From: Actinomadura graeca
GTDB taxonomy: Bacteria > Actinomycetota > Actinomycetes > Streptosporangiales > Streptosporangiaceae
Direction of reading: 5' to 3'
NCBI RefSeq assembly: GCF_019175365.1
Contig: NZ_CP059572.1
Span: forward strand, 8,781,501 to 8,845,500
DNA length: 64,000 bases
Shown here: piece by piece, positions 1-64,000 of the stretch
Position numbering within the stretch: position 1 is the stretch's first letter
How the letters are laid out: every line of letters begins with the position of its first letter
The notes under the pieces: generated by a model
Seen by the model: only the letters and a program-made list of their open reading frames with translations
What the model was told of the DNA's origin: nothing
Database searches by the model: none
Position numbers and translations under genes: made by a program

Positions 1-2
1 TC

Positions 3-158
3 GAGGAGCTGCTGACCCGGTGGCGGGGGGCGTCCCGGCCGCCGGACGGGGCGGACGGCGCCGGTGGCGCGAACGGGGCCAGCGCCGCCGAGCGCCTCGG
101 CGTGGCCACCGCCGACCAGGTCCTCGACTTCATCGACAACGAGCTTGGAATGTCATGA
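3..158 (+). CDS. Modular type I PKS, C-terminal end only (gene starts before the window)
   Basis: The last 51 codons of a modular polyketide synthase run in frame from base 3 to the TGA at 156-158. The peptide ends VLDFIDNELGMS. This resembles the C-terminal tails of the other PKS proteins in this window (for example [10 protein letters not shown] and EFIDRDLG) and matches the helical docking tail that follows the final ACP in this family. No catalytic domain lies in the visible part. The next PKS starts 34 bases downstream on the same strand, so the two are probably co-transcribed and may be consecutive subunits of the assembly line. The short acidic and hydrophobic tail is the only basis for the call. 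Confidence 0.8.
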   Translation, partial: EELLTRWRGASRPPDGADGAGGANGASAAERLGVATADQVLDFIDNELGMS

Positions 159-192
159 CCGAACCGGCCGCGGCGCGTCCGCCGAAGGATGG

Positions 193-3100
193 ATGACCAC
201 GATGGCGAGCGAAGAGAAGCTGGTCGATTACCTGAAGCGGGTCGCGTCGGACTTGCACGACACCCGGCTGCGGCTGCGCGAGCTGGAGGACCGGCGGGCC
301 GAGCCCGTGGCCGTCGTCGGCATGGCCTGCCGCCTTCCCGGCGGGGTCGGCTCCCCCGAGGAGCTGTGGGACCTCGTCGCCTCGGGCCGCGACGCCATCG
401 GCGGCTTCCCCGCCGACCGCGGCTGGGAGCTGGAGCGGCTCTTCCACCCCGACCCGGACCACCCCGGCACCAGCTACGTCCGCGAGGGCGGGTTCGTGGA
501 CGGCGCCGACCGGTTCGACGCCGGCTTCTTCGGGATCAGCCCGCGCGAGGCGCTCGCGTCCAACCCCCAGCAGCGGATGCTCCTGGAGGTCGCGTGGGAG
601 CTGCTCGAACGCGCCGGGATCGTCCCCGACGCGCTGCGCGGCACGCCCACCGGCGTGTACATCGGCACGGCCACCACCGGCAGCTCGACGCACAGCGACC
701 CGTCCGGGCGGGCGACCGACGGGTACGCGGGCAACGCCCCCAGCGTCCTGTCCGGCCGGGTGTCCTACACGCTGGGCCTGGAGGGCCCGGCGGTGACGGT
801 GGAGACGGCCTGCTCGTCCTCCCTGGTGGCGATGCACCTCGCCTGCCAGGCGCTGCGGGACGGCGACTGCACCCTCGCGCTGGCCGGCGGCGTGACTGTG
901 ATGGTCACGCCCGAGGCGTTCACCGCGTTCTCGCGCCAGCGCGGGCTCGCGCTCGACGGGCGCTGCAAGCCCTTCTCCGCCGCCGCCGACGGCACCAGCT
1001 GGGGAGAGGGCGCCGGCCTGGTCCTGCTGGAGCGCCTCTCGGACGCCCAGAGGCTCGGCCACCGCGTCCTGGGCGTCATCCGGAGCTCCGCGGTCAACCA
1101 GGACGGGGCCAGCAACGGGATGACGGCCCCGAACGGCCCGTCGCAGGAGCGGGTGATCCGGCAGGCGCTGGCCGCCGCGCGGCTTCCGGCGTCCGCCGTG
1201 GACGCGGTCGAGGCCCACGGCACCGGGACCACGCTCGGCGACCCCATCGAGGCCGGGGCGCTGCTGGCGACCTACGGGCGGGACCGCCCGGCGGACCGTC
1301 CGCTGCTGCTGGGGTCGGTCAAGTCGAACATCGGGCACACCCAGGGCGCCGCGGGCGTCGCCGGCGTCATCAAGACGATCATGGCGATGCGGCACGGGCG
1401 GTTCCCCGCGACGCTGCACCTCGGCGAGCCCACCCCCCACGTGGACTGGTCGTCCGGCGCGATACGGCTGCCCGCCGAGACCACCGGGTGGCCGCGCGCG
1501 GGCCGCCCGCGCCGGGCCGGGGTGTCCTCGTTCGGGATCTCCGGCACCAACGCGCACCTGATCCTGGAAGAGGCCCCGGAGCAGCCGGCGGAGACCACGT
1601 CGGAGGCCCCGGTGCCCGGCCCGGTCCCGGCCGGGGCGCCGGTGCCGTGGGTGGTGTCGGCGCGGAATCCGGCGGCCCTGCGGGAGCAGGCACGCCGGCT
1701 GGGTGCGTTCGCCGCCGCGGAGGACGGGCGGCCGCCCGCGGCCGTGGGCCGGGCCCTCGCCGCGACCCGGTCCGTGTTCGAGCACAGGGCCGTCGTCCTC
1801 GGCCACGACCGCGCCGCCCTCCTCGCCGGGCTGGACGCCGTCGCCGACGGCGCCGCCCACCCCGATGTCGTCACCGGAGAGGCCACCGGGACGGGCCCCG
1901 GCCCCGTCCTGGTCTTCCCCGGGCAGGGCTCGCAGTGGGCCGGGATGGGCGCCGCGCTGCTGGAGGCGTCCCCGGCGTTCGCGGCGCGCATCGCCGAATG
2001 CGAGGAGGCGCTCGCGCCGCACGTGGACTGGTCGCTGACCGGGGTGCTGCGCGGCGACGACGACGCGGCCGGCCTGCGCCGCGTGGACGTGGTGCAGCCG
2101 GCGCTGTGGGCGATGATGGTGTCGCTCGCGGCGGTGTGGGACGCCCACGGCGTGCGGCCCGCCGCGGTCGTCGGCCACAGCCAGGGCGAGATCGCCGCCG
2201 CGTGCGTCGCCGGGGCCCTGTCCCTCGCCGACGGCGCCAGGATCGTGGCGGTGCGCGCACGCGCGCTGCGCGGCCTGTCCGGACGGGGCGCCATGGCCTC
2301 CCTCGCGCTGGGCGAGGACGACACGTCCGAGATCATCTCCGGGCTCGGCGGCGCCGCGGACGGCGTGGTGGTCGCCGCGGTCAACGGCCCGTCCTCGACC
2401 GTGGTCTCCGGCCCGCCCGACCGCGTCGCGGCGGTGCTGGCCGCCGCGGGAGAGCGGGGGGCGCGCACCCGCACGATCGACGTGGACTACGCCTCGCACG
2501 GCCCGCAGATCGACGAGATCGCCGACGGGCTCACCGCCGCTCTCGGCGGGGCGACCGGCGTCGGCCCCGCCTCCGCCGAGGTCGCGTTCTACTCCTCGCT
2601 CACCGGCGCCCGCGCCGACACCGCGGCCCTGGACGGGGAGTACTGGGTGACGAACCTGCGGCGGCCGGTGCGGTTCGCCGCGGCGGTGAAAGCCCTCCTG
2701 GACGACGGCTACCGGCTGTTCATCGAGGCGAGCCCGCACCCCGTCCTGACCGTCGGCGTCCAGGAATGCGCGGACGAGGCCGGGAGCGCGGCGGCCGTGC
2801 TGCCGACGCTGCGCCGCGACCAGGGCGGCCCCGAGCGGCTCGCCCGCTCTCTAGGCGAGGCGTTCGCGGCGGGCGCCGCGGTGGACTGGACGGCCTGGTT
2901 CCCCGCGGACCTAGCGCCGCGTCCGCTCGACCTGCCGACCTACCCCTTCCAGCGGGAGAGGTACTGGCTGTCCGCCGGACCCGGGACCGGCGACGTCGCG
3001 GGACTCGGCCTCAGCCCGGCGGACCACCCCCTGCTGGGGGCCGCGCTGGAGACCGCCGACGGCGACGGCCGCCTGCTCACCGGCCGCCTCCCCGGCCCGT

Positions 3101-6100
3101 CCGGCTCCTGGCTCGGCGACCACGCCATCGCGGGGACGCCCGTCGTCGCGGGTTCGGTCCTGGTCGACTGGGCGCTGCGGGCCGCCGACGGATCCGGATG
3201 CGCCACGGTCGAGGAGCTCACGCTCCGCGCGCCGCTCGTCCTGCCGGAGAACGGGGCTGTGCGCGTCCAGGTCGCGGTCGGCGCGGCCGCCGACGACGGG
3301 CGGCGCGACGTCCAGATCTACTCGCGCCCCGACGACGATTCCGTGCGCACCTGGGAGTGCCACGCCACCGGCGTGCTCGCACCCGAGCCCGAGACCCCCG
3401 AAGAGGACTTGAGAGGGCAGTGGCCTCCGGCGGGCGCCGAACCGGTCGACGTCGCGGGATTCTACGAACGCGCCGCGTCGGAAGGCTACGAGTACGGCCC
3501 CGCGTTCCAGGGCCTGCGCGCGGCGTGGAGACGCGGGACGGACCTGTTCGCCGAAGTCGGGCTTCCCAAGGCCGCCGGTGAAGCCGACGGGTACGGCCTC
3601 CACCCGGCGCTCCTCGATGCGGCGCTCCATCCCGCGATCCTGGACGGCGGGCTTGGAGGCGGGCCCGGTGACGACGAGGTGTGGCTGCCGTTCGCGTGGA
3701 ACGGTGTCGCGCTCCACGCGGTCGGGGCGACGGCCGTCCGGGTCCGGCTGACCCGCGACGGCGAGGGCCTGCGGATCCTGATCACCGACCCGGCGGGCGA
3801 GCCCGTCCTCGGCGTGGACACGCTGCGGATGCGCCCGGCCGACGCCGCGCGGCTCGGCGCCCTCGCCACCCGGGATGCGAGCGGGCTGCTCACCCTGGAC
3901 TGGACGCCCCTCCCGCAGGGGCCCGTCCCCGACGGCGAGGACTGGGCGGTCCTCGGGCCGGACGGCCTGGACGCCCTGCCCGCCGACGCCCCGGCCCCCG
4001 CGATCGTCCTGGCCGACCCCGTCCGGGCGGACGACACCGGCACCGCCGAGGAGGCGCTCGCCGCCACGGAACAGGCACTCGACCTGGTACGCGGCTTCCT
4101 GGCCGACACTCGCCTCGCCGACTCGCTGCTCGCCGTCGTCACCCGGGGCGGGGCCGCCGGGGCGGCGGTGGGCGGCCTGGTCCGCAGCGCGCAGGCCGAG
4201 CACCCCGGCCGATTCGTCCTGGTGGACCTCGGCGCCGCGACCACCGACGGCGACCCGGCGGCGACCCCGGACGGGCCGGAGAGACCGGACAGGTCGGAGG
4301 CGGAGGAGGCGGTCGGCGCTGCGCGGATCGCGGTCGCCGCCGACGAACCCCACGTGGCGGTGCGCGGCGGCCGGACACTCGTCCCGCGGCTCACGCGCCC
4401 CTCCGACGCCGGGGACGCCGCGCCGCCGCCGCTGGACGAGGACGACACCGTCGCCGTCGTCGGCGGCACCGGCATGCTCGGCGGCCTCGTCGCCGAGCAC
4501 CTGGTCCGGGCATATGGGGCGCGGCGCCTGCTGCTGCTGTCCCGCCGGGGCGAGCAGGCCCCGGGGGCCGGCGACCTTCGCGGGCGGCTGGCCGGCCTCG
4601 GCGCCCACGCCGACGTGGCCGCCGTCGACGTCGCCGACGAGGCCGCGCTGGCGGAGGCGCTGGCGCGGATCCCGGCCGACCGGCCCCTCGCGGGCGTCGT
4701 CCACGCGGGCGGCGTGATCGACGACGCGGTCCTCACGTCCCAGACCGCGGAACGGCTGCGGCACGTGTGGGCGCCGAAGGCCCTCGGCGCGTGGAACCTG
4801 CACGTCCTGACCCGCGACCTGCCGCTGAAGTTCTTCCTCGTGTTCTCCTCGGCCGCCGGGGTCGTCGGCAACGCCGGTCAGGCCGGATACGCCGCCGCCA
4901 ACGCGTTCTGCGACGCGCTGGTGGCCCACCGGCGCGGCCTCGGGCTCCCCGGGACGTCCGTGGCGTGGGGGCTCTGGGCCGACGCCAGCGCCATGACGGG
5001 CCACGTGTCCGGTGCCGACCTCGCCCGCGTCCGCGGCATGCGCCCGCTGTCGGCCGACCGGGGCCTGTCCCTGCTCGACGCCGCCTGGCGGCTCGGCGCG
5101 CCCTGCGTGGTGGCCGCCGACCTCGACCTCGCCGGGCTGCCCAGCGCCGACGTCCCCGCGATCCTGCGGGGCCCGGCCGGCCGCACCCGCCGCCGCGCCG
5201 CCACCGGCGCGGACGCGACGGCGCTCGCCGCCCGGCTGGCCGGCCTCGACGCACCCGCGCGCTCCGCGCTGGTGGCGGAGACCGTGCGGGAGCGCGTCGC
5301 GGCCGTGCTGGGGTTCCGGTCACCGGGCGACGTCGGCATGGACGCCAGCTTCAAGGACCTCGGCGTCGACTCCCTGACGGCCGTCGAGGTGCGCAACCGG
5401 CTGACGTCCGCGACCGGCCTGCGCCTGCCGACGACACTCGTCTTCGACTACCCGACACCCCGGGCCCTGGCGGAGTACGTGGCCGCCCGGGTGACCGGGG
5501 AGAGCACGGCGGTGGACCTCGCCCCCGCCGCGGCCTCCGCCGTGCGGGCGGACGAGCCGGTCGCGATCGTCGGCATGGCCTGCCGGTATCCGGGCGGTGT
5601 CCGCGGTCCCGAGGACCTGTGGGACCTGGTGGCCTCGGGACGGGACGCGGTCGGCGACTTCCCGTCCGACCGCGGCTGGGACTTCGAGGGCCTGTTCCAC
5701 CCTGACCGCAGCCGCCCAGGGACGAGCCACACGCGCGCGGGCGCCTTCCTCTACGACGCGGGGGAGTTCGACTCGGCGTTCTTCGGCGTGAGCCCCCGCG
5801 AGGCGCTCGCCGCCGACCCCCAGCAACGGCTCGTACTGGAGACGGCATGGGAGGTCCTGGAGCGCGCGGGCATCGACCCGCTCTCGCTCAAGGGAACCCG
5901 CACCGGCGTCTACACGGGCGTCATGTACCACGACTACGCCGCCGGTGCCGCCGAGGACGACGCTCGGATGGAGGGCTACGTCATGCCGGGCGCGGGCAGC
6001 GTCGTCCCGGGCCGCGTCGCCTACACCCTGGGGTTGGAGGGTCCGGCGGTGACGGTGGACACGGCGTGTTCGTCGTCGCTGGTGGCGGTGCATCTGGCGT

Positions 6101-9100
6101 CGCAGGCGCTGCGCCAGGGTGAGTGCGACCTCGCCCTGGCCGGAGGCGTGACGGTCATGGCCACCCCCGGGCTGTTCACCGGCTTCTCACGCCAGCAGGG
6201 CCTCGCCCCGGACGGCCGCTGCAAGTCGTTCGCGGCATCGGCCGACGGCACCGGATGGGGTGAGGGCGTCGGCCTGCTGGCACTCGAACGGCTGTCGGAT
6301 GCGCGTCGTCGTGGTCATCGGGTGCTGGCGGTGGTGCGGGGTTCGGCGGTGAATCAGGATGGTGCGTCGAACGGGCTGACGGCTCCCAATGGCCCGTCGC
6401 AGCAGCGGGTGATCGGCCAGGCCCTGGCGGGTGCGGGTTTGTCGGCGTCCGACGTCGACGCGGTGGAGGCGCACGGGACCGGGACGAGGCTGGGTGATCC
6501 GATCGAGGCGCAGGCGTTGCTGGCGGCCTATGGGCGGGGGCGTGCTGAGGATCGTCCGCTGTGGCTGGGGTCGGTGAAGTCCAACATCGGGCATACGCAG
6601 GCTGCTGCGGGTGTGGCGGGTGTGATCAAGATGGTGATGGCGATGCGGCACGGCACGCTGCCCGCGTCGTTGCATATCGATGAGCCGACTCCGCACGTGG
6701 ACTGGGATGCGGGTGCCGTGCGGCTGCTCACCGAGCCGGTGCCGTGGCCGGAGACCGGCCGGTCCCGCCGTGCGGGGGTGTCGTCGTTCGGAGCCTCGGG
6801 CACCAACGCCCACCTCATCATCGAGCAAGGGCCCGAAGACGAGCACACCGCCGGGGAGACGGAGCGTCCTGGCGGTGGTGTGGTGCCGTGGGTGGTGTCG
6901 GCGCGTAGTGAGGCCGCGTTGCGTGAGCAGGTGGCGCGGCTGGGTGGTGTGGCCGGTGATCCGGTGGAGGTGGGCTGGTCGCTGGTGTCGTCGCGGTCGT
7001 CGTTCGAATGGCGGTCGGTGGCGGTCGGCGAATCACGTGAAGAGCTGCTGGCCGGTCTGCAGACCGGTGTGGTGGCGACCCGGCCGCAAGGTGAGTGCGT
7101 GTGGTTGTTCAGTGGCCAGGGCGCTCAACGGGTCGGGATGGGCGCGGGCCTGTACGAGCGTTTCCCGGTGTTCGCCGAAACCTTCGATGAGGTGTGCGGC
7201 CTGCTGGATCCGGAGTTGAAGGAGGTGGTGTTCTCCGGTCCGGCAGAGGAGTTGGAGCACACCACCTTCGCGCAGATGGGGTTGTTCGCGGTGCAGGTGG
7301 CGTTGGCGCGGCTGCTGGGGTCGATGGGTGTGCGGCCGGATGTGGTGGTGGGTCATTCGGTGGGTGAGGTGGCTGCTGCGCATGTGGCGGGGGTGCTGGA
7401 TCTGGGGGATGCGTGTCGTCTGGTGTCGGCTCGTGCGCGGTTGATGGGGGGTTTGCCTGCGGGTGGGGCGATGGCGGCGATCCAGGCCGACCCCGGGGAG
7501 CTGGCCGGTGAGCTGCCGGAGGGCGTTGGCGTTGCGGCGGTGAACACGCCGGGGAGCGCGGTGGTGTCGGGCCCGGCGGACCTGGTGGCGCGGGTGCAGG
7601 CGGTCTGGGCGGAGCGGGGGCGTAAGACCAAGGGTTTGCCGGTGAGTCATGGGTTTCATTCGGTGTTGATGGAGCCGATGCTGGCCGGTTTTGGTGAGGC
7701 GATCGGGGGTTTGGGTTTTGGTGTGCCGGTGGTGCCGCTGGTGAGCACGCTGACCGGTGAGCTGGTGGGTGAGGAGATCGCGGCGGCGCAGTACTGGGTG
7801 CGGCAGGTGCGTGAGCCGGTGCGGTTCCTGCCCGCGATCGTGTCGCTGGGTGAGCGGGCGGGGGTGTTCATCGAACTGGGTCCTGATCCGGTGCTGGCTA
7901 CTGCGGCGCAGCAGATCCTGGACGAGCGCCGGGTCCCCTCGGTGGCGGCCCTGCACTGCGACCGTCCCGATACCAGGGCGTTGGGGGCGGCGCTGGGCGC
8001 GCTGCATGTCCACGGGATCGATGTGGACTGGACGGGCTGGTTCCCCGACAAGCCACGCCCGCGCACCATCGACCTGCCCACCTACGCCTTCCAACGCGAA
8101 CGCTACTGGCTCACCTCCCGGCAGACCGCGCGCGACGCGGGCCTGACCTCAATGGAGCTGGCAGACGGCGACGTCCATGTGCTGACCGGCCGGTTGTCGG
8201 CCGACGGCGGCTGGCTGGCGGACCACCAGGTCCAGGGGACCGTCCTCGTACCTGGGACGGCGTTGCTGGGATGGGCGTTGCGGGTCGCGGACGACACCGG
8301 CGCCGCCGGAGTGGAGGAGCTGGCCCTCCAAAGCCCGCTGGTCCTGCCGAGCACCGGCGCGTTGCGGATCCAAGTGGTCGCGGGCGCCGCCGGGGAGGAC
8401 GGGAGACGCGATGTCCAGGTGTACTCCCGTCCCGATGGTGAGGTTTCGGACGGCTGGGTCCGGCATGCGGAGGGCGTGCTCCTACCACCGCAGGCCGAAC
8501 CCGCCGAGCCGGTGGACACCCTTGCGGGCCAGTGGCCTCCGGCCGGGGCCGAGCCCATGGAGCTGGACGGCTTCTACGAGCGGGCGGCGGAGGCCGGTTA
8601 CGAGTACGGTCCCTCCTTCCGCGGGCTCCGCGCGGCGTGGCGGCTCGGCGGGGACCTCCTCGCCGAGGTGGAGCTGCCCGGGACCGTGGGTGACCAGGAC
8701 GGGTTCGGCGTCCATCCGGCCCTGCTGGACGCGGCCATGCACCCCGCGCTGCTGGCGGGGGAGGCCGACGGGCGGACGTGGCTGCCGTTCGTCTGGAGCG
8801 GGGTGTCGCTATGGGCGGCCGGCGCCCGCACCGTGCGGGTCCGGCTGACGCCCGCGTCCTCGGTGGACGAGCAGAGCCTGCGTCTGCACGTGGCCGACAC
8901 CGCCGGTGCCCCCGTCCTCACCGTGGAGCACGTCGGGATGCGTGCGGCCGACGGCGCAGAGCTGCGCGCCGCCGCCGCGCAAGGCACGCGTGGCCTCTAC
9001 ACCCTCGACTGGACCGCGGTCTCCGACGCGGAGGCGGCCGGGGAACCGCGGACCGGCGGCTGGCCGAGGCTCGGCCGTGATCCGTATCCCGGCCTCGCGG

Positions 9101-11802
9101 CGTTCGTGTCGGCGCTGGAGTCCGGCGCCGACGTGCCTCCGGTCGTCCTCGCGGACGTCGCCGCCGCGGACGAGGCGCTGGCGCTCGTGCGGGAGTGGCT
9201 GGACGAGCCGCGGACGTCCGGCATCGTCCTGGCGGTCGTCACGAAGGGCGCGGTCGCGGGCGGGACCGACGAGAACGCGGCGGCGGTGTGGGGGCTGGTC
9301 CGGAGCGTCCAGTCCGAGCACCCCGGCAGGTTCGTGCTCGCCGACGCCGACGGCGGGTCGGACGTGGCCGCCGCCGTGTGGCGGGCGCTGCGCCTCGACG
9401 AGCCGCAGGTGGCCGTGCGCGATGACCGGCTGCTCGTGCCGCGTCTGGTGCCCGCGGGCGCCGCCGCCGAACTGGTGGGCCCGGCGGGACGGCATGCGTG
9501 GCGGCTGGTGGCGGGCCGATCGGGGACGCTGGAGGGCGTGACCGCCGAGGCGTTCCCCGAGGCGCTGGAGCCGCTCGGCCCGGGTCAGGTGCGCGTCGAG
9601 GTGCGCGCCGCCGGGATCAACTTCCGCGACGCGCTCGTCGCCCTCGGCATGGTGACCGCGCCGGGCGGGCTCGGCGGCGAGGGCGCCGGGGTCGTCACGG
9701 AAGTGGGACCGGAGGTCTCCGGACTGTCGGTCGGCGACCGGGTGATGGGCCTGTTCCCGGGTGCGTTCGGGGCCGTGGCGGTGGCCGACGCCCGCATGGT
9801 CGCGGCGATCCCGGACGGATGGGGGTTCCAGGAGGCCGCGGCGGTGCCGGTCGCGTTCCTGACGGCCTGGTACGGGCTGGTGGACCTCGCCCGGCTGCGG
9901 GCGGGGGAGTCGGTGCTGGTGCACGCGGCGACCGGCGGTGTCGGCATGGCGGCGGTGCAGATCGCCCGGCATGTGGGGGCGCACGTCTACGGCACCGCCA
10001 GTCCCGGCAAGCACGGGGTGCTGGAGGAGATGGGCGTGGACGCGGGCCACCGGGCCTCCTCCCGGGATCTGGACTTCGAGGAGGTGATCCGGTCGGCGAC
10101 CGGCGGTGAAGGCGTGGACGTCGTCCTCAACGCGCTCGCCGGGCCGTTCACCGACGCCTCCCTGCGGCTCCTCCGCGACGGCGGACGGTTCCTGGAGATG
10201 GGCAAAACCGACATCCACGACCCCGAGGAGGTCGCCGCCGCGCATCCGGGGGTGGAGTACCGGGTCTTCGACCTGATCTCCGACGCCGGGCCCGACCGCA
10301 TCGGCGAGATGCTCGGCATCCTGGGAGAGCTGTTCGCGGGCGGAGTGCTGCGGCCCCCGCCCGTCCGGACGTGGCCGCTGGAGAGGGCGCGGGACGCCCT
10401 GCGGTACATGAGCCAGGCCCGCCACACCGGCAAGCTCGTCCTGGACGTCCCCGCGCGGCTCGATCCCGACGGGACCGTCCTGATCACCGGCGGCACCGGG
10501 GGTCTCGGCGCGCTCACGGCCGAGCACCTGGCCCGCGAATGGGGCGTCCGGCACCTGGTCCTGGTCAGCAGGCGGGGGGCCGACGCCCCCGGCGCCGCCG
10601 AGCTCGCCGGACGGCTGGAGGCGCTGGGCGCCGCGGTCTCCATCGCCGCCGCGGACGTCGCCGACCCCGCCGCGGTGGACGCGCTGATCGCCGGCATCGA
10701 CCCGGCGCACCCGCTCACCGGCGTCGTCCACGCCGCGGGTGTGGTCGACGACGCGACCATCGGCGCCCAGACCCCCGAGCGGCTCGAACGGGTCTGGGCG
10801 GCGAAGGCCGCGGCGATGGCGAACCTGCACGCGGCGACGGCCCGCCTGCGCCTCGGCATGTTCGTCGTCTATTCCTCGGCCGCGGCGGTGCTCGGCAGCC
10901 CGGGCCAGGCCAACTACGCCGCCGCCAACGCCTACTGCGACGCGCTGGCGGCGCGGCGCCGCGCCGCCGGGCTCGCGGGTCTGTCGGTCGGCTGGGGTCC
11001 CTGGGAGTCCGCGAGCGGCATGATGGCGGGACTGTCGGACACCGACCGGGCCCGGATGAGCCGTGGAGGGTTCGAGCCGCTCAGCAGCCGACGCGGCCTG
11101 GAACTGCTCGACGCCGCCTGCGGCCACGGCGCGCCGTACCTGGTGGCCGTGGAGCTCGACGCCGTTGGCATGGCCGGACGGCCCGCGGAGGCCCTGCCTC
11201 CCGTGCTGCGCGGGCTCGCCGCGTCCGGGACGAGGGGACGCCCGGCCGCCGCCGGCGGGCACCGGCCCGTCGACTGGGCCGGGCGGCTGGCGGGCCTGGC
11301 GCCCGGAGACCAGCTCGACGTCCTGCTGGGGCTGGTGCGCGACCACGCGGCCTCCGTGCTGGGCCACGCCGACCCCGCCGCGGTCCAGGTGGACACCCCG
11401 TTCAAGGACCTCGGCTTCGACTCGCTCACCGGCGTGGAACTGCGCAACCGGCTCGCGGCCGCCACCGGGCTGCGGCTCCCCGCCGCGCTGGTGTTCCGGC
11501 ACCCGTCACCGGCCGCCATCGCCGGCCATCTGCGCGAGCGTCTCGCGCCCGCCGGGCAGGACCCCTCGGCGCCCGTCCTCGGCGAGCTGGACCGGCTGGA
11601 GACGGTGATCGCCCGGTACGGCCCGGACGGCGAGACCCGCGTCCGGCTGACCAAGCGGCTGGAGGCCCTGCTGTGGCGGCTGAACGGCGAGGACGCCGGG
11701 AACGGCGGGGGCGGTACGGCCGCCGTCGACGGAGCGGCCCTCGACGCCGCCTCCGACGACGAGATGTTCGAGCTCATCGACCGGGAACTGGGAACTTCGT
11801 GA
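193..11802 (+). CDS. Two-module type I PKS: KS-AT(mm)-DH-KR-ACP, KS-AT(mal)-DH-ER-KR-ACP
   Basis: The protein is about 3869 residues and extends a polyketide by two units. It opens with a coiled-coil docking segment ([11 protein letters not shown]). Module 1: KS Cys near 207 (TACSSS), AT GHSQGE near 663 with a YASH motif near 766 (methylmalonyl-CoA type), DH His near 977, KR with [11 protein letters not shown] (B type) and catalytic YAAAN, ACP Ser near 1727. Module 2: KS Cys near 1959, AT GHSVGE near 2389 with HGFH (malonyl type), DH with an intact HxxxGxxxxP near 2678, ER with [11 protein letters not shown] and an NADPH loop, KR (VDD, YAAAN, B type) with Tyr near 3575, ACP Ser near 3744. Expected output is a methyl-branched alkene, then a fully reduced CH2CH2 unit. 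Module 1 DH has Ala in place of the conserved Pro. ATG 193 was chosen; ATG 202 is equally possible. The KS2-AT2 stretch uses more T/G-ending codons than the flanks. Confidence 0.95.
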
Positions 11803-11818
11803 TGGGGGTGTGGGACCG

Positions 11819-14800
11819 ATGTCGGCCACCGAGGACAAGCTCCGCCAGTACCTCAAGCGCGTCACGCTCGACCTGGGGCAGACCCGGCAGCGGCTGCGCG
11901 ACATGGAGGAGGGGCTCCGGGAGCCGGTCGCCGTCGTCGGGATGGCCTGCCGGTTCCCAGGGGGCGTGCGCTCGCCCGAGCAGCTGTGGGACCTGGTGTC
12001 GTCGGGCACGGACGCCATCGGGGAGTTCCCGGCGGACCGGGGATGGGACCTCGACGGCCTCTACCACCCCGACCCCGACCACCCCGGCACCAGCTACGTC
12101 CGCCACGGCGGGTTCCTGGACGACGCCGACCGGTTCGACGCCGGCTTCTTCTCGATCAGCCCACGCGAGGCGCCGGCCATCGACCCGCAGCAGAGGCTGC
12201 TGCTGGAGACGGCCTGGGAGGCGCTCGAACGCGCGCGGATCGACCCGGCGTCGCTGAGGGGCACACCCACCGGCGTGTACGCCGGGATCGCCACCCAGGA
12301 CTACTTCTCCGGGGTGCGCGTCCCGCCGGACATCGAGGGCTATGTGACGACGGGCGGCCTCAACAGCGTCCTGTCGGGCCGCATCGCCTACACCCTCGGC
12401 CTGGAGGGGCCGGCGGTCACCGTGGACACCGCGTGCTCGGCGTCGCTGGTCGCCGTGCACCTGGCGTCCCAGGCGCTGCGGCAGGGTGAATGCTCACTCG
12501 CGCTGGCGGGCGGCGTGACCGTCCTGGCCTCCCCGACGGCGTTCGTGGAGTTCTCACGGCAGCGCGGGCTGGCCCCCGACGGACGCTGCAAATCGTTCGC
12601 GGCGTCGGCGGACGGCACCGGCTTCTCCGAGGGCGTCGGCATGGTCCTCCTGGAGCGGCTGTCGGACGCGCGCCGCAACGGGCACCGGGTGCTGGCGGTG
12701 ATCCGCGGCTCGGCCGTCAACCAGGACGGCGCCAGCAACGGCCTCACGGCCCCCAGCGACGTCGCGCAGGAACGGGTCATCGGGCAGGCGCTGGCCAACG
12801 CGCGGCTGTCGCCGTCCGACGTGGACGCGGTGGAGGCGCACGGCACGGGGACGACGCTCGGCGACCCGATCGAGGCGGGCGCGCTCCAGGCGGCCTACGG
12901 GCCCGGCCGCGCCGCGGACCGGCCGCTGTGGCTCGGATCGGTGAAGTCCAACATCGGGCACACCCAGGCCGCCGCCGGCGTCGCGGGCCTGATCAAGATG
13001 GTGATGGCGATCCGGCACGGCGTCCTGCCCGCCACCCTGCACGTCGACGAGCCGACCCCGCACGTGGACTGGGACGCGGGCGGAGTGCGCCCGCTGACCG
13101 CGCCCGTGCCATGGCCGGAGACCGGCCGTGCCCGCCGGGCCGGGGTGTCGTCGTTCGGCATCTCCGGGACGAACGCGCATCTCGTCCTTGAGCAGGCGCC
13201 CGAGGACGGGGAGGACACGACCGCCGCGGGTGACCCCGGCGTGGTGCCGTGGGTGGTGTCGGCCCGCGGCCCGGAGGCGCTGCGGGAGCAGGCGCGGACG
13301 CTGGCGCGGCACGTGGCCGGCGACCCCGGCCTGGCGCCCGCGGACGTCGGATGGTCGCTGGTCGCGACGCGCTCCTCGTTCGAGCACCGGGCCGTGGTCG
13401 TCGGCGCGGACCGTGAACGGCTCCTGGCGGAGCTGGAGACGGTGTCGGCGACCGGGCACCTCACGCCGGGCAAGAGCGTCTGGCTGTTCAGCGGCCAGGG
13501 CAGCCAGCGGGCCGGGATGGGAGCCGGCCTGTACGAGCGGTTCCCGGTGTTCGCGGCCGCCTTCGACGACGTGTGCGGCCGCCTGGACCCGCGTCTGAAG
13601 GAGGTGGTCTTCTCCGGCCCGGCCGAGGAGCTGGAGCACACCACCTTCGCCCAAATGGGGTTGTTCGCCGTGCAGGTCGCGCTGGCGCGGCTGCTGGAAT
13701 CGGCGGGGCTGCGCCCGGACGCCGTCGTGGGGCACTCCATCGGCGAGGTGGCCGCCGCGCACGTCGCCGGGGTGCTCGACCTGGAGGGCGCGTGCCACCT
13801 GGTCGCGGCCCGCGCCCGCCTCATGGGACGGCTGTCCGGCGGCGGGGGGATGTGGGCCGTCGAGGCCGACCCCGCCGAGGTGGAGGACGGCCTGCCCGAA
13901 GGCGTCGGCGTCGCCGCGGTGAACACCCCCGACAGCACGGTCGTGTCGGGACCGTCCGCGCTCGTGGCCGAGGTGGGGGCGTCGTGGGCGCGGCGCGGCC
14001 GCAAGGTGAAGGAGCTGCCGGTCAGCCACGCGTTCCATTCGGCGCTGATGGAGCCGATGCTCCCCGGCTTCGCCGCCGCGCTGGAGAAGGTGGCGTTCCG
14101 CCCGCCGCGCATCCCGCTGATCAGCAACATCACCGGGCTGCCCGCGGGGGACGACATCGCCACCGCGGACTACTGGGTGCGGCACGTCCGGCGGCCGGTG
14201 CTGTTCGGCCCGTCCATCGCCCGCCTCGCCGGCGAGGCGGCGCTGTTCGTCGAGCTGGGCCCCGACCCGGTGCTGACCTCGGCTGTCGAGCGGATCCTCG
14301 ACGGACACGAGCCCGTGGCGGTCGCAGCGCTTGACCGCCGCCAGGACGACGCCGAGGCCCTCGCGCGGGCCCTGGGCCGCCTGCACGCCCACGGCGTCGA
14401 CGTCGACTGGACGGGCTGGTTCCCCGCCGCCCGCGCGGTGGACCTGCCCACCTACGCCTTCCAACGCCGGCGCTACTGGCTCCCGGACGTCGCGGGACTC
14501 GAACCCGCGGCCGGAGTGCGGGACGAGGACGGCGGCCGGTTCTGGGCGGCGGTCGAGAGCGGTGACCTGGACGCGCTGTCCGAGACGCTGCGCCTGGACG
14601 ACGACGGCCACCGGTCATCGCTGGCCGCGGTGCTCCCCGTCCTGTCCGGGTGGAGGCGCGAGCAGGCGGAGCGGTCGGCCGCGGACGCCTGGCGCCACCG
14701 GATCGGATGGCGCCGCGTCGACGCGCCCGCCGCGGGCCCGCCCGGCTTCTGGCTCCTGGTCCGCTCCGCACAGGACCAGGACCACTGGGCCGGGGACGAC

Positions 14801-16672
14801 TGGGCCGGGCACCTCACCCGTGCCCTGGAGGGGGGAGGCGGCCGGGTCCGCGAGGTCGAGATCGACCCGCAACTCGACCGGGGCGGGCTCGCCGCGCTCC
14901 TGCGCCCCTGGATCGACGGAGACGAGCCGGTCGCGGGCGTCCTGTCGCTGCTGGCCCTCGACGAGCGCCCGCACGAGAGCCTTCCCGGGCTGGGCGCCGG
15001 GTTGTGCGGCACGCTCACGCTCGTGCAGGCGCTGGCGGACACCGGCTCGGAGGCGAGGCTGTGGTGTGCGACCCGCGGAGGGGTCGCGGTGAACGACTCC
15101 GAACCGCCGGAGTCCGCCGTCCAAGCGCAGGTCTGGGCACTCGGCCGGGTGGCGGCGCTGGAACACCCCTCCCTCTGGGGCGGCCTGCTGGACCTGCCGG
15201 GCGACCCTGAGGAGGCCGACCCGGGCCACCTGCGCGCGGTCCTCACCGGGCCGGACGGCGAGGACCAGGTGGCGCTGCGGCGCGGCGTCCTGCTGGGACG
15301 GCGCCTGCTGCCCGCCCCGCCCGGGGACACCACCGAGCAGGAGTGGGCGCCGCGGGATCCCGTCGTCGTGACCGGCGGCATGGACGGCCCGGCCCCGCAT
15401 GTCGCGCGGTGGCTCGCGGAGCGCGGCTCACGGCACGTCATCCTCCTCAACCCGAGGGGCCCGGACGCCCCCGGGGCCGCGGCCCTGGTGGAGGAGCTGG
15501 CCGGGAACGGCACGGACGTGACCGTCGTCCGGGACGGCCGCCGAGCGGACCCGGCCGGGGACGCGGGCGACGCGCCGGGCACGCGCGCCGGCACCCTGGT
15601 CCATGCCCCGGCCCCCGGCGACCCGCTGCCGCTGGCGGACCTCACCCCCGCGCAGCTGGCGGCGGCGGCGGACGCCGGCCCCGGCCCCGTCGCTCAGGAG
15701 GCCGAGGAGATCGTGCTGTTCTCCTCCGTGGCGGCCGCCTGGGGGGCGAACGACCACGGGCTCCACGCGGTCGCCGGAGCGTCCCTGGACGCGCTGGCCC
15801 GCCGGACCCGGGCGGCCGGACGCCGCGCGCTCTCGGTGGCGTGGGGACCGTGGGACGTCCGGGACGGCGGCGGCGCGCCGGGCGACCTCGCGCGCCCGCA
15901 CGCCGACCGCTCCCGGCGGCTCGGCATCGACCCCCTGGAACCGCGCCTGGCCTTCGCGGCGCTGGGCCGCGCGCTCGGCGGCGGGGACGGCCCGGACCTC
16001 GTGATCGCCGACGTCGCCTGGGAGCGGTTCGCGGCGCTGTTCACCCTCGCGCGCCGCAGCAGGCTCCTCGACGACCTACCCGCGGCGGCGCGGTTCGCCG
16101 ACGCCGGACGCGACGACGGCGGCGGCGGCTCCGCCGAGGCCCTCGCCGCCCTGCGCGACGAGCTGGCCCCCCTCGCCGGGACGGACCGGGCGGCCGCGAT
16201 GCTGACGCTGGTGCGCTCCCACGTGGCCGCCGCGCTGCGGCACGCGGAACCGGAGCAGGTGGAGGCCCACCGCGCCTTCAAGGACCTCGGGTTCGACTCG
16301 ATCGTGGCGGTCGAGCTGAGGAACCGGCTGCGTGCCGCCACCGGGCTGCGGCTGCCCGCCACGCTGGTCTTCGACCACCCGACGCCGAAGGACCTGGCCG
16401 CGCACCTGCTGGCGGGGGTCCTCCCCGACACCGCGGCGTCCGCGCACCCCGCGTTCGGGCACCTGGACCGCCTGGAGTCCGCCCTGGAGGCGCTCCCTGC
16501 GGGGGACGCCCGGCGCGCCGACCTGGCGAACCGCCTGCGGACCCTGCTGTGGAAGCACGCGGACGCCGCAGGCGCGGAGGCCCCGGAGCCGGACGGAGCG
16601 GACGACCTCGACGTCGCCACCGCCGAGGAGATGTTCGCCCTCATCGACCAGGAATGGGGCGCCGGAGCCTGA
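11819..16672 (+). CDS. One-module type I PKS: KS-AT(mal)-KR(inactive)-ACP
   Basis: The protein is 1617 residues and starts at ATG 11819, 16 bases after the previous stop. A GTG three codons upstream is less likely. It has an N-terminal docking coil ([11 protein letters not shown]), KS Cys near 206 (TACSAS), AT GHSIGE near 640 and a HAFH motif (malonyl-CoA type), then a KR structural half, a KR catalytic half and an ACP with Ser near 1494. The catalytic KR half is degenerate. The dinucleotide loop reads TGGMDGPAP instead of TGGTGGLG, and the catalytic YAAAN is replaced by HAVAG, so the Tyr is lost. The KR should be inactive and the module should leave a beta-ketone. No TE domain follows. The C-terminal tail (ALIDQEW) is docking-like. 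It is the last gene of the plus-strand PKS run and faces the epoxidase gene. Confidence 0.93.
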
Positions 16673-16681
16673 CACCGGCGC

Positions 16682-16719
16682 GGGGCCGCGTTCCGGGAGG
16701 CGACCCGGGACGCGGCCCC
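16682..16719. terminator. Strong hairpin between convergent operons (first of two)
   Basis: A GC-rich inverted repeat (GGGGCCGCG...CGCGGCCCC, about 13 bp arms with one mismatch) lies just after the PKS stop at 16672. It sits in the 120-base gap between convergent genes, where a factor-independent terminator is expected. There is no U-tract, as is common in actinomycetes. Function is inferred from position and stem. Confidence 0.6.
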
Positions 16720-16730
16720 GGAAAGGCCGG

Positions 16731-16765
16731 CGTCCGCCCGCGCGCTCCAGGCGCACGGGCGGACG
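16731..16765. terminator. Second hairpin between convergent operons
   Basis: A perfect 10 bp inverted repeat (CGTCCGCCCG / CGGGCGGACG), with a further GCGC pairing inside the loop, lies 12 bases after the first hairpin. It is 27 bases from the end of the minus-strand epoxidase gene and probably serves that operon. Confidence 0.6.
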
Positions 16766-16792
16766 CGGTGACGGTGCCCTCCGGAGCAGGGG

Positions 16793-18226
16793 TCAGGTGG
16801 CCCCCACGATCCGGCTGGAGTCCAGGTCCACCAGGGCCATCTCCTCGGAACGCAGCGGAGGGCCGGCCAGCTCCGGGCGCAGCTCGCCCTTGTGCAGCAG
16901 GGACAGGAACCGCGCCGACCCCATCTCCGACTGCGGCGCGGACAGGCTCATGACGTCCGTCACCACCGCGCACACCTCCGGGTCGCGGATCGTCCTGGAG
17001 GTGATGAAGTCGCTGAACCGCAGCCGGTGCTCGGTGTCGGAGCCGACGAGCCGCGGGTCGGTGGTCCTGCTGCGCGAGTGCACGTAGTCGATGTCCTTGA
17101 ACGCGGCCAGGATCCACGGATCGTCCACCACCGACCCGACGGCCCGCTGGATCCGCCGCGCCGCGTCCGGGGTGTACCCGTCCGCGCCCAGCCGCTCGTC
17201 CAGGATGGCGGCGGACCGCGCGGCGGAGCTCATGCCGTGCCCGTAGACCGGGTTGAACGCCGTCAGCGAGTCGCCGACGACGAGCAGCCCGTCCGGCCAC
17301 TCGCCGAGCCGCTCGGGGTACAGGCGCCGGTTGGCGCCCGACCGCGACCCGTAGACGGGGGTCAGCGGCTCCACCGACCCCAGCAGGTCGGCGATGAGGG
17401 GATGCGCCAGCGTCTCCGCGAAGGGCAGGAACTCCTCCTCGCGTGTGGGCAGGTCCGCGCCGCGGGTGCACGACAGCGTCGCGATCCAGCGGCCCCCCTC
17501 GACGGGGTACACCACCCCGAACCGGCCGGGGAGCTTCACGCCCGCGTCGGAGACGATGTTGACGGCGGGGAACCCCGCCGACGCCCCGGGCGGTGCCTGG
17601 AAGATCCGGGTGGCGTACGCGATGCCCGCGTCGACCACGTCCTCCTCGACCGGGGGGACGCCCAGGTCACCGAGCCAGTGCCGCAGGCGCGAGCCGCGGC
17701 CCGTCGCGTCGACCACCAGGTCGGCCTCCAGGACGGACTCCGCGCCGCCGTCGAGGTCGCGGACGACCGCGCCGGTGACCCGGCCGCCGTCCGCCGCGAG
17801 CCCGGCGACCTCCGCGCGCTCCCGCACGGTGACGCGCCCGGCGGACAGGATCTGGTCCCGGACGACCCAGTCCAGCAGCGGGCGGGTGCACAGCAGCGCG
17901 AACTGGGTCGCGGGGAAGCGGTGCTGCCAGCCCCGGGTCGTCAGGGTGACCAGGTCCTCCTGGAAGCCGAGGCGGCGGGCGCCCAGGCCGAGCAGCCGCT
18001 CGACCGTCCCGGGCAGCATCTCCTCGATGAGGTGCGCGCCGTTCGACCACAGCAGGTGGGCGTGGCGGCCCTGCGGCACCCCCTTGCGGTGCGCGGGGGA
18101 GACGGGCAGGACGTCGCGCTCGATCACGGTGACGGCCGCGAAGTGCCGGGACAGCGCGTGGGCGGCCAGCACCCCCGCCATCCCGGCGCCCAGCACGACC
18201 GCGTGCGCCGGTCCGCCCACGGTCAC
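16793..18226 (-). CDS. FAD-dependent epoxidase, MonCI/Lsd18-like
   Basis: This 477-residue flavoprotein has an N-terminal Rossmann FAD loop (GAGMAG at 13-18, followed by Glu near 36) and the second FAD motif VGDSLTAFNPVYGHGMS near 310-325. An RKGVPQGRHAHLL segment is typical of the squalene-epoxidase-like flavin monooxygenases of polyether clusters (MonCI, SalC, Lsd18). Those enzymes epoxidise the alkenes of the linear polyketide before ring closure, and the same role is inferred here. It starts with GTG, overlapping the stop of the preceding epoxide hydrolase gene by four bases (GTGA). It is the last gene of the minus-strand PKS operon. The substrate cannot be read from the sequence, and a hydroxylase of the same family is the main alternative. 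Confidence 0.85.
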   Translation of the reverse strand: MTVGGPAHAVVLGAGMAGVLAAHALSRHFAAVTVIERDVLPVSPAHRKGVPQGRHAHLLWSNGAHLIEEMLPGTVERLLGLGARRLGFQEDLVTLTTRGWQHRFPATQFALLCTRPLLDWVVRDQILSAGRVTVRERAEVAGLAADGGRVTGAVVRDLDGGAESVLEADLVVDATGRGSRLRHWLGDLGVPPVEEDVVDAGIAYATRIFQAPPGASAGFPAVNIVSDAGVKLPGRFGVVYPVEGGRWIATLSCTRGADLPTREEEFLPFAETLAHPLIADLLGSVEPLTPVYGSRSGANRRLYPERLGEWPDGLLVVGDSLTAFNPVYGHGMSSAARSAAILDERLGADGYTPDAARRIQRAVGSVVDDPWILAAFKDIDYVHSRSRTTDPRLVGSDTEHRLRFSDFITSRTIRDPEVCAVVTDVMSLSAPQSEMGSARFLSLLHKGELRPELAGPPLRSEEMALVDLDSSRIVGAT

Positions 18227-18693
18227 GTCCCCGTCCCGTCGAGGGCGGGGACGCCGCCGGGGGCGCCGGTGCCGGCGTCCGCCTGCCCGTCCGTGTGCCC
18301 GTCCTTGTGCCCGGCCGACCCGCCGACCGCCATGTCCGTCATCCCCCAGAACGCCTGGACGCGGCGTCCCAGCCCGTCCTCGTCCAGCTCGACGATGCCG
18401 ATGATGTTGAAGGTCATCACCGCGGGGACCCGGACGACGACCCGCGTCTGCGTGACCACCAGCCGGTCGTCCATCGAGGTCACCGGCGGGCCCGGCGTCT
18501 CGTGCGCCCGCGCGCCGACCGCCAGCGCGATGTGCTCGCGCAGCGCGTCCTTGCCGATCAGCGGCGGTCGCCCCACCGGATCCTCGAACACGATGTCGTC
18601 CCCGAACAGGTCGAGGACTCCGTCGATGTCGCCGGCGTTGATCCGCCGGACGTACTCCAAGGCCATCGCCTTGCGGGCCGCCTCACTGGGCAT
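18223..18693 (-). CDS. NTF2/SnoaL-fold polyether epoxide hydrolase, MonB/Lsd19-like
   Basis: This 156-residue single-domain protein belongs to the limonene-epoxide-hydrolase/ketosteroid-isomerase fold. From ATG 18693 (GGAGG just upstream; a GTG two codons earlier would overlap that site) the sequence places Asp38 in FEDPVG and Glu65 in AHETPG. These are the same positions as the catalytic pair I recall for Lsd19 domain A. The family opens epoxides by intramolecular hydroxyl attack to form cyclic ethers. It lies between a second copy and the epoxidase, an arrangement like monBI, monBII and monC. The C-terminal 20 or so residues are polar and probably disordered. Which of the two copies makes which ring cannot be told from sequence. 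Confidence 0.85.
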   Translation of the reverse strand: MPSEAARKAMALEYVRRINAGDIDGVLDLFGDDIVFEDPVGRPPLIGKDALREHIALAVGARAHETPGPPVTSMDDRLVVTQTRVVVRVPAVMTFNIIGIVELDEDGLGRRVQAFWGMTDMAVGGSAGHKDGHTDGQADAGTGAPGGVPALDGTGT

Positions 18694-18729
18694 GCACACC
18701 TCCGGGACGGTCGGCCGACCTGGGTGAGG

Positions 18730-19191
18730 TCAGCCGACGACTTTCAGATCCGACCTTCCCCAGAACGCCTTGAGCTCCTGGACGAGGCCGTCGGGGCCGA
18801 CCCGGAGCATCAGCACGTAGTAGCGCTCCAGGCGCGTGCCCTCCGGGTCGGCGGGGGGCTCCAGCCAGCCGCGTCCGGCGTAGACCGGGCCCCGGGGCAG
18901 GTAGTCCATGACGGACGTGACCGACGTCAGCACGTGCACGCCGTCCTGGCCGGCGACCGGCGCGCCGGGCACCTCCCGGGCGTGCGCGGCCACGGCCTCC
19001 TCGACGTGGGCGCGCAGCGCGTCCCGTCCCGTCCGCCGGCCCGAGCCGACCGGGTCCTCGAAGGCGACGTCGCCGGCGTACAGCGCCATCACCCCCTCCA
19101 CGTCGCCGGCGCTCAGCAGCCGGCAGTGGTCGAGCACCAGGTCCTTACGGCTGCGCTCGCTGGTCAGTTTCGTCGTGAGCAGGCTCGCCAA
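18730..19191 (-). CDS. NTF2/SnoaL-fold polyether epoxide hydrolase, second copy
   Basis: This 153-residue protein is a paralogue of the neighbouring hydrolase, with the same FEDPVG motif. Asp46 and Glu73 (HAREVPG) are 27 residues apart, as Asp38 and Glu65 are in the sister protein, so the catalytic Asp/Glu pair is intact. A C-terminal AFWG motif is shared by both. The best start is TTG 19191, preceded by GGGAGGGAGA at good spacing. This start lies inside the last 47 bases of the upstream PKS gene, so the genes are translationally close. The role is inferred as a second epoxide-opening cyclase acting with the sister enzyme after epoxidation. Confidence 0.83.
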   Translation of the reverse strand: MASLLTTKLTSERSRKDLVLDHCRLLSAGDVEGVMALYAGDVAFEDPVGSGRRTGRDALRAHVEEAVAAHAREVPGAPVAGQDGVHVLTSVTSVMDYLPRGPVYAGRGWLEPPADPEGTRLERYYVLMLRVGPDGLVQELKAFWGRSDLKVVG

Positions 19192-22100
19192 GGCCCGTCT
19201 CCCTCCCCAGATCGCGGTCGATGAACTCGAAGATCTCTTCGGCGCTGGACGCCCCGATACGGTCGGCCACGCCTGTGGGCGCGGCGCCGTCCTGCCCGTT
19301 CCGCCCGTCGGTCCCGCCGAGGCGTTGCAGGGTGCCCCGCAGCCGCCGCGCGAGCGTCTCCCGCGCCGCCTCGTCCGCGGAGGCGAGCCGGAGCGCCTGC
19401 TCCAGCCGGTCGATCTCCGTCAGCGCCGAGGCCAGCGGGTCGGCCTCCGGCGGGTCCAGCTCGGCGAGCAGGTAGCGGGCGAGCTCGGCCGGGCCGGGAT
19501 GGTCGAAGACGAGGGTGGCGGGCAGCCGCAGCCCGGTCGCCGCCGACAGCCGGTTGCGCAGCTCGACGGCGGTGAGCGAGTCGAACCCGAGCTCGCGGAA
19601 CTTGAGCGCGGGGTCCAGCCCCTTGGCGGTGCCGTGGCCCAGCACCGCCATGGCGTGGGATCCGACCAGGTCCAGGACCGCGCGCTCCCGGTCCTCCTGC
19701 GCCAGGCCGCTCAGCGACCGCGCCAGGTCCGGCGCGGGCGCGCCGCCTGCCTGGGAGGCCGTGCCGCCTACGAGCCGCCGCAGGACCGCGGGCGTGTAGT
19801 ACCCCTGGGCCTGGCGGCGCATCCGCGCGAGGTCGAGCCGTACCGGCGCCAGCACGGAGCCGCCGCCGGCGAGCGCGGCGTCGAACAGGGCGAGGCCCTG
19901 CTCGACGCTCAGCCCGACGACGCCCGTGCGGGCGTTGCGGGCGCGGTCGGCGTCGGTGAGCCGTCCGGCCATGCCCGTCTCCATGTCCCAGTGGCCCCAT
20001 GCCAGGGACGTGCCGGGCAGCCCCAGGGCCTGCCGGTACTGGGCCAGCGCGTCGAGGAAGTTGTTGGCGGCGGCGTAGCCGCCCTGCCCGGCGCCGCCGA
20101 TCAGCCCGGCGACCGAGGAGTACAGCACGAACGCCGACAGGTCCGCGTCCCGGGTCAGCTCGTGCAGGTGCCACGCCGAGTCGGCCTTGACGCGCAGCAC
20201 CGCCTCGATCTGCGCGGGCTCCAGCGACGGCACCGTGCCGTCGCCGACGATCCCGGCGGCGTGGACGACCGCGGTGAGGGGATGCTCCGCGGGCACGGCG
20301 GCCAGCGCCGCGGCCAGGGCGGCGCGGTCGCCGATGTCGCAGGCGGCCAGGGTCACGTGGGCGCCGAGCCCGCTCAGCTCCTCGACCAGCGCGTCCGCGC
20401 CGGGTGCGGCGTGCCCGGTCCTGTTGAGCAGCAGGAGCCGGCGCACACCGTGCCGGGCGGCCAAATGCCGCGCGGTCTCCGCGCCGAGGGCGCCGGTCCC
20501 GCCGGTGATCAGGACGGTGCCGCCCGGGTCGAGCGGGACGGGCAGCGTGAGCACCGCCGGTCCCGCGCCGACATGCCGGGCCTGCGGCAGGCGGCGGACG
20601 TCCAGGACGGGCACCGGACCGGCCTGCGCCGCGTGGCCGTCCGAACCGGCCGCTTCCGAGAACGACCTGCCGGAAGGCAGCGTCACAAGGGTCCGTCCGT
20701 CGGCGGCGACCACCGGCCCGACCTCCCGGACGGGACCCGCGACCCGGTCGCCCGGGGCGAATCCGCCGGCGTCCGGTCCCACTTCGGTGACGACGCCCGC
20801 GCCGTCACCGCCGACGGGCCCGGGGCCGCCGTCGAGGTCGCGGACGCCGACGGCGCGCAGCGCCACACGCACCTCGCCTGGGCCAAGCACGCGTTCCGCC
20901 TCGGCCGCCTCCGCCGCGGGCTCCGCGAGGACGACGCCGCCGTCGCGGCCGGTCCGCTCCAGCCGCCAGTGACCGGCGTCCTCTGGCGGGACGAGGCGCC
21001 CGCCGGGGTCGTCGCGGACGAGCCGGGGCAGATACGCCCGGCCGTCGCGGAGCGCCACCTGGGGTTCGCCGGACGCCAGCACCGCGGGCACCGCCTGGAA
21101 CGAGGCGTCCGACCCGTCCACGTCGAGCAGGGTGAGCCGGTCGGGATACTCCGACTGCGCGCTGCGCCCCAGCCCCCAGAGCGCCGCCGCGGGCAGGTCG
21201 TCGACGGCGTCGCCGGGGCGGACCGCGGCCGCCCCCGGGTGACGAGGACCAGCCGGGCGGCCTCGAACTCGGGCGCGCCGAACCACTCCTGGAGCAGTGC
21301 CAGCGCCGTGGTGGCGGCCCGGCGGCTCTGCTCGGCGACGCCGTCCGCGTCCGCCGGGGCGGTGAGGACGGCGACGACGACTTCCGGGTGCCGCGTCCCG
21401 TCGGCGGCGGCCGCGCGGAGCGCCTCCAGGCCGGGTGCGGACGAGGCGCCGGTCATCGCGGCGGCCAGCCCGGCGGCCGTCGGGTCGCCGTCGGGGACGA
21501 CGGCCGCCGCCGGGGCCGCGGGCGCGTCCGCCGGGATCGGCAGGGGCGTCCAGCCGAGCTGGAAGAGGGCGTCCCGCTCCGCCGACCGCCCAGGGTCCAG
21601 CCGCCCCGCCGGCACCGGCCGGACGGTCACGCTCTCCAGGTCGGCGACGGGACGGCCGAACGGGTCGGCGGCGGTCACCGACAGCTCGTCGGCCGAGGTC
21701 CGGGAGATCCGCACGCGCAGCCGGCCGGCGCCGGTGGCGTGCAGGCGCAGCCCGCTCCAGGAGAAGGGCAGGAGGATCTCGTCCGGCTCCTCCGAGGACG
21801 CGGTGACGTCGAGGATGAGGGCGTGCAGGGCACCGTCCAGGAGGACGGGGTGGAGGCCGTAGTCGGCGGCGCGCGGGCGTTCCTGGTCGGGAAGCGCCAC
21901 CTCGGCGTAGATGTCCTCGCCCACCTTCCACGCGGCGGTCAGGGACCGGGAGGCCGGGCCGTAGCCGTAGCCGCGCCCGGCGAGATCCGGGTAGGGGTCG
22001 CCGGCGGTGATCGGCACGGCGCCCGGAGGCGGCCACGCGCCGCCGAGGCCGGAGGCGGGCGCCTCCGGTGGCAGTGACGCCAGCGCGCCGGTCGCGTGCC

Positions 22101-25100
22101 GCGTCCAGGCGGACTCACCGGCGGCCGGCGCCGGCCGCGAGTGGACGGCCAGGGGGCGCCGGCCCGTCTCGTCGGCGGCGCCGACCGTCACCTGGAGGTC
22201 CAGGGCGTCGGCGTCCGGGACCGCCAGCGGCGTGTGGACGGTGAGCTCGGCGACGTGGTCGCATCCGGCGCGCGCGGCCGCGTGCAGGGCGAGCTCGACG
22301 AACGCGGTACCCGGCAGGAGCACGCTGTCCGCGACCCTGTGCTCGGCCACCCAGGCGTGGGACCGCCGGGTGAGCCGTCCCGTGAGCAGCAGCGTCCCCC
22401 CGTCCGCGGGCTCCACGGCCGCGCCCAGCAGCGGGTGCCCCGCCGAGTCCAGCCCGAGCGCCGACGGCTCGCCGCTGCCGCGGTCCCTGACCTCCAGCCA
22501 GTAGCGCTCGCGCTGGAAGGCGTAGGTCGGCAGCGGCACGGTCCGCGGCTCCGGGTCCGCGGGGAACCACCCGGTCCAGTCGACCCCGGCGCCCGCCGTG
22601 AAGGCGTGGCCCGCCGCCCGCGCCATCTGCCGCGGACCGCCGTCGTCGCGGCGGAGGGTGGGGATGGTGACGGCGTGGGTGCCGGTGTGGTCGAAGGTCT
22701 CTTGCATTCCGATGGTGAGGACGGGGTGGGGGCTTGCTTCGATGAAGATGCGGTGGCCGTCGTGGAGGAGCGCGCCGATCGTGTCGGCGAACCGGACCGG
22801 CTGGCGCAGGTTGGTGATCCAGTACCCCGTGTCGAGGGTGGTGGTGTCGGTGCGGGTTGCGGTGACGGCGGAGTAGTAGGCGACTGGTGCGCGGGTGGGG
22901 GTGATGTCTGCCAGCTGGGTGGTGAGGGTGGTGGTGAGCTGGTCGATTTGGGGGCCGTGGGAGGCGTAGTCGACGTCGATGAGCCGGGCGCGTAGTCCTT
23001 GTTCCTGGGCGGTTTGGACGAGGGCGGCCAGGGGTTCGGGTGGTCCGGAGATGACGGTGGAGGACGGGCCGTTGACGGCGGCGATCACGACGCCGTCGCG
23101 GTCGCCGATCAGCTCTGCGGCCTGGTCGGCTCCCATGCCCAGGGAGGCCATCGTCCCCTTGCCGGACAGCGCGCGTAGGGCCCGCGCCCGGACGGCGACG
23201 ATTTTGGCGGCGTCTTCGAGGGTGAGGGCACCGGCGACGCAGGCGGCGGCGATCTCGCCTTGGGAGTGCCCGATGACTGCGGCGGGCCGTACGCCGTGGT
23301 GCTCCCAGAGGGCGGCCAGTGAGACCATCACCGCCCACAGCACGGGCTGGAGCACGTCCACCTGATCCAGCGGTGACCCGTCGCTGCGCAGTACCTCGGT
23401 CAGGGACCAGTCGACGTGGGGTCGCAGTGCCTCTTCGCATTCGGCGATGCGGGCGGCGAACACCGGTGAGGTTTCCAGGAGTTCGGCGCCCATCCCGGCC
23501 CACTGCGAACCCTGGCCCGGGAACACCAGTACCGGTCCCGACCCGGACGGGTCGGCCGTCCCGGTGACGAGGTCCGTGTGCGCACCGCCCTGCGCGAGGG
23601 CGTCGAGGCGTTCCAGCAGCTCGTCGCGGTCATGGCCGACCATCACGGCCCGATGCTCGAACACCGACCGTGTCCTGATCAGCGACCAGCCGACATCCGC
23701 TGCCGAAGGCTCCGTGTCGGCGGCGATCCGCTCGGCCAGGACCCGCGCTTGGGCGCGCAGCGCCTCCGCGCTCCGTGCGGAGACGACCCAGGGCGTGACC
23801 GCGTCCGTGCGCGGCGTCGTGTCCGCCGATGGCGGGGTGCTCGTCGAAGGTTCGGTCTCGGGTTCGGGTTCGGGTGCTTGTTCGAGGATGAGGTGGGCGT
23901 TGGTGCCGGAGATGCCGAAGGCGGAGATGGCGGCGCGGCGGGGGCGGGGGTGTGCGGGCCAGGGGGTGGGCTGGGTGAGGAGGTGCAGGGTGGTGGTGTT
24001 CCAGTTGATGTGGTGGCTGGGCTGGTCGATGTGGAGGGTTTTGGGCAGGAGGCGGTGGTGGAGGGCTTGGGTCATTTTGATGATGCCGGCGATGCCGGCG
24101 GCGGCTTGGGTGTGGCCGATGTTGGATTTGACCGAGCCGAGGTAGAGGGGGTGGGTGGTGGGGCGGTTGTGGGTGTAGGTGGTTTGGAGTGCGTGGGCTT
24201 CGATGGGGTCGCCGAGGGTGGTGCCGGTGCCGTGGGCTTCGATGGCGTCGATGTCGTGGGGGGTGAGGTGGGCGGTGGTGAGGGCTTGGCGGATGACGCG
24301 TTCTTGGGCGGGTCCGTTGGGTGCGGTGAGTCCGTTGCTGGTGCCGTCTTGGTTGACGGCGGTGGAGCGGATGATGGCGTGGATGTGGTGGTGGTTGCGC
24401 TGGGCGTCGGTGAGGCGTTCCAGGAGGATGAGGCCGGCTCCTTCGCCCCATCCGGTGCCGTCGGCGGCGTCGGCGAAGGGTTTGCAGCGTCCGTCGGGGG
24501 CCAGTCCGCGCTGGCGGGAGAATTCGGTGAAGGCGCCGGGGGTGGCCATGACGGTGGCTCCTCCGGCCAGCGCCAGTGAGCAGTCACCATCCCGCAACGC
24601 CTGCACCGCCAGATGGGTGGCGACGAGGGACGACGAGCATCCGGTGTCGACGGTCAGCGCCGGACCCTCCAGCCCGAACGCGTAGGAGATCCGGCCGGTG
24701 GCCACGCAGCCGAGGCTGCCGGTCCCGACGTATCCCTCCACCTCGCTCGCCGCCTGGGCGAGCAGCGAGGCGTAGTCGTAGATCGTCAGCCCGGCGAAGA
24801 CGCCGGTGTCGCTGCCGTCCAGGGCCTCGCGGGTGAGCCCGGCCCGCTCGAACGCCTCCCACGCCACCTCCAGCAGCAGCCGCTGCTGCGGGTCCATCGC
24901 CACGGCCTCACGCGGGCTGATCCCGAAGAACCCCGCATCGAAGTCGCCCACGTCGTACAGGAAGCCGCCCTCGCGGACGTACGACGTCCCGGGACGGTCG
25001 GGGTCCGGGTCGAAGAGCCCGTCCAGGTCCCAGCCGCGGTCCTCGGGGAACGGGCCCATCGCGTCCCGCTCCGCGACCAGCAGGTCCCAGAGCTGCTCGG

Positions 25101-28100
25101 GGGTACGGACGTCCCCGGGGAACCGGCACGCCATCCCGATGATCGCGATCGGCTCGTCGCCCCCGGCGACCACCACCCGGGGGCGCTCGGCGGCGGCCTG
25201 CCGCCCGCCGGACAGCTCCGACAGGAGGTGGTCGGCGAGCTCCAGGGGCGTGGGGTGGTCGAAGAGGATCGTGGTGGGGAGCCGGAGCCCGGTCGTGGCG
25301 TTGAGCTGGTTGCGGACCTGCACGGCGGTGAGCGAGTCGAAGCCCAGCTCCTGGAACGGCTTGGACGCCGGGATCGCGTCCGCGCCGGTGTGGCCGATGG
25401 CCGCGGCGGCCTGCTGCCGGACGTGGTTCAGCAGGATCTGCCGCCGCTGCTCCGGCGTCGCGCCGTCGAGCTCCTGCGTCAGCGGGGTGGTCTCCCCGGC
25501 CGGGCCCGAGGACGGGCCGGCGACCGGCTCGGCGTTCTCCGGGAGGTCGCCGAGCAGCGGGCTCGGCCGCTGCGCGGTGAACGTGGGCCAGAACCGGTCC
25601 CAGTCGATGTTGGCGACCGTGGTCGTGGCCGTCCCGGCGGCGACCGCCTGGAACAGGGACGTGAGGGCGAGGTCGGCGGAGAGCGGGTGCAGGCCGAAGC
25701 GGCTGAAGAACGCCAGCGAGTCCTGGTCGGCGGCCATGCCCGCCTGGCTCCAGGGCCCCCAGGCGACGGAGGTGGCGGGCAGGCCCTGGGCGCGGCGGTG
25801 CTCGGCGAGGGCGTCGAGGTGGCTGTTGGCGGCGGCGTAGGCGGCTTGCTGGCCGCTGCCCCAGGTCGCGGCACCCGAGGAGAAGAGTACGAACGCCGAC
25901 AGGTCCATATGCCGGGTCAGTTCGTGCAGGTGCTGCGCCGCATGCGACTTCGGCCGCAGCACCTCGTCGAGCGCCTGCGGGTCGAGATCGTTGATGGCGA
26001 TGTAGTTCGGCACGCCCGCGGCGTGCACCACCGCGCCGAGCGGATGCTCGGACGGGATCTCCGCGAGGAGCCGCCGCACCGCCTCACGGTCGGAGACGTC
26101 GCAGGCCGCGATGGTCACGGCGGTGCCGAGCGCGGTCAGCTCGGCGGCCAGTTCCGACGCCCCGGGAGCGTCGGCGCCTCGGCGGCCGGCCAGGAGCAGG
26201 CGAGGCGCGCCCGCCGCGGCGAGCCGCCGGGCCAGCAGCGCGCCGATGCCACCCGTCCCGCCGGTGATCAGAGTGGTGCCATCGGGGCTCCACTCGCCGG
26301 GCAGCGGGGCCGGGGGCGCGTGGCCCAGCCGGCGGGCCCAGACGGCCGTGGCCCGGACGGCGGCCTGGTCCTCGGGCTGCCCGGGGGAGAGCAGCCCCGC
26401 CAGGCGCGCGACGGTGTGGTGGTCGATCGTCGCGGGCAGGTCGATCAGCCCGCCCCACGTCCTCGGATGCTCCAGGGCGGCGACCCGGCCGAAGCCCCAC
26501 ACCTGCGCCTGTGCCGGGCTCAGCAGCGGATCGCCCGGGCCGGTCGAGACCGCGCCCTGGGTGAGGGTGTACAGGGGGGCGGTGAGATCGGCGTCGCCGA
26601 GCGCCTGCACGAGGGCGGTGGTGGCCGCGAGCCCGGCGGGCACCGCGGCATGCCCGGGGCGCGCCTCCTCGTCCAGGCCGAGGAGGTTGACGACACCCTC
26701 CAGCGCCGTGTCGCCGGAGAACCGCCCGAGCAGGGCGGCGAGGGAGTCGCGGTCGGCCTCGCGGGTGTCGACGAGCTGGAGTTCGGCGGTGGCACCCTGG
26801 GCGCGCAGGGCCCGGACGGTGGTGCGCACCGCCGAATGGTCCGGGTGCGCGGCGGGGGCGAGCAGCAGCCACGTCCCGGCCAGGCCCGCGGCCGCGGCGT
26901 CGGGAAGATGTTTCCAGGTGACGTGGTAACGCCACGAGTCCATGGTGGCCCGCTCGCGCTGCTCGCGCCGCCACGCCGACAGGACGGGCAGCGCGGGACG
27001 GAGCACGCCGGTGGTCTCGGGGTCGTCCTCCACCTGCAGCACACCGGACACCGCGTCGACGTCGAGGTCCTCGATCGCCTGCCAGAGCCGCGCCTCGGCC
27101 GGGGCGTGCCCGTTGCCGTTGCCGTTCCCGTTCGACGCGGCGGGAGGCTCCAGCCAGTAGTGCCGGCGCTGGAAGGCATAGGTGGCCAGGTCCACGACCT
27201 TGGGAGGCGGGTCGGTGCGGAACCAGCCGTCCCAGTCCACGGCGACACCGCTGACGAAGACCTCGCCCAGCGACCGGAGCACCTGGACGAGACCGCCGTC
27301 GTCGCGGCGGAGGGTGGGGATGGTGACGGCGTGGGTGCAGGTGTGGTCGAAGGTCTCTTGCATTCCGATGGTGAGGACGGGGTGGGGGCTTGCTTCGATG
27401 AAGATGCGGTGGCCGTCGTGGAGGAGCGCGCCGATCGTGTCGGCGAACCGGACCGGCTGGCGCAGGTTGGTGATCCAGTACCCCGTGTCGAGGGTGGTGG
27501 TGTCGGTGCGGGTTGCGGTGACGGCGGAGTAGTAGGCGATTGGTGCGCGGGTGGGGGTGATGTCTGCCAGCTGGGTGGTGAGGGTGGTGGTGAGCTGGTC
27601 GATCTGGGGGCCGTGGGAGGCGTAGTCGACGTCGATGAGCCGGGCGCGCAGTCCCTGGGCTTGGGCGGCTTCGACGAGGGCGGCGAGCGGTTCTGTCGGG
27701 CCGGAGATGACGGTGGAGGACGGGCCGTTGATAGCGGCGACCACGACGCCTTCGGTGTCGGCGCCGAGCTCGGCGATGAGCCTGGTGGTCGCCTCCTCGC
27801 CCGCGCCCAGGGAGGCCATCGTCCCCTTGCCGGACAGCGCGCGTAGTGCCCGGGCACGGACGGCGACGATCTTCGCGGCGTCTTCGACAGTGAGGGCGCC
27901 GGCGACGCAGGCGGCGGCGATCTCGCCCTGCGAGTGCCCGACGACTGCGGCGGGCCGTACGCCGTGGTGCTCCCAGAGAGCGGCCAGTGAGACCATTACC
28001 GCCCACAGCACGGGCTGGAGCACGTCCACCCGGTCCAGTGAGTCTACGTCACCACGGAGGACTTCGGTCAGGGACCAGTCGACGTGGGGTCGCAGGGCCT

Positions 28101-29889
28101 CCTCGCATTCGGCGATGCGGGCGGCGAACACCGGTGAGGTTTCCAGGAGTTCGGCGCCCATCCCGGCCCATTGGGAACCCTGCCCGGGGAACACCAGCAC
28201 CGGCCCCGGCCCGGTCGGACGCGCCTCTCCCGTCGTCACCGCCGGGTGCGCCTCGCCGCGCGCGAGGGCCTGCACGCCCGCCAGAAGCGTGTCCTGATCC
28301 TCACCGGTCACCACGGCGCGGTGCTCGAACACCGACCGCGTCTTGACCAGCGACCACCCGATGTCGACGCCGGACGGCTCCGGGGCGGTGGTCGCGCGCG
28401 CGGCCAGCGCCCTGGCCTGCCCCCGGAGCGCCTCGGCGCTGTGACCGGAGACGACCCACGGCGTCGGCCCCCGGACCTCCGCGGACGGCTCCGCGACGTC
28501 CTGGTCCGGTGCTTGTTCGAGGATGAGGTGGGCGTTGGTGCCGGAGATGCCGAAGGCGGAGATGGCGGCGCGGCGGGGGCGGGGGTGTGCGGGCCAGGGG
28601 GTGGGCTGGGTGAGGAGGTGCAGGGTGGTGGTGTTCCAGTTGATGTGGTGGCTGGGCTGGTCGATGTGGAGGGTTTTGGGCAGGAGGCGGTGGTGGAGGG
28701 CTTGGGTCATTTTGATGATGCCGGCGATGCCGGCGGCGGCTTGGGTGTGGCCGATGTTGGATTTGACCGAGCCGAGGTAGAGGGGGTGGGTGGTGGGGCG
28801 GTTGTGGGTGTAGGTGGTTTGGAGTGCGTGGGCTTCGATGGGGTCGCCGAGGGTGGTGCCGGTGCCGTGGGCTTCGATGGCGTCGATGTCGTGGGGGGTG
28901 AGGTGGGCGGTGGTGAGGGCTTGGCGGATGACGCGTTCTTGGGCGGGTCCGTTGGGTGCGGTGAGTCCGTTGCTGGTGCCGTCTTGGTTGACGGCGGTGG
29001 AGCGGATGATGGCGTGGATGTGGTGGTGGTTGCGCTGGGCGTCGGTGAGGCGTTCCAGGAGGATGAGGCCGGCTCCTTCGCCCCATCCGGTGCCGTCGGC
29101 GGCGTCGGCGAAGGGTTTGCAGCGTCCGTCGGGGGCCAGTCCGCGCTGGCGGGAGAATTCGGTGAAGGCGCCGGGGGTGGCCATGACGGTGGCTCCTCCG
29201 GCCAGCGCCAGTGAGCAGTCACCATCCCGCAACGCCTGCACCGCCAGATGGACCGAGACCAGCGATGACGAACAGGCGGTGTCCACCGTCACCGCGGGCC
29301 CTTGCAGCCCGAAGGTGTAGGCCACGCGGCCGGACGCGACACTGCCGAGGCTGCCGGTTCCGATGTAGCCCTCGACCTCGCTGGCGGTCTGGGGGATCAG
29401 GGTCGTGTAGTCGTATCCGCTGATCCCCGCGAAGACGCCGGTGTCGCTGCCGTCCAGGGCCTCGCGGGTGAGCCCGGCCCGCTCGAACGCCTCCCACGCC
29501 ACCTCCAGCAGCAGCCGCTGCTGCGGGTCCATCGCCACGGCCTCACGCGGGCTGATCCCGAAGAACCCCGCATCGAACTCGCCCACGTCATAGACGAAGC
29601 CGCCCTCGCGGACATAGGATGTCCCCGGGTTCTCGGGATCGGGGTGATAAAGCGCCTGGAGGTCCCAGCCGCGGTCGGTGGGGAACCCCGAGATCGCGTC
29701 GGTGCCCTCGGACACGACCCGCCAGAGGTCCTCCGGGGAGCGCACACCGCCGGGATAGCGGCAGGCCATGCCCACGATCGCGATCGGCTCGGCGACGGCG
29801 GACTCGGCCTTGAGCAGCCGTTCGCGCGTCTCCCGCAACTCCGCGGTGACCCACTTGAGGTTCTCGAGAAGCTTCTCCTCGTTCGACAT
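19145..29889 (-). CDS. Two-module type I PKS with apparent frameshift: KS-AT(mm)-KR-ACP, KS-AT(mm)-DH-[ER remnant]-KR-ACP
   Basis: The gene would encode about 3581 residues if one base is restored in the C run at 21232-21236. Without it, the frame opened at 29889 turns to nonsense after LVLVTRG. Module 1: docking coil NEEKLLENLKWV, KS TACSSS, AT GHSQGE with YASH (methylmalonyl), KR without LDD but with Trp eight residues before the catalytic Tyr (A type), ACP. Module 2: KS TGCSSS, AT GHSQGE with YASH, DH with HxxxDxxxxP (Gly replaced by Asp) and HPVLLDGALH, a fragmentary ER lacking the NADPH-binding part, KR with VGD (B type) and YAAAN, ACP with GFDSLTAVE. Expected output is a methyl-branched hydroxyl, then a trisubstituted alkene. 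The two modules share near-identical KS and AT DNA blocks. The gene overlaps the next one (hydrolase) by 47 bases. Confidence 0.88.
22635..22992. repeat. AT-domain repeat, near-identical copy at 27291-27648
   Basis: About 358 bases encoding the C-terminal part of the module 2 AT match the module 1 AT block at 27291-27648 with only about three differences seen by eye. The offset is 4656 bases. Such identity, including third positions, in otherwise diverged AT domains suggests recent duplication or gene conversion. Confidence 0.75.
23873..24616. repeat. KS-domain repeat copy A (same as 28508-29251)
   Basis: About 744 bases encoding the C-terminal half of the module 2 KS appear identical to 28508-29251 at a constant offset of 4635 bases. 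The match starts and ends abruptly within coding sequence. The peptide is unusually rich in His, Thr and Asn (for example NHHHIHAIIRSTAVNQDG) compared with other KS domains here. Confidence 0.85.
28508..29251. repeat. KS-domain repeat copy B (same as 23873-24616)
   Basis: This is the partner of the 744-base block in the module 2 KS, lying in the module 1 KS of the same gene. Both copies are in the same orientation and frame. Confidence 0.85.
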
Positions 29890-29933
29890 CTATCGCAGGC
29901 TCCTTGACGTGGAACGGGTGGTGGCCACCGGCG

Positions 29934-32900
29934 TCACGACTTCCCGAACTCGGTGGAGATGACGTCGAAGATGTCCTCCGCCGTCGCCGTTTCAAGATCT
30001 TGGTGGCGGTCCGGCCGGCCGGTCCCGCCCTCGGTCCAGCGGGCGAGCAGGGCACGCATCCGCAGCCCGATCCGGCGCCGGGCCGCCTCGTCGGCCTCGT
30101 CCGCGGCCCAGGCCGCCTCCCACCGGTCGAGCTCGGCCATGACCGTGTCCTCGGTGGGCGTGTCGTCGGCGACGAGCCGCCCGTGCAGGTGGCTCGCCAG
30201 CTCCTGCGGCGTCGGGTGGTCGAAGACCAGCGTGGTGGGGAGCCGGAGGCCGGTCGCGGCGTTGAGCTGGTTGCGGAGCTGGACGGCCGACAGCGAGTCG
30301 AAGCCCAGCTCCTGGAATGGTCTGCCGGGAGGGACGGCGTCCGGTGAGGGCAGCCCGACGGCCGCGGCCGCCTGGGCCTGGACGTGCCCGAGCAGCGCCC
30401 GCATCCGCTGGCCGGGCGGCAGGCCGGTGAGCTCCTCGACGAGCGGGGTCGCGGACGCCGCGCCGTCCGCACCGGCGGACGGGTCGTTCTCGGGAAGGTC
30501 GTCCAGCAGCGGCGCGGGACGCTGGGCCGTGAAGGTGGGCGTGAACCGCTCCCAGTCGATGTCGGCGACGGTCAGGGTCGTGGCGCCCTGGCTCACCGCC
30601 TGGTGGAGCGCCCTGATCGCCAGGTCGGGCGGAACGGGGTGCAGGCCGAAACGGCTGAAGAACGCCAGGGACGCGTCGTCGGACGCCATGCCGACCTCAC
30701 CCCACGCCCCCCAGGCGACGGAGGTGGCGGGCAGGCCCTGGGCGCGGCGGTGCTCGGCGAGGGCGTCGAGGTGGCTGTTGGCGGCGGCGTAGGCGGCCTG
30801 CTGGCCGCTGCCCCAGGTCGCGGCGCCCGAGGAGAACAGCACGAACGCCGACAGGTCCATGTGCCGGGTCAGCTCGTGCAGGTGCTGCGCCGCATGCGAC
30901 TTCGGCCGCAGCACCTCGTCGAGGGCGCGGGGCGTGAGGTCGGCGACGGGCGCGTAGGTGGACACCCCGGCGGCGTGGACGACGGCGGTCAGCGGCAGGT
31001 CCGCGGGAATCCCGTCCAGGACCCCCCGCACCGCCTCGCGGTCCCCGGCGTCGCAGGCCGCGATGGTCACGGCGGTGCCGAGCGCCTTCAGCTCGGCGGC
31101 CAGCTCCGGCGCCCCGGGCGCGTCGGCGCCACGGCGGCTGGTCAGGACGAGGTGCGGGGCCCCCTCGCGGGCCAGCCAGAGGGCGAGCCGCGCGCCGATG
31201 CCGCCCGTCCCGCCGGTGACCAGGGTGGTCCCGGCCGGCCGCCAGGCGGCCGCCGGGTCCGGCTCCTGCGGGGGCGCGTGGACGAGGCGCCGCGCCCAGG
31301 CGGCCGCCGAGCGGATCGCGACCTGGTCCTCGGGCGGCCCCGCGGCGAGCACGGCGGCGAACCGGGCCGGGGTGCCCGCGTCCGGCGCGGCCGGCAGGTC
31401 GATCAGCCCGCCCCACGTCCTCGGATGCTCCAGGGCGGCGACCCGGCCGAGCCCCCACACCTGCGCCTGCGCGGGGCTCACCGGCGCGTCGGCGGCGTTC
31501 ACGGCCACCGCGCCCTGGGTGACGCACCACAGCGGCGCGGTGATCGCGGCGTCGCCCAGCGCCTGGACCAGCGCGGTGGTGGCGGCCAGGCCGTTCGGGA
31601 CGGCGGGATGCCCCGCGTGCGGCGTCTCGTCCAGGCCCAGCAGGCTGACGACGCCGGCGGGCGGCGGACCGGCGGCCAGATCCGCGAGCCGCCGCGCCAG
31701 CGGGCCCCGCTCGGTCTCGTCGCAGACGGCGACCACCGCGCGGTCTCCAAGGGCCTCGGCGACCGTCCGGGCGGCGGATCCCTCGGCGTGCGCCGCCGGT
31801 ACCAGCAGCAGCCAGGTGCCGGACGGTGTCCGCGTCTTCGCCTCCTCCAGCCTCGTCCAGGTGACCCGGTAGCGGCAGGCGTCCACCGTGCGCTGCTCGC
31901 GGTGCTCGCGCCGCCACGCCGACAGCACCGGCAGCGCCGGTCCGATCGCGCCCGCCGCCGCGCCGTCGCCGTTCAGCCGCAGCGCCGCGGCCACCGCCTC
32001 CGGATCGCCGTCCTCGACCGCCTTCCACAGCCGCGCCTCGGCCGCGTCGTGGCCGCCGCCACCCGCCGCGCCCGGGGGAGCGTGCTCCACCCAGTACCGC
32101 CGCCGCTGGAACGCGTACGTCGGCAGGTCCACCGTGGGGGGAGGCGGATCGGAGGGGAACCAGGTCGTCCAGTCCACCTCCACGCCCGCGGCGAACGCCT
32201 GGCCCGCGGCGCGCGCGACCTGGACGGGACCGCCGTGCGAACGGCGCAGCGTCGGCACCGTGACCGCCTGGACGTCCGCGAGCTCGAAGCACTCCTGCAT
32301 CCCCGCCGACAGGACGGGATGGCTGCTGGCCTCGATGAAGACGCGGTGGCCGTCGTCGAGGAGCGCGCCGACGGCGTCCGCGAACCGGACGGGCCGGCGC
32401 AGGTTGGTGATCCAGTACTGGGTGTCGAGGGTGGTGGTGTCGACGCGGGTCCCGGTGACGGCGGAGTAGTAGGCGACCGGCGCGCGGGACGGGGCGACGC
32501 CTGCCAGTCCGGTGGTGAGGGTGTCGGTGAGCTGGTCGATCTGGGGGCCGTGGGAGGCGTAGTCGACGTCGATGAGCCGGGCGCGCAGTCCCTGGGCTTG
32601 GGCGGCTTCGACGAGGGCGGCGAGCGGTTCTGTCGGGCCGGAGATGACGGTGGAGGACGGGCCGTTGACGGCGGCGATCACGACGCCGTCGCGGTCGCCG
32701 ATCAGCTCTGCGGCCTGGTCGGCTCCCATGCCCAGGGAGGCCATCGTCCCCTTGCCGGACAGCGCGCGTAGGGCCCGGGCCCGCACGGCGACGATTTTGG
32801 CGGCGTCTTCGAGGGTGAGGGCACCGGCGACGCAGGCGGCGGCGATTTCTCCTTGGGAGTGTCCGACGACTGCGGCGGGCCGTACGCCGTGGTGCTCCCA

Positions 32901-34826
32901 GAGGGCGGCCAGTGAGACCATCACCGCCCACAGCACGGGCTGGACGACGTCCACCCGGCTCAGCGGCGACCCGTCACCGCGGAGGACCTCGGTCAGGGAC
33001 CAGTCGACGTGGGGTCGCAGCGCCCCCTCGCACTCGGCGATCCGAGCGGCGAACACCGGCGAGGAACCCAGCAGGTCCGCGCCCATCCCCGCCCACTGCG
33101 ACCCCTGGCCCGGGAACACCAGCACCGGACCCGGGCCGACCTCGCCGGCCGTGCCCGACACCAGGTCCGGATGGGCCTCGCCCCGGGCCAGCGCGCCGAG
33201 CGCGGCGCCGGGGTCGGGGCCCACGGCGACGGCACGGTGCCCGAACGCCGAGCGGGTCGTCACCAGCGACCAGGCCACGGCGACCGGATCGGCCGCAGGG
33301 CTCTCGCACAGCCGCCGGGCCTGGGCCCGCAACGCGGCCTCGCCGTGCGCGGACACCACCCACGGCACCGCCCCCGCCCCCTCCGGGGATGCGGGCTCCG
33401 GGGACGCGCCTTGCGGGGAGGCCGCGCCGATCGCGTCGGCGGGGGCCTCCTCCAGGATCAGATGCGCGTTCGTGCCGGAGAAGCCGAACGACGACACCCC
33501 GGCGCGGCGCGGACGCCCGCCCGCGGGCCAGGGCACCGCCTCGGTGAGCAGCCGCAGGCCGCCGGCGTCCCAGTCCACATGGGGGGACGGCTCGGCCGCG
33601 TGCAGCGTGGCGGGCAGCAGCCCGTGCCCGAGCGCCAGCACCATCTTGATCACGCCGGCGACGCCCGCGGTGATCTGGGTGTGCCCGATGTTGGACTTGA
33701 CCGACCCGAGCCACAGCGGACGCCCGTCCGGGCGGTCCGCGCCGTACGTCGCCAGCAGGGCGCCCGCCTCGATCGGATCGCCGAGGGTGGTGCCGGTGCC
33801 ATGCGCCTCGACCGCGTCCACGCCCGAGGGCGCGAGCCGCGCGTCCGCGAGGGCCTGGCGGATCACCCGCTCCTGCGCGGGGCCGTTGGGCGCGGTGAGC
33901 CCGTTGCTCGCGCCGTCCTGGTTGACGGCCGACCCCCGGACGACCGCGAGGATCCTGCGGCCGTTGCGGCGCGCGTCCGAGAGCCGCTCCAGGAGGACCA
34001 TGCCCGTGCCCTCGGACAGGGTCATCCCGTCCGCCCGCGCCGAGAAGGGCTTGGACCGGCCGTCCGGGGCCAGGCCGCCCAGCTCGCTGAACCCGATCAG
34101 CGGGGCGGGGGACGCCATCACGTACGCGCCGCCCGCCAGCGCCAGGGCGCACTCGCCCCTGCGCAGCGCCTGGGCCGCCAGGTGGATCGCCACCAGCGAG
34201 GACGAGCACGCGGTGTCGAGCGTGACCGCCGGCCCTTCCAGGCCGAGGGCGTAGGAGATGCGGCCGGAGGTGATGCTGGCGGAGTTCCCGGTCGTGAAGA
34301 AGCCCGCCGCGCCCGCGGGGATCTTGGCGTCCCCGAGGGTGTAGTCGAGGCCGTCGCAGCCGACGAAGGCCCCGGTCGGCGTGCCCCGCAGCGACCCCGG
34401 CGGGATGCGGGCGTGCTCGATGGCCTCCCACGCCGTCTCCAGGGCCAGCCGCTGCTGGGGCGCCATCCCGACGGCCTCGCCCGGGCCGATGCCGAAGAAG
34501 GCCGCGTCGAAGTCGCCCGCGTCGTGGACGAAGCCTCCCCGGCGGACGTAGGTGGTGCCGAGGTGCTCGGGATCGGGGTGGTAGAGCGCCTCCAGGTCCC
34601 ACCCCCGGTCGCCGGGCAGCTCCACGACCGCGTCGCGGCCGCCGGCCACCACGTCCCACAGGTCCCGCGGGGAGGCCACGCCGCCCGGCAGCCGGCACGC
34701 CATCCCGATGACCGCGATCGGCTCGTGCGCCGCGGCCTCGCCGTCGGCCAGCCGCCGCCGGGCCTCGCGCAGGTCCCCGGTGACGCGCTTGAGGTAGGCA
34801 AGGAGTTTCTCTTCGTTGTTCGCCAT
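29934..34826 (-). CDS. One-module type I PKS: KS-AT(mm)-KR-ACP
   Basis: The protein is 1630 residues from ATG 34826, where the docking peptide MANNEEKLLAYLKRV begins; a GTG-type start 16 codons upstream is possible but less family-like. KS: TACSSS Cys near 206, HGTGT and [15 protein letters not shown] near 656 and YASH near 759, so methylmalonyl-CoA. KR: TGGTGGIG, no LDD, Trp eight residues before the catalytic Tyr (YAAAN, near 1346), so A type. ACP: GFDSLSAVQ with Ser near 1510. Expected output is a methyl-branched hydroxyl unit. It is the first gene of a five-gene minus-strand operon (PKS, PKS, two hydrolases, epoxidase), 44 bases from the next PKS. The N-terminal coil begins much like that of the following PKS. 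Confidence 0.94.
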   Translation of the reverse strand: MANNEEKLLAYLKRVTGDLREARRRLADGEAAAHEPIAVIGMACRLPGGVASPRDLWDVVAGGRDAVVELPGDRGWDLEALYHPDPEHLGTTYVRRGGFVHDAGDFDAAFFGIGPGEAVGMAPQQRLALETAWEAIEHARIPPGSLRGTPTGAFVGCDGLDYTLGDAKIPAGAAGFFTTGNSASITSGRISYALGLEGPAVTLDTACSSSLVAIHLAAQALRRGECALALAGGAYVMASPAPLIGFSELGGLAPDGRSKPFSARADGMTLSEGTGMVLLERLSDARRNGRRILAVVRGSAVNQDGASNGLTAPNGPAQERVIRQALADARLAPSGVDAVEAHGTGTTLGDPIEAGALLATYGADRPDGRPLWLGSVKSNIGHTQITAGVAGVIKMVLALGHGLLPATLHAAEPSPHVDWDAGGLRLLTEAVPWPAGGRPRRAGVSSFGFSGTNAHLILEEAPADAIGAASPQGASPEPASPEGAGAVPWVVSAHGEAALRAQARRLCESPAADPVAVAWSLVTTRSAFGHRAVAVGPDPGAALGALARGEAHPDLVSGTAGEVGPGPVLVFPGQGSQWAGMGADLLGSSPVFAARIAECEGALRPHVDWSLTEVLRGDGSPLSRVDVVQPVLWAVMVSLAALWEHHGVRPAAVVGHSQGEIAAACVAGALTLEDAAKIVAVRARALRALSGKGTMASLGMGADQAAELIGDRDGVVIAAVNGPSSTVISGPTEPLAALVEAAQAQGLRARLIDVDYASHGPQIDQLTDTLTTGLAGVAPSRAPVAYYSAVTGTRVDTTTLDTQYWITNLRRPVRFADAVGALLDDGHRVFIEASSHPVLSAGMQECFELADVQAVTVPTLRRSHGGPVQVARAAGQAFAAGVEVDWTTWFPSDPPPPTVDLPTYAFQRRRYWVEHAPPGAAGGGGHDAAEARLWKAVEDGDPEAVAAALRLNGDGAAAGAIGPALPVLSAWRREHREQRTVDACRYRVTWTRLEEAKTRTPSGTWLLLVPAAHAEGSAARTVAEALGDRAVVAVCDETERGPLARRLADLAAGPPPAGVVSLLGLDETPHAGHPAVPNGLAATTALVQALGDAAITAPLWCVTQGAVAVNAADAPVSPAQAQVWGLGRVAALEHPRTWGGLIDLPAAPDAGTPARFAAVLAAGPPEDQVAIRSAAAWARRLVHAPPQEPDPAAAWRPAGTTLVTGGTGGIGARLALWLAREGAPHLVLTSRRGADAPGAPELAAELKALGTAVTIAACDAGDREAVRGVLDGIPADLPLTAVVHAAGVSTYAPVADLTPRALDEVLRPKSHAAQHLHELTRHMDLSAFVLFSSGAATWGSGQQAAYAAANSHLDALAEHRRAQGLPATSVAWGAWGEVGMASDDASLAFFSRFGLHPVPPDLAIRALHQAVSQGATTLTVADIDWERFTPTFTAQRPAPLLDDLPENDPSAGADGAASATPLVEELTGLPPGQRMRALLGHVQAQAAAAVGLPSPDAVPPGRPFQELGFDSLSAVQLRNQLNAATGLRLPTTLVFDHPTPQELASHLHGRLVADDTPTEDTVMAELDRWEAAWAADEADEAARRRIGLRMRALLARWTEGGTGRPDRHQDLETATAEDIFDVISTEFGKS

Positions 34827-35045
34827 CGGTGGCCGCGGCCGCTCCTCTCCGCGAGAACGGGCGCGCTTGACCACGCCCGTTCTGGAGCATCGACGGCGCC
34901 GCTAAAGCACTGCTAATCCCTCGGCGGCCGACAATGTGCGGTGACCGCGCCCGCCTTCTGGCGGCGCGCGCGATTAGCGCGGGACTAGGGCCGCTTAAGC
35001 GCGGCTCGAAAGGCTCGAACATCCCCTGGCTGAATCGAGGCTTTC
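34827..35045. promoter_or_regulatory. Divergent promoter region between PKS operon and P450
   Basis: This 219-base gap separates the minus-strand PKS operon from the plus-strand P450. It should hold both promoters. It contains CTAGGGCC at 34983-34990, a weak version of the recurring CTAGGGGT box, 55 bases before the P450 start. It also has a GCTAAT...ATTAGC pair of inverted half-sites and the partial palindrome around GCTTAAGC near 34991. No clear -35/-10 pair was found. Confidence 0.4.
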
Positions 35046-36299
35046 GTGGCAATTCCTCCCAGCGCGGCCGCCGTCGACCAGACCCCCGACCTCCTCGACC
35101 CCGCCTTCTGGTCGCGGCCGCACGACGAGCGCGCGGGCATCTTCGAGAGGCTGCGCGGGCTGCCGCGGCCCGAGTTCGTCCGCCAGCAGATCCCCGGGCT
35201 GGGGCCGACCTTCGGGTACTACGCGCTCGTCAAGCACGCCGACATCGTCGAGGTGAGCCGCCGTCCGAGGGACTTCTCCTCGGAGGGGGCGACCAGCATC
35301 GTCGGGCTCCCCCCGGAGCTGCACGAGTTCTACGGCTCGATGATCAATATGGACAACCCCGAGCACGCCCGGCTGCGGCGCATCGTCGCGCGCGCGTTCG
35401 GGCACGGGACGGTCGCCGGGTTCGAGTCGGCGGCGGACCGGATCGCCCGCCGCATCGTCGCCGAGCTGGCCGAGCGGGGGCCCGGCGACTTCGTGCGGGA
35501 CGTCGCGGCGGAGATGCCGATCGCCGTGCTCAGCGAGATGATGGGCGTCCCGCCCGAGGACTACGAGTTCCTCTACACGCGGTCCAACCGGGTCGTCGGC
35601 CCCTTCGACCCCGACTACGTCGCTGAGGGGGAGGACCCCGCCGCCGTGGTGATGGACGCGTCGCGGGAGCTCGGGGACTACATCACCCGCCTCGGCCGGG
35701 AGCGTGCCGCCCACCCGCGGGACGACCTGATCACCAAGCTGGTGCGGGCCCGGGTGGACGGGGAGAGCCTCACCCGGCAGGAACTGGTCTCCTTCTTCAT
35801 CCTCCTCGTCATCGCCGGCATGGAGACCACCCGCAACGCGATCTCCCACGCGCTCGTCCTGCTGACCCGCCACCCCGGGCAGCGTGCGCTGCTGCTGTCG
35901 GACTACTCCGCGCACGCGGCCGGAGCCGCCGACGAGGTCCTCCGACTCGCCACCCCCATCAACTGGATGCGCCGGATCGCCACCCGCGACTGCGAGATGA
36001 ACGGGCACCGGTTCCGTCGGGGCGACAGGATGTTCCTCTTCTACTGGTCCGCGAACCGGGACGAGGAGGTCTTCGACGACCCGTACCGCTTCGACCTCAC
36101 GCGGAGCCCCAACCCGCACCTGGCGTTCGGGTCGCTCGGGCCGCACTTCTGCCTGGGCGCCCACCTCGCCCGGATGGAGATGACCGTCCTCTACCGGGAG
36201 CTGCTCCGGACCCTGCCGGAGATCCGGGCGGAGGGGGAGCCCCGGCGGCTGGAGTCGAGCTTTCTGGAGGGCATCAAGTCCCTCAAGTGCACCTTCTGA
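35046..36299 (+). CDS. Cytochrome P450, CYP124/125-like
   Basis: The protein is 417 residues. It has the I-helix oxygen-binding motif AGMETTRN, the ExxR region, and a heme loop FGSLGPHFCLG with Cys369. The loop is one residue longer than the classic FGxGxHxC, as in CYP125 (FGGTGAHYCIG). The AGxETTRN motif and SANRDEEVFDDP segment also match the CYP124-126 group, better known for sterol and lipid oxidation. In polyether clusters P450s add late hydroxyls (for example MonE), which is the inferred role. Start is GTG 35046 with GAGG upstream. It faces the CCR gene across a strong terminator. The electron partners (ferredoxin, reductase) are not encoded nearby. Confidence 0.9.
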   Translation: MAIPPSAAAVDQTPDLLDPAFWSRPHDERAGIFERLRGLPRPEFVRQQIPGLGPTFGYYALVKHADIVEVSRRPRDFSSEGATSIVGLPPELHEFYGSMINMDNPEHARLRRIVARAFGHGTVAGFESAADRIARRIVAELAERGPGDFVRDVAAEMPIAVLSEMMGVPPEDYEFLYTRSNRVVGPFDPDYVAEGEDPAAVVMDASRELGDYITRLGRERAAHPRDDLITKLVRARVDGESLTRQELVSFFILLVIAGMETTRNAISHALVLLTRHPGQRALLLSDYSAHAAGAADEVLRLATPINWMRRIATRDCEMNGHRFRRGDRMFLFYWSANRDEEVFDDPYRFDLTRSPNPHLAFGSLGPHFCLGAHLARMEMTVLYRELLRTLPEIRAEGEPRRLESSFLEGIKSLKCTF

Positions 36300-36357
36300 G
36301 CGACCCCCCGGTTGCCGGGGGCTTCGCCTGCCCGCCCAAGCCGAGAAGCCCAAGCAG

Positions 36358-36388
36358 AAAGCCCGGTCCGTCATCCGGACCGGGCTTT
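36358..36388. terminator. Bidirectional terminator between P450 and CCR genes
   Basis: A perfect 13 bp inverted repeat (AAAGCCCGGTCCG / CGGACCGGGCTTT) with a five-base loop lies between convergent stops. The A and T ends give a short U-tract in both directions, so it can serve both genes. Confidence 0.85.
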
Positions 36389-36403
36389 CGGCTTCGACCG
36401 GGC

Positions 36404-37759
36404 TTAGTCGATCGACGCCTGCGCCTGGCCGAAGGGGAGCAGGGGGTTCAGCCGGTCCTCGCCGATGCGGTCGCGGAGCGCGGGATCGGTGACCCCGAGT
36501 CCCGGCCCGGGCGCGAGGCACAGCACGCCGACCTTGCCGATGTGCCGGTTCCGCTGCACCAGCCGGGCCGCCTCGGGGACCTCCGACAGGGGGTACAGCG
36601 CCGACAGCGCCGGCATGATCCGGCCCATCGCGATCAGGCGGTTGCACTCCCACTGCTCCTGGAGGTTCGCGACATGGCTGCCGATCACGCGCTTCAGCTT
36701 CATCCACAGGTAGCGGTTGTCGAACCGGTGCAGGTGGCCGGTGCTGGACCCGCAGGTCACGACCGCGCCGCCGCGCCGGACGACGAAGACCGACACGCCG
36801 AACGTCGCCTGGCCGACGTGCTCGAAGACCACGTGGGGGTCCTCACCGACCTCGGCGCGCACGATGCGGCCCAGCCGCTTGCCGATCTCGATGGCCCGCT
36901 CGGGCGTGGTGTCGCCGTCCCCGTCCAGGCCGATCTCCCGGCGGTCGATGACGAGGTCGCAGCCGAGCGCCTCGACGGCCCGCGCCTTCTCCGGCGACCC
37001 GACGACGCCCACCGCGATGCCGCCGCCGTTGCGCACGAACTGGACCGCGTAGGAGCCGAGGCCGCCCGCGGCGCCCCAGATCAGCACCACGTCGCCCTGC
37101 TTGATCCGGGCGCCGCGGTCGCTGACGAGCATCCGGTAGGCGGTGCCCGCGCACAGCGTGTTGCAGGCGGCCTCCTCCCAGGTCAGGTGGGCGGGCTTGG
37201 GGATCAGCTGGCTCGCGCGCACCAGCGTGTAGTGGGCCAGCCCGCCGAAGTTGGTCTCGAATCCCCAGGCGCGCTGCTCCGAGCCGAGCATGGCGTCCGC
37301 GTGGGACGCCGGCTCCTGGTCGTCGACCTGCGCGGGGCTGATCACCACGTGGTCCCCGACCCGCCAGTGCCGCACCCCGGACCCGGCGCGCACGACGACG
37401 CCGGCGCCGTCCGAGCCGACGACCTGGTGGGGCAGGTCGTGCCGGCCGGCCCAGCCGCCCTGCCGGGCGTACTGCTCCAGGAAGCGGAACGTCGGGACCG
37501 GCTCGAACATCGCCGACCACACCGTGTTGTAGTTGATCGCGCTGGCCATCACCGCGACGAGCACCTCGTCCGGCGCCGGCTCGGGCATCGGCACCCGGCC
37601 CACCCGCAAGGATTTGCGGACGTCCTTGTCCGACACCCCGGTGAACATGCCGGCGTCCTCGGCCCTGATGTGCGCGGCGACATAGTCGTCCGGGAGCCGC
37701 GTGCGTTCCAGTTCCGCCGGGGCGGCTCCCGCCACGACCGCTTCCGACAACAAGTCCAT
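36404..37759 (-). CDS. ccr: Crotonyl-CoA carboxylase/reductase
   Basis: This 451-residue MDR-family enzyme has a GroES-like N-terminal half with NYNTVWSAMFEPVPTF, SDGAGVVVRAG and the GFETNFGGLAHYTLV stretch typical of CCR. The nucleotide loop is WGAAGGLGSYAVQ and a late motif is HVANLQEQWECNRL. CCR reductively carboxylates crotonyl-CoA with NADPH and CO2 to ethylmalonyl-CoA, a PKS extender. It lies divergent to KAS III and 3-hydroxybutyryl-CoA dehydrogenase genes, which supply its precursor. ATG 37759 is chosen because GGGAGGGTG precedes it; an ATG 13 codons upstream lacks a clear site. A TAGGGGT box sits 80 bases before the start, at about -35 distance from a CATTAT -10 candidate. Confidence 0.94.
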   Translation of the reverse strand: MDLLSEAVVAGAAPAELERTRLPDDYVAAHIRAEDAGMFTGVSDKDVRKSLRVGRVPMPEPAPDEVLVAVMASAINYNTVWSAMFEPVPTFRFLEQYARQGGWAGRHDLPHQVVGSDGAGVVVRAGSGVRHWRVGDHVVISPAQVDDQEPASHADAMLGSEQRAWGFETNFGGLAHYTLVRASQLIPKPAHLTWEEAACNTLCAGTAYRMLVSDRGARIKQGDVVLIWGAAGGLGSYAVQFVRNGGGIAVGVVGSPEKARAVEALGCDLVIDRREIGLDGDGDTTPERAIEIGKRLGRIVRAEVGEDPHVVFEHVGQATFGVSVFVVRRGGAVVTCGSSTGHLHRFDNRYLWMKLKRVIGSHVANLQEQWECNRLIAMGRIMPALSALYPLSEVPEAARLVQRNRHIGKVGVLCLAPGPGLGVTDPALRDRIGEDRLNPLLPFGQAQASID

Positions 37760-37953
37760 GGTCACCCTCCCGCCGTTGCCGGCGTGGCGGAAATGCATAT
37801 GTCGAGACGAATTCTAATAATGGCGAACTGTGTCGGCCACCCCTAGCCGCCCGCCCCTGCCCCCTGGCCGGATGAAATGCGGGAAGTAGGGGTTGTTGTG
37901 CTCTTTCCTATGCCGAGTATTGACGGGAAGGGTTCTTTGAGAGGTTGTGACTG
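37760..37953. promoter_or_regulatory. Divergent promoter region, CCR / KAS III, with CCCCT boxes
   Basis: The gap holds ACCCCTAG at 37839-37846 (CTAGGGGT toward CCR), further CCCCT repeats at 37853-37865, and GTAGGGGT at 37886-37893 pointing toward KAS III. The CCR-side box is 16 bases upstream of CATTAT (minus strand, 37822-37817), where a -35 element would sit. On the KAS III side TTGACG at 37920-37925 is 17 bases from GGTTGT. All assignments are by eye. Confidence 0.5.
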
Positions 37954-38964
37954 ATGGTCGACTCATCCATCGGGATTCTGGCGACCGGATCCTGTCTTCC
38001 CGAACGAGCGGTCTCAAGTGCGGAGGTGGCGCGCCGGGTGGGCGTCGACCCGGAATGGATCGAACGCAAGACCCAGATCGCCTCGCGGCGCTACGCGGCG
38101 CCGGACGAGGCGACCTCCGACCTCGCCGCCGGGGCGGCCCGGGACGCCCTGGCGAGGAGCGGCGTCACCGCCGACCGGATCGGCTACCTCATCGTCTCCA
38201 CCTCCACCGGCGACTCCCCGCAGCCGCCCACCTCGTACCTGGTGCAGGAGGGCCTCGGCGCGGACGGCGCTGCATGCTTCGACATCAACGTGGTGTGCAG
38301 CGGGTTCGTGTACGGCCTGGCGCTCGCCCGGAGCCTGATCGCGCTCGATCCGGGCGCGTACGCGCTGGTGGTGGCGGCGGACGTGTACTCGCGCATCCTC
38401 GACTTCGACGACCGCCGCACGGCGGTGCTGCTCGGTGACGGCGCCGGGGCGGCCGTGGTGGGCCCGGTCCCCGCGCCGTCCGGCTTCCTCGGCTTCGACC
38501 TCACCTCCCACGGCTACGCGAACCAGCTGATCAGGGTCGAGGCGGGCGGCAGCCGGGTGCCCGTCTCGCACGAGACGGTGGACGCGGGCGGCCACTTCTT
38601 CCGGATGGACGGCAGGGGCGTCCGGGACTTCGTCATGGAGAAGGTCCCGCCCGCGCTGAAGGTCCTGGTGGACCGCGCGGGGTTCACCCTCGACCAGATC
38701 GACCACCTGGTGCCGCATCAGGCGAACGGGGTGCTGCTGTCGCAGCTGGTCGACCAGTGCGGCCTCGGCGGCGCGCGGACGCACCGCACGCTGGAGAGGT
38801 ACGGCAACATCGGCAGCGCCTCGGTGCCCGTCGCGCTGGACGACGCCGCCGCCGCGGGCCGGCTCCACGACGGTGACCTGGTCCTGCTCGCCGGGTTCGG
38901 CGGCGGCATGTCGATCGGCGCGTGCCTGCTGCGCTGGGCCGGGACCGCGGGAGGGGAGGCGTGA
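37954..38964 (+). CDS. 3-oxoacyl-ACP synthase III (KAS III/FabH-like)
   Basis: The protein is 336 residues. It keeps the KAS III Cys-His-Asn triad: Cys115 (VVCSGF), His255 (VPHQANG) and Asn285 (RYGNIGSAS). Members of this family start chains from acyl-CoA, or make acetoacetyl-CoA from acetyl-CoA and malonyl-CoA (NphT7 type). Because it is coupled by a one-base overlap (TGATG) to a 3-hydroxybutyryl-CoA dehydrogenase and divergent from CCR, an acetoacetyl-CoA-forming role in a dedicated C4 supply line is favoured. Use as a starter-unit synthase remains possible. GAGAGG lies nine bases before the ATG. Confidence 0.9.
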   Translation: MVDSSIGILATGSCLPERAVSSAEVARRVGVDPEWIERKTQIASRRYAAPDEATSDLAAGAARDALARSGVTADRIGYLIVSTSTGDSPQPPTSYLVQEGLGADGAACFDINVVCSGFVYGLALARSLIALDPGAYALVVAADVYSRILDFDDRRTAVLLGDGAGAAVVGPVPAPSGFLGFDLTSHGYANQLIRVEAGGSRVPVSHETVDAGGHFFRMDGRGVRDFVMEKVPPALKVLVDRAGFTLDQIDHLVPHQANGVLLSQLVDQCGLGGARTHRTLERYGNIGSASVPVALDDAAAAGRLHDGDLVLLAGFGGGMSIGACLLRWAGTAGGEA

Positions 38965-39824
38965 TGGCCGGGATCGAGCGGGTCGGGGTCGTCGGGTGCG
39001 GGGTGATGGGCTCGGGGATCGCCGAGGTGTGCGCCAGGGCCGGCCTCGACACCGTGGTCGTCGCCTCCGGCCCGGGCTCGGTGGAACCCGGCAGGCGCCG
39101 GCTGCTCACCTCGCTCGACCGCGGCGTGCGCAAGGGGCGCCTGACCGAGGACGAGCGGGACGCCGCGGCGGGACGCGTCACCGTGACCGCCGACCTGGAC
39201 GAGCTGGCCGGCCGCCAGCTGGTCTTCGAGGCCGTCCCCGAGCACGAGCCCACCAAGGCCGACCTGTTCGGCCTGCTGGACAAGATCGTCATCGATCCCG
39301 AGGCCGTCTTCGCCTCCAACACCTCCTCGATCCCGATCATCAGGCTCGCGCGGGCGACCACCCGCCCCGGGCAGGTGGTCGGCGTGCACTTCTTCAGCCC
39401 GGTGCCCGTCCTGCCGCTGGCCGAGCTGATCGCGTCGCTGCTGACCGCCGAGCGCACCCGGGCCCGCACCGAGGAGTTCGTCACCGGCACGCTCGGCAAG
39501 CAGGTCATCAGCTCGCCCGACCGGGCGGGGTTCGTGGTGAACGCGCTGCTGATCCCCTACCTGCTCTCGGCGATCAGGATGGTGGAGTCCGGCTTCGCCT
39601 CGGCGGAGGTCGTCGACGCCGGCATGGTCCTCGGCTGCTCCCACCCGCTGGGGCCGCTGAAGCTCGCCGACCTCATCGGCCTGGACACGATCGCCGCCGT
39701 CGCGCGGGCCCTCTACGAGGAGTTCAAGGAGCCGCAGTACACGCCGCCGCCGCTGCTGCTGCGCATGGTCGACGGCGGGCTCCTCGGGAAGAAGACCGGG
39801 CGCGGCTTCCACGCCTACGGGTAA
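38964..39824 (+). CDS. 3-hydroxybutyryl-CoA dehydrogenase
   Basis: The protein is 286 residues, the normal length for this family. It has an N-terminal NAD loop (VGVVGCGVMGSGIAEV), NTSSIPI, the HFFSPVPVLPLAEL signature containing the catalytic His, and a C-terminal helical domain starting near RAGFVVNALLIPYL. It reduces acetoacetyl-CoA to 3-hydroxybutyryl-CoA. With KAS III upstream and CCR nearby it forms a route from acetyl-CoA to ethylmalonyl-CoA. The crotonase step is missing here and must come from general metabolism. The ATG overlaps the KAS III stop by one base. It ends 10 bases from the convergent KSX-like gene. Confidence 0.93.
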   Translation: MAGIERVGVVGCGVMGSGIAEVCARAGLDTVVVASGPGSVEPGRRRLLTSLDRGVRKGRLTEDERDAAAGRVTVTADLDELAGRQLVFEAVPEHEPTKADLFGLLDKIVIDPEAVFASNTSSIPIIRLARATTRPGQVVGVHFFSPVPVLPLAELIASLLTAERTRARTEEFVTGTLGKQVISSPDRAGFVVNALLIPYLLSAIRMVESGFASAEVVDAGMVLGCSHPLGPLKLADLIGLDTIAAVARALYEEFKEPQYTPPPLLLRMVDGGLLGKKTGRGFHAYG

Positions 39825-39834
39825 CGGGCCCCGC

Positions 39835-42453
39835 CTACGGCCGGCGGGCCACGTCCTTCCGCCGCGTCCGCCAGCCGGCCAGTGCCGGGAGCACCGCCGC
39901 CAGGTGCTCCCGCAGGTCGTCCGGCACGCCGAGGACCGCCGTCAGGGCGGCCGGGTCCTCACGCTCGACCGCGTCCCAGAACCCGGCGTCGCCCGGGTCC
40001 TCCTCGGCCGGCCCCTGGGGGCCTGCCTCTTCCTGCCATTCCTCGTGCAGCCAGTAGGGCCGCTCCTGGAACGCGTAGGTGGGCAGCGCGACCCTGCGGG
40101 GGAGCGGGCGGCCGCCGAACAGCTCGGCCCACGCGATGGCCGTGCCGGTGACGTGCAGCCCGGCCAGGGCCTCGACCAGCGCCGCCACCTCGTCCCGCCC
40201 GTCCCCGAGGACGGCCACCGTGCGGGAGGGGTCCGGTCCGTCCCCGAAGGAGCCGGGGCCGAGGTCCAGGTAGCGGTCGGACGGCTCATCCACCGGAAAT
40301 GTGACGACGGGCACGCGCGCCGACCGCGGGCCGGTCGCGCCGCCCGCCTCCTCGTTCACCTCGTCACCCGTGTCATCGCCGGGACGCGGTTCGCCGGACA
40401 CCAGCCGGCAGGCGTCGGCGAGATCCAGGCCCTGCGCGACGTGCGCGGCGGCGAACTCTCCGACCCCGCGTCCCGCCACGGCGTCCGGCCGCGCCCCCAG
40501 CGACTCCAGCAGCCGCGCGAGCGCCACCTGCACGGCGAACGTCACCTCCTGCCGGAGGCGCGGCCCGTCCGGCGGCCCGTCCGGACCGAGGAGCGCCGCG
40601 GCCTCCAGAGCCGGGTCCAGCAGCGCGCACACCTCGTCGAACGCCGCCGCGAACACGGGGAAGGCGCCGTAGAGGGCCCCTCCCGCGCCTGGGCGCCGGG
40701 CGGTCCCATCGCCGAAGAGCCACACGTCCCTGCCGGCCGCGGCCTTCGCCGGGGCGGTGCGGAACACCCCGGGACGATCCTGCCCGGCCGCGACGGCCCG
40801 CAGCCCCGCCAGGAGCGAGTCGCGGTCCTCGCCCACCACCACCGCCCGGTGCTCGAACACCGGCCGTGTCGCCGCGAGGGACCACGCCACGTCGGCGTCC
40901 GGGACGTCCGGACCGGCCGCCGCCACGTGGGCCGCCAAAGCGGCGGCCTGGGCCGGCAGCGCCTCCGGGCTCCGCGCCGACACCGTCCACGGCACCGCCC
41001 GGGCGGGTCCCCGCGTCTGCGGGACGTCCGCCGCGACCGGGTCCTCCGGCGCCGGGGGCTCCTCCAGGATCAGGTGCGCGTTCGTCCCCGACGCGCCGAA
41101 CGACGAGACGCCCGCCCTGCGCGGGCCGTCGCCGCCCGTCCACCGGACGGGCTCGGTGAGGAGCCGCAGCGCGCCCGACCGCCAGTCCGCCAGCGGTGTC
41201 GGCCGGTCGACGTGCAGGGTCGCCGGGAGCAGCCCGTGGCGCATCGCCATCACCATCTTGATCAGGCCCGCCGCGCCCGAGGCGCCCTGGGTGTGCCCCG
41301 TGTTGGACTTGACCGACCCGAGCCACAGCGGCCGGTCCGCGGGGCGGCCCCGCCCGTACGCCGACAGCAGGGCCTGGACCTCGATGGCGTCGCCGAGGGG
41401 CGTGCCGGTGCCGTGCGCCTCGACGGCGTCCACCTCGTCCGGCGACAGGCCCGCGGAGGCCAGCGCCCGCCGGATCACCTCCTGCTGGGAGGGGCCGTTC
41501 GGCGCGGCCAGCCCGTAGGTGGCGCCGTCCTGGTTGACCGCCGACCCCCGGATCACCGCCAGCACGGGATGCCCCTCGCGCAGCGCGTCGGACAGCCGTT
41601 CCAGCAGGACGAGCCCGACGCCCTCCGCGAGGCCCATGCCGTCGGCGGCCGCCGCGAACGCCTTGCAGCGCCCGTCCGGCGCCAGCCCGCCCTGCTGCGC
41701 GAACGACGCGAACACGCCCGGGGTGGCCATCACCGTCCCGCCGCCCGCCAGGGCCAGCGTGCACTCGCCCTGGCGGAGGGCCTGGCAGGCGAGGTGGACG
41801 GCCACCAGCGCCGACGAGCACGCGGTGTCGAGGGTCATCGCCGGGCCCTCCAGGCCGAGGGTGGCGGAGAGGCGCCCGGCGACGAGGCCGCCGGAGGTGC
41901 CGTCGCCCAGATGGGCGAGCAGCTCCGCCGGCAGCCGCTCGGGCCGGGTGGCGTAGTCGCGGGCCGTGGTGCCCACGTACACGCCGGTGGGCGTGCCGTG
42001 GAGCGCCCGCGGGTCCAGGGTGCCGCTCTCCAGGGCCTCCCAGGCGAGGTGCAGGAGGATCCGCTGGAGGGGTTCGATCGCCGCCGCCTCGGCCGGGTCG
42101 ACGCCGAAGAACTCCGCGTCGAACCCGGCGGCGTCGATGAACCCGCCGACCCGGGCGAACGGGGCGGGGGCCTGCGCGCCGGGGCCGCCGCCGTCCCGCC
42201 GCGCGGACATCAGGTCCCAGGCCCGGTCCCAGCCGCGGCCGGACGGGAAGCCGGTGACACCGTCCCGCTGCTCGGCGACCAGGTCCCACAGCTGGGCCGG
42301 TGACCGCACCCCGCCCGGGAAGCGGCAGGCCATCGACACGATCGCGATGGGCTCGCGCGCCCTCTCCTCGGACTCCCGCAGCCGCCTCCGGGTCTCGTGG
42401 AGTTCGGCGGTGGTCCACTTGAGGTAGTCGACGAGCTTCTGTTCGTCCGTCAC
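39835..42453 (-). CDS. Stand-alone KS with degenerate, truncated AT (KSX-like)
   Basis: The protein is 872 residues with an N-terminal docking coil (DEQKLVDYLKWTT) and a complete KS (TACSSA Cys near 211, HGTGTPLGD, SNTGHTQ). The AT-like region is badly eroded. The GHSxGE nucleophile motif reads GRGVGE, so the Ser is lost. The GQGxQ entry motif is gone, and the stretch that should hold the HAFH/YASH specificity loop is replaced by a short acidic insert. A post-AT linker (PTYAFQERPYWL) and a final LPALAGWRTRRK follow, with no KR or ACP. Monensin and related clusters carry a similar unusual KS (KSX) thought to move the finished chain to a discrete ACP for oxidative cyclisation; the same is inferred here. 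Start is GTG 42453 with AGGAG upstream. Confidence 0.85.
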   Translation of the reverse strand: MTDEQKLVDYLKWTTAELHETRRRLRESEERAREPIAIVSMACRFPGGVRSPAQLWDLVAEQRDGVTGFPSGRGWDRAWDLMSARRDGGGPGAQAPAPFARVGGFIDAAGFDAEFFGVDPAEAAAIEPLQRILLHLAWEALESGTLDPRALHGTPTGVYVGTTARDYATRPERLPAELLAHLGDGTSGGLVAGRLSATLGLEGPAMTLDTACSSALVAVHLACQALRQGECTLALAGGGTVMATPGVFASFAQQGGLAPDGRCKAFAAAADGMGLAEGVGLVLLERLSDALREGHPVLAVIRGSAVNQDGATYGLAAPNGPSQQEVIRRALASAGLSPDEVDAVEAHGTGTPLGDAIEVQALLSAYGRGRPADRPLWLGSVKSNTGHTQGASGAAGLIKMVMAMRHGLLPATLHVDRPTPLADWRSGALRLLTEPVRWTGGDGPRRAGVSSFGASGTNAHLILEEPPAPEDPVAADVPQTRGPARAVPWTVSARSPEALPAQAAALAAHVAAAGPDVPDADVAWSLAATRPVFEHRAVVVGEDRDSLLAGLRAVAAGQDRPGVFRTAPAKAAAGRDVWLFGDGTARRPGAGGALYGAFPVFAAAFDEVCALLDPALEAAALLGPDGPPDGPRLRQEVTFAVQVALARLLESLGARPDAVAGRGVGEFAAAHVAQGLDLADACRLVSGEPRPGDDTGDEVNEEAGGATGPRSARVPVVTFPVDEPSDRYLDLGPGSFGDGPDPSRTVAVLGDGRDEVAALVEALAGLHVTGTAIAWAELFGGRPLPRRVALPTYAFQERPYWLHEEWQEEAGPQGPAEEDPGDAGFWDAVEREDPAALTAVLGVPDDLREHLAAVLPALAGWRTRRKDVARRP

Positions 42454-42529
42454 GGCCTGCTCCTGCTTCGTCTCGGGCCCGGCCGGGACGGCGGAGCGCC
42501 GGCCGGGAACGGGTTCGTCCGCGGGCGGT

Positions 42530-43447
42530 TCACCCCGCCGCCGGCGCGGTCCCGCGCGCCAGCCCGAGCAGGTCGCGCGCGAGCTCGCCCGGGCGGTCGG
42601 CGTGCAGGTGGTGATCGGCGCCCAGATACCACTTGACGGTCGGGCGGCACAGCAGCCGCTCCGCCCGGTCCACCGCGTCCCGGTAGTGCCGCTCCCACCA
42701 GGGCCGGGTGCCGGGGAGCGCCGGGACCAGCAGGACCGGGACGGCGACGCCGGGCAGGTGGCGCGCCGGCGAGTCGTTGACGATGCTGCGGACGATCGAC
42801 AGGCACTGCGGCTCCGACAGGCGCGGCGTCAGGACGCCGTCCGGCCCGGCCCGCATGTCCCGCAGGCGGGCCTCGATCGCCGTCTCGGACCACTCCGGGT
42901 GGAGTCCGCGCAGGTAGCCGCGCATCTGGTCGACGGACACGGGTGCGCTCACCGACTTCCGCATGGCCTCCCGGAACTCCTTCTCCAGGGAGTCGTACGG
43001 TGCGTCGGGGTCGAACTCGAACTCCCTGGCGAACGCGAACGCGAACTCGAACCAGCCGCCGTCGACGAGGGCCAGACCCTCGACCAGGGACGGGTGCTCG
43101 TCGGCCAGCCGCACCCCGATGTGCCCTCCCCAGGAGTGGCCCGCCACCAGCATCCCGTCCAGCCCGAGGGCCGTCACCGCCGCGGCCACGTCCGCGACGG
43201 CCGTGGCGGTGTCGTAGCCGCCCTCGGGGACGTCGGACTCGCCGTGGCCGCGCAGGTCGACCGCGTACACCGGGTGCCCCGCGTCCGCGAGCCGCTCCGC
43301 GACCTCGTCCCACAGCCGGGCGTTGGACATCAGCCCGTGCAGCAGCAGGAAGGGCCGCCCGCCCGCGGCCGGCAGGTGCCTGACGTGCAGCCTCACCCCG
43401 TCCGCCACCGGGACGGAGAGGCCGGCCGGATGCCGCGTCGTCGTCAT
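42530..43447 (-). CDS. Alpha/beta hydrolase, candidate chain-releasing thioesterase (MonCII/NanE-like)
   Basis: The protein is 305 residues from ATG 43447. It has LLLHGLMSN (oxyanion region), VDLRGHGESD, nucleophile elbow AGHSWGG with Ser105, and a late GADHHLHADRP supplying a His. Polyether clusters use a discrete alpha/beta hydrolase (MonCII, NanE) to release the cyclised chain, and none of the PKS proteins here carries a TE domain. That makes this gene or the type II TE the only visible release candidates. The usual Asp after strand 6 is not obvious (VPALPG occupies the place). No ribosome site precedes the ATG, so it may be leaderless or start further upstream. A general epoxide hydrolase or lipase is the alternative. 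Confidence 0.75.
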   Translation of the reverse strand: MTTTRHPAGLSVPVADGVRLHVRHLPAAGGRPFLLLHGLMSNARLWDEVAERLADAGHPVYAVDLRGHGESDVPEGGYDTATAVADVAAAVTALGLDGMLVAGHSWGGHIGVRLADEHPSLVEGLALVDGGWFEFAFAFAREFEFDPDAPYDSLEKEFREAMRKSVSAPVSVDQMRGYLRGLHPEWSETAIEARLRDMRAGPDGVLTPRLSEPQCLSIVRSIVNDSPARHLPGVAVPVLLVPALPGTRPWWERHYRDAVDRAERLLCRPTVKWYLGADHHLHADRPGELARDLLGLARGTAPAAG

Positions 43448-43493
43448 TCCAGGAGGATCACCCGGTCCCGGGCGGCCCGGCAAGCCCCGGCCG

Positions 43494-43511
43494 ACCCCTA
43501 GCGGGGCCCCT
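43494..43511. promoter_or_regulatory. CCCCTA direct boxes between hydrolase and TetR genes
   Basis: ACCCCTAG (43494-43501) and GCCCCTAA (43506-43513) lie 12 bases apart. Read toward the minus-strand hydrolase this is CTAGGGGTCGGCC, close to the CTAGGGGTGGCC found before CCR and the DUF5988-like gene. It lies 47 bases upstream of the hydrolase start. Confidence 0.45.
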
Positions 43512-43573
43512 AACCTGGGCCGCGGTTCCCGCCGCGGCGCCTAGAGTGGTCTCCTGTCCGGACGAGAAGCTTC

Positions 43574-43589
43574 CTGCACACGTGTACAG
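43574..43589. promoter_or_regulatory. Palindrome upstream of TetR gene, probable operator
   Basis: CTGCACACGTGTACAG is a near-perfect 16 bp palindrome (one mismatched pair) eight bases before the TetR start at 43598. TetR regulators commonly bind such sites in front of their own genes. A related palindrome precedes the paralogous TetR gene at 55025. Confidence 0.6.
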
Positions 43590-43597
43590 ATGGAGAC

Positions 43598-44287
43598 ATG
43601 ACGTCATATTCGATGGACGGCCTGGCCGCCGAGGACCTGACGGCACGCGCCCGCATCAGGGACGCGGCGCTGCGCCTGTTCGCCGACCGCGGCGTCGACC
43701 GGGTGTCGGTCCGTGACATCGCCAAGGCCGCCGGGGTGTCGTCCGGCCTGATCAGGCACCATTTCGGCTCGAAGGACGGCCTCCGCGACGCGTGCGACGC
43801 GCACGCCGTCGACCGGCTCACGCGCATCAGCAGCGCGGCGGCCCGGGGCACGATGACCGATCCGGGGCTCCGCCCGGCGCTGGAGTCGATGGACGTGCTG
43901 CACCGCTACCTGGGGCGCTCGATGATCGACGGCTCACCGACCGCCGGGGCGGCGTTCCTGCGCGCGGTCGACCTCGCCGAGGCGTGGCTGCGGGAGCAGG
44001 AGCCGGGGCAGTACGGGGACGTGCGCGCCCTGGCGGCCGTGCTCGTGGGGGCGAACGTCGGCGTGCTGGTGATGCGGGACCTGGTCGTGCGGGCGCTGGA
44101 GAACGGCGGCGCCGACGCCGGGGCGGGCGCCCGGGACGGCGCCGGCTCCGGGGCGGACGCGGCCGGCGCGGACGCGCGGATCCGCCAGGGCCTGGTGGAC
44201 ATGTTCGCCAGCCGCCTGATCGGCCCCGACCTGACCACCCACATCCGGGACGCGTTCGACCGGATGGGCGCCGAGCCGGGCGGCTAG
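43598..44287 (+). CDS. TetR-family transcriptional regulator (first copy)
   Basis: The protein is 229 residues. The N-terminal helix-turn-helix covers about residues 12-60 ([15 protein letters not shown]...VRDIAKAAGVSSGLIRHHFGSKDGL), with a variable helical ligand domain after it. The N-terminal 70 residues are very close to the second TetR protein (55025-55711), so the two are paralogues. The C-terminal part has an Ala/Gly/Asp-rich insert near 170-195 not seen in the other copy. It lies between the hydrolase and type II thioesterase genes and is convergent with the latter. A palindrome overlapping its leader suggests autoregulation. The ligand is unknown; a pathway product or intermediate is a reasonable guess. 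Confidence 0.9.
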   Translation: MTSYSMDGLAAEDLTARARIRDAALRLFADRGVDRVSVRDIAKAAGVSSGLIRHHFGSKDGLRDACDAHAVDRLTRISSAAARGTMTDPGLRPALESMDVLHRYLGRSMIDGSPTAGAAFLRAVDLAEAWLREQEPGQYGDVRALAAVLVGANVGVLVMRDLVVRALENGGADAGAGARDGAGSGADAAGADARIRQGLVDMFASRLIGPDLTTHIRDAFDRMGAEPGG

Positions 44288-44300
44288 GGGCCCGTCCGCG

Positions 44301-45053
44301 TCACCCGGCGAGGTCGTCGGCGAGCGCCTGGATGACCTCGGGCGCGCGGTCGGTGAGGTAGAAGTGGCCACCGGGAAAGACCCGCATGTCGAACGGGCCG
44401 GTGGTGTGGTCGGCCCAGGACTTGGCCTCGTCCACCGTCACCTGGGGGTCGCTGTCGCCGACGTAGGCGACGACCGGGCAGCGCAGCGACCGCCCGGGCC
44501 CGGGACGGTAGGTCTCCACGGCCCGGTAGTCGTTGCGCACCGCGGGCAGGATCATCTCCAGCGTCTCGGGATCGCCGAGCAGGTCCGACTGCGTGCCGCT
44601 GAGCCGCCGCAGCTCCGCGACGACGCCCCGGTCGTCCAGCCGGTGCACCGAGCCCTCCCTGTGCCGGGACGGCGCGCGCCGTCCGGAGACGACCAGCCGG
44701 GTCAGCGGTTCCGCGCCGGACTCCTCCAGCCGCAGGGCGACCTCGTAGGCCAGGACCGCGCCCATGCTGTGGCCGAAGAACGCCAGCGGGCGGCCGTCCG
44801 CCGGGCCCAGCGCACCGGTGATCGCGTCCGCCAGGTCGGGGATGTTGTCGATGCTGGGCTCGGACCGGCGGTCCTGCCGGCCCGGGTACTGCACCGCGCA
44901 GACCTCCGCCGTCGCCGACAGCCGCGCCGAGACCGGGAAGTAGAAGCTCGCCGAGCCCCCGGCGTGCGGGAAGCAGACGAGGCGGACCGCGCCGCTGGGC
45001 GCCTGGTGGTAACGGCGGATCCAGGCCGCCGAGACGGTGGACGGCTGTGTCAT
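44301..45053 (-). CDS. Type II thioesterase (GrsT/RifR-like)
   Basis: This 250-residue alpha/beta hydrolase has the type II TE signatures: CFPHAGGSASFYF (oxyanion loop), VQYPGRQDR, nucleophile GHSMGA with Ser96, an Asp in YVGDSDPQV and a His in PGGHFYL. These enzymes remove stalled or wrongly primed acyl groups from PKS carrier domains. It is complete and all catalytic residues are present. The stop lies 13 bases from the convergent TetR gene. The upstream neighbour on the same strand is the glycosyltransferase, 112 bases away, so the two may share a transcript. Confidence 0.92.
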   Translation of the reverse strand: MTQPSTVSAAWIRRYHQAPSGAVRLVCFPHAGGSASFYFPVSARLSATAEVCAVQYPGRQDRRSEPSIDNIPDLADAITGALGPADGRPLAFFGHSMGAVLAYEVALRLEESGAEPLTRLVVSGRRAPSRHREGSVHRLDDRGVVAELRRLSGTQSDLLGDPETLEMILPAVRNDYRAVETYRPGPGRSLRCPVVAYVGDSDPQVTVDEAKSWADHTTGPFDMRVFPGGHFYLTDRAPEVIQALADDLAG

Positions 45054-45165
45054 GGTGCTGTCGAGCCCTTCTGTCGGGACCGGCGCGCAGGCGTGCGCGG
45101 TCCGGTCAGCGCGCGTATAGGGGGACGAAGCCCTCAGGGCCGGTGCCGGGGACGTCCGCCCGTCG

Positions 45166-46479
45166 TCAATGGACCACCGCGTCGCGGCGCCCGTACTCGG
45201 CGGCCAGCGCCTCCAGGTCCCCGACCACCTCGGACGGGGCGGGCTGACGCAGGACCTCCTGCCGGAGGTTCTCGGCGCCCTCCCGGAAGGAGGGGTCGCC
45301 CAGCAGGCGCTCGAACGCCTCCCGGATCCGCGCTCCGGTGGCCTGCGCCGGGGGGATCGACAGGCCCGCCCCCGCCCGCTGGAGCGCCCTGGCCTTGATC
45401 GGGGCGTCCGGGAACAGGCTGACGATCAGCTGCGGCACCGCGTAGCGGAGCGACCCGTTGAACCCGCCCGGCCCGGCCTGGTGGAGCACGGCGGAACAGG
45501 TGGGCAGGAGGGCGTGCAGCGGGACGAACTCCACGACGCGGGTGTTCTCCGGGATCCGGTCGAGCTGGGCGCCGACCTCGTCCGGGAGGGTGACGATCAG
45601 CTCGATGTCGAGGCCGGCGAGCTCGTCCAGCGCGTCCTGGACCTGCGCGACGGACAGCACCCGCAGGTGCGCCTGCGTCCGGGACGACAGCCCGAAGGTC
45701 ATCAGGACCCGGGGCGCCGCCGGGTCCGTCCAGACCCAGCGGGGGGTCTCCGACGGCCCGTTGTAGGGGATGTGGCGCATCGACAGGTAGCGCAGCCCGG
45801 TCTCCAGGCGGAACGACTCGGGGAGCTGGTCGATGGTGAAGTCCCCGGTGGTGAGCGTCTCGGAGTAGGGGAAGCGGTGCTTGGCGGCCCAGCCGCCGAG
45901 CCACTCCTCCATGGAGTCCGTGCGCTCGCCCTCCGGCTGCTCGGCCTTGAGCGCGAGGTAGCGGTTCCGGGTGCGCGCGTCGATGTCGTGGCTGAACAGG
46001 ACGCGGCCGTGGGCGGCGCCGCACGCCGCGGCGGCGAGCGAGCCCGCGTAGCTGACGGCGTCCCAGAGGACGAGGTCGGGTCTCCACCAGCGGGCGAAGT
46101 CCACCAGCTCGTCGACCATCGAGTCGTTCATGATCTTGGCGGTGGGCACGACGAAGCCGTCGTAGCCCCATGCCAGCTCGTCCCAGTCGAGGTCGTCGGC
46201 GCGTTCCTGCCCGAGGTGGAGCTTCGACGGGATGGCCCGGGTCATCCACTGCTCGACCGACCGGAAGTCGCGCTCCCGCATCGAGCGCAGGGTCTTCTCC
46301 TGAAGGGTCTCGGCCGAGCCGACCGGCACCGCGGTCAGGCCGGAGCCGGTGATGGCGGGGGTCAGCTCCGGTGCGCTGGCGACGCGCACCTCGTGGCCCG
46401 CGGCGCGCAGCGCCCAGGCCAGCGGCACGCTGTTGAAGTAGTGGGTGTTCCCGGGGAACGACGTGAACAGGACACGCAT
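45166..46479 (-). CDS. Glycosyltransferase, EryCIII/GT1 family
   Basis: The protein is 437 residues with the N-terminal acceptor half typical of macrolide and polyether GTs (MRVLFTSFPGNTHYFNSVPLAWALRAAGHEVRVAS). The C-terminal nucleotide-sugar half contains LMTFGLSSRTQ and VLHQAGPGGFNGSLRYAVPQL. The donor loop reads HQAGPG, where most relatives have HHGGPG or HHGGAG. It is the only glycosyltransferase in the window and is divergent from the sugar O-methyltransferase operon, so it probably attaches the trideoxyhexose made by the genes to its right. No DesVIII-type P450-like helper is adjacent. A CTAGGGGT box lies about 100 bases before the start. Confidence 0.9.
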   Translation of the reverse strand: MRVLFTSFPGNTHYFNSVPLAWALRAAGHEVRVASAPELTPAITGSGLTAVPVGSAETLQEKTLRSMRERDFRSVEQWMTRAIPSKLHLGQERADDLDWDELAWGYDGFVVPTAKIMNDSMVDELVDFARWWRPDLVLWDAVSYAGSLAAAACGAAHGRVLFSHDIDARTRNRYLALKAEQPEGERTDSMEEWLGGWAAKHRFPYSETLTTGDFTIDQLPESFRLETGLRYLSMRHIPYNGPSETPRWVWTDPAAPRVLMTFGLSSRTQAHLRVLSVAQVQDALDELAGLDIELIVTLPDEVGAQLDRIPENTRVVEFVPLHALLPTCSAVLHQAGPGGFNGSLRYAVPQLIVSLFPDAPIKARALQRAGAGLSIPPAQATGARIREAFERLLGDPSFREGAENLRQEVLRQPAPSEVVGDLEALAAEYGRRDAVVH

Positions 46480-46580
46480 AAAGGATCCGTTCCTGACTGG
46501 GCAAGACCGCGGCGTTGTCCCGGCACCTGCCGGCGGGCGTGTTCTCCGGCGAGCCTAGGTCCGGTCAAGGCGCCTTCCAC

Positions 46581-46638
46581 ACCCCTAGTTCCGGGAGCGC
46601 GGCCCGCCTGCGGTCCCGTTCCGGAATAGGGGCCCCTA
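46581..46638. promoter_or_regulatory. CTAGGGGT box and TAGGGGCCCCTA palindrome between GT and O-methyltransferase genes
   Basis: The 196-base divergent gap holds ACCCCTAG (46581-46588), which reads CTAGGGGT toward the glycosyltransferase. It also holds a perfect 12 bp palindrome TAGGGGCCCCTA (46627-46638) 38 bases before the O-methyltransferase start. Both belong to the box set seen across 35-60 kb. Confidence 0.5.
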
Positions 46639-46675
46639 ACGTCCGGGAACGGCCACCGGATTTAGCCGGATTTTA

Positions 46676-47650
46676 GTGGCCGGGGCGAGAGTGAAAAAGA
46701 CGGTCCAAGGGTTGGATCCTCCCACCGTGAAAGGTATCGAGATGGTACGTAATCTGCAGGCCAGTCCGCAGTGGGAGCATATTCAGGAGAGCTGGGTCAC
46801 CGAGGACGCGGCCGCCGACCTGACGAGCTTCAAGTCCGACGACCGCAACTTCAACATCTCGCTGTGGAACCCGCACGCGAACGGGCCCCGCTACTTCAAG
46901 ACGCTGGTGCACGAGCTGGCGACCCGGCTGGAGCCCGCCGACTGGGCGAGGCTCCGCAAGGTGGAGAACAGGGACGTGGGGGAGCCGCTCAGCGTGCGCC
47001 TCGACGGCGAGAGCGTCTGCCTAGACTACCTGCAGGCCGTGCTCGAGCTCGGCTTCATCGAACGGCAGGTCGACCTCGGCGGCGCCCGGGTCATGGAGAT
47101 CGGCGCCGGGTACGGGCGGACCTGCCACACCGTCCTGGCGAACCACGACGTCGCCGAGTACTGGATCGTCGACCTCACCAACACGCTGCGGCTCAGCACG
47201 GCCTACCTCCGGGAGGTCCTGGACCCCGAGCGGTACGCCCGGGTGCGGTTCGTCGACGTCGAGGACATCGACGAGGTGGTGCGCGCGCCGCGTTTCGATC
47301 TGTGCGTCAATATCCACTCGTTCACCGAGATGACCCCGGAGACCGTCCGGGAGTACCTCGACCTGATCGACGAGAAGTGCGCCGCGTTCTATGTGAAGAA
47401 CCCGGTCGGAAAGTTCCTCGACAAGCGTCTGGACGGCCATTTCAAAGGCGACGAGGCGGTGCAGATGGCGCTGCGGACCGGGCCGCTGAGGAAGGTGCTG
47501 GACATCTTCGACACCGAGGCCGTCGAGGCCGCCGTGCCGGACTTCGTGGGCGCCTACCGGCCGGGGGACGACTGGGTCTGCGCCGCGGACGCCAGGGGCG
47601 TCCCGTGGAGCTATTTCTGGCAGGCCCTCTACAAGAACGGGCGCACGTGA
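46676..47650 (+). CDS. Sugar O-methyltransferase, NanM-like
   Basis: The protein is up to 324 residues. It resembles the NanM-type sugar O-methyltransferases named after the nanchangmycin cluster. SAM binding is shown by VMEIGAGYGRTCHTVL near 140-155, followed by an acidic strand end (WIVDLTN) and DLCVNIHSFTEM. NanM is linked to the 4-O-methyl group of the polyether sugar, so 4-O-methylation of the trideoxyhexose is inferred. The start is uncertain: GTG 46676 gives the longest form, but GTG 46727 and ATG 46742 (AAAGG seven bases upstream) are plausible, and the conserved part starts only after the last of these. It leads a four-gene sugar operon, overlapping the next gene by four bases (GTGA). 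Confidence 0.85.
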   Translation: MAGARVKKTVQGLDPPTVKGIEMVRNLQASPQWEHIQESWVTEDAAADLTSFKSDDRNFNISLWNPHANGPRYFKTLVHELATRLEPADWARLRKVENRDVGEPLSVRLDGESVCLDYLQAVLELGFIERQVDLGGARVMEIGAGYGRTCHTVLANHDVAEYWIVDLTNTLRLSTAYLREVLDPERYARVRFVDVEDIDEVVRAPRFDLCVNIHSFTEMTPETVREYLDLIDEKCAAFYVKNPVGKFLDKRLDGHFKGDEAVQMALRTGPLRKVLDIFDTEAVEAAVPDFVGAYRPGDDWVCAADARGVPWSYFWQALYKNGRT

Positions 47651-48657
47651 CCCGACGGGCGCTGGAGGGGCGGCCGGTCGTCGTCCTCGGCGGGACCGGT
47701 TTCCTGGGACGCCACGTCTGCCGGGCCTTCGCGGCCGAGGGGGCGCGGGTCCTCCGGGTCTCCAGGGCCGCTCCCGCCGGCCCGGACGGCGACGGCTGCC
47801 GGACGCTGTCCCTGGACCTCGCCGGCGCCGGCCGGCGGGACCTCGCCCGGCTGCTCGCCGACGCGGGGGCGCAGGTGCTGGTGAACGCCTCCGGCGCGGT
47901 CTGGGCCGGATCGCCGGAGCGCATGGCCGCCCTCAACGCCGACCTGCCGGACCGGCTCGCCGGTGCCGTCGCCGATCTGCCGGCCGCGGACCGGCCGCGG
48001 CTCGTCCAGCTCGGCAGCGCCTACGAATACGGCCCCGCCCGGCACGGCACGCTGACCGGCGAGGACTGCGTCCCCGCCCCCGCGACCGTCTACGGGCGGA
48101 CGAAGCTGCGCGGGTCCGAGGCCGTCCTCCGGGCGGTCAGGGAGGACGGCGCCGACGCGGTGGTGCTGCGCATCTCCGTGGCCTGCGGGCCCGGCGCCCC
48201 CGGCACCAGCCTGCCCGGCACGGTCGCCGGTCACCTGGCCGCCGGTCGCGGTGAGCTGCGGCTGGCGCCGCTGCGCGCGCACCGCGACCTGGTGGACGTG
48301 CGGGACGTCGCCGCCGCGGTGGTCGCGGCGGCGCGGGCCCCGGCCGACGCCGTCGCCTGCGGCGTCGTCAACATCGGCGGCGGGCGGGCCGTGCCCGTGC
48401 GCCGCCTGGTCGAGCTGATGATCTCGCTGAGCGGCCGTCCGGTGCGCGTCGTGGAGGAGGCGGACGCCCCGCGGACGCGCTCCGACTCGCCCTGGCAGCG
48501 GCTCGACATCTCCCGGGCGAGGCGGCGGCTGGGCTGGTCGCCGAGCCGGACGCTGGAGGAGTCGCTGCGCGACCTCCTCGCCGCCGCGGGCGTGCCCGCC
48601 GAACCCCGGGCCGCCGCCGCGGGCCCAGGAAGGACGGATCATGGACAGCCAGGCTGA
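47647..48657 (+). CDS. NDP-4-keto-deoxyhexose reductase (extended SDR)
   Basis: The protein is 336 residues. It has the NAD(P) loop VVLGGTGFLGRHV at about 12-24 and the YGRTK catalytic pair near 150, as in 4-ketoreductases such as UrdR, OleU or KijD10. It would reduce the C-4 ketone of the dTDP-4-keto-2,3,6-trideoxyhexose, and so fix the C-4 configuration (amicetose or rhodinose). Start is GTG 47647, overlapping the methyltransferase stop. The C-terminus overlaps the next gene by 17 bases. The stereochemical outcome cannot be read from the sequence. An epimerase of the same fold is the alternative, but the operon needs a 4-ketoreductase and no other candidate is present. Confidence 0.82.
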   Translation: MTRRALEGRPVVVLGGTGFLGRHVCRAFAAEGARVLRVSRAAPAGPDGDGCRTLSLDLAGAGRRDLARLLADAGAQVLVNASGAVWAGSPERMAALNADLPDRLAGAVADLPAADRPRLVQLGSAYEYGPARHGTLTGEDCVPAPATVYGRTKLRGSEAVLRAVREDGADAVVLRISVACGPGAPGTSLPGTVAGHLAAGRGELRLAPLRAHRDLVDVRDVAAAVVAAARAPADAVACGVVNIGGGRAVPVRRLVELMISLSGRPVRVVEEADAPRTRSDSPWQRLDISRARRRLGWSPSRTLEESLRDLLAAAGVPAEPRAAAAGPGRTDHGQPG

Positions 48658-49945
48658 GCGCATCCTCGACGAGGTCCGCAAGTACCACCACGACGTCCAG
48701 GACGCGCGCGGGTTCGTGCCCGGCGTGACCGAGATCTGGCCCTCCGGGGCGGTCTTGGACGAGGACGACCGCGTGGCGCTCGTCTCGGCGGCGCTGGACA
48801 TGCGGATCGCCGCGGGCAAGCTGTCGCGGCGGTTCGAGCGGGACTTCGCCCGCAGGCTCGGGATGCGCAAGGCGCACCTGGCCAACTCGGGGTCGTCGGC
48901 CAACCTGCTGGCGGTCGCGGCGCTGACCTCGCCGCGGCTGGAGGACCGGCGGCTGCGGCCCGGCGACGAGGTGATCACCGTGGCGGCGGGGTTCCCCACC
49001 ACCGTCAACCCGATCGCGCAGAACGGTCTCGTCCCGGTCTTCGTGGACGTGGACCTCGCCACCTACAACACCACCGCCGACCGCGTCGCCGCCGCGATCG
49101 GCCCGTCCACCCGCGCCATCATGATCGCGCACGCGCTGGGCAACCCGTTCGAGGCCGCCGAGATCGCCGAGCTCGCCGAGCAGCACGAGCTGCTGTTCAT
49201 CGAGGACAACTGCGACGCGGTGGGCTCCACCTACGGCGGGCGGCTCACCGGCACGTTCGGGGACATGTCGACGGTGAGCTTCTACCCGGCCCACCACCTC
49301 ACCATGGGGGAGGGCGGCTGCGTCCTGACCTCCAACCTCGCCCTCGCCCGGATCGTGGAGTCGATGCGGGACTGGGGCCGGGACTGCTGGTGCGAGCCGG
49401 GGGAGAGCGACACCTGCCGGAAGCGCTTCGGCTACCAGATGGGCACGCTGCCCGAGGGCTACGACCACAAGTACATCTTCTCCCACGTGGGCTACAACCT
49501 GAAGTCCACCGACCTGCAGGCCGCGCTCGGGCTGAGCCAGCTCGCCAAGCTCGACATGTTCTGCGCGGCGCGGCGGCGCAACTGGCGGCGGCTGCGGGAA
49601 GGGCTGGACGGCCTGCCGTGGCTGGTCCTGCCGGAGCCCACGCCCAACAGCGACCCCAGCTGGTTCGGGTTCGTGCTGACCGTGGACCCGGACGCGCCGT
49701 TCGGGCGCGCCGCGCTCGTGGACTTCCTGGAGGCGCGCCGGATCGGCACCCGCCGGCTGTTCGCGGGCAACCTCACCCGCCATCCCGCCTACATCGACCG
49801 TGAGCACCGGGTGTCCGGGGACCTGGCGAACTGCGACGTCGTCACCGACCACACCTTCTGGGTCGGCGTGTACCCGGGCCTGACCGACGAGATGATCGAC
49901 TACGTCATCGCTTCCATTGCGGAGTTCGTGGAGACGCACCGATGA
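48641..49945 (+). CDS. NDP-4-keto-6-deoxyhexose 3-dehydratase (SpnQ/RfbH-like, PMP-dependent)
   Basis: The protein is 434 residues of the DegT/DnrJ/EryC1 fold. Instead of the PLP-binding Lys, the active site has FYPAHHLTMGEGG, with a His pair near 218-219. This marks C-3 dehydratases (E1, SpnQ, UrdQ), which use PMP and an iron-sulfur centre. Cys residues that could hold the cluster are clustered in DCWCEPGESDTC. The reaction removes the C-3 hydroxyl of the dTDP-4-keto-2,6-dideoxyhexose to give a 2,3,6-trideoxy sugar, with a reductase that is not encoded here. ATG 48641 has AGGAAGGA upstream. The stop overlaps the next start (ATGA). Confidence 0.92.
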   Translation: MDSQAERILDEVRKYHHDVQDARGFVPGVTEIWPSGAVLDEDDRVALVSAALDMRIAAGKLSRRFERDFARRLGMRKAHLANSGSSANLLAVAALTSPRLEDRRLRPGDEVITVAAGFPTTVNPIAQNGLVPVFVDVDLATYNTTADRVAAAIGPSTRAIMIAHALGNPFEAAEIAELAEQHELLFIEDNCDAVGSTYGGRLTGTFGDMSTVSFYPAHHLTMGEGGCVLTSNLALARIVESMRDWGRDCWCEPGESDTCRKRFGYQMGTLPEGYDHKYIFSHVGYNLKSTDLQAALGLSQLAKLDMFCAARRRNWRRLREGLDGLPWLVLPEPTPNSDPSWFGFVLTVDPDAPFGRAALVDFLEARRIGTRRLFAGNLTRHPAYIDREHRVSGDLANCDVVTDHTFWVGVYPGLTDEMIDYVIASIAEFVETHR

Positions 49946-51333
49946 GCGACCGGACACTGACCCGCCCCCGCGCCGACGCCGGCCTGCCGGCGCGCCTCGC
50001 GCGATCCGCCGCCGCCCGCCACGGAGTGGCCGGGGGCGCCGACGACTTCCACACCTGGTTCGGCGAGCGGCGCGCCGCCACCCGCTTCGCGGTGGACCGC
50101 ATCCGCTTCGACGACCTCGACGGCTGGTCCTTCCACTCCGGGACGGGGAACCTGGTGCACCGCAGCGGCCGGTTCTTCTCGGTGGAGGGCCTGCGCGCGG
50201 GGATCGGAGACCCGGCCTCCGCGCGGTGGGAGCAGCCCGTCATCCACCAGCCCGAGATCGGCATCCTGGGCATCATCGCCCGGGAGCTGGACGGCGTCCT
50301 GCACTTCCTGATGCAGGCCAAGATGGAGCCGGGCAACCCGAACCTGCTGCAGCTGTCACCGACCGTGCAGGCCACCCGCAGCAACTACACCGGGGTGCAC
50401 TGGGGCGCGGCCGTCCGCTACCTGGAGCACTTCGCCGACCCCGGGCGCGGCCGGGTGCTGTCCGACGTGCTCCAGTCCGAGCACGGCTCCTGGTTCTACC
50501 GCAAGCGCAACCGGAACATGATCGTCGAGGTGTTCGACGAGATCGCCCCGCATCCGGACTTCCGCTGGCTGACGCTCGGCCAGATCGCCGAGCTGACCCA
50601 CCACGACCACCTGGTCAACATGGACGCGCGGTCCGTCCTCGCGGGCCTGCCCGTCGCGGGCACGCCGCGCGCCCTGCACGCCGACACCGACCTGTTGTCG
50701 TGGATCGCCGCGATGCGCTCCGCGCACACCGTCCGCACCGAGCGGCTCCGCCTGCCGGAGGTGTCCGGCTGGACGCGCGGCCCGTCGTCGATCGACCAGG
50801 CGGACGGCCGGTACTTCCGGGTCGTCGCGGTGGCGGTGCAGGCGGGCAACCGCGAGGTCGCCCAGTGGACGCAGCCGCTGTTCGAGCCGCGCGGCGAGGG
50901 GATCGTCGCGTTCCTGGCCCGCGAGATCGAGGGCGTCCCGCACGTGCTGGTGCAGGCCAGGCCCGAGCCCGGATTCCTGGACACGGTGGAGATCGGCCCG
51001 ACCGTCCAGCACACGCCGTCGAACTCCGCGCACCTGCCGCCCGCGGAGCGGCCGCCGTTCCTGGACCTCGTGTCCGCGCCGGACCCCGCGCGCGTCCGCT
51101 ACTCGGCGCTGCACTCGGAGGAGGGCGGCCGGTTCCTGAACGCGGTGAGCCGCTACCTGGTGATCCAGGCCGACGACGAGCAGGTGCCGCAGGTCCCGCC
51201 GTTCGGGTTCCGGTGGGTGTCGCACGGGCAGCTCTCCGAGCTGGCGCGCCACGGCCACTACGTCAGCGTCCAGGCCCGGACGCTGCTCACCTGCCTCAAC
51301 GCGGCGACGGCCCTGGCGGGCCAGGCCCGGTGA
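49942..51333 (+). CDS. NDP-hexose 2,3-dehydratase (SpnO/TylX3/OleV-like)
   Basis: The protein is 463 residues and consists of two homologous halves, as is usual for this family. QAKMEPGNPNLLQLSPTVQ in the first half is echoed by QARPEPGFLDTVEIGPTVQ in the second. It removes the C-2 hydroxyl of dTDP-4-keto-6-deoxyglucose, giving a 3,4-diketo intermediate that the Gfo/Idh reductase (51411-52409) then reduces. It is the last gene of the plus-strand sugar operon and is followed by a perfect hairpin. Length and both repeats are complete. Confidence 0.93.
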   Translation: MSDRTLTRPRADAGLPARLARSAAARHGVAGGADDFHTWFGERRAATRFAVDRIRFDDLDGWSFHSGTGNLVHRSGRFFSVEGLRAGIGDPASARWEQPVIHQPEIGILGIIARELDGVLHFLMQAKMEPGNPNLLQLSPTVQATRSNYTGVHWGAAVRYLEHFADPGRGRVLSDVLQSEHGSWFYRKRNRNMIVEVFDEIAPHPDFRWLTLGQIAELTHHDHLVNMDARSVLAGLPVAGTPRALHADTDLLSWIAAMRSAHTVRTERLRLPEVSGWTRGPSSIDQADGRYFRVVAVAVQAGNREVAQWTQPLFEPRGEGIVAFLAREIEGVPHVLVQARPEPGFLDTVEIGPTVQHTPSNSAHLPPAERPPFLDLVSAPDPARVRYSALHSEEGGRFLNAVSRYLVIQADDEQVPQVPPFGFRWVSHGQLSELARHGHYVSVQARTLLTCLNAATALAGQAR

Positions 51334-51355
51334 GAGGGGGCACGTGACGGAAAGG

Positions 51356-51389
51356 ACCGGGAGCCCCCCGGGCGAGGGGGGCTCCCGGT
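51356..51389. terminator. Bidirectional terminator between convergent sugar operons
   Basis: A perfect 14 bp inverted repeat (ACCGGGAGCCCCCC / GGGGGGCTCCCGGT) with a six-base loop lies between the two convergent sugar-gene stops. Confidence 0.8.
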
Positions 51390-51410
51390 GCCTGCGGTGC
51401 GGTGTGCCGG

Positions 51411-52409
51411 TCAGAGCCCGAACCGCCGGGCCTTCTCCTCGACGGCGGTGACCAGGCGGGCCTGGTGCTCGCCGGCCTCGGCGAGGCCGTCCGCCCGGCC
51501 CGCCCGGCCCGAGCGGACGGCGCGGGCGAAGGCGGAGATCACGGTCGCGAACTGGTCGTCGGCGGGCAGCGTGATCTCCTCGCGGTGGTCCTGCCGCTCG
51601 ACGCGGGCCACCGGCCGCAGGTCCGGGGGCGGGGTGAAGGCGCGGTCGAGGCCGAGCCGTCCCGTGCTCCCCGCGAACTCGCAGGTCGTCCGGTAGGAGT
51701 GCTCCATGCCGAAGTGGAGGTCGGCCGTCACGCCGCCGGGCGTGTGCGCCAGGATCCGCCCGGACGTCACCGCGCCCGTCCCGCGGTGGTGCCGCAGGAC
51801 GGCGGCGGCGACCTCCAGGTCGGGGCCGAGGTAGTGCAGGGCCGCCCTGATCGGGTAGACGCCCATGTCGAGCAGGGCGCCGCCGCCGACGTCCGGCAGG
51901 TACCGGTTGTCGTCCTCCGGCAGCGGCGGGATGGTGAAGGCGCTGGAGAAGTCCCTCAGTTCCCCGATGGCGCCGTCGGCGAGCAGCTTGCGCGCGGCGG
52001 TGTGCTGCGCGTGGTGGGGGAACGCCATGTTCTCCATCAGCACGAGCCCGCGCGACCCGGCGTGGCGCAGGAGCCGCGCGGTGGTCGCGTGGTCGGCGGC
52101 CAGCGGCTTCTCCACCAGCACGTGCCTGCCCGCGTCGAGGGCCCGGCGGACCCACTCGGCGTGCAGCATCGACGGCAGCGGGACGTACACGGCCTCGATG
52201 CCGGACGAGGCGAGCAGCGACTCGTAGCCGAGGACGGCGGCGCAGCCGAACCGCCGGCCGGTCTCGGTGGCCTTGTCCCGGTCCCGGCTGGCCACCGCGA
52301 CCAGCCGGGCGTCGGGGGAGGCGGCCAGGGCCGGCAGCATCCGCCGCCGGGCGAACGACGCGCAGCCCAGCACGCCGAACCGGACCGGGCCCGCGGCCTC
52401 AGACCGCAT
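51411..52409 (-). CDS. NDP-3-keto-deoxyhexose reductase (Gfo/Idh/MocA family, SpnN/OleW-like)
   Basis: The protein is 332 residues, with an N-terminal Rossmann loop (FGVLGCASFARR), the family EKP motif (HVLVEKPLAADH) near 100, and the C-terminal mixed sheet domain. In deoxysugar pathways this family reduces the C-3 ketone formed by the 2,3-dehydratase. That step completes 2-deoxygenation here. The start ATG overlaps the end of the 4,6-dehydratase gene by 11 bases, so it is the last gene of the minus-strand operon (ACP, rmlA, rmlB, reductase). Confidence 0.92.
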   Translation of the reverse strand: MRSEAAGPVRFGVLGCASFARRRMLPALAASPDARLVAVASRDRDKATETGRRFGCAAVLGYESLLASSGIEAVYVPLPSMLHAEWVRRALDAGRHVLVEKPLAADHATTARLLRHAGSRGLVLMENMAFPHHAQHTAARKLLADGAIGELRDFSSAFTIPPLPEDDNRYLPDVGGGALLDMGVYPIRAALHYLGPDLEVAAAVLRHHRGTGAVTSGRILAHTPGGVTADLHFGMEHSYRTTCEFAGSTGRLGLDRAFTPPPDLRPVARVERQDHREEITLPADDQFATVISAFARAVRSGRAGRADGLAEAGEHQARLVTAVEEKARRFGL

Positions 52410-53406
52410 GGCCCGCCCCGGCCGGCGCGGCCGGCGCGCGCCGCTTGAGCGGCTCCCACCAGTCGCGGTTGCGCCGGTACCACTCGACGGTCTCGGCGAG
52501 CCCGCGCTCGAAGTCGTGCCGCGGCCGGTACCCCAGCTCGTCGCGCGCCTTGTCGTCGCGGATGGAGTAGCGCCGGTCGTGCCCCTTGCGGTCCGGGACG
52601 TGGCGGACCCGGCCCCAGTCGGCGCCGCAGGCGTCGAGCAGCATTTCGGTGAGCCGGGTGTTGGTCAGCTCCGTCCCGCCGCTGATGTTGTAGATCTCGC
52701 CCGGCCGCCCGAGGGCGCGCACCAGGTCCACGCCGGCGCAGTGGTCCTCGACGTGCAGCCAGTCGCGCCGGTTCGTCCCGTCGCCGTACAGCGGGACGTC
52801 GCCGCCGTCGAGGAGGTTGGTGACGAACAGCGGGATGACCTTCTCGGGGAACTGGCGCGGCCCGTAGTTGTTGGTGCAACGGGTGACCCGGACGTCCAGG
52901 CCGTGGGTGCGGTGGTAGGCCAGGGCGATGAGGTCCGAGGCGGCCTTGGACGCCGCGTACGGGGAGTTCGGGTCCAGCGGATCGGTCTCCGCCCGCGACC
53001 CCGACTCGACCGAGCCGTAGACCTCGTCGGTGGACACGTGCACGAAGGGCCCGGCGCCGTGCCGCAGCGCCGCGTCCAGCAGCGTCTGCGTGCCCTGGAC
53101 GTTGGTGCGGACGAACTCCCCGGCGGCGGCGATCGAGCGGTCCACGTGCGACTCCGCCGCGAAGTGCACCACCTGGTCGGCGTCGGCCATCAGCGTGCCG
53201 ACCAGGCCGGCGTCGCAGATGTCGCCGTACACGAACCGCAGCCGGGGGTCGGTGAGGTCGAGGTTGTCGACGGTCCCGGCGTAGGTGAGCCGGTCCAGCA
53301 CGGTCACCCGCCCGATCTCCGGCCCCCCGGCCACGCCGGGGCCGAGGAGCATGCGCACGTACGCCGAGCCGATGAACCCGGCCGCGCCGGTGACGAGCAG
53401 GTTCAT
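52399..53406 (-). CDS. rmlB: dTDP-glucose 4,6-dehydratase
   Basis: The protein is 335 residues from ATG 53406. It has the NAD loop VTGAAGFIGSAYV, the VHVSTDEVYG motif with the catalytic Thr-Asp-Glu, and YAASK supplying Tyr and Lys; NNYGPRQFPEKVIPLFV is also typical. It converts dTDP-glucose to dTDP-4-keto-6-deoxyglucose, the branch point of deoxysugar synthesis. It overlaps the thymidylyltransferase stop by four bases. An upstream-extended reading frame exists, but its extra residues do not resemble the family. Confidence 0.96.
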   Translation of the reverse strand: MNLLVTGAAGFIGSAYVRMLLGPGVAGGPEIGRVTVLDRLTYAGTVDNLDLTDPRLRFVYGDICDAGLVGTLMADADQVVHFAAESHVDRSIAAAGEFVRTNVQGTQTLLDAALRHGAGPFVHVSTDEVYGSVESGSRAETDPLDPNSPYAASKAASDLIALAYHRTHGLDVRVTRCTNNYGPRQFPEKVIPLFVTNLLDGGDVPLYGDGTNRRDWLHVEDHCAGVDLVRALGRPGEIYNISGGTELTNTRLTEMLLDACGADWGRVRHVPDRKGHDRRYSIRDDKARDELGYRPRHDFERGLAETVEWYRRNRDWWEPLKRRAPAAPAGAGHAV

Positions 53407-54311
53407 CGCCCGCCCCGGAGACGCGCGGACGCGGGGAGCCGCTCGTAGGCCCGGGCGCAGTCCATCACGTACCGCCCGTAGGGGGAGTTCGGCATCTCGG
53501 CGCCGAGCCGGTGGCACTCATCCGGGCCGATGAAGCCCATGTGCATGGCGACCTCCTCCACACAGCCGATCCGGGTGCCCTGGCGGCGCTGCACGTCCCG
53601 GACGAACAGGCCGGCCTCCAGGAGGGACTCGTGCGTGCCGGTGTCCAGCCAGGTGACGCCGCGGCCCATCCACATCAGGTCGGCCCGCCCCTGCTTCAGG
53701 TAGGCGCGCAGCACGTCGGTGATCTCCAGTTCGCCGCGGAGGGAGGGCGTGAGCCGCTTGGCGATGTCGACGACCTCGCCGTCGAAGAAGTACAGGCCCG
53801 GGATGGCCAGGTTGGAGCGGGGCCGCTCGGGTTTCTCCTCGATGGCGACCAGGCGCCCGGCCCGGTCCACCTCCGCGACGCCGAACTTCTGCGGATCGGA
53901 GACCTGGTGCGCGAACAGCACGCACCCGTTCAGCCGCTCCGCGCTGCTGCGCAGCATGGGCGGCAGGTCGGCCCCGTGGAAGAGGTTGTCGCCCAGGATG
54001 AGCGCGCAGTCCTCCCCGCCGATGTGGTCGGCGCCGACCCGGAACGCGTCGGCGATGCCGCGCGGCGCGTCCTGCGCCGCGTAGCGGATGGACATGCCCA
54101 GCCTGCCGCCGTCGCCGAACAGCCGCTGGAAGAGCTCCAGCTCCGTCGGGCGGGTGATGATCAGCACGTCCGAGATCCCGGCGAGCATCAGCACCGACAG
54201 CGGATAGTAGATCATCGGTTTGTCGTAGACCGGGGCAAGCTGCTTGGACCCGACCAGCGACACCGGCTGTAATCGGGTCCCGTTGCCGCCCGCGAGAATG
54301 ATTCCCCTCAT
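53403..54311 (-). CDS. rmlA: Glucose-1-phosphate thymidylyltransferase
   Basis: The protein is 302 residues with the nucleotidyltransferase signature MRGIILAGGNGTRLQPVSLVGSKQLAPVYDKPMIYYPL in shortened form at the N-terminus (GGNGTRL, KQLAPV). It also has LILGDNLFHG, VAIEEKPERP and WLDTGTHESLLEA. It activates glucose-1-phosphate to dTDP-glucose, the first step of the sugar pathway. It is coupled to rmlB by a four-base overlap. Full length and no missing residues noted. Confidence 0.96.
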   Translation of the reverse strand: MRGIILAGGNGTRLQPVSLVGSKQLAPVYDKPMIYYPLSVLMLAGISDVLIITRPTELELFQRLFGDGGRLGMSIRYAAQDAPRGIADAFRVGADHIGGEDCALILGDNLFHGADLPPMLRSSAERLNGCVLFAHQVSDPQKFGVAEVDRAGRLVAIEEKPERPRSNLAIPGLYFFDGEVVDIAKRLTPSLRGELEITDVLRAYLKQGRADLMWMGRGVTWLDTGTHESLLEAGLFVRDVQRRQGTRIGCVEEVAMHMGFIGPDECHRLGAEMPNSPYGRYVMDCARAYERLPASARLRGGR

Positions 54312-54358
54312 CTGCCTGCTCGCACTCCCCTCGGGGCCGCCGCCGGCGCGCCGCGGCC

Positions 54359-54733
<375 letters not shown>

Positions 54734-54784
54734 GTTGTCGTCAGCCTTTCTCGCCCGTGACCGGGCCGGTCCGCATACGAACGA

Positions 54785-54799
54785 CACAGTGTGACTGTG
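54785..54799. promoter_or_regulatory. Inverted repeat upstream of ACP/sugar operon
   Basis: CACAGTGTGACTGTG (6 bp arms, 3-base centre) lies 52 bases before the ACP start, in the 291-base gap shared with the second TetR gene. It shares ACACAG with the operator-like palindrome at 54988-55003. It could let the TetR protein also control this operon; this is a weak inference. The same gap contains a 10 bp palindrome GGCTTAAGCC at 54814-54823. Confidence 0.35.
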
Positions 54800-54987
54800 A
54801 TGCTCGGCCGCGCGGCTTAAGCCCCGCTAGCGCCGCCCTTGGCCGCTCCGTCCCCCGCGCGCCTGCCCCCGGCGCGGGGTCCGCTCCGGCGCGGTGTCAC
54901 GTTTCCGTAAGAGGTCCGTGGAACGGGGGAGCGGGCGTTGCACCTGACCGCACGCGAGTGTAGCTTTTCAACACGTCGAATAGTTTC

Positions 54988-55003
54988 CTACACAGTCGTG
55001 TAG
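54988..55003. promoter_or_regulatory. Palindrome upstream of second TetR gene, probable operator
   Basis: CTACACAGTCGTGTAG has perfect 6 bp arms and lies 21 bases before the TetR start at 55025. A looser repeat (GTGTAG...CAACAC, 54958-54974) lies just upstream. It likely controls the TetR-ABC exporter operon and resembles the palindrome before the other TetR gene. Confidence 0.65.
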
Positions 55004-55024
55004 CTCCCAAGGCCCGGTGATCGC

Positions 55025-55711
55025 ATGTCCGGTGGACCGGCGTCGGAGGACCTGACCGCCCGCGCGCGGATCAGGGACGCGGCGTTGCGGCTGTTCGCCG
55101 ACCGGGGCATCGACCGCGTGACCCTGCGGGACATCGCGCGGTCGGCGGGCGTCTCGGCGGGGCTGGTCCGGCACCACTTCGGGGCCAAGGCGGCGCTGCG
55201 CGACGCCTGCGACCTGTACGCGATCAAGCGGCTCATCCGCATCAAGGAGCAGGCCGTGGTGGAGGGGCGGATCGCCGACCCCGGCTTCCTCCCCGCCGTC
55301 AACCCGACGACGCTGCTGCTCCACCGCTACCTGGGCCGTTCGATGATGGACGGCTCCCCGGCGGCGGCGGAGCGGTTCGACCGCCTGGTGGACCTCACCC
55401 AGGAGTGGCTCGCCGCGAACCACGGCGGCCGCGCCGGGGACCTGCGGGCCCACGCCGCGGCCTTCGTGGGGATGCACGTCGGCCTGCTGGTGATGTACGA
55501 CCACGTCCACCGGGCCCTGGGAACCGACCCCTCCAGTCCCGAGGGGAACCTGCGGCTGCGCAAGGGAGTGCTCGATCTGCACTCCGACCCGCTGCTCCCT
55601 CCCGAGGTGGCCGCCGAGGTGCGGGCGGCGTACGACCGCCTGCTGACAGAACACAGTCCCATCGCCGCGGATCCGCCCACGGCGGACGGCGTGGCCGAAG
55701 GAGAAGGGTGA
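55025..55711 (+). CDS. TetR-family regulator of the ABC exporter (second copy)
   Basis: The protein is 228 residues. The N-terminal DNA-binding domain ([45 protein letters not shown]) is nearly the same as that of the TetR protein at 43598-44287; the ligand domain differs. The stop overlaps the ABC ATPase start (TGATG), so regulator and exporter are co-transcribed. The usual design is that the regulator represses its own operon until the exported compound binds it. The palindromes in front support this. The ligand is unknown but is probably the polyether or its precursor. Confidence 0.92.
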
Positions 55712-56658
55712 TGACCGAGTCGATCACAGTCGAGGGCCTGGTCAAAAGGTTCGGGCGAGCGCGTGCGCTGGACGGGCTGGACCTGTCGGTGCGCACGGGC
55801 GAGGCGCACGGCTTCCTCGGGCCGAACGGCGCCGGCAAGACCACCACACTGCGCGTCCTGCTCGGCCTGATGCGCGCGGACGGGGGGACCGCCACCCTCC
55901 TCGGCGGCGATCCGTGGACGGAGGCGACACGGCTGCAGCGCCGGCTGGCCTACGTGCCCGGCGACGTGACGCTGTGGCCCAACCTCAGCGGCGGCGAGGC
56001 CATCGACCTGCTCGGGCGGCTGCGCGGCGGGCTCGACAGGCAGCGGCGCGCGGACCTGCTGGAGCGCTTCGACCTCAACCCGCGCAAGAAGTGCCGGGCC
56101 TACTCCAAGGGCAACCGGCAGAAGGTGGCGCTGATCGCCGCGCTCGCCTCCGACGTCGAGCTGTTCATCCTCGACGAGCCCACCTCCGGCCTGGACCCGC
56201 TCATGGAGGAGCTCTTCCGCCAGGTCGTCCGGGAACGCCTGGACGAGGGGCGGACGGTGCTGCTGTCCAGCCACATCCTCTCCGAGGTGGAGGCGCTGTG
56301 CGAGCGCCTCACCATCATCCGCGCGGGCCGGACGGTGGAGACCGGGTCCCTCGCCGAGCTCCGCCACCTGACCCGCACCTCCATCGACGCCGAGCTGGCC
56401 GGCCCGGCGGAGGGCCTCGCCGGGCTGCAGGGCGTCCACGACGTGCGGACCGAGGACGGGCACGTCCACTTCGCCGTGGACAACACCCAGCTGGACGTGG
56501 CGCTGCGCCATCTCACGTCCATCGGCGTGCGCTCCCTGGTCAGCCGGCCGCCGACGCTGGAGGAGCTGTTCCTGCGGCACTACCGGTCGGACGACGCGGG
56601 CGGGACCGGCGACGCCGGCCGGTCCGCCGGGACGCCGAGGGCGGAGGCGTCGCGATGA
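55711..56658 (+). CDS. ABC transporter ATP-binding protein (antibiotic export)
   Basis: The protein is 315 residues with Walker [10 protein letters not shown] at about 37-45, a signature loop SKGNRQKV in place of the standard SGGQ, and Walker [14 protein letters not shown] followed by the H-loop [13 protein letters not shown]. The C-terminal extension is typical of drug-resistance ABC2-type ATPases. It forms an exporter with the membrane protein encoded next, overlapping it by four bases (ATGA). Export and self-resistance for the polyether is the likely role. Confidence 0.94.
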
Positions 56659-58250
56659 GCGTCCCGGCCGGCACCGGCAAGCTCGTCCGGCTCATCCTGC
56701 GGCGGGACCGGTGGCTCCTGCCGCTGTGGCTGCTGCTCGCCCTCTTCCCGGTCTCCGCCGTGAACTCGCTGGGCGACCTGTACCCGACGGCCGCCGAGCG
56801 CCAGGACTTCGCCGCGGAGATGGAGGGCAACTCGGCGCTCATGGTGCTGTACGGCCGCCTCTACGGGTCGGACCTCGGCGAGCTGGCGGTCTGGCGGGCG
56901 GGCTTCATGCCGGTGTTCTTCGGGCTGCTCGCCCTCCTGTTCGTCATCCGGCACACGCGCACCGAGGAGGAGAGCGGCCGCCGCGAGCTGGTGGGCGCCG
57001 CCTCCGTCGACCGCCGGGCGCCGCTGGCCGCGGCGCTGGCCGTGGCGTTCCTGGTCGCCCTCGTCGCGATGGTGCTCGTCGGGACGACCGTCCAGGGCCA
57101 GGGCCTGCCCGCGGCGGGATCGTGGGCGTTCGGCGCGCAGTACCTCGTCGTGGGCGCGGTGTTCGCCGCGGTCGGGGGAGTGGCCGCCCAGCTGACCACC
57201 AGCGCCCTGACCGCGCGCGGCATCGCCGTGGCGGTCCTCGGCGTGTTCTTCGCGCTGCGCGGCGTGGGCGACTCCAGCGGCCAGCGGGGCGGCGCGGCGT
57301 CCTGGGTGTCGTGGACGTCGCCGTTCGGCTGGGCGAACCAGCTCCGCCCGTTCGACGGCGACCGCTGGTGGGTGCTCGCCGTGCCGCTCGCGGCCGTCGT
57401 GGTGCTGGTCGCCGCCGCCCACGTGCTGTCCGCGCGGCGCGACCTCGGCGCGGGGCTGCTGCCGGACCGCCTCGGCCCTCCCGAGGCGGCGCCGTCGCTG
57501 CGGTCCCCGCTGGCCCTCGCCTGGCGGATCCAGCGGGGTGCCCAGATCAGCTGGCTGGCCGGGTTCGCCGTCGCCGGGCTGGTGTACGGCGGGCTGGCCA
57601 AGACCGTCGCGGAGGGCCTGGAGGACAACCCGAACAAGAAGCTGGAGGACGCCCTGGCCCGGCTCGGCGGGCAGGGCGGGCTCATCGACACCTGGCTCGC
57701 GAGCATGCTGAACTTCATGGCGATCGCGGCCGCCGCGTACGCGATCCAGGCCGTCCTCAGGCTGCGGGCCGAGGAGACCTCGCTGCGCGCCGAGTCGCTC
57801 CTGGCCACCGGGGTCGCCCGGCTCCGCTGGGCGGCCGGGCACCTGGTGTTCGCTGTCGCCGGGCCGGTGGTCGTGCTGCTGGTCGCCGGCCTCGGCGCCG
57901 GGCTGGCCAGCGGCGACCCGGGCCGGCAGATCCCCCGGCTGCTGGGCGCCTCGGCGGCCCAGCTGCCCGCGGTCTGGGTGCTGGTCGCGGTGGGCCTCCT
58001 GGTCTTCGGCCGCCTTCCGCGGCTCTCGCCCATCGCCTGGGGCGCCCTCGGCGTGTGCGTGATGCTCGGCCAGGTCGGCGCGCTGCTGGAGCTCAGCCAG
58101 TGGGTGCTGGACGTCTCGCCCTTCACCCACACGCCCAAGCTGCCGGGCGGCGACCCGTCGGTGACGCCGCTGGTCTCGCTGACCGCGGTCGCCCTGGCGG
58201 TCGGCGCGGCCGGCCTGGCCGCCCTCCGCCGCCGCGACCTCCCCGCCTGA
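56655..58250 (+). CDS. ABC transporter permease, polyketide-antibiotic exporter family (TnrB3-like)
   Basis: The protein is 531 residues with about a dozen hydrophobic segments in two halves (first near 18-36, [14 protein letters not shown]; last near 505-525). It resembles the family of putative exporters of polyketide antibiotics, one member of which, TnrB3, was described for resistance to the polyether tetronasin. It follows the ATPase with an ATGA overlap. The stop is immediately followed by CCCCTA repeats and a hairpin. The substrate is inferred only from context. Confidence 0.9.
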
Positions 58251-58310
58251 CCCCTACCGGCCCCTACGCGTCCCGCCCCCTCCCGCGGCGGGGGCGGACG
58301 TAGGGGGCGG
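58250..58310. promoter_or_regulatory. Gap after exporter: CCCCTA repeats, hairpin and TAGGGGG box before P450
   Basis: ACCCCTAC (58250) and GCCCCTAC (58260) are spaced by 10 bases and overlap the permease stop. A GC-rich hairpin (58268-58300; arms CGTCC-CGCCCCC and GGGGGCGGACG, imperfect) may terminate the exporter operon. GTAGGGGGCGG (58300-58310) lies 72 bases before the P450 start and fits the recurring box in its orientation. Confidence 0.45.
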
Positions 58311-58381
58311 CTCCGGGTTGTCGCGCCCCACGGTGCGTGTGAGCGTGGGACGACACGACGGGCGCTACCGAGGAGCGGTTC

Positions 58382-59650
58382 ATGGCCAGGGCGGAATCGG
58401 GCACGGCCGATGTTCTGAACATGAAGGACGAGAGCATGCTCGCGGATCCGTTCGCCGCCTACGGCCGGATCCGCGAGCAGGCCCCGCTGGTCCGCGCCGC
58501 GATGCCCGGCGTGGAGCCGTACTGGATCGTCACGCGCTACGACGACGTGAAGCAGGTCCTGGGCGACGCGCGGTTCGTGTCGAGCGTCGACAACGTCCCG
58601 GACCTGGAGGTCCCGGACCGGATGGAGCAGTTCCAGATCTCCCGGGGCATCCCGCCGGAGTTCCTGGAGTACCTGCGGACGAGCATGGCGCGCCTGGACG
58701 GCGACGACCACCTGAGGCAGCGCAGGCTGGCGGCGCACGTCTTCACCGCACGCCGCATGATCGCCTTACGCCCGCGGGTCGAGGAGATGGTCGGGGACCT
58801 CCTGGACCGGCTCCCCGGGATGGCCCGGGACGGGGTCGTCGACCTGGTCGCGCACTTCGCGCTGCCCCTGCCGCTCGCGGTGATCTTCGAGCTGGTCGGC
58901 GTGCCCGAGCCGGACCGCCCGCGCTTCCTCGCCACCATCTGGCAGTGGATGATCGCGGCCGGCTCGGGGAAGGGCGGCGCGTCGCCGTCGGGGCCCGGCG
59001 ACGTGCACGGGTTCATCCTCGACCTCGTCGAGCGCCGCCGCGCCGATCCCGGCACGGACCTGATCTCCTCGCTGATCCGCGTCCGGGACGACGACGAGCG
59101 CCGCGTCGGCGACACCGAGCTGGTGTGGCTGATCATGAGCCTGCTGATCGCGGGCCACGAGACGACGGCCAACCTCATCGGCAACTCGGTCGCGGCCCTG
59201 CTCACCCATCCCGACCAGCTCGGCCTGCTCCGGCGGCGGCCGGAGCTCATGCCGAAGGCCGTCAACGAGCTGGTGCGCTGGTGCAGCCCCGTCGTGACCG
59301 CCCCGCACCGGTACGCGACCGAGGACATCGAGGTCGGCGGCGTCCTGGTGCGCAAGGGGGAGTCGGTGATGGTCGTGTTCGCCGGCGCGAACCACGACCC
59401 CCGTGCGTTCGACGCCCCGGAGCGGCTCGACCTCGACCGGGAGGCGACGCCCGGCCGCGCCCACCTCGGCTTCGGGCACGGGCTGCGCCACTGCCCCGGC
59501 GCCGCGCTTGGCCGGATGGAGGCGGAGGTCGCCTTGGAGGCGCTGCTGCGCCGCTTCCCCGATCTCGCGCTCGCCGCCGACCCGGCCGAGCTCCGGCACG
59601 CCCGGATCCCGGGCCTGTGGAAGCTGCTCGCGCTCCCCGTCACCCTGTGA
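58382..59650 (+). CDS. Cytochrome P450 (actinomycete tailoring type)
   Basis: The protein is 422 residues, starting at ATG 58382 with GAGGAG seven bases upstream. It has the I-helix motif AGHETTANLIG, ExxR in the NELVRW region, PHRYATEDIEVGG, and heme loop FGHGLRHCPGAAL with Cys371. This is a standard bacterial class I P450 of the kind that hydroxylates macrolides and polyethers. It is a different subfamily from the CYP at 35046-36299. The substrate is unknown; late oxidation of the polyether is inferred from location. No ferredoxin gene is adjacent. Confidence 0.93.
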   Translation: MARAESGTADVLNMKDESMLADPFAAYGRIREQAPLVRAAMPGVEPYWIVTRYDDVKQVLGDARFVSSVDNVPDLEVPDRMEQFQISRGIPPEFLEYLRTSMARLDGDDHLRQRRLAAHVFTARRMIALRPRVEEMVGDLLDRLPGMARDGVVDLVAHFALPLPLAVIFELVGVPEPDRPRFLATIWQWMIAAGSGKGGASPSGPGDVHGFILDLVERRRADPGTDLISSLIRVRDDDERRVGDTELVWLIMSLLIAGHETTANLIGNSVAALLTHPDQLGLLRRRPELMPKAVNELVRWCSPVVTAPHRYATEDIEVGGVLVRKGESVMVVFAGANHDPRAFDAPERLDLDREATPGRAHLGFGHGLRHCPGAALGRMEAEVALEALLRRFPDLALAADPAELRHARIPGLWKLLALPVTL

Positions 59651-59666
59651 GCGCCGGGGACGCGGC

Positions 59667-59751
59667 ACCCCTGCGACGGCCGGCCCGCCACCCCTGCCCT
59701 TCGGCGCCGACCCCTAATTGCGGCCTTCGCGGCACCCGTTCCTCTAGGGGT
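59667..59751. promoter_or_regulatory. ACCCCT direct repeats and CTAGGGGT box before the DUF5988-like gene
   Basis: ACCCCT occurs at 59667, 59690 and 59710, and CTAGGGGT at 59744-59751. The 59690/59710 pair is 20 bases start to start. To my recollection this is the spacing of the direct repeat (ACCCCT, 13 bp, AACCCCT) bound by the activator SlnR in the salinomycin cluster. TATGCT at 59773 is a possible -10. The gene starts at 59817. Confidence 0.5.
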
Positions 59752-59816
59752 GGCCCTGAACGGCGGCGCGGATATGCTTGATGGTATATGAACCGTTCGG
59801 CGGCAGGAGGATTTCC

Positions 59817-60089
59817 ATGCCCGGGAAAGTCAGCGGAAAAATGGGCTTACCTGAAACCGGCGGCGGCCGCGGGGGAACTGTGAACCGGTCCGTCGACATC
59901 CTCCTCGAAGGCGGTCCCGGGGGGATCCCACGCCGGCTCCGGGTCGCCCTCGACGAGATCGAGGACGGCCGCATCAAGATCGACCACCGCGGCGGCAGGG
60001 AGCACTTCGAGCGAGTCGACGGGTCACCCGGCCCGGACGCCGCGCAGGCCGTCTTCCGCTGGACCCAGCGCACCCGGATCGCCGAATAG
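59817..60089 (+). CDS. Small protein, DUF5988-like
   Basis: The protein is 90 residues, with ATG 59817 preceded by a strong AGGAGG. The middle and C-terminal part (DILLEGGPGGIPRRLRVA...KIDHRGGREHFERV) resembles the DUF5988 family of small actinobacterial proteins, often seen in secondary-metabolite clusters. No function is established to my knowledge. The first 20 residues are Gly/Lys-rich and unlike the family, so GTG 59880 could be an alternative start, but it lacks the ribosome site. There is no signal peptide or membrane segment. It follows the P450 gene but has its own box-containing leader, suggesting separate, co-regulated expression. Confidence 0.8.
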   Translation: MPGKVSGKMGLPETGGGRGGTVNRSVDILLEGGPGGIPRRLRVALDEIEDGRIKIDHRGGREHFERVDGSPGPDAAQAVFRWTQRTRIAE

Positions 60090-60163
60090 CGATTCGACGC
60101 GCTTGTCACCGCCGTTTCCGCCGGGCATCCGCCTGGCCGCCCGCCGTGAAACGGCCGCGCGTT

Positions 60164-60490
60164 TCACCGCGCCCCGGTGTTGGTGGTGTCGTCCCCGGTG
60201 GAAATGATTCCGGAATTGTCGCCGCCGATCGCGACCGACCTTTCCCCCGATGCCTGCACCCGCGCGGCGGCGGACCCGCCCGCGGAGGGCTCCGCGCGGT
60301 CCCGGGCGCCGCGCCGCTCGACGATCAGCCCGCGCACCGCCAGGGCCAGCCCCGCGATCCCGACCACGGCGCCCACGACGCCCACCGTGTCGACCGGGCG
60401 GAGACCCCGCACGGCGAAGTAGACGGCCAGGACCGCCACGGCCGCCACCGCGACCAGGCCCCCGGCCCAGATCACTCCACGTCCCGTCAT
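60164..60490 (-). CDS. Small membrane protein, unknown function
   Basis: The protein is about 108 residues from ATG 60490 (a GTG six codons upstream is possible). It has two hydrophobic segments, about residues 7-27 and 36-56, a short basic stretch (RRGARDR), and a polar C-terminal tail ending SIGGDNSGIISTGDDTTNTGAR. Similar GGDNSG-type tails occur in small actinobacterial membrane or effector-associated proteins, but I cannot name a family. It is convergent with the DUF5988-like gene and lies between the polyether and siderophore loci, so it could belong to neither. Confidence 0.65.
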   Translation of the reverse strand: MTGRGVIWAGGLVAVAAVAVLAVYFAVRGLRPVDTVGVVGAVVGIAGLALAVRGLIVERRGARDRAEPSAGGSAAARVQASGERSVAIGGDNSGIISTGDDTTNTGAR

Positions 60491-60553
60491 CCGTCCATCA
60501 TCGGGCACCCGGCCCCGGGGCGCCCAGGCCGGAAGAGGACGCGACCGTTTCCG

Positions 60554-61864
60554 TCAGGGGAGCGGGACGACGTGGGGGGCGATGCTGGCGAGCTTCTCGC
60601 AGGTCTCCTCGTACTCGCGGTCGGGCGTCGAGCCGCTGACGATCCCGGCGCCGGCGCGGAGCCAGGCCCGGCCGTCCTCCTTATAGAGGGCGCGCAGGAC
60701 GAGGGCGGAGTCGAAGGAGCCGTCGTGGGACAGGGCCGCGACGGCGCCGGCGTAGAGGCCGCGCGGCTCGTCCAGGCGGGTGACGGCCTCGATCGCCTCG
60801 GGTTTCGGGATGCCGGACGCGGTGACGCCGGGGAAGAGCGCGTCGAGGGCGTCCCACGCGGTCCGGCCTGGGGCGAGGGTGCCGCTGACGCTGGAGCCGA
60901 GGTGCTGGACGCTGCCGCGTTCCTTGACGGTCATGAACCCGGTCACCCGGACGGTGTCGCGTGCGCAGATCCCGTACAGCTCGTCCTGTGAGGTGCGGAC
61001 CGAGACGGCGTGCTCGAAGATCTCCTTGGGGTCGGTCTCCAGCTCGTGGCGGGTGCGGGCGTCGGTGTCGCGGCCGAGGCCGAAGGCGCGGGTGCCCGCG
61101 AGCGGCTGCGTCATGACGCGGCCGGCGGCGTCCACGCTCGCGAGGACCTCGGGGCTGAAGCCGGTGGCCTGGAAGCCGGCGAGGTCCAGCAGGAACGAGC
61201 GTGCCGGGTTGTTGGCGGCCCGCCCGCGCACGTAGGTCGCGACGACGTCGACGGGGAAGGGGACGTCGAGGCGGCGGGACACGATGATCTTCTGGTAGGC
61301 GCCGGCCTCGATGTCCGCCACGGCCCGCGCGACCCGCGGCTTGTACTCCGCGGCGCCGACCCGGACGTCGACCGGGGCGGGCTCGGCGGGGGCCGCGGCG
61401 CCGGTGCCGGCGATGAGCCCGGCGAGCCGCCCGGCCTCGCCGGGGCCGGCGGCGGTCACGCGCGCCAGTCCGTCCGCGACGCGCACCTCGGCGCGGGGGA
61501 CGACCAGGTGGGCGAGCCGCCCGGCGGGACGGGGCGCGGCGAACTCGAACGCGATCCAGCCGTAGGCGTTCCACACCGGCAGGGGAGAGGCGGCGAACGC
61601 CTCCCGCAGGACGTCGGCGGGCCGTCCCGACCAGGGTGCGCTCGCCGTGCCGGTGTCCGGCCAGCGCGTGCGGACCTCGCCGGCGTCGAGCACCACCTCG
61701 CCGAGCACGCCGCCCGCGAAGGTGTAGGAGCCCGGCCGCTCGTAGACGACGTAGTCGTCGTACAGCCCCGATCCCGCCAGGCGGGCCATGAGCGCGAGGG
61801 GGTCGGACGTGCACTCCGCCACGATCTCCGTGGAGGTCTGATCGATGCTGAGACCGGAGGACAA
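60554..61864 (-). CDS. Salicylate synthase (MbtI/Irp9-like)
   Basis: The protein is 436 residues of the chorismate-binding family. The C-terminal catalytic domain follows MbtI closely: KIIVSRRLDVPF, ARSFLLDLAGFQATGFSPE, PLAGTRAFGLGRD, FMTVKERGSVQHLGSSV, VTASGIPKPEAIEAV and LRAGAGIVSGSTPDREYEETCEKL. These enzymes convert chorismate via isochorismate to salicylate, the starter of phenolate siderophores. The best start is TTG 61864 with AAAGG about 12 bases upstream. It is divergent from an NRPS gene across a region with two iron boxes, so iron-repressed expression is expected. Isochorismate synthase activity alone is a less likely alternative. Confidence 0.92.
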   Translation of the reverse strand: MSSGLSIDQTSTEIVAECTSDPLALMARLAGSGLYDDYVVYERPGSYTFAGGVLGEVVLDAGEVRTRWPDTGTASAPWSGRPADVLREAFAASPLPVWNAYGWIAFEFAAPRPAGRLAHLVVPRAEVRVADGLARVTAAGPGEAGRLAGLIAGTGAAAPAEPAPVDVRVGAAEYKPRVARAVADIEAGAYQKIIVSRRLDVPFPVDVVATYVRGRAANNPARSFLLDLAGFQATGFSPEVLASVDAAGRVMTQPLAGTRAFGLGRDTDARTRHELETDPKEIFEHAVSVRTSQDELYGICARDTVRVTGFMTVKERGSVQHLGSSVSGTLAPGRTAWDALDALFPGVTASGIPKPEAIEAVTRLDEPRGLYAGAVAALSHDGSFDSALVLRALYKEDGRAWLRAGAGIVSGSTPDREYEETCEKLASIAPHVVPLP

Positions 61865-61904
61865 GGCAGCACAACCTTTCTGTTGTGACGGAACGTCCCA
61901 AGAC

Positions 61905-61923
61905 TTAGGTAAGGCTAACCTTG
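61905..61923. promoter_or_regulatory. Iron box (DtxR/IdeR-type operator) 1
   Basis: TTAGGTAAGGCTAACCTTG matches 16 of 19 positions of the DtxR/IdeR consensus TTAGGTTAGGCTAACCTAA. It lies 41 bases before the salicylate synthase start, in the gap divergent to the NRPS gene. Confidence 0.88.
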
Positions 61924-61933
61924 CAGGAAAAAC

Positions 61934-61952
61934 CGAGGCAAGGCTAACCTAA
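61934..61952. promoter_or_regulatory. Iron box (DtxR/IdeR-type operator) 2
   Basis: CGAGGCAAGGCTAACCTAA has a perfect right half (AGGCTAACCTAA) and a weaker left half. It lies 36 bases before the NRPS start. Together with box 1 it suggests each divergent promoter has its own repressor site. Confidence 0.8.
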
Positions 61953-61987
61953 CCGGCGTCGGCAGGACCACAACGGAAGAGTTGAGC

Positions 61988-64000
61988 GTGCGGGATCAGA
62001 CGACGGTGGCACGGCGGCGCGAGCTCATGCGGCGGATGATGGCGGAGGCCGGACTCGGCCCCGACACCGCCCGGCCGGTCCCTCGCGGATCCGATGGGCC
62101 GGCCCCTCTTTCGTACGCGCAGCAGAGCATGTGGCTCCACCATCGCACCTTCCCCGCCAGCCCCGCCTACAACGTGTGCCTGCTGATCCGGATGTCGGGA
62201 CCGCTCGACACCGGGGCGCTGCGCGACGCGCTGCGCGGCCTGATCCGGCGCCACGCGATCCTGCGGACGGTCTACGCGGACGCCCCGGACGGCGCCCCGG
62301 ACGGCGCCCCGGACGGCGCCCCCGATGGCCGGGCGGTGCAGATCGTCACCGACGACGACACGCTCGACCTGGAGCCCGCCGGATGCGGCGACGCCGACGC
62401 GCGGGCGGCGGAGCTGGCGGCGCTGCCCTTCGACCTGCGGGCCGAGCGCCCGATCCGCCTGGAGCTGCTCCGGCTGGGGGAGGACGAGCACGCCCTGGTG
62501 CTCGTCGTCCACCACATCGCGTGGGACGGGATGACGTGGGGGTCGCTGTCACGCGACCTCTCGGCGCTGTACCGGGCGGCCGTGACCGGGGGACCCGACG
62601 GGCTGCCCCGCCTGGACGTCCAGTACGCCGACTTCGCCGAGTGGGAGCAGAAGCGGCCCGCCGACGAGGCCGACCTGGCGTACTGGCGCGGGCGCCTGGA
62701 CCCGCCGCCACCGCCGCTCGACCTGCCCTCCGACCGGCCGCGCGGTACCGTCCTGTCCGAGGAGGGCGGGCGGAGGGCCCGGCGGTTCGACGACGCGGTG
62801 ACCGAGGGGATGAGGCGCCTCGCGGCGGAGGAGAACCTCACGCCGTACATGGTGATGCTCACCGCCTACGCCGTCCTGCTGCACCGCTACACCGGCACCG
62901 ACGACGTGGCGGTCGGGTCGGCGGTGATGAACCGCGAGCACGTCGAGATCGAGCGGCTCGTCGGCAACTTCGGCAACACGCTCGTGCTGCGCACCGACCT
63001 GTCCGGCGCGCCGACCTTCCGGGAGGCGCTGCGGCGCACCGGGCGGACCTGCGCCGAGGGCTTCGCGCACCAGGCGCTGCCGTACGACCGGATCGTGCAG
63101 GAGCTCCGGCCCGCGCGCGGGCGTGGGCGGTCGGCGTTCTTCGACACGATGCTGCTGTTCCTCGCGCAGGAGATCGGCGAGCTGGACCTGCCCGGGGTGA
63201 CGTCCGGCTGGACGCACGTCCACAACAGGACGACGCACTTCGACCTGTCGCTGGAGGCGTTCGTCCGGGCGCAGGGCATGACCGTCGAGGCGACGTTCCG
63301 GCGCGAGATGTTCGACGACGGGCGCGTCGACGCCCTCCTCGGCCACCTGGAGACGCTGCTCGGCGACGCGCTCGCCGACCCGGACCGCCCGATCGGCGCG
63401 CTGGAGCTGATGACCGCGGGCGAGCGCGCGCTGATCGACGGCGCCAACGCGACCGCGCGCGACGTCCCGGACACGACCGTGGTCGCGCTCTTCGAGGAGC
63501 AGGCCGCGCGGACGCCGGACGCCACCGCGGTCGAGTCGGGGGCCGGGACGCTGACCTACGCCGAGCTGGACCGGCGCTCGTCCGCGCTGGCCGCCGCGCT
63601 GCGCGGGCGCGGCGCCGGGCCGGACCGCGTCGTCGCGCTCGCCGTCCCGCGCACGCCCGACCTGGTCGTGGCGCTGCTCGGCGTGCTGAAGTCCGGCGCC
63701 GCGTACCTGCCGCTCGACCTGGACCACCCGCCGGACCGGCTCGCCTACATGCTGGACGACGCTCGCCCGCTCTGCGCCGTCGTCACGCCCGCCACGCGCG
63801 GCCTCCTCCCGGACGGCGCGGACCTCCTCGTCCTGGACGGGGCGCCGCCGGACGTCCCCGCGGACGCCCCCGCGTCCTGGCCCGCCGCCGCGGACGACCT
63901 CGCCTACGTGATCTACACCTCGGGCTCGACCGGGCGTCCCAAGGGCGTGGCGATCCCGCACGGCGCCCTCGCGAACTTCCTGCTCGCGACGCGCGCGCGG
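61988..64000 (+). CDS. NRPS, condensation and start of adenylation domain (continues past window)
   Basis: The first 671 codons of a nonribosomal peptide synthetase. Start is GTG 61988 with GGAAGAG eight bases upstream. The condensation domain begins near residue 40 (SYAQQSMWL) and has an intact HHxxxDG (HHIAWDG) near 175. The adenylation domain begins near 490, with LTYAEL, LKSGAAYLPLDLDHPPDRLAYM and the phosphate loop YTSGSTGRPKGV; substrate-specifying positions are outside the window. An initial C domain suggests that an aryl unit (salicylate) made elsewhere is passed to it. A 12-base tandem repeat inserts Ala-Pro-Asp-Gly units into a C-domain loop. Divergent from salicylate synthase and preceded by an iron box. 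Confidence 0.93.
   Translation, partial: MRDQTTVARRRELMRRMMAEAGLGPDTARPVPRGSDGPAPLSYAQQSMWLHHRTFPASPAYNVCLLIRMSGPLDTGALRDALRGLIRRHAILRTVYADAPDGAPDGAPDGAPDGRAVQIVTDDDTLDLEPAGCGDADARAAELAALPFDLRAERPIRLELLRLGEDEHALVLVVHHIAWDGMTWGSLSRDLSALYRAAVTGGPDGLPRLDVQYADFAEWEQKRPADEADLAYWRGRLDPPPPPLDLPSDRPRGTVLSEEGGRRARRFDDAVTEGMRRLAAEENLTPYMVMLTAYAVLLHRYTGTDDVAVGSAVMNREHVEIERLVGNFGNTLVLRTDLSGAPTFREALRRTGRTCAEGFAHQALPYDRIVQELRPARGRGRSAFFDTMLLFLAQEIGELDLPGVTSGWTHVHNRTTHFDLSLEAFVRAQGMTVEATFRREMFDDGRVDALLGHLETLLGDALADPDRPIGALELMTAGERALIDGANATARDVPDTTVVALFEEQAARTPDATAVESGAGTLTYAELDRRSSALAAALRGRGAGPDRVVALAVPRTPDLVVALLGVLKSGAAYLPLDLDHPPDRLAYMLDDARPLCAVVTPATRGLLPDGADLLVLDGAPPDVPADAPASWPAAADDLAYVIYTSGSTGRPKGVAIPHGALANFLLATRAR
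62281..62328. repeat. 12-base tandem repeat in NRPS condensation domain
   Basis: Four tandem copies of CGCCCCGGACGG (the last imperfect), encoding repeated Ala-Pro-Asp-Gly. They fall between a conserved helix (RHAILRTVY) and the next strand, so probably lie in a surface loop. Copy number may vary between strains. Confidence 0.85.

Follow-up and report, generated by a model that had tools for sequence, protein, structure and literature searches.

Which compound is encoded around the epoxidase and the two small hydrolase-like genes in the 64,000-nucleotide stretch of Actinomadura graeca DNA analysed here (the window)? A sequence-only reading had taken this trio, which follows PKS genes, as the mark of a polyether locus. 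All three ORFs were found behind PKS genes on the minus strand at 16793–18226 (477 aa), 18223–18699 (158 aa) and 18730–19191 (153 aa), and their G+C content at third positions (0.95–0.98) indicates a strong coding composition. The best solved-structure match of the 16793–18226 product was MonCI (E 3e-212, 709 bits), to which it is 68% identical. Lsd18/LasC reached 443 bits, and a lasalocid-type identity was ruled out by these matches. In the epoxidase tree the protein was sister to the MonCI/laidlomycin clade with an SH-aLRT support of 94. Structure match, identity and tree position define it as a MonCI-type FAD epoxidase, predicted to act as a triepoxidase. The products of 18223–18699 and 18730–19191 both had MonBI/MonBII as best solved-structure match (E 3.5e-77 and 8e-62), in agreement with the two adjacent NTF2-fold hydrolases proposed earlier, and were assigned as MonBII-like and MonBI-like epoxide hydrolases/cyclases, respectively. 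The flavoprotein had been described as squalene-epoxidase-like. Its epoxidase character was borne out, but the likeness to squalene epoxidase was not, as the Pfam model gave a marginal match only (E 0.34); MonCI/Lsd18 family appears to be the better label.

Apart from this, Pfam assigned the generic domains SnoaL_2 and FAD_binding_3 to the trio, which would also suit an aromatic polyketide locus equipped with an aromatic hydroxylase and SnoaL-type cyclases. This explanation is exceedingly improbable in view of the overwhelming MonCI and MonB matches and of the neighbouring PKS, which is of the modular type I. The aklavinone hydroxylase model DnrF scored 18 bits on the flavoprotein against a cut-off of 650, and the SnoaL cyclase model gave E-values of 0.12 and 0.019 on the two small proteins, ruling out an aromatic hydroxylase/cyclase identity. 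The grouping with aromatic enzymes that the sequence-only reading had set against its own proposal was thus not observed, and the trio of MonCI, MonBII and MonBI relatives marks a polyether locus as proposed. A search of a plasmid collection yielded 53 records, none of which (0/53) covered 80% of the query.

Two minus-strand PKS genes (34874–29934 and 29889 to about 19145) precede the trio with hardly any gaps, so that a single operon comprising these five genes is plausible. The plus-strand PKS series ends at 16672 and is convergent with the trio. Within the window it consists of modules 7 (methylmalonyl; DH-KR) and 8 (malonyl; DH-ER-KR) at 64–11802 and of module 9 (malonyl) at 11810–16672, whose KR lacks the usual Tyr motif and is predicted to be inactive, leaving a C9 ketone. 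On the minus strand, module 10 (methylmalonyl; KR) is encoded at 29934–34874, and modules 11 and 12 (both methylmalonyl) at 19145–29889. Module 12 includes DH, an ER remnant and KR. The loading module and modules 1 to 6 lie to the left of the window, and the backbone was read with these flanks included. The synthase thus comprises a loading module and 12 modules in the reduction order of monensin, with frame breaks in two genes. In module 1 a KR was not found. DH domains are present in modules 3, 5 and 7; the module 3 motif reads HxxxD versus HxxxG, and the module 7 motif ends in A versus P. The HxxxD form occurs although module 3 would need to dehydrate, while the module 3 and 7 DH domains of the Streptomyces reference G118 (monensin/laidlomycin type) have the usual forms.

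The AT motif YASH is associated with methylmalonyl and AAGH with ethylmalonyl units. Five AT domains carried malonyl motifs (loading module and modules 3, 6, 8 and 9), one carried AAGH (module 5) and seven carried YASH. Monensin is described as being built from five acetate, one butyrate and seven propionate units (PMC3943991). The AT set equals these counts and hence corresponds to the monensin A code as far as motifs define it. The whole-genome KS list contained no additional modular-PKS KS near the locus. In the KS tree, orthology was clear for five of the 13 PKS modules (loading module counted) and for KSX; modules 1/4, 6/8 and 11/12 were mixed and module 9 was unresolved. According to the sequence-only reading the identity of the polyether is not evident from the window. 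With the flanks added, the backbone code reads as monensin type.

The module count also bears on the question whether the product is a C30 glycosylated polyether of the semduramicin, maduramicin or nanchangmycin kind, for which the PKS would elongate the chain to 15 units before oxidative cyclisation. The antiSMASH output reported for A. graeca 32-07 lists 'nanchangmycin (69%)' (PMC8631618), and the sugar O-methyltransferase and glycosyltransferase described below closely resemble their counterparts in other glycosylated Actinomadura loci. However, semduramicin and nanchangmycin call for a loading module and 14 modules, whereas 12 modules were found. Such a longer line is seen in another Actinomadura polyether locus, G068, with 15 KS and one KSX-like domain, read as loading plus 14. 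Moreover, Actinomadura sp. J1-007 (maduramicin) and A. roseirufa have their proteins in a clade of the epoxidase tree that does not include the epoxidase studied here. A C30 product is therefore very unlikely, and it was rejected on the comparison of module counts with G068.

In modules 2 (between KR and ACP) and 12 (between DH and the ER remnant) the ORF ends and the coding sequence continues in a different frame. These breaks could be assembly errors or broken genes. If they were real, the cluster would be decayed and no polyether would be made, which we regard as improbable. In long-read assemblies, indels are frequent in G+C-rich stretches. The published A. graeca genome is described as an HGAP long-read assembly. 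In the syntenic A. macra locus the frame is open throughout modules 11 and 12 (3738 aa). All 13 PKS modules have the AT motif GHSxGE and 12 of the 13 have the KS motif TA(C/Q)S, module 12 showing DTGCSSS with its Cys kept, and the remaining ORFs retain an intact codon composition. All this argues against decay.

Candidate genes for ethylmalonyl-CoA supply, chain transfer and release lie to the right of the PKS genes. A crotonyl-CoA carboxylase/reductase (36404–37798, minus strand; TIGR01751 566 bits, cut-off 379) would supply ethylmalonyl-CoA. A ketoacyl synthase III (37954–38964) and a 3-hydroxybutyryl-CoA dehydrogenase (38922–39824), both on the plus strand, are predicted to serve butyrate/ethylmalonyl supply. 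These genes co-occur with the AAGH motif of module 5, and both features are present in A. macra. A KSX-like chain-transfer ketosynthase with an AT remnant and the active-site stretch DTACSSA (39835–42453, minus strand) and a discrete ACPX-like acyl carrier protein (54359–54787, minus strand), 60% identical to the ACP adjoining KSX in G118, accompany the modular type I PKS. The last PKS ORF ends about 0.3 kb past the last ACP, where a thioesterase would hardly fit, and in the reading of this ORF none was noticed after the ACP. By homology, chain release is predicted for a MonCII-like alpha/beta hydrolase (42530–43483, minus strand; 53% identity to the KSX-adjacent hydrolase of G118), and terminal C-26 hydroxylation for a MonD-like P450 (35046–36299, plus strand). 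The latter is 70% identical to a P450 of G118, and its nearest solved structures are CYP125/CYP124. Two TetR regulators (43598–44287 and 55025–55711, plus strand) and a type II thioesterase (44301–45053, minus strand) were also found. A DrrA-like ABC transporter ATPase (55708–56658, plus strand) may function in export or self-resistance; the following hydrophobic protein (56655–58250, plus strand; start uncertain) had no Pfam match and is likely its permease partner.

Does the product carry a sugar? An eight-gene trideoxysugar cassette including an O-methyltransferase and a glycosyltransferase is located inside the cluster, between KSX and ACPX. On the minus strand it contains an activator-dependent glycosyltransferase of the EryCIII type (45166–46479; TIGR04516 475 bits, cut-off 440), a GFO/IDH/MocA oxidoreductase predicted to be the 3-ketoreductase (51411–52409), an NDP-hexose 4,6-dehydratase (52399–53517) and an NDP-hexose nucleotidyltransferase (53403–54311). 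The plus strand encodes the sugar O-methyltransferase (46676–47650), an NAD-dependent epimerase-family protein predicted to be the 4-ketoreductase (47605–48657; start uncertain), an RfbH-like PLP 3-dehydrase predicted to carry out 3-deoxygenation (48641–49945; NF011936 667 bits, cut-off 423) and an NDP-hexose 2,3-dehydratase (49942–51333; PF03559 E 5e-157). Since homologues of the O-methyltransferase have about 302 aa, its true start is probably further downstream. Relatives in A. fibrosa, A. oligospora, A. roseirufa and A. macra are named sugar O-methyltransferases, and for this reason its identification as MonE was dropped; a MonE-type 3-O-methyltransferase was not found within the cluster. 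A second P450 (58382–59650, plus strand), similar to EryF/sb21, is a possible installer of the sugar-bearing hydroxyl group and has relatives in A. macra and four further Actinomadura genomes. A role as heme-less glycosyltransferase activator was discarded because the Cys motif FGHGLRHC is kept.

The PKS and the ring-forming enzymes match those of G118, whose surroundings yielded no sugar cassette, and sequence does not show where the sugar would be attached. Both points would fit a monensin/laidlomycin analogue that leaves the cell as the aglycone, the sugar genes being silent or devoted to another product. This is rather unlikely given the position of the cassette, which is the same in the window and in A. 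macra, where its proteins are 60–90% identical, and given that no methyltransferase other than the sugar-type one was found in the cluster. In addition, glycosyltransferase relatives (E up to 1e-80) were present in five of the eight genomes examined, namely in all five epoxidase-bearing Actinomadura, and in none of the three Streptomyces with MonCI-type epoxidases (0/3). They are not exclusive to Actinomadura: Streptomyces G003 has two relatives with 43–47% identity (E about 1e-96). The sugar-bearing polyether predicted from the sequence is in line with a cassette conserved at this place in two species.

What was read directly is the gene content, the homologies, the order of the modules, the specificity motifs and the conservation in A. 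macra; we infer all reactions, the product, the stereochemistry of the sugar and its attachment site. The cluster likely directs the synthesis of a monensin-type polyether bearing a 4-O-methyl-2,3,6-trideoxyhexose. The PKS would produce a premonensin-like triene with double bonds introduced by modules 3, 5 and 7, ketones from modules 1 and 9 and an ethyl branch from module 5. KSX would then hand the chain over to the discrete ACPX. All three double bonds would be converted into epoxides by the MonCI-like enzyme, and a ring-opening cascade catalysed by the MonBI/MonBII pair would yield the ether rings. Hydroxylation of C-26 would be due to the MonD-like P450 and release of the acid to the MonCII-like hydrolase. 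The TDP-trideoxysugar would be formed by the combined action of nucleotidyltransferase, 4,6-dehydratase, 2,3-dehydratase, 3-ketoreductase, RfbH-like 3-dehydrase and 4-ketoreductase. The O-methyltransferase would methylate the sugar; its attachment, perhaps to the hydroxyl group made by the second P450, would fall to the EryCIII-type transferase.

A wider proposal is tentative and, taken as a whole, doubtful. The locus may be a natural hybrid, in which a monensin A-type builder and cyclisation system is joined to the trideoxysugar cassette of Actinomadura ionophores and gives a 3-O-demethyl monensin glycoside with the sugar on the hydroxyl group of the second P450. The A. macra orthologue would then be the source of CP-47,433/CP-47,434, which are presumably the polyethers of A. 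macra, and a naturally changed module 12 acyltransferase would separate the products, giving a 2-methyl group here and a 2-ethyl group in A. macra. A literature search for A. macra polyethers yielded nothing by title, searches on semduramicin clusters and on portmicin were unproductive, the latter giving reviews, and no paper describing a gene cluster for a glycosylated compound of the monensin type turned up in the openly accessible literature searched. The view that glycosylation of a chain of monensin size has no precedent was given up. Arithmetic with the formulas of portmicin and CP-84,657, together with the loading-plus-12 reading of the A. oligospora-like locus G035, suggests that glycosylated polyethers with the monensin chain length may already have been described as compounds.

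Monensin is a veterinary antibiotic and among the best-studied polyethers. If a monensin chain code and its ring-forming enzymes indeed work with a sugar cassette, the locus would provide a monensin-tuned glycosyltransferase for analogue engineering. The A. macra pair, if confirmed, would offer a naturally occurring switch of acyltransferase within a single module, useful for the same purpose. The cluster reading yields exact masses to seek: a glycoside C42H72O13 would give [M+Na]+ 807.4865 (823.4814 if it contains an additional oxygen), and its sugar would appear as a neutral loss of 128.08 (C7H12O2), leaving an aglycone near 679.40 or 695.40. It may also link an orphan cluster to polyether producers known for decades.

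The locus was compared with known systems. With the monensin cluster (mon) of Streptomyces cinnamonensis it shares eight PKS proteins (frame-broken genes counted once each), the loading module plus 12 modules, the 5:1:7 building blocks, a single MonCI-type epoxidase, the MonBI/MonBII pair, the MonD-like P450, KSX, ACPX and the MonCII-like hydrolase; MonCI, MonBI and MonBII were aligned as sequences and the remainder was compared by published description. The 3-O-methyltransferase MonE of mon has no counterpart found in the present cluster. To the extent that the mon gene inventory is set out in one source (PMC10560226), sugar genes are not named. Two further candidates for a monensin reference, L008 and L009, proved not to be such. 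G118 has the same module order, including module 1 without KR, a weak module 9 KR and DH, ER remnant and KR in module 12, as well as MonD-like, KSX, ACPX and MonCII-like homologues. It differs in its module 5 AT, which is YASH instead of AAGH. Neither ethylmalonyl supply genes nor a sugar cassette were found in the 160 kb read, and nothing in the G118 genome matched the glycosyltransferase at E up to 1e-80. The search for crotonyl-CoA carboxylase/reductase in G118 (160 kb) and G035 (100 kb) gave weak matches to ER domains only, and both have YASH at module 5. The lasalocid enzymes Lsd18/Lsd19 belong to the same families as the trio, but the hydrolase of lasalocid consists of one chain of 283 residues, whereas two genes encode the pair here.

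Within Actinomadura, G035 has 13 KS and one KSX-like domain, a MonB pair, a glycosyltransferase (60%) and a sugar methyltransferase (76%). In contrast to the present locus it has two epoxidases, a malonyl module 7, a methylmalonyl module 9 and an unusual AT motif in module 11, and neither ethylmalonyl genes nor a MonD orthologue (33% at best) were found in the 100 kb read. A. roseirufa LMG 30035, which we take to be the semduramicin producer named A. roseorufa in a review, has an epoxidase with 66% identity, a MonB-like pair, a sugar methyltransferase (74%) and two related glycosyltransferases (52–54%); its two epoxidases flank the MonB pair and belong to another clade. The A. fibrosa-like G014, which is fragmented, encodes epoxidases and homologues of the glycosyltransferase and the 2,3-dehydratase. 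Mono- and di-glycosylated products are listed for A. roseorufa, and CP-84,657/A82810 for A. fibrosa (PMC10951976). The A. macra NBRC 14102 locus (G001 C25, C42) is a syntenic orthologue with a complete sugar cassette. The order of its tailoring genes is partly different and its module 12 AT motif is VAGH where YASH is found here, but its epoxidase is 90% identical and its module 5 AT carries the same AAGH motif.

The epoxidase and the two epoxide hydrolases of a polyether locus proposed by the sequence-only reading lie exactly where it had placed them, at 16793-18226, 18223-18699 and 18730-19191 (all minus strand), and have the base composition of genuine genes. In a search of all solved structures, the 16793-18226 protein matched MonCI over residues 1-473 (E 3e-212, 709 bits) with Lsd18/LasC as runner-up (443 bits); these enzymes, as nine distinct sequences, were the only ones to pass E 0.001. 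The best match of the 18223-18699 product was the MonBII part of the MonBI/MonBII chain (185 bits versus 66 for the MonBI part), whereas the MonBI part was favoured for the 18730-19191 product (144 versus 69 bits). The refutation named by the earlier reading, aromatic hydroxylase and SnoaL cyclase models, was run; both scored far below their cut-offs, and the polyether reading was not refuted. Observation and interpretation were both judged sound.

Identity to MonCI was 68% for the window epoxidase and 99% for a Streptomyces epoxidase (P0017). In the homologue search, 7992 candidates with the most words in common were scored, and a 41-row tree was calculated from 35 of the best 120 of 2253 matches, five loci and MonCI. 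The epoxidases of Actinomadura sp. J1-007 and A. roseirufa, a semduramicin producer, formed a separate clade (99*). Together with the A. macra protein and one from a metagenome (100*), the window epoxidase is sister to the clade of MonCI and the Streptomyces sp. CS684 epoxidase (SH-aLRT 94, just below the star). Strain CS684 is described as a producer of laidlomycin (PMC9144361) and J1-007 as a maduramicin strain (PMC10951976). An epoxidase at E ≤1e-100 is encoded in 11 of the 65 genomes of the genus, a count that includes the window's genome, and identity reaches at least 59% in six; one of these, G028, matches an A. macra contig and probably duplicates the A. macra NBRC 14102 genome. Two epoxidase genes each are present in the A. 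roseirufa locus and in those of two further Actinomadura genomes (G068 and the A. oligospora-like G035), all with glycosyltransferase relatives; the window's genome has one at E ≤0.001. A MonCI relative at E ≤1e-100, mostly with 43-53% identity, occurs in 83 of 295 Streptomyces genomes, so an epoxidase match of this strength may by itself be an unreliable sign of a polyether cluster.

The window comprises bases 8781501-8845500 of contig 1 in a genome of 8.98 Mb and three contigs; one chromosome and two plasmids are described for A. graeca 32-07, the probable host strain, with an ANI of 89.6% to A. macra and 27 antiSMASH regions, one called 'nanchangmycin (69%)' (PMC8631618). Mapping of domains by tblastn on the window plus 59 kb of left and 15 kb of right flank revealed a KSQ-AT-ACP loading module and twelve extension modules: M1 with AT-DH and no KR match, M2, M4, M6 and M8 with DH-ER-KR, M3, M5 and M7 with DH-KR, M9 with a weak KR, M10 and M11 with KR, and M12 with DH, an ER remnant and KR. 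The whole-genome KS list assigns 13 KS plus the chain-transfer KSX (39835-42453) to the locus and no further modular-PKS KS near it; a second large modular PKS locus with nine KS domains lies at 5757688-5800766 of contig 1. No tyrosine motif is present in the M9 KR; this and the lack of a KR match in M1 would leave ketones at C9 and C25, which belong to monensin chemistry. MonE was not found in the cluster. The M12 enoylreductase (20545-21205, minus strand) is a remnant without the nucleotide-binding core; its A. macra counterpart is longer but divergent, and that of the monensin/laidlomycin-type Streptomyces reference cluster (G118) is also poor and partial. The DH motif of M3 is HxxxD, as in M12, where dehydration would be unwanted, and M7 also deviates from the usual form, unlike M3 and M7 of G118.

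The PKS reading frame is broken in M12 between DH and ER remnant (about 20600-22000, minus strand) and in M2 between KR and ACP (left flank, about -24000 to -23600); modules 11-12 of A. macra read as a single open frame. The breaks split two PKS genes and may be assembly indels or genuine; a working PKS and polyether production are predictions. M11 and M12 have a 1.2-kb stretch in common (28505-29686 and 23870-25051, minus strand) in a gene part with reduced G+C (0.69-0.72 in several 1-kb bins). Its 93.8% DNA identity and lower G+C suggest recent gene conversion.

AT motifs read HAFH/HGFH in the loading module, M3, M6, M8 and M9, YASH in M1, M2, M4, M7, M10, M11 and M12, and AAGH, an ethylmalonyl mark, in M5. 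A predicted ethylmalonyl-CoA supply cassette (36404-39824) fits the M5 motif. HAFH is described as marking malonyl and YASH methylmalonyl specificity (PMC6164871), and the sum of 5:1:7 equals the units given for monensin A (PMC3943991). The A. macra locus shares the M5 motif (AT 87% identical) and the supply genes. In contrast, G118 and G035 have YASH at M5, and searches for CCR in 160 and 100 kb, respectively, gave only weak matches (25-26% identity) on PKS ER domains. The M12 motif is YASH in the window (22660-23538) and VAGH in A. macra (C25:103718-104614), a presumed natural one-module specificity change that would alter the C-2 branch.

Between KSX and the discrete ACPX (54359-54787), in the window as in A. 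macra, sits a sugar cassette. Within 45166-54311 it encodes a glycosyltransferase, a sugar-type O-methyltransferase, predicted 4- and 3-ketoreductases, an RfbH-like 3-dehydrase, a 2,3-dehydratase, a 4,6-dehydratase and a nucleotidyltransferase; all eight genes are common to both species (60-90% protein identity). As no RmlC-type 3,5-epimerase was found among the genes scanned, the simplest prediction is a D-configured 4-O-methyl-2,3,6-trideoxyhexose. Glycosyltransferase relatives at E ≤1e-80 occur in five of eight genomes (A. macra, G002, the A. fibrosa-like G014, G035 and G068), and the three lacking one are Streptomyces whose epoxidase is at least 83% identical to P0017. The matches in G014 and G035 each contain one TGA. 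In a separate search of four genomes, Streptomyces G003 had two relatives (43-47% identity) and G004 none better than E 1e-8. The second P450 of the window (58382-59650) has matches at E ≤1e-100 in the same five of ten genomes. The 2,3-dehydratase is a less clean marker, matching at E ≤1e-30 in eight of ten genomes; these include G118, where the match lies megabases away from the polyether genes, and G099, where it is on contigs other than the epoxidase's.

Beside the cluster, a TetR regulator, a DrrA-like ABC ATPase and a hydrophobic protein (55025-58250) form a candidate self-resistance or export unit. Next to the cluster, at 60554-64000 and flanking L005:1-11211, lie genes for a chorismate-binding enzyme, a periplasmic binding protein and a large NRPS, whose scanned part has three condensation and three adenylation domains; they are possibly a salicylate-type siderophore locus.

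The G118 epoxidase shares 83% identity with P0017, and the cluster displays the identical 13-step order, down to the missing KR of M1 and the DH, ER remnant and KR of M12. It encodes homologues of the MonD-like P450 (70%), KSX (55%), ACPX (60%) and the MonCII-like hydrolase (53%). In a 35-row KS tree, the loading module, M2, M3, M7, M10 and KSX of the window each join their G118 counterpart, either directly or together with A. macra; M1/M4, M6/M8 and M11/M12 are intermixed, and the placement of M9 is unresolved. Module order and tree make homology of the two assembly lines well supported, with orthology not proven for every module pair. Two other Actinomadura loci, G035 with 13 KS and G068 with 15, each with one additional KSX-like KS, are interpreted as loading plus 12 and loading plus 14 modules, respectively. 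The formulas of portmicin and CP-84,657 suggest that sugar-bearing polyethers of the window's chain length exist already. The G014 sugar methyltransferase is 100% identical to a protein labelled as from A. fibrosa, and this genome appears to be that species, described as a source of CP-84,657 (A82810) (PMC10951976). The kind of cluster is already known, and the locus is a variant with a sugar cassette; new here is the backbone reading, a monensin-type cluster combined with that cassette.
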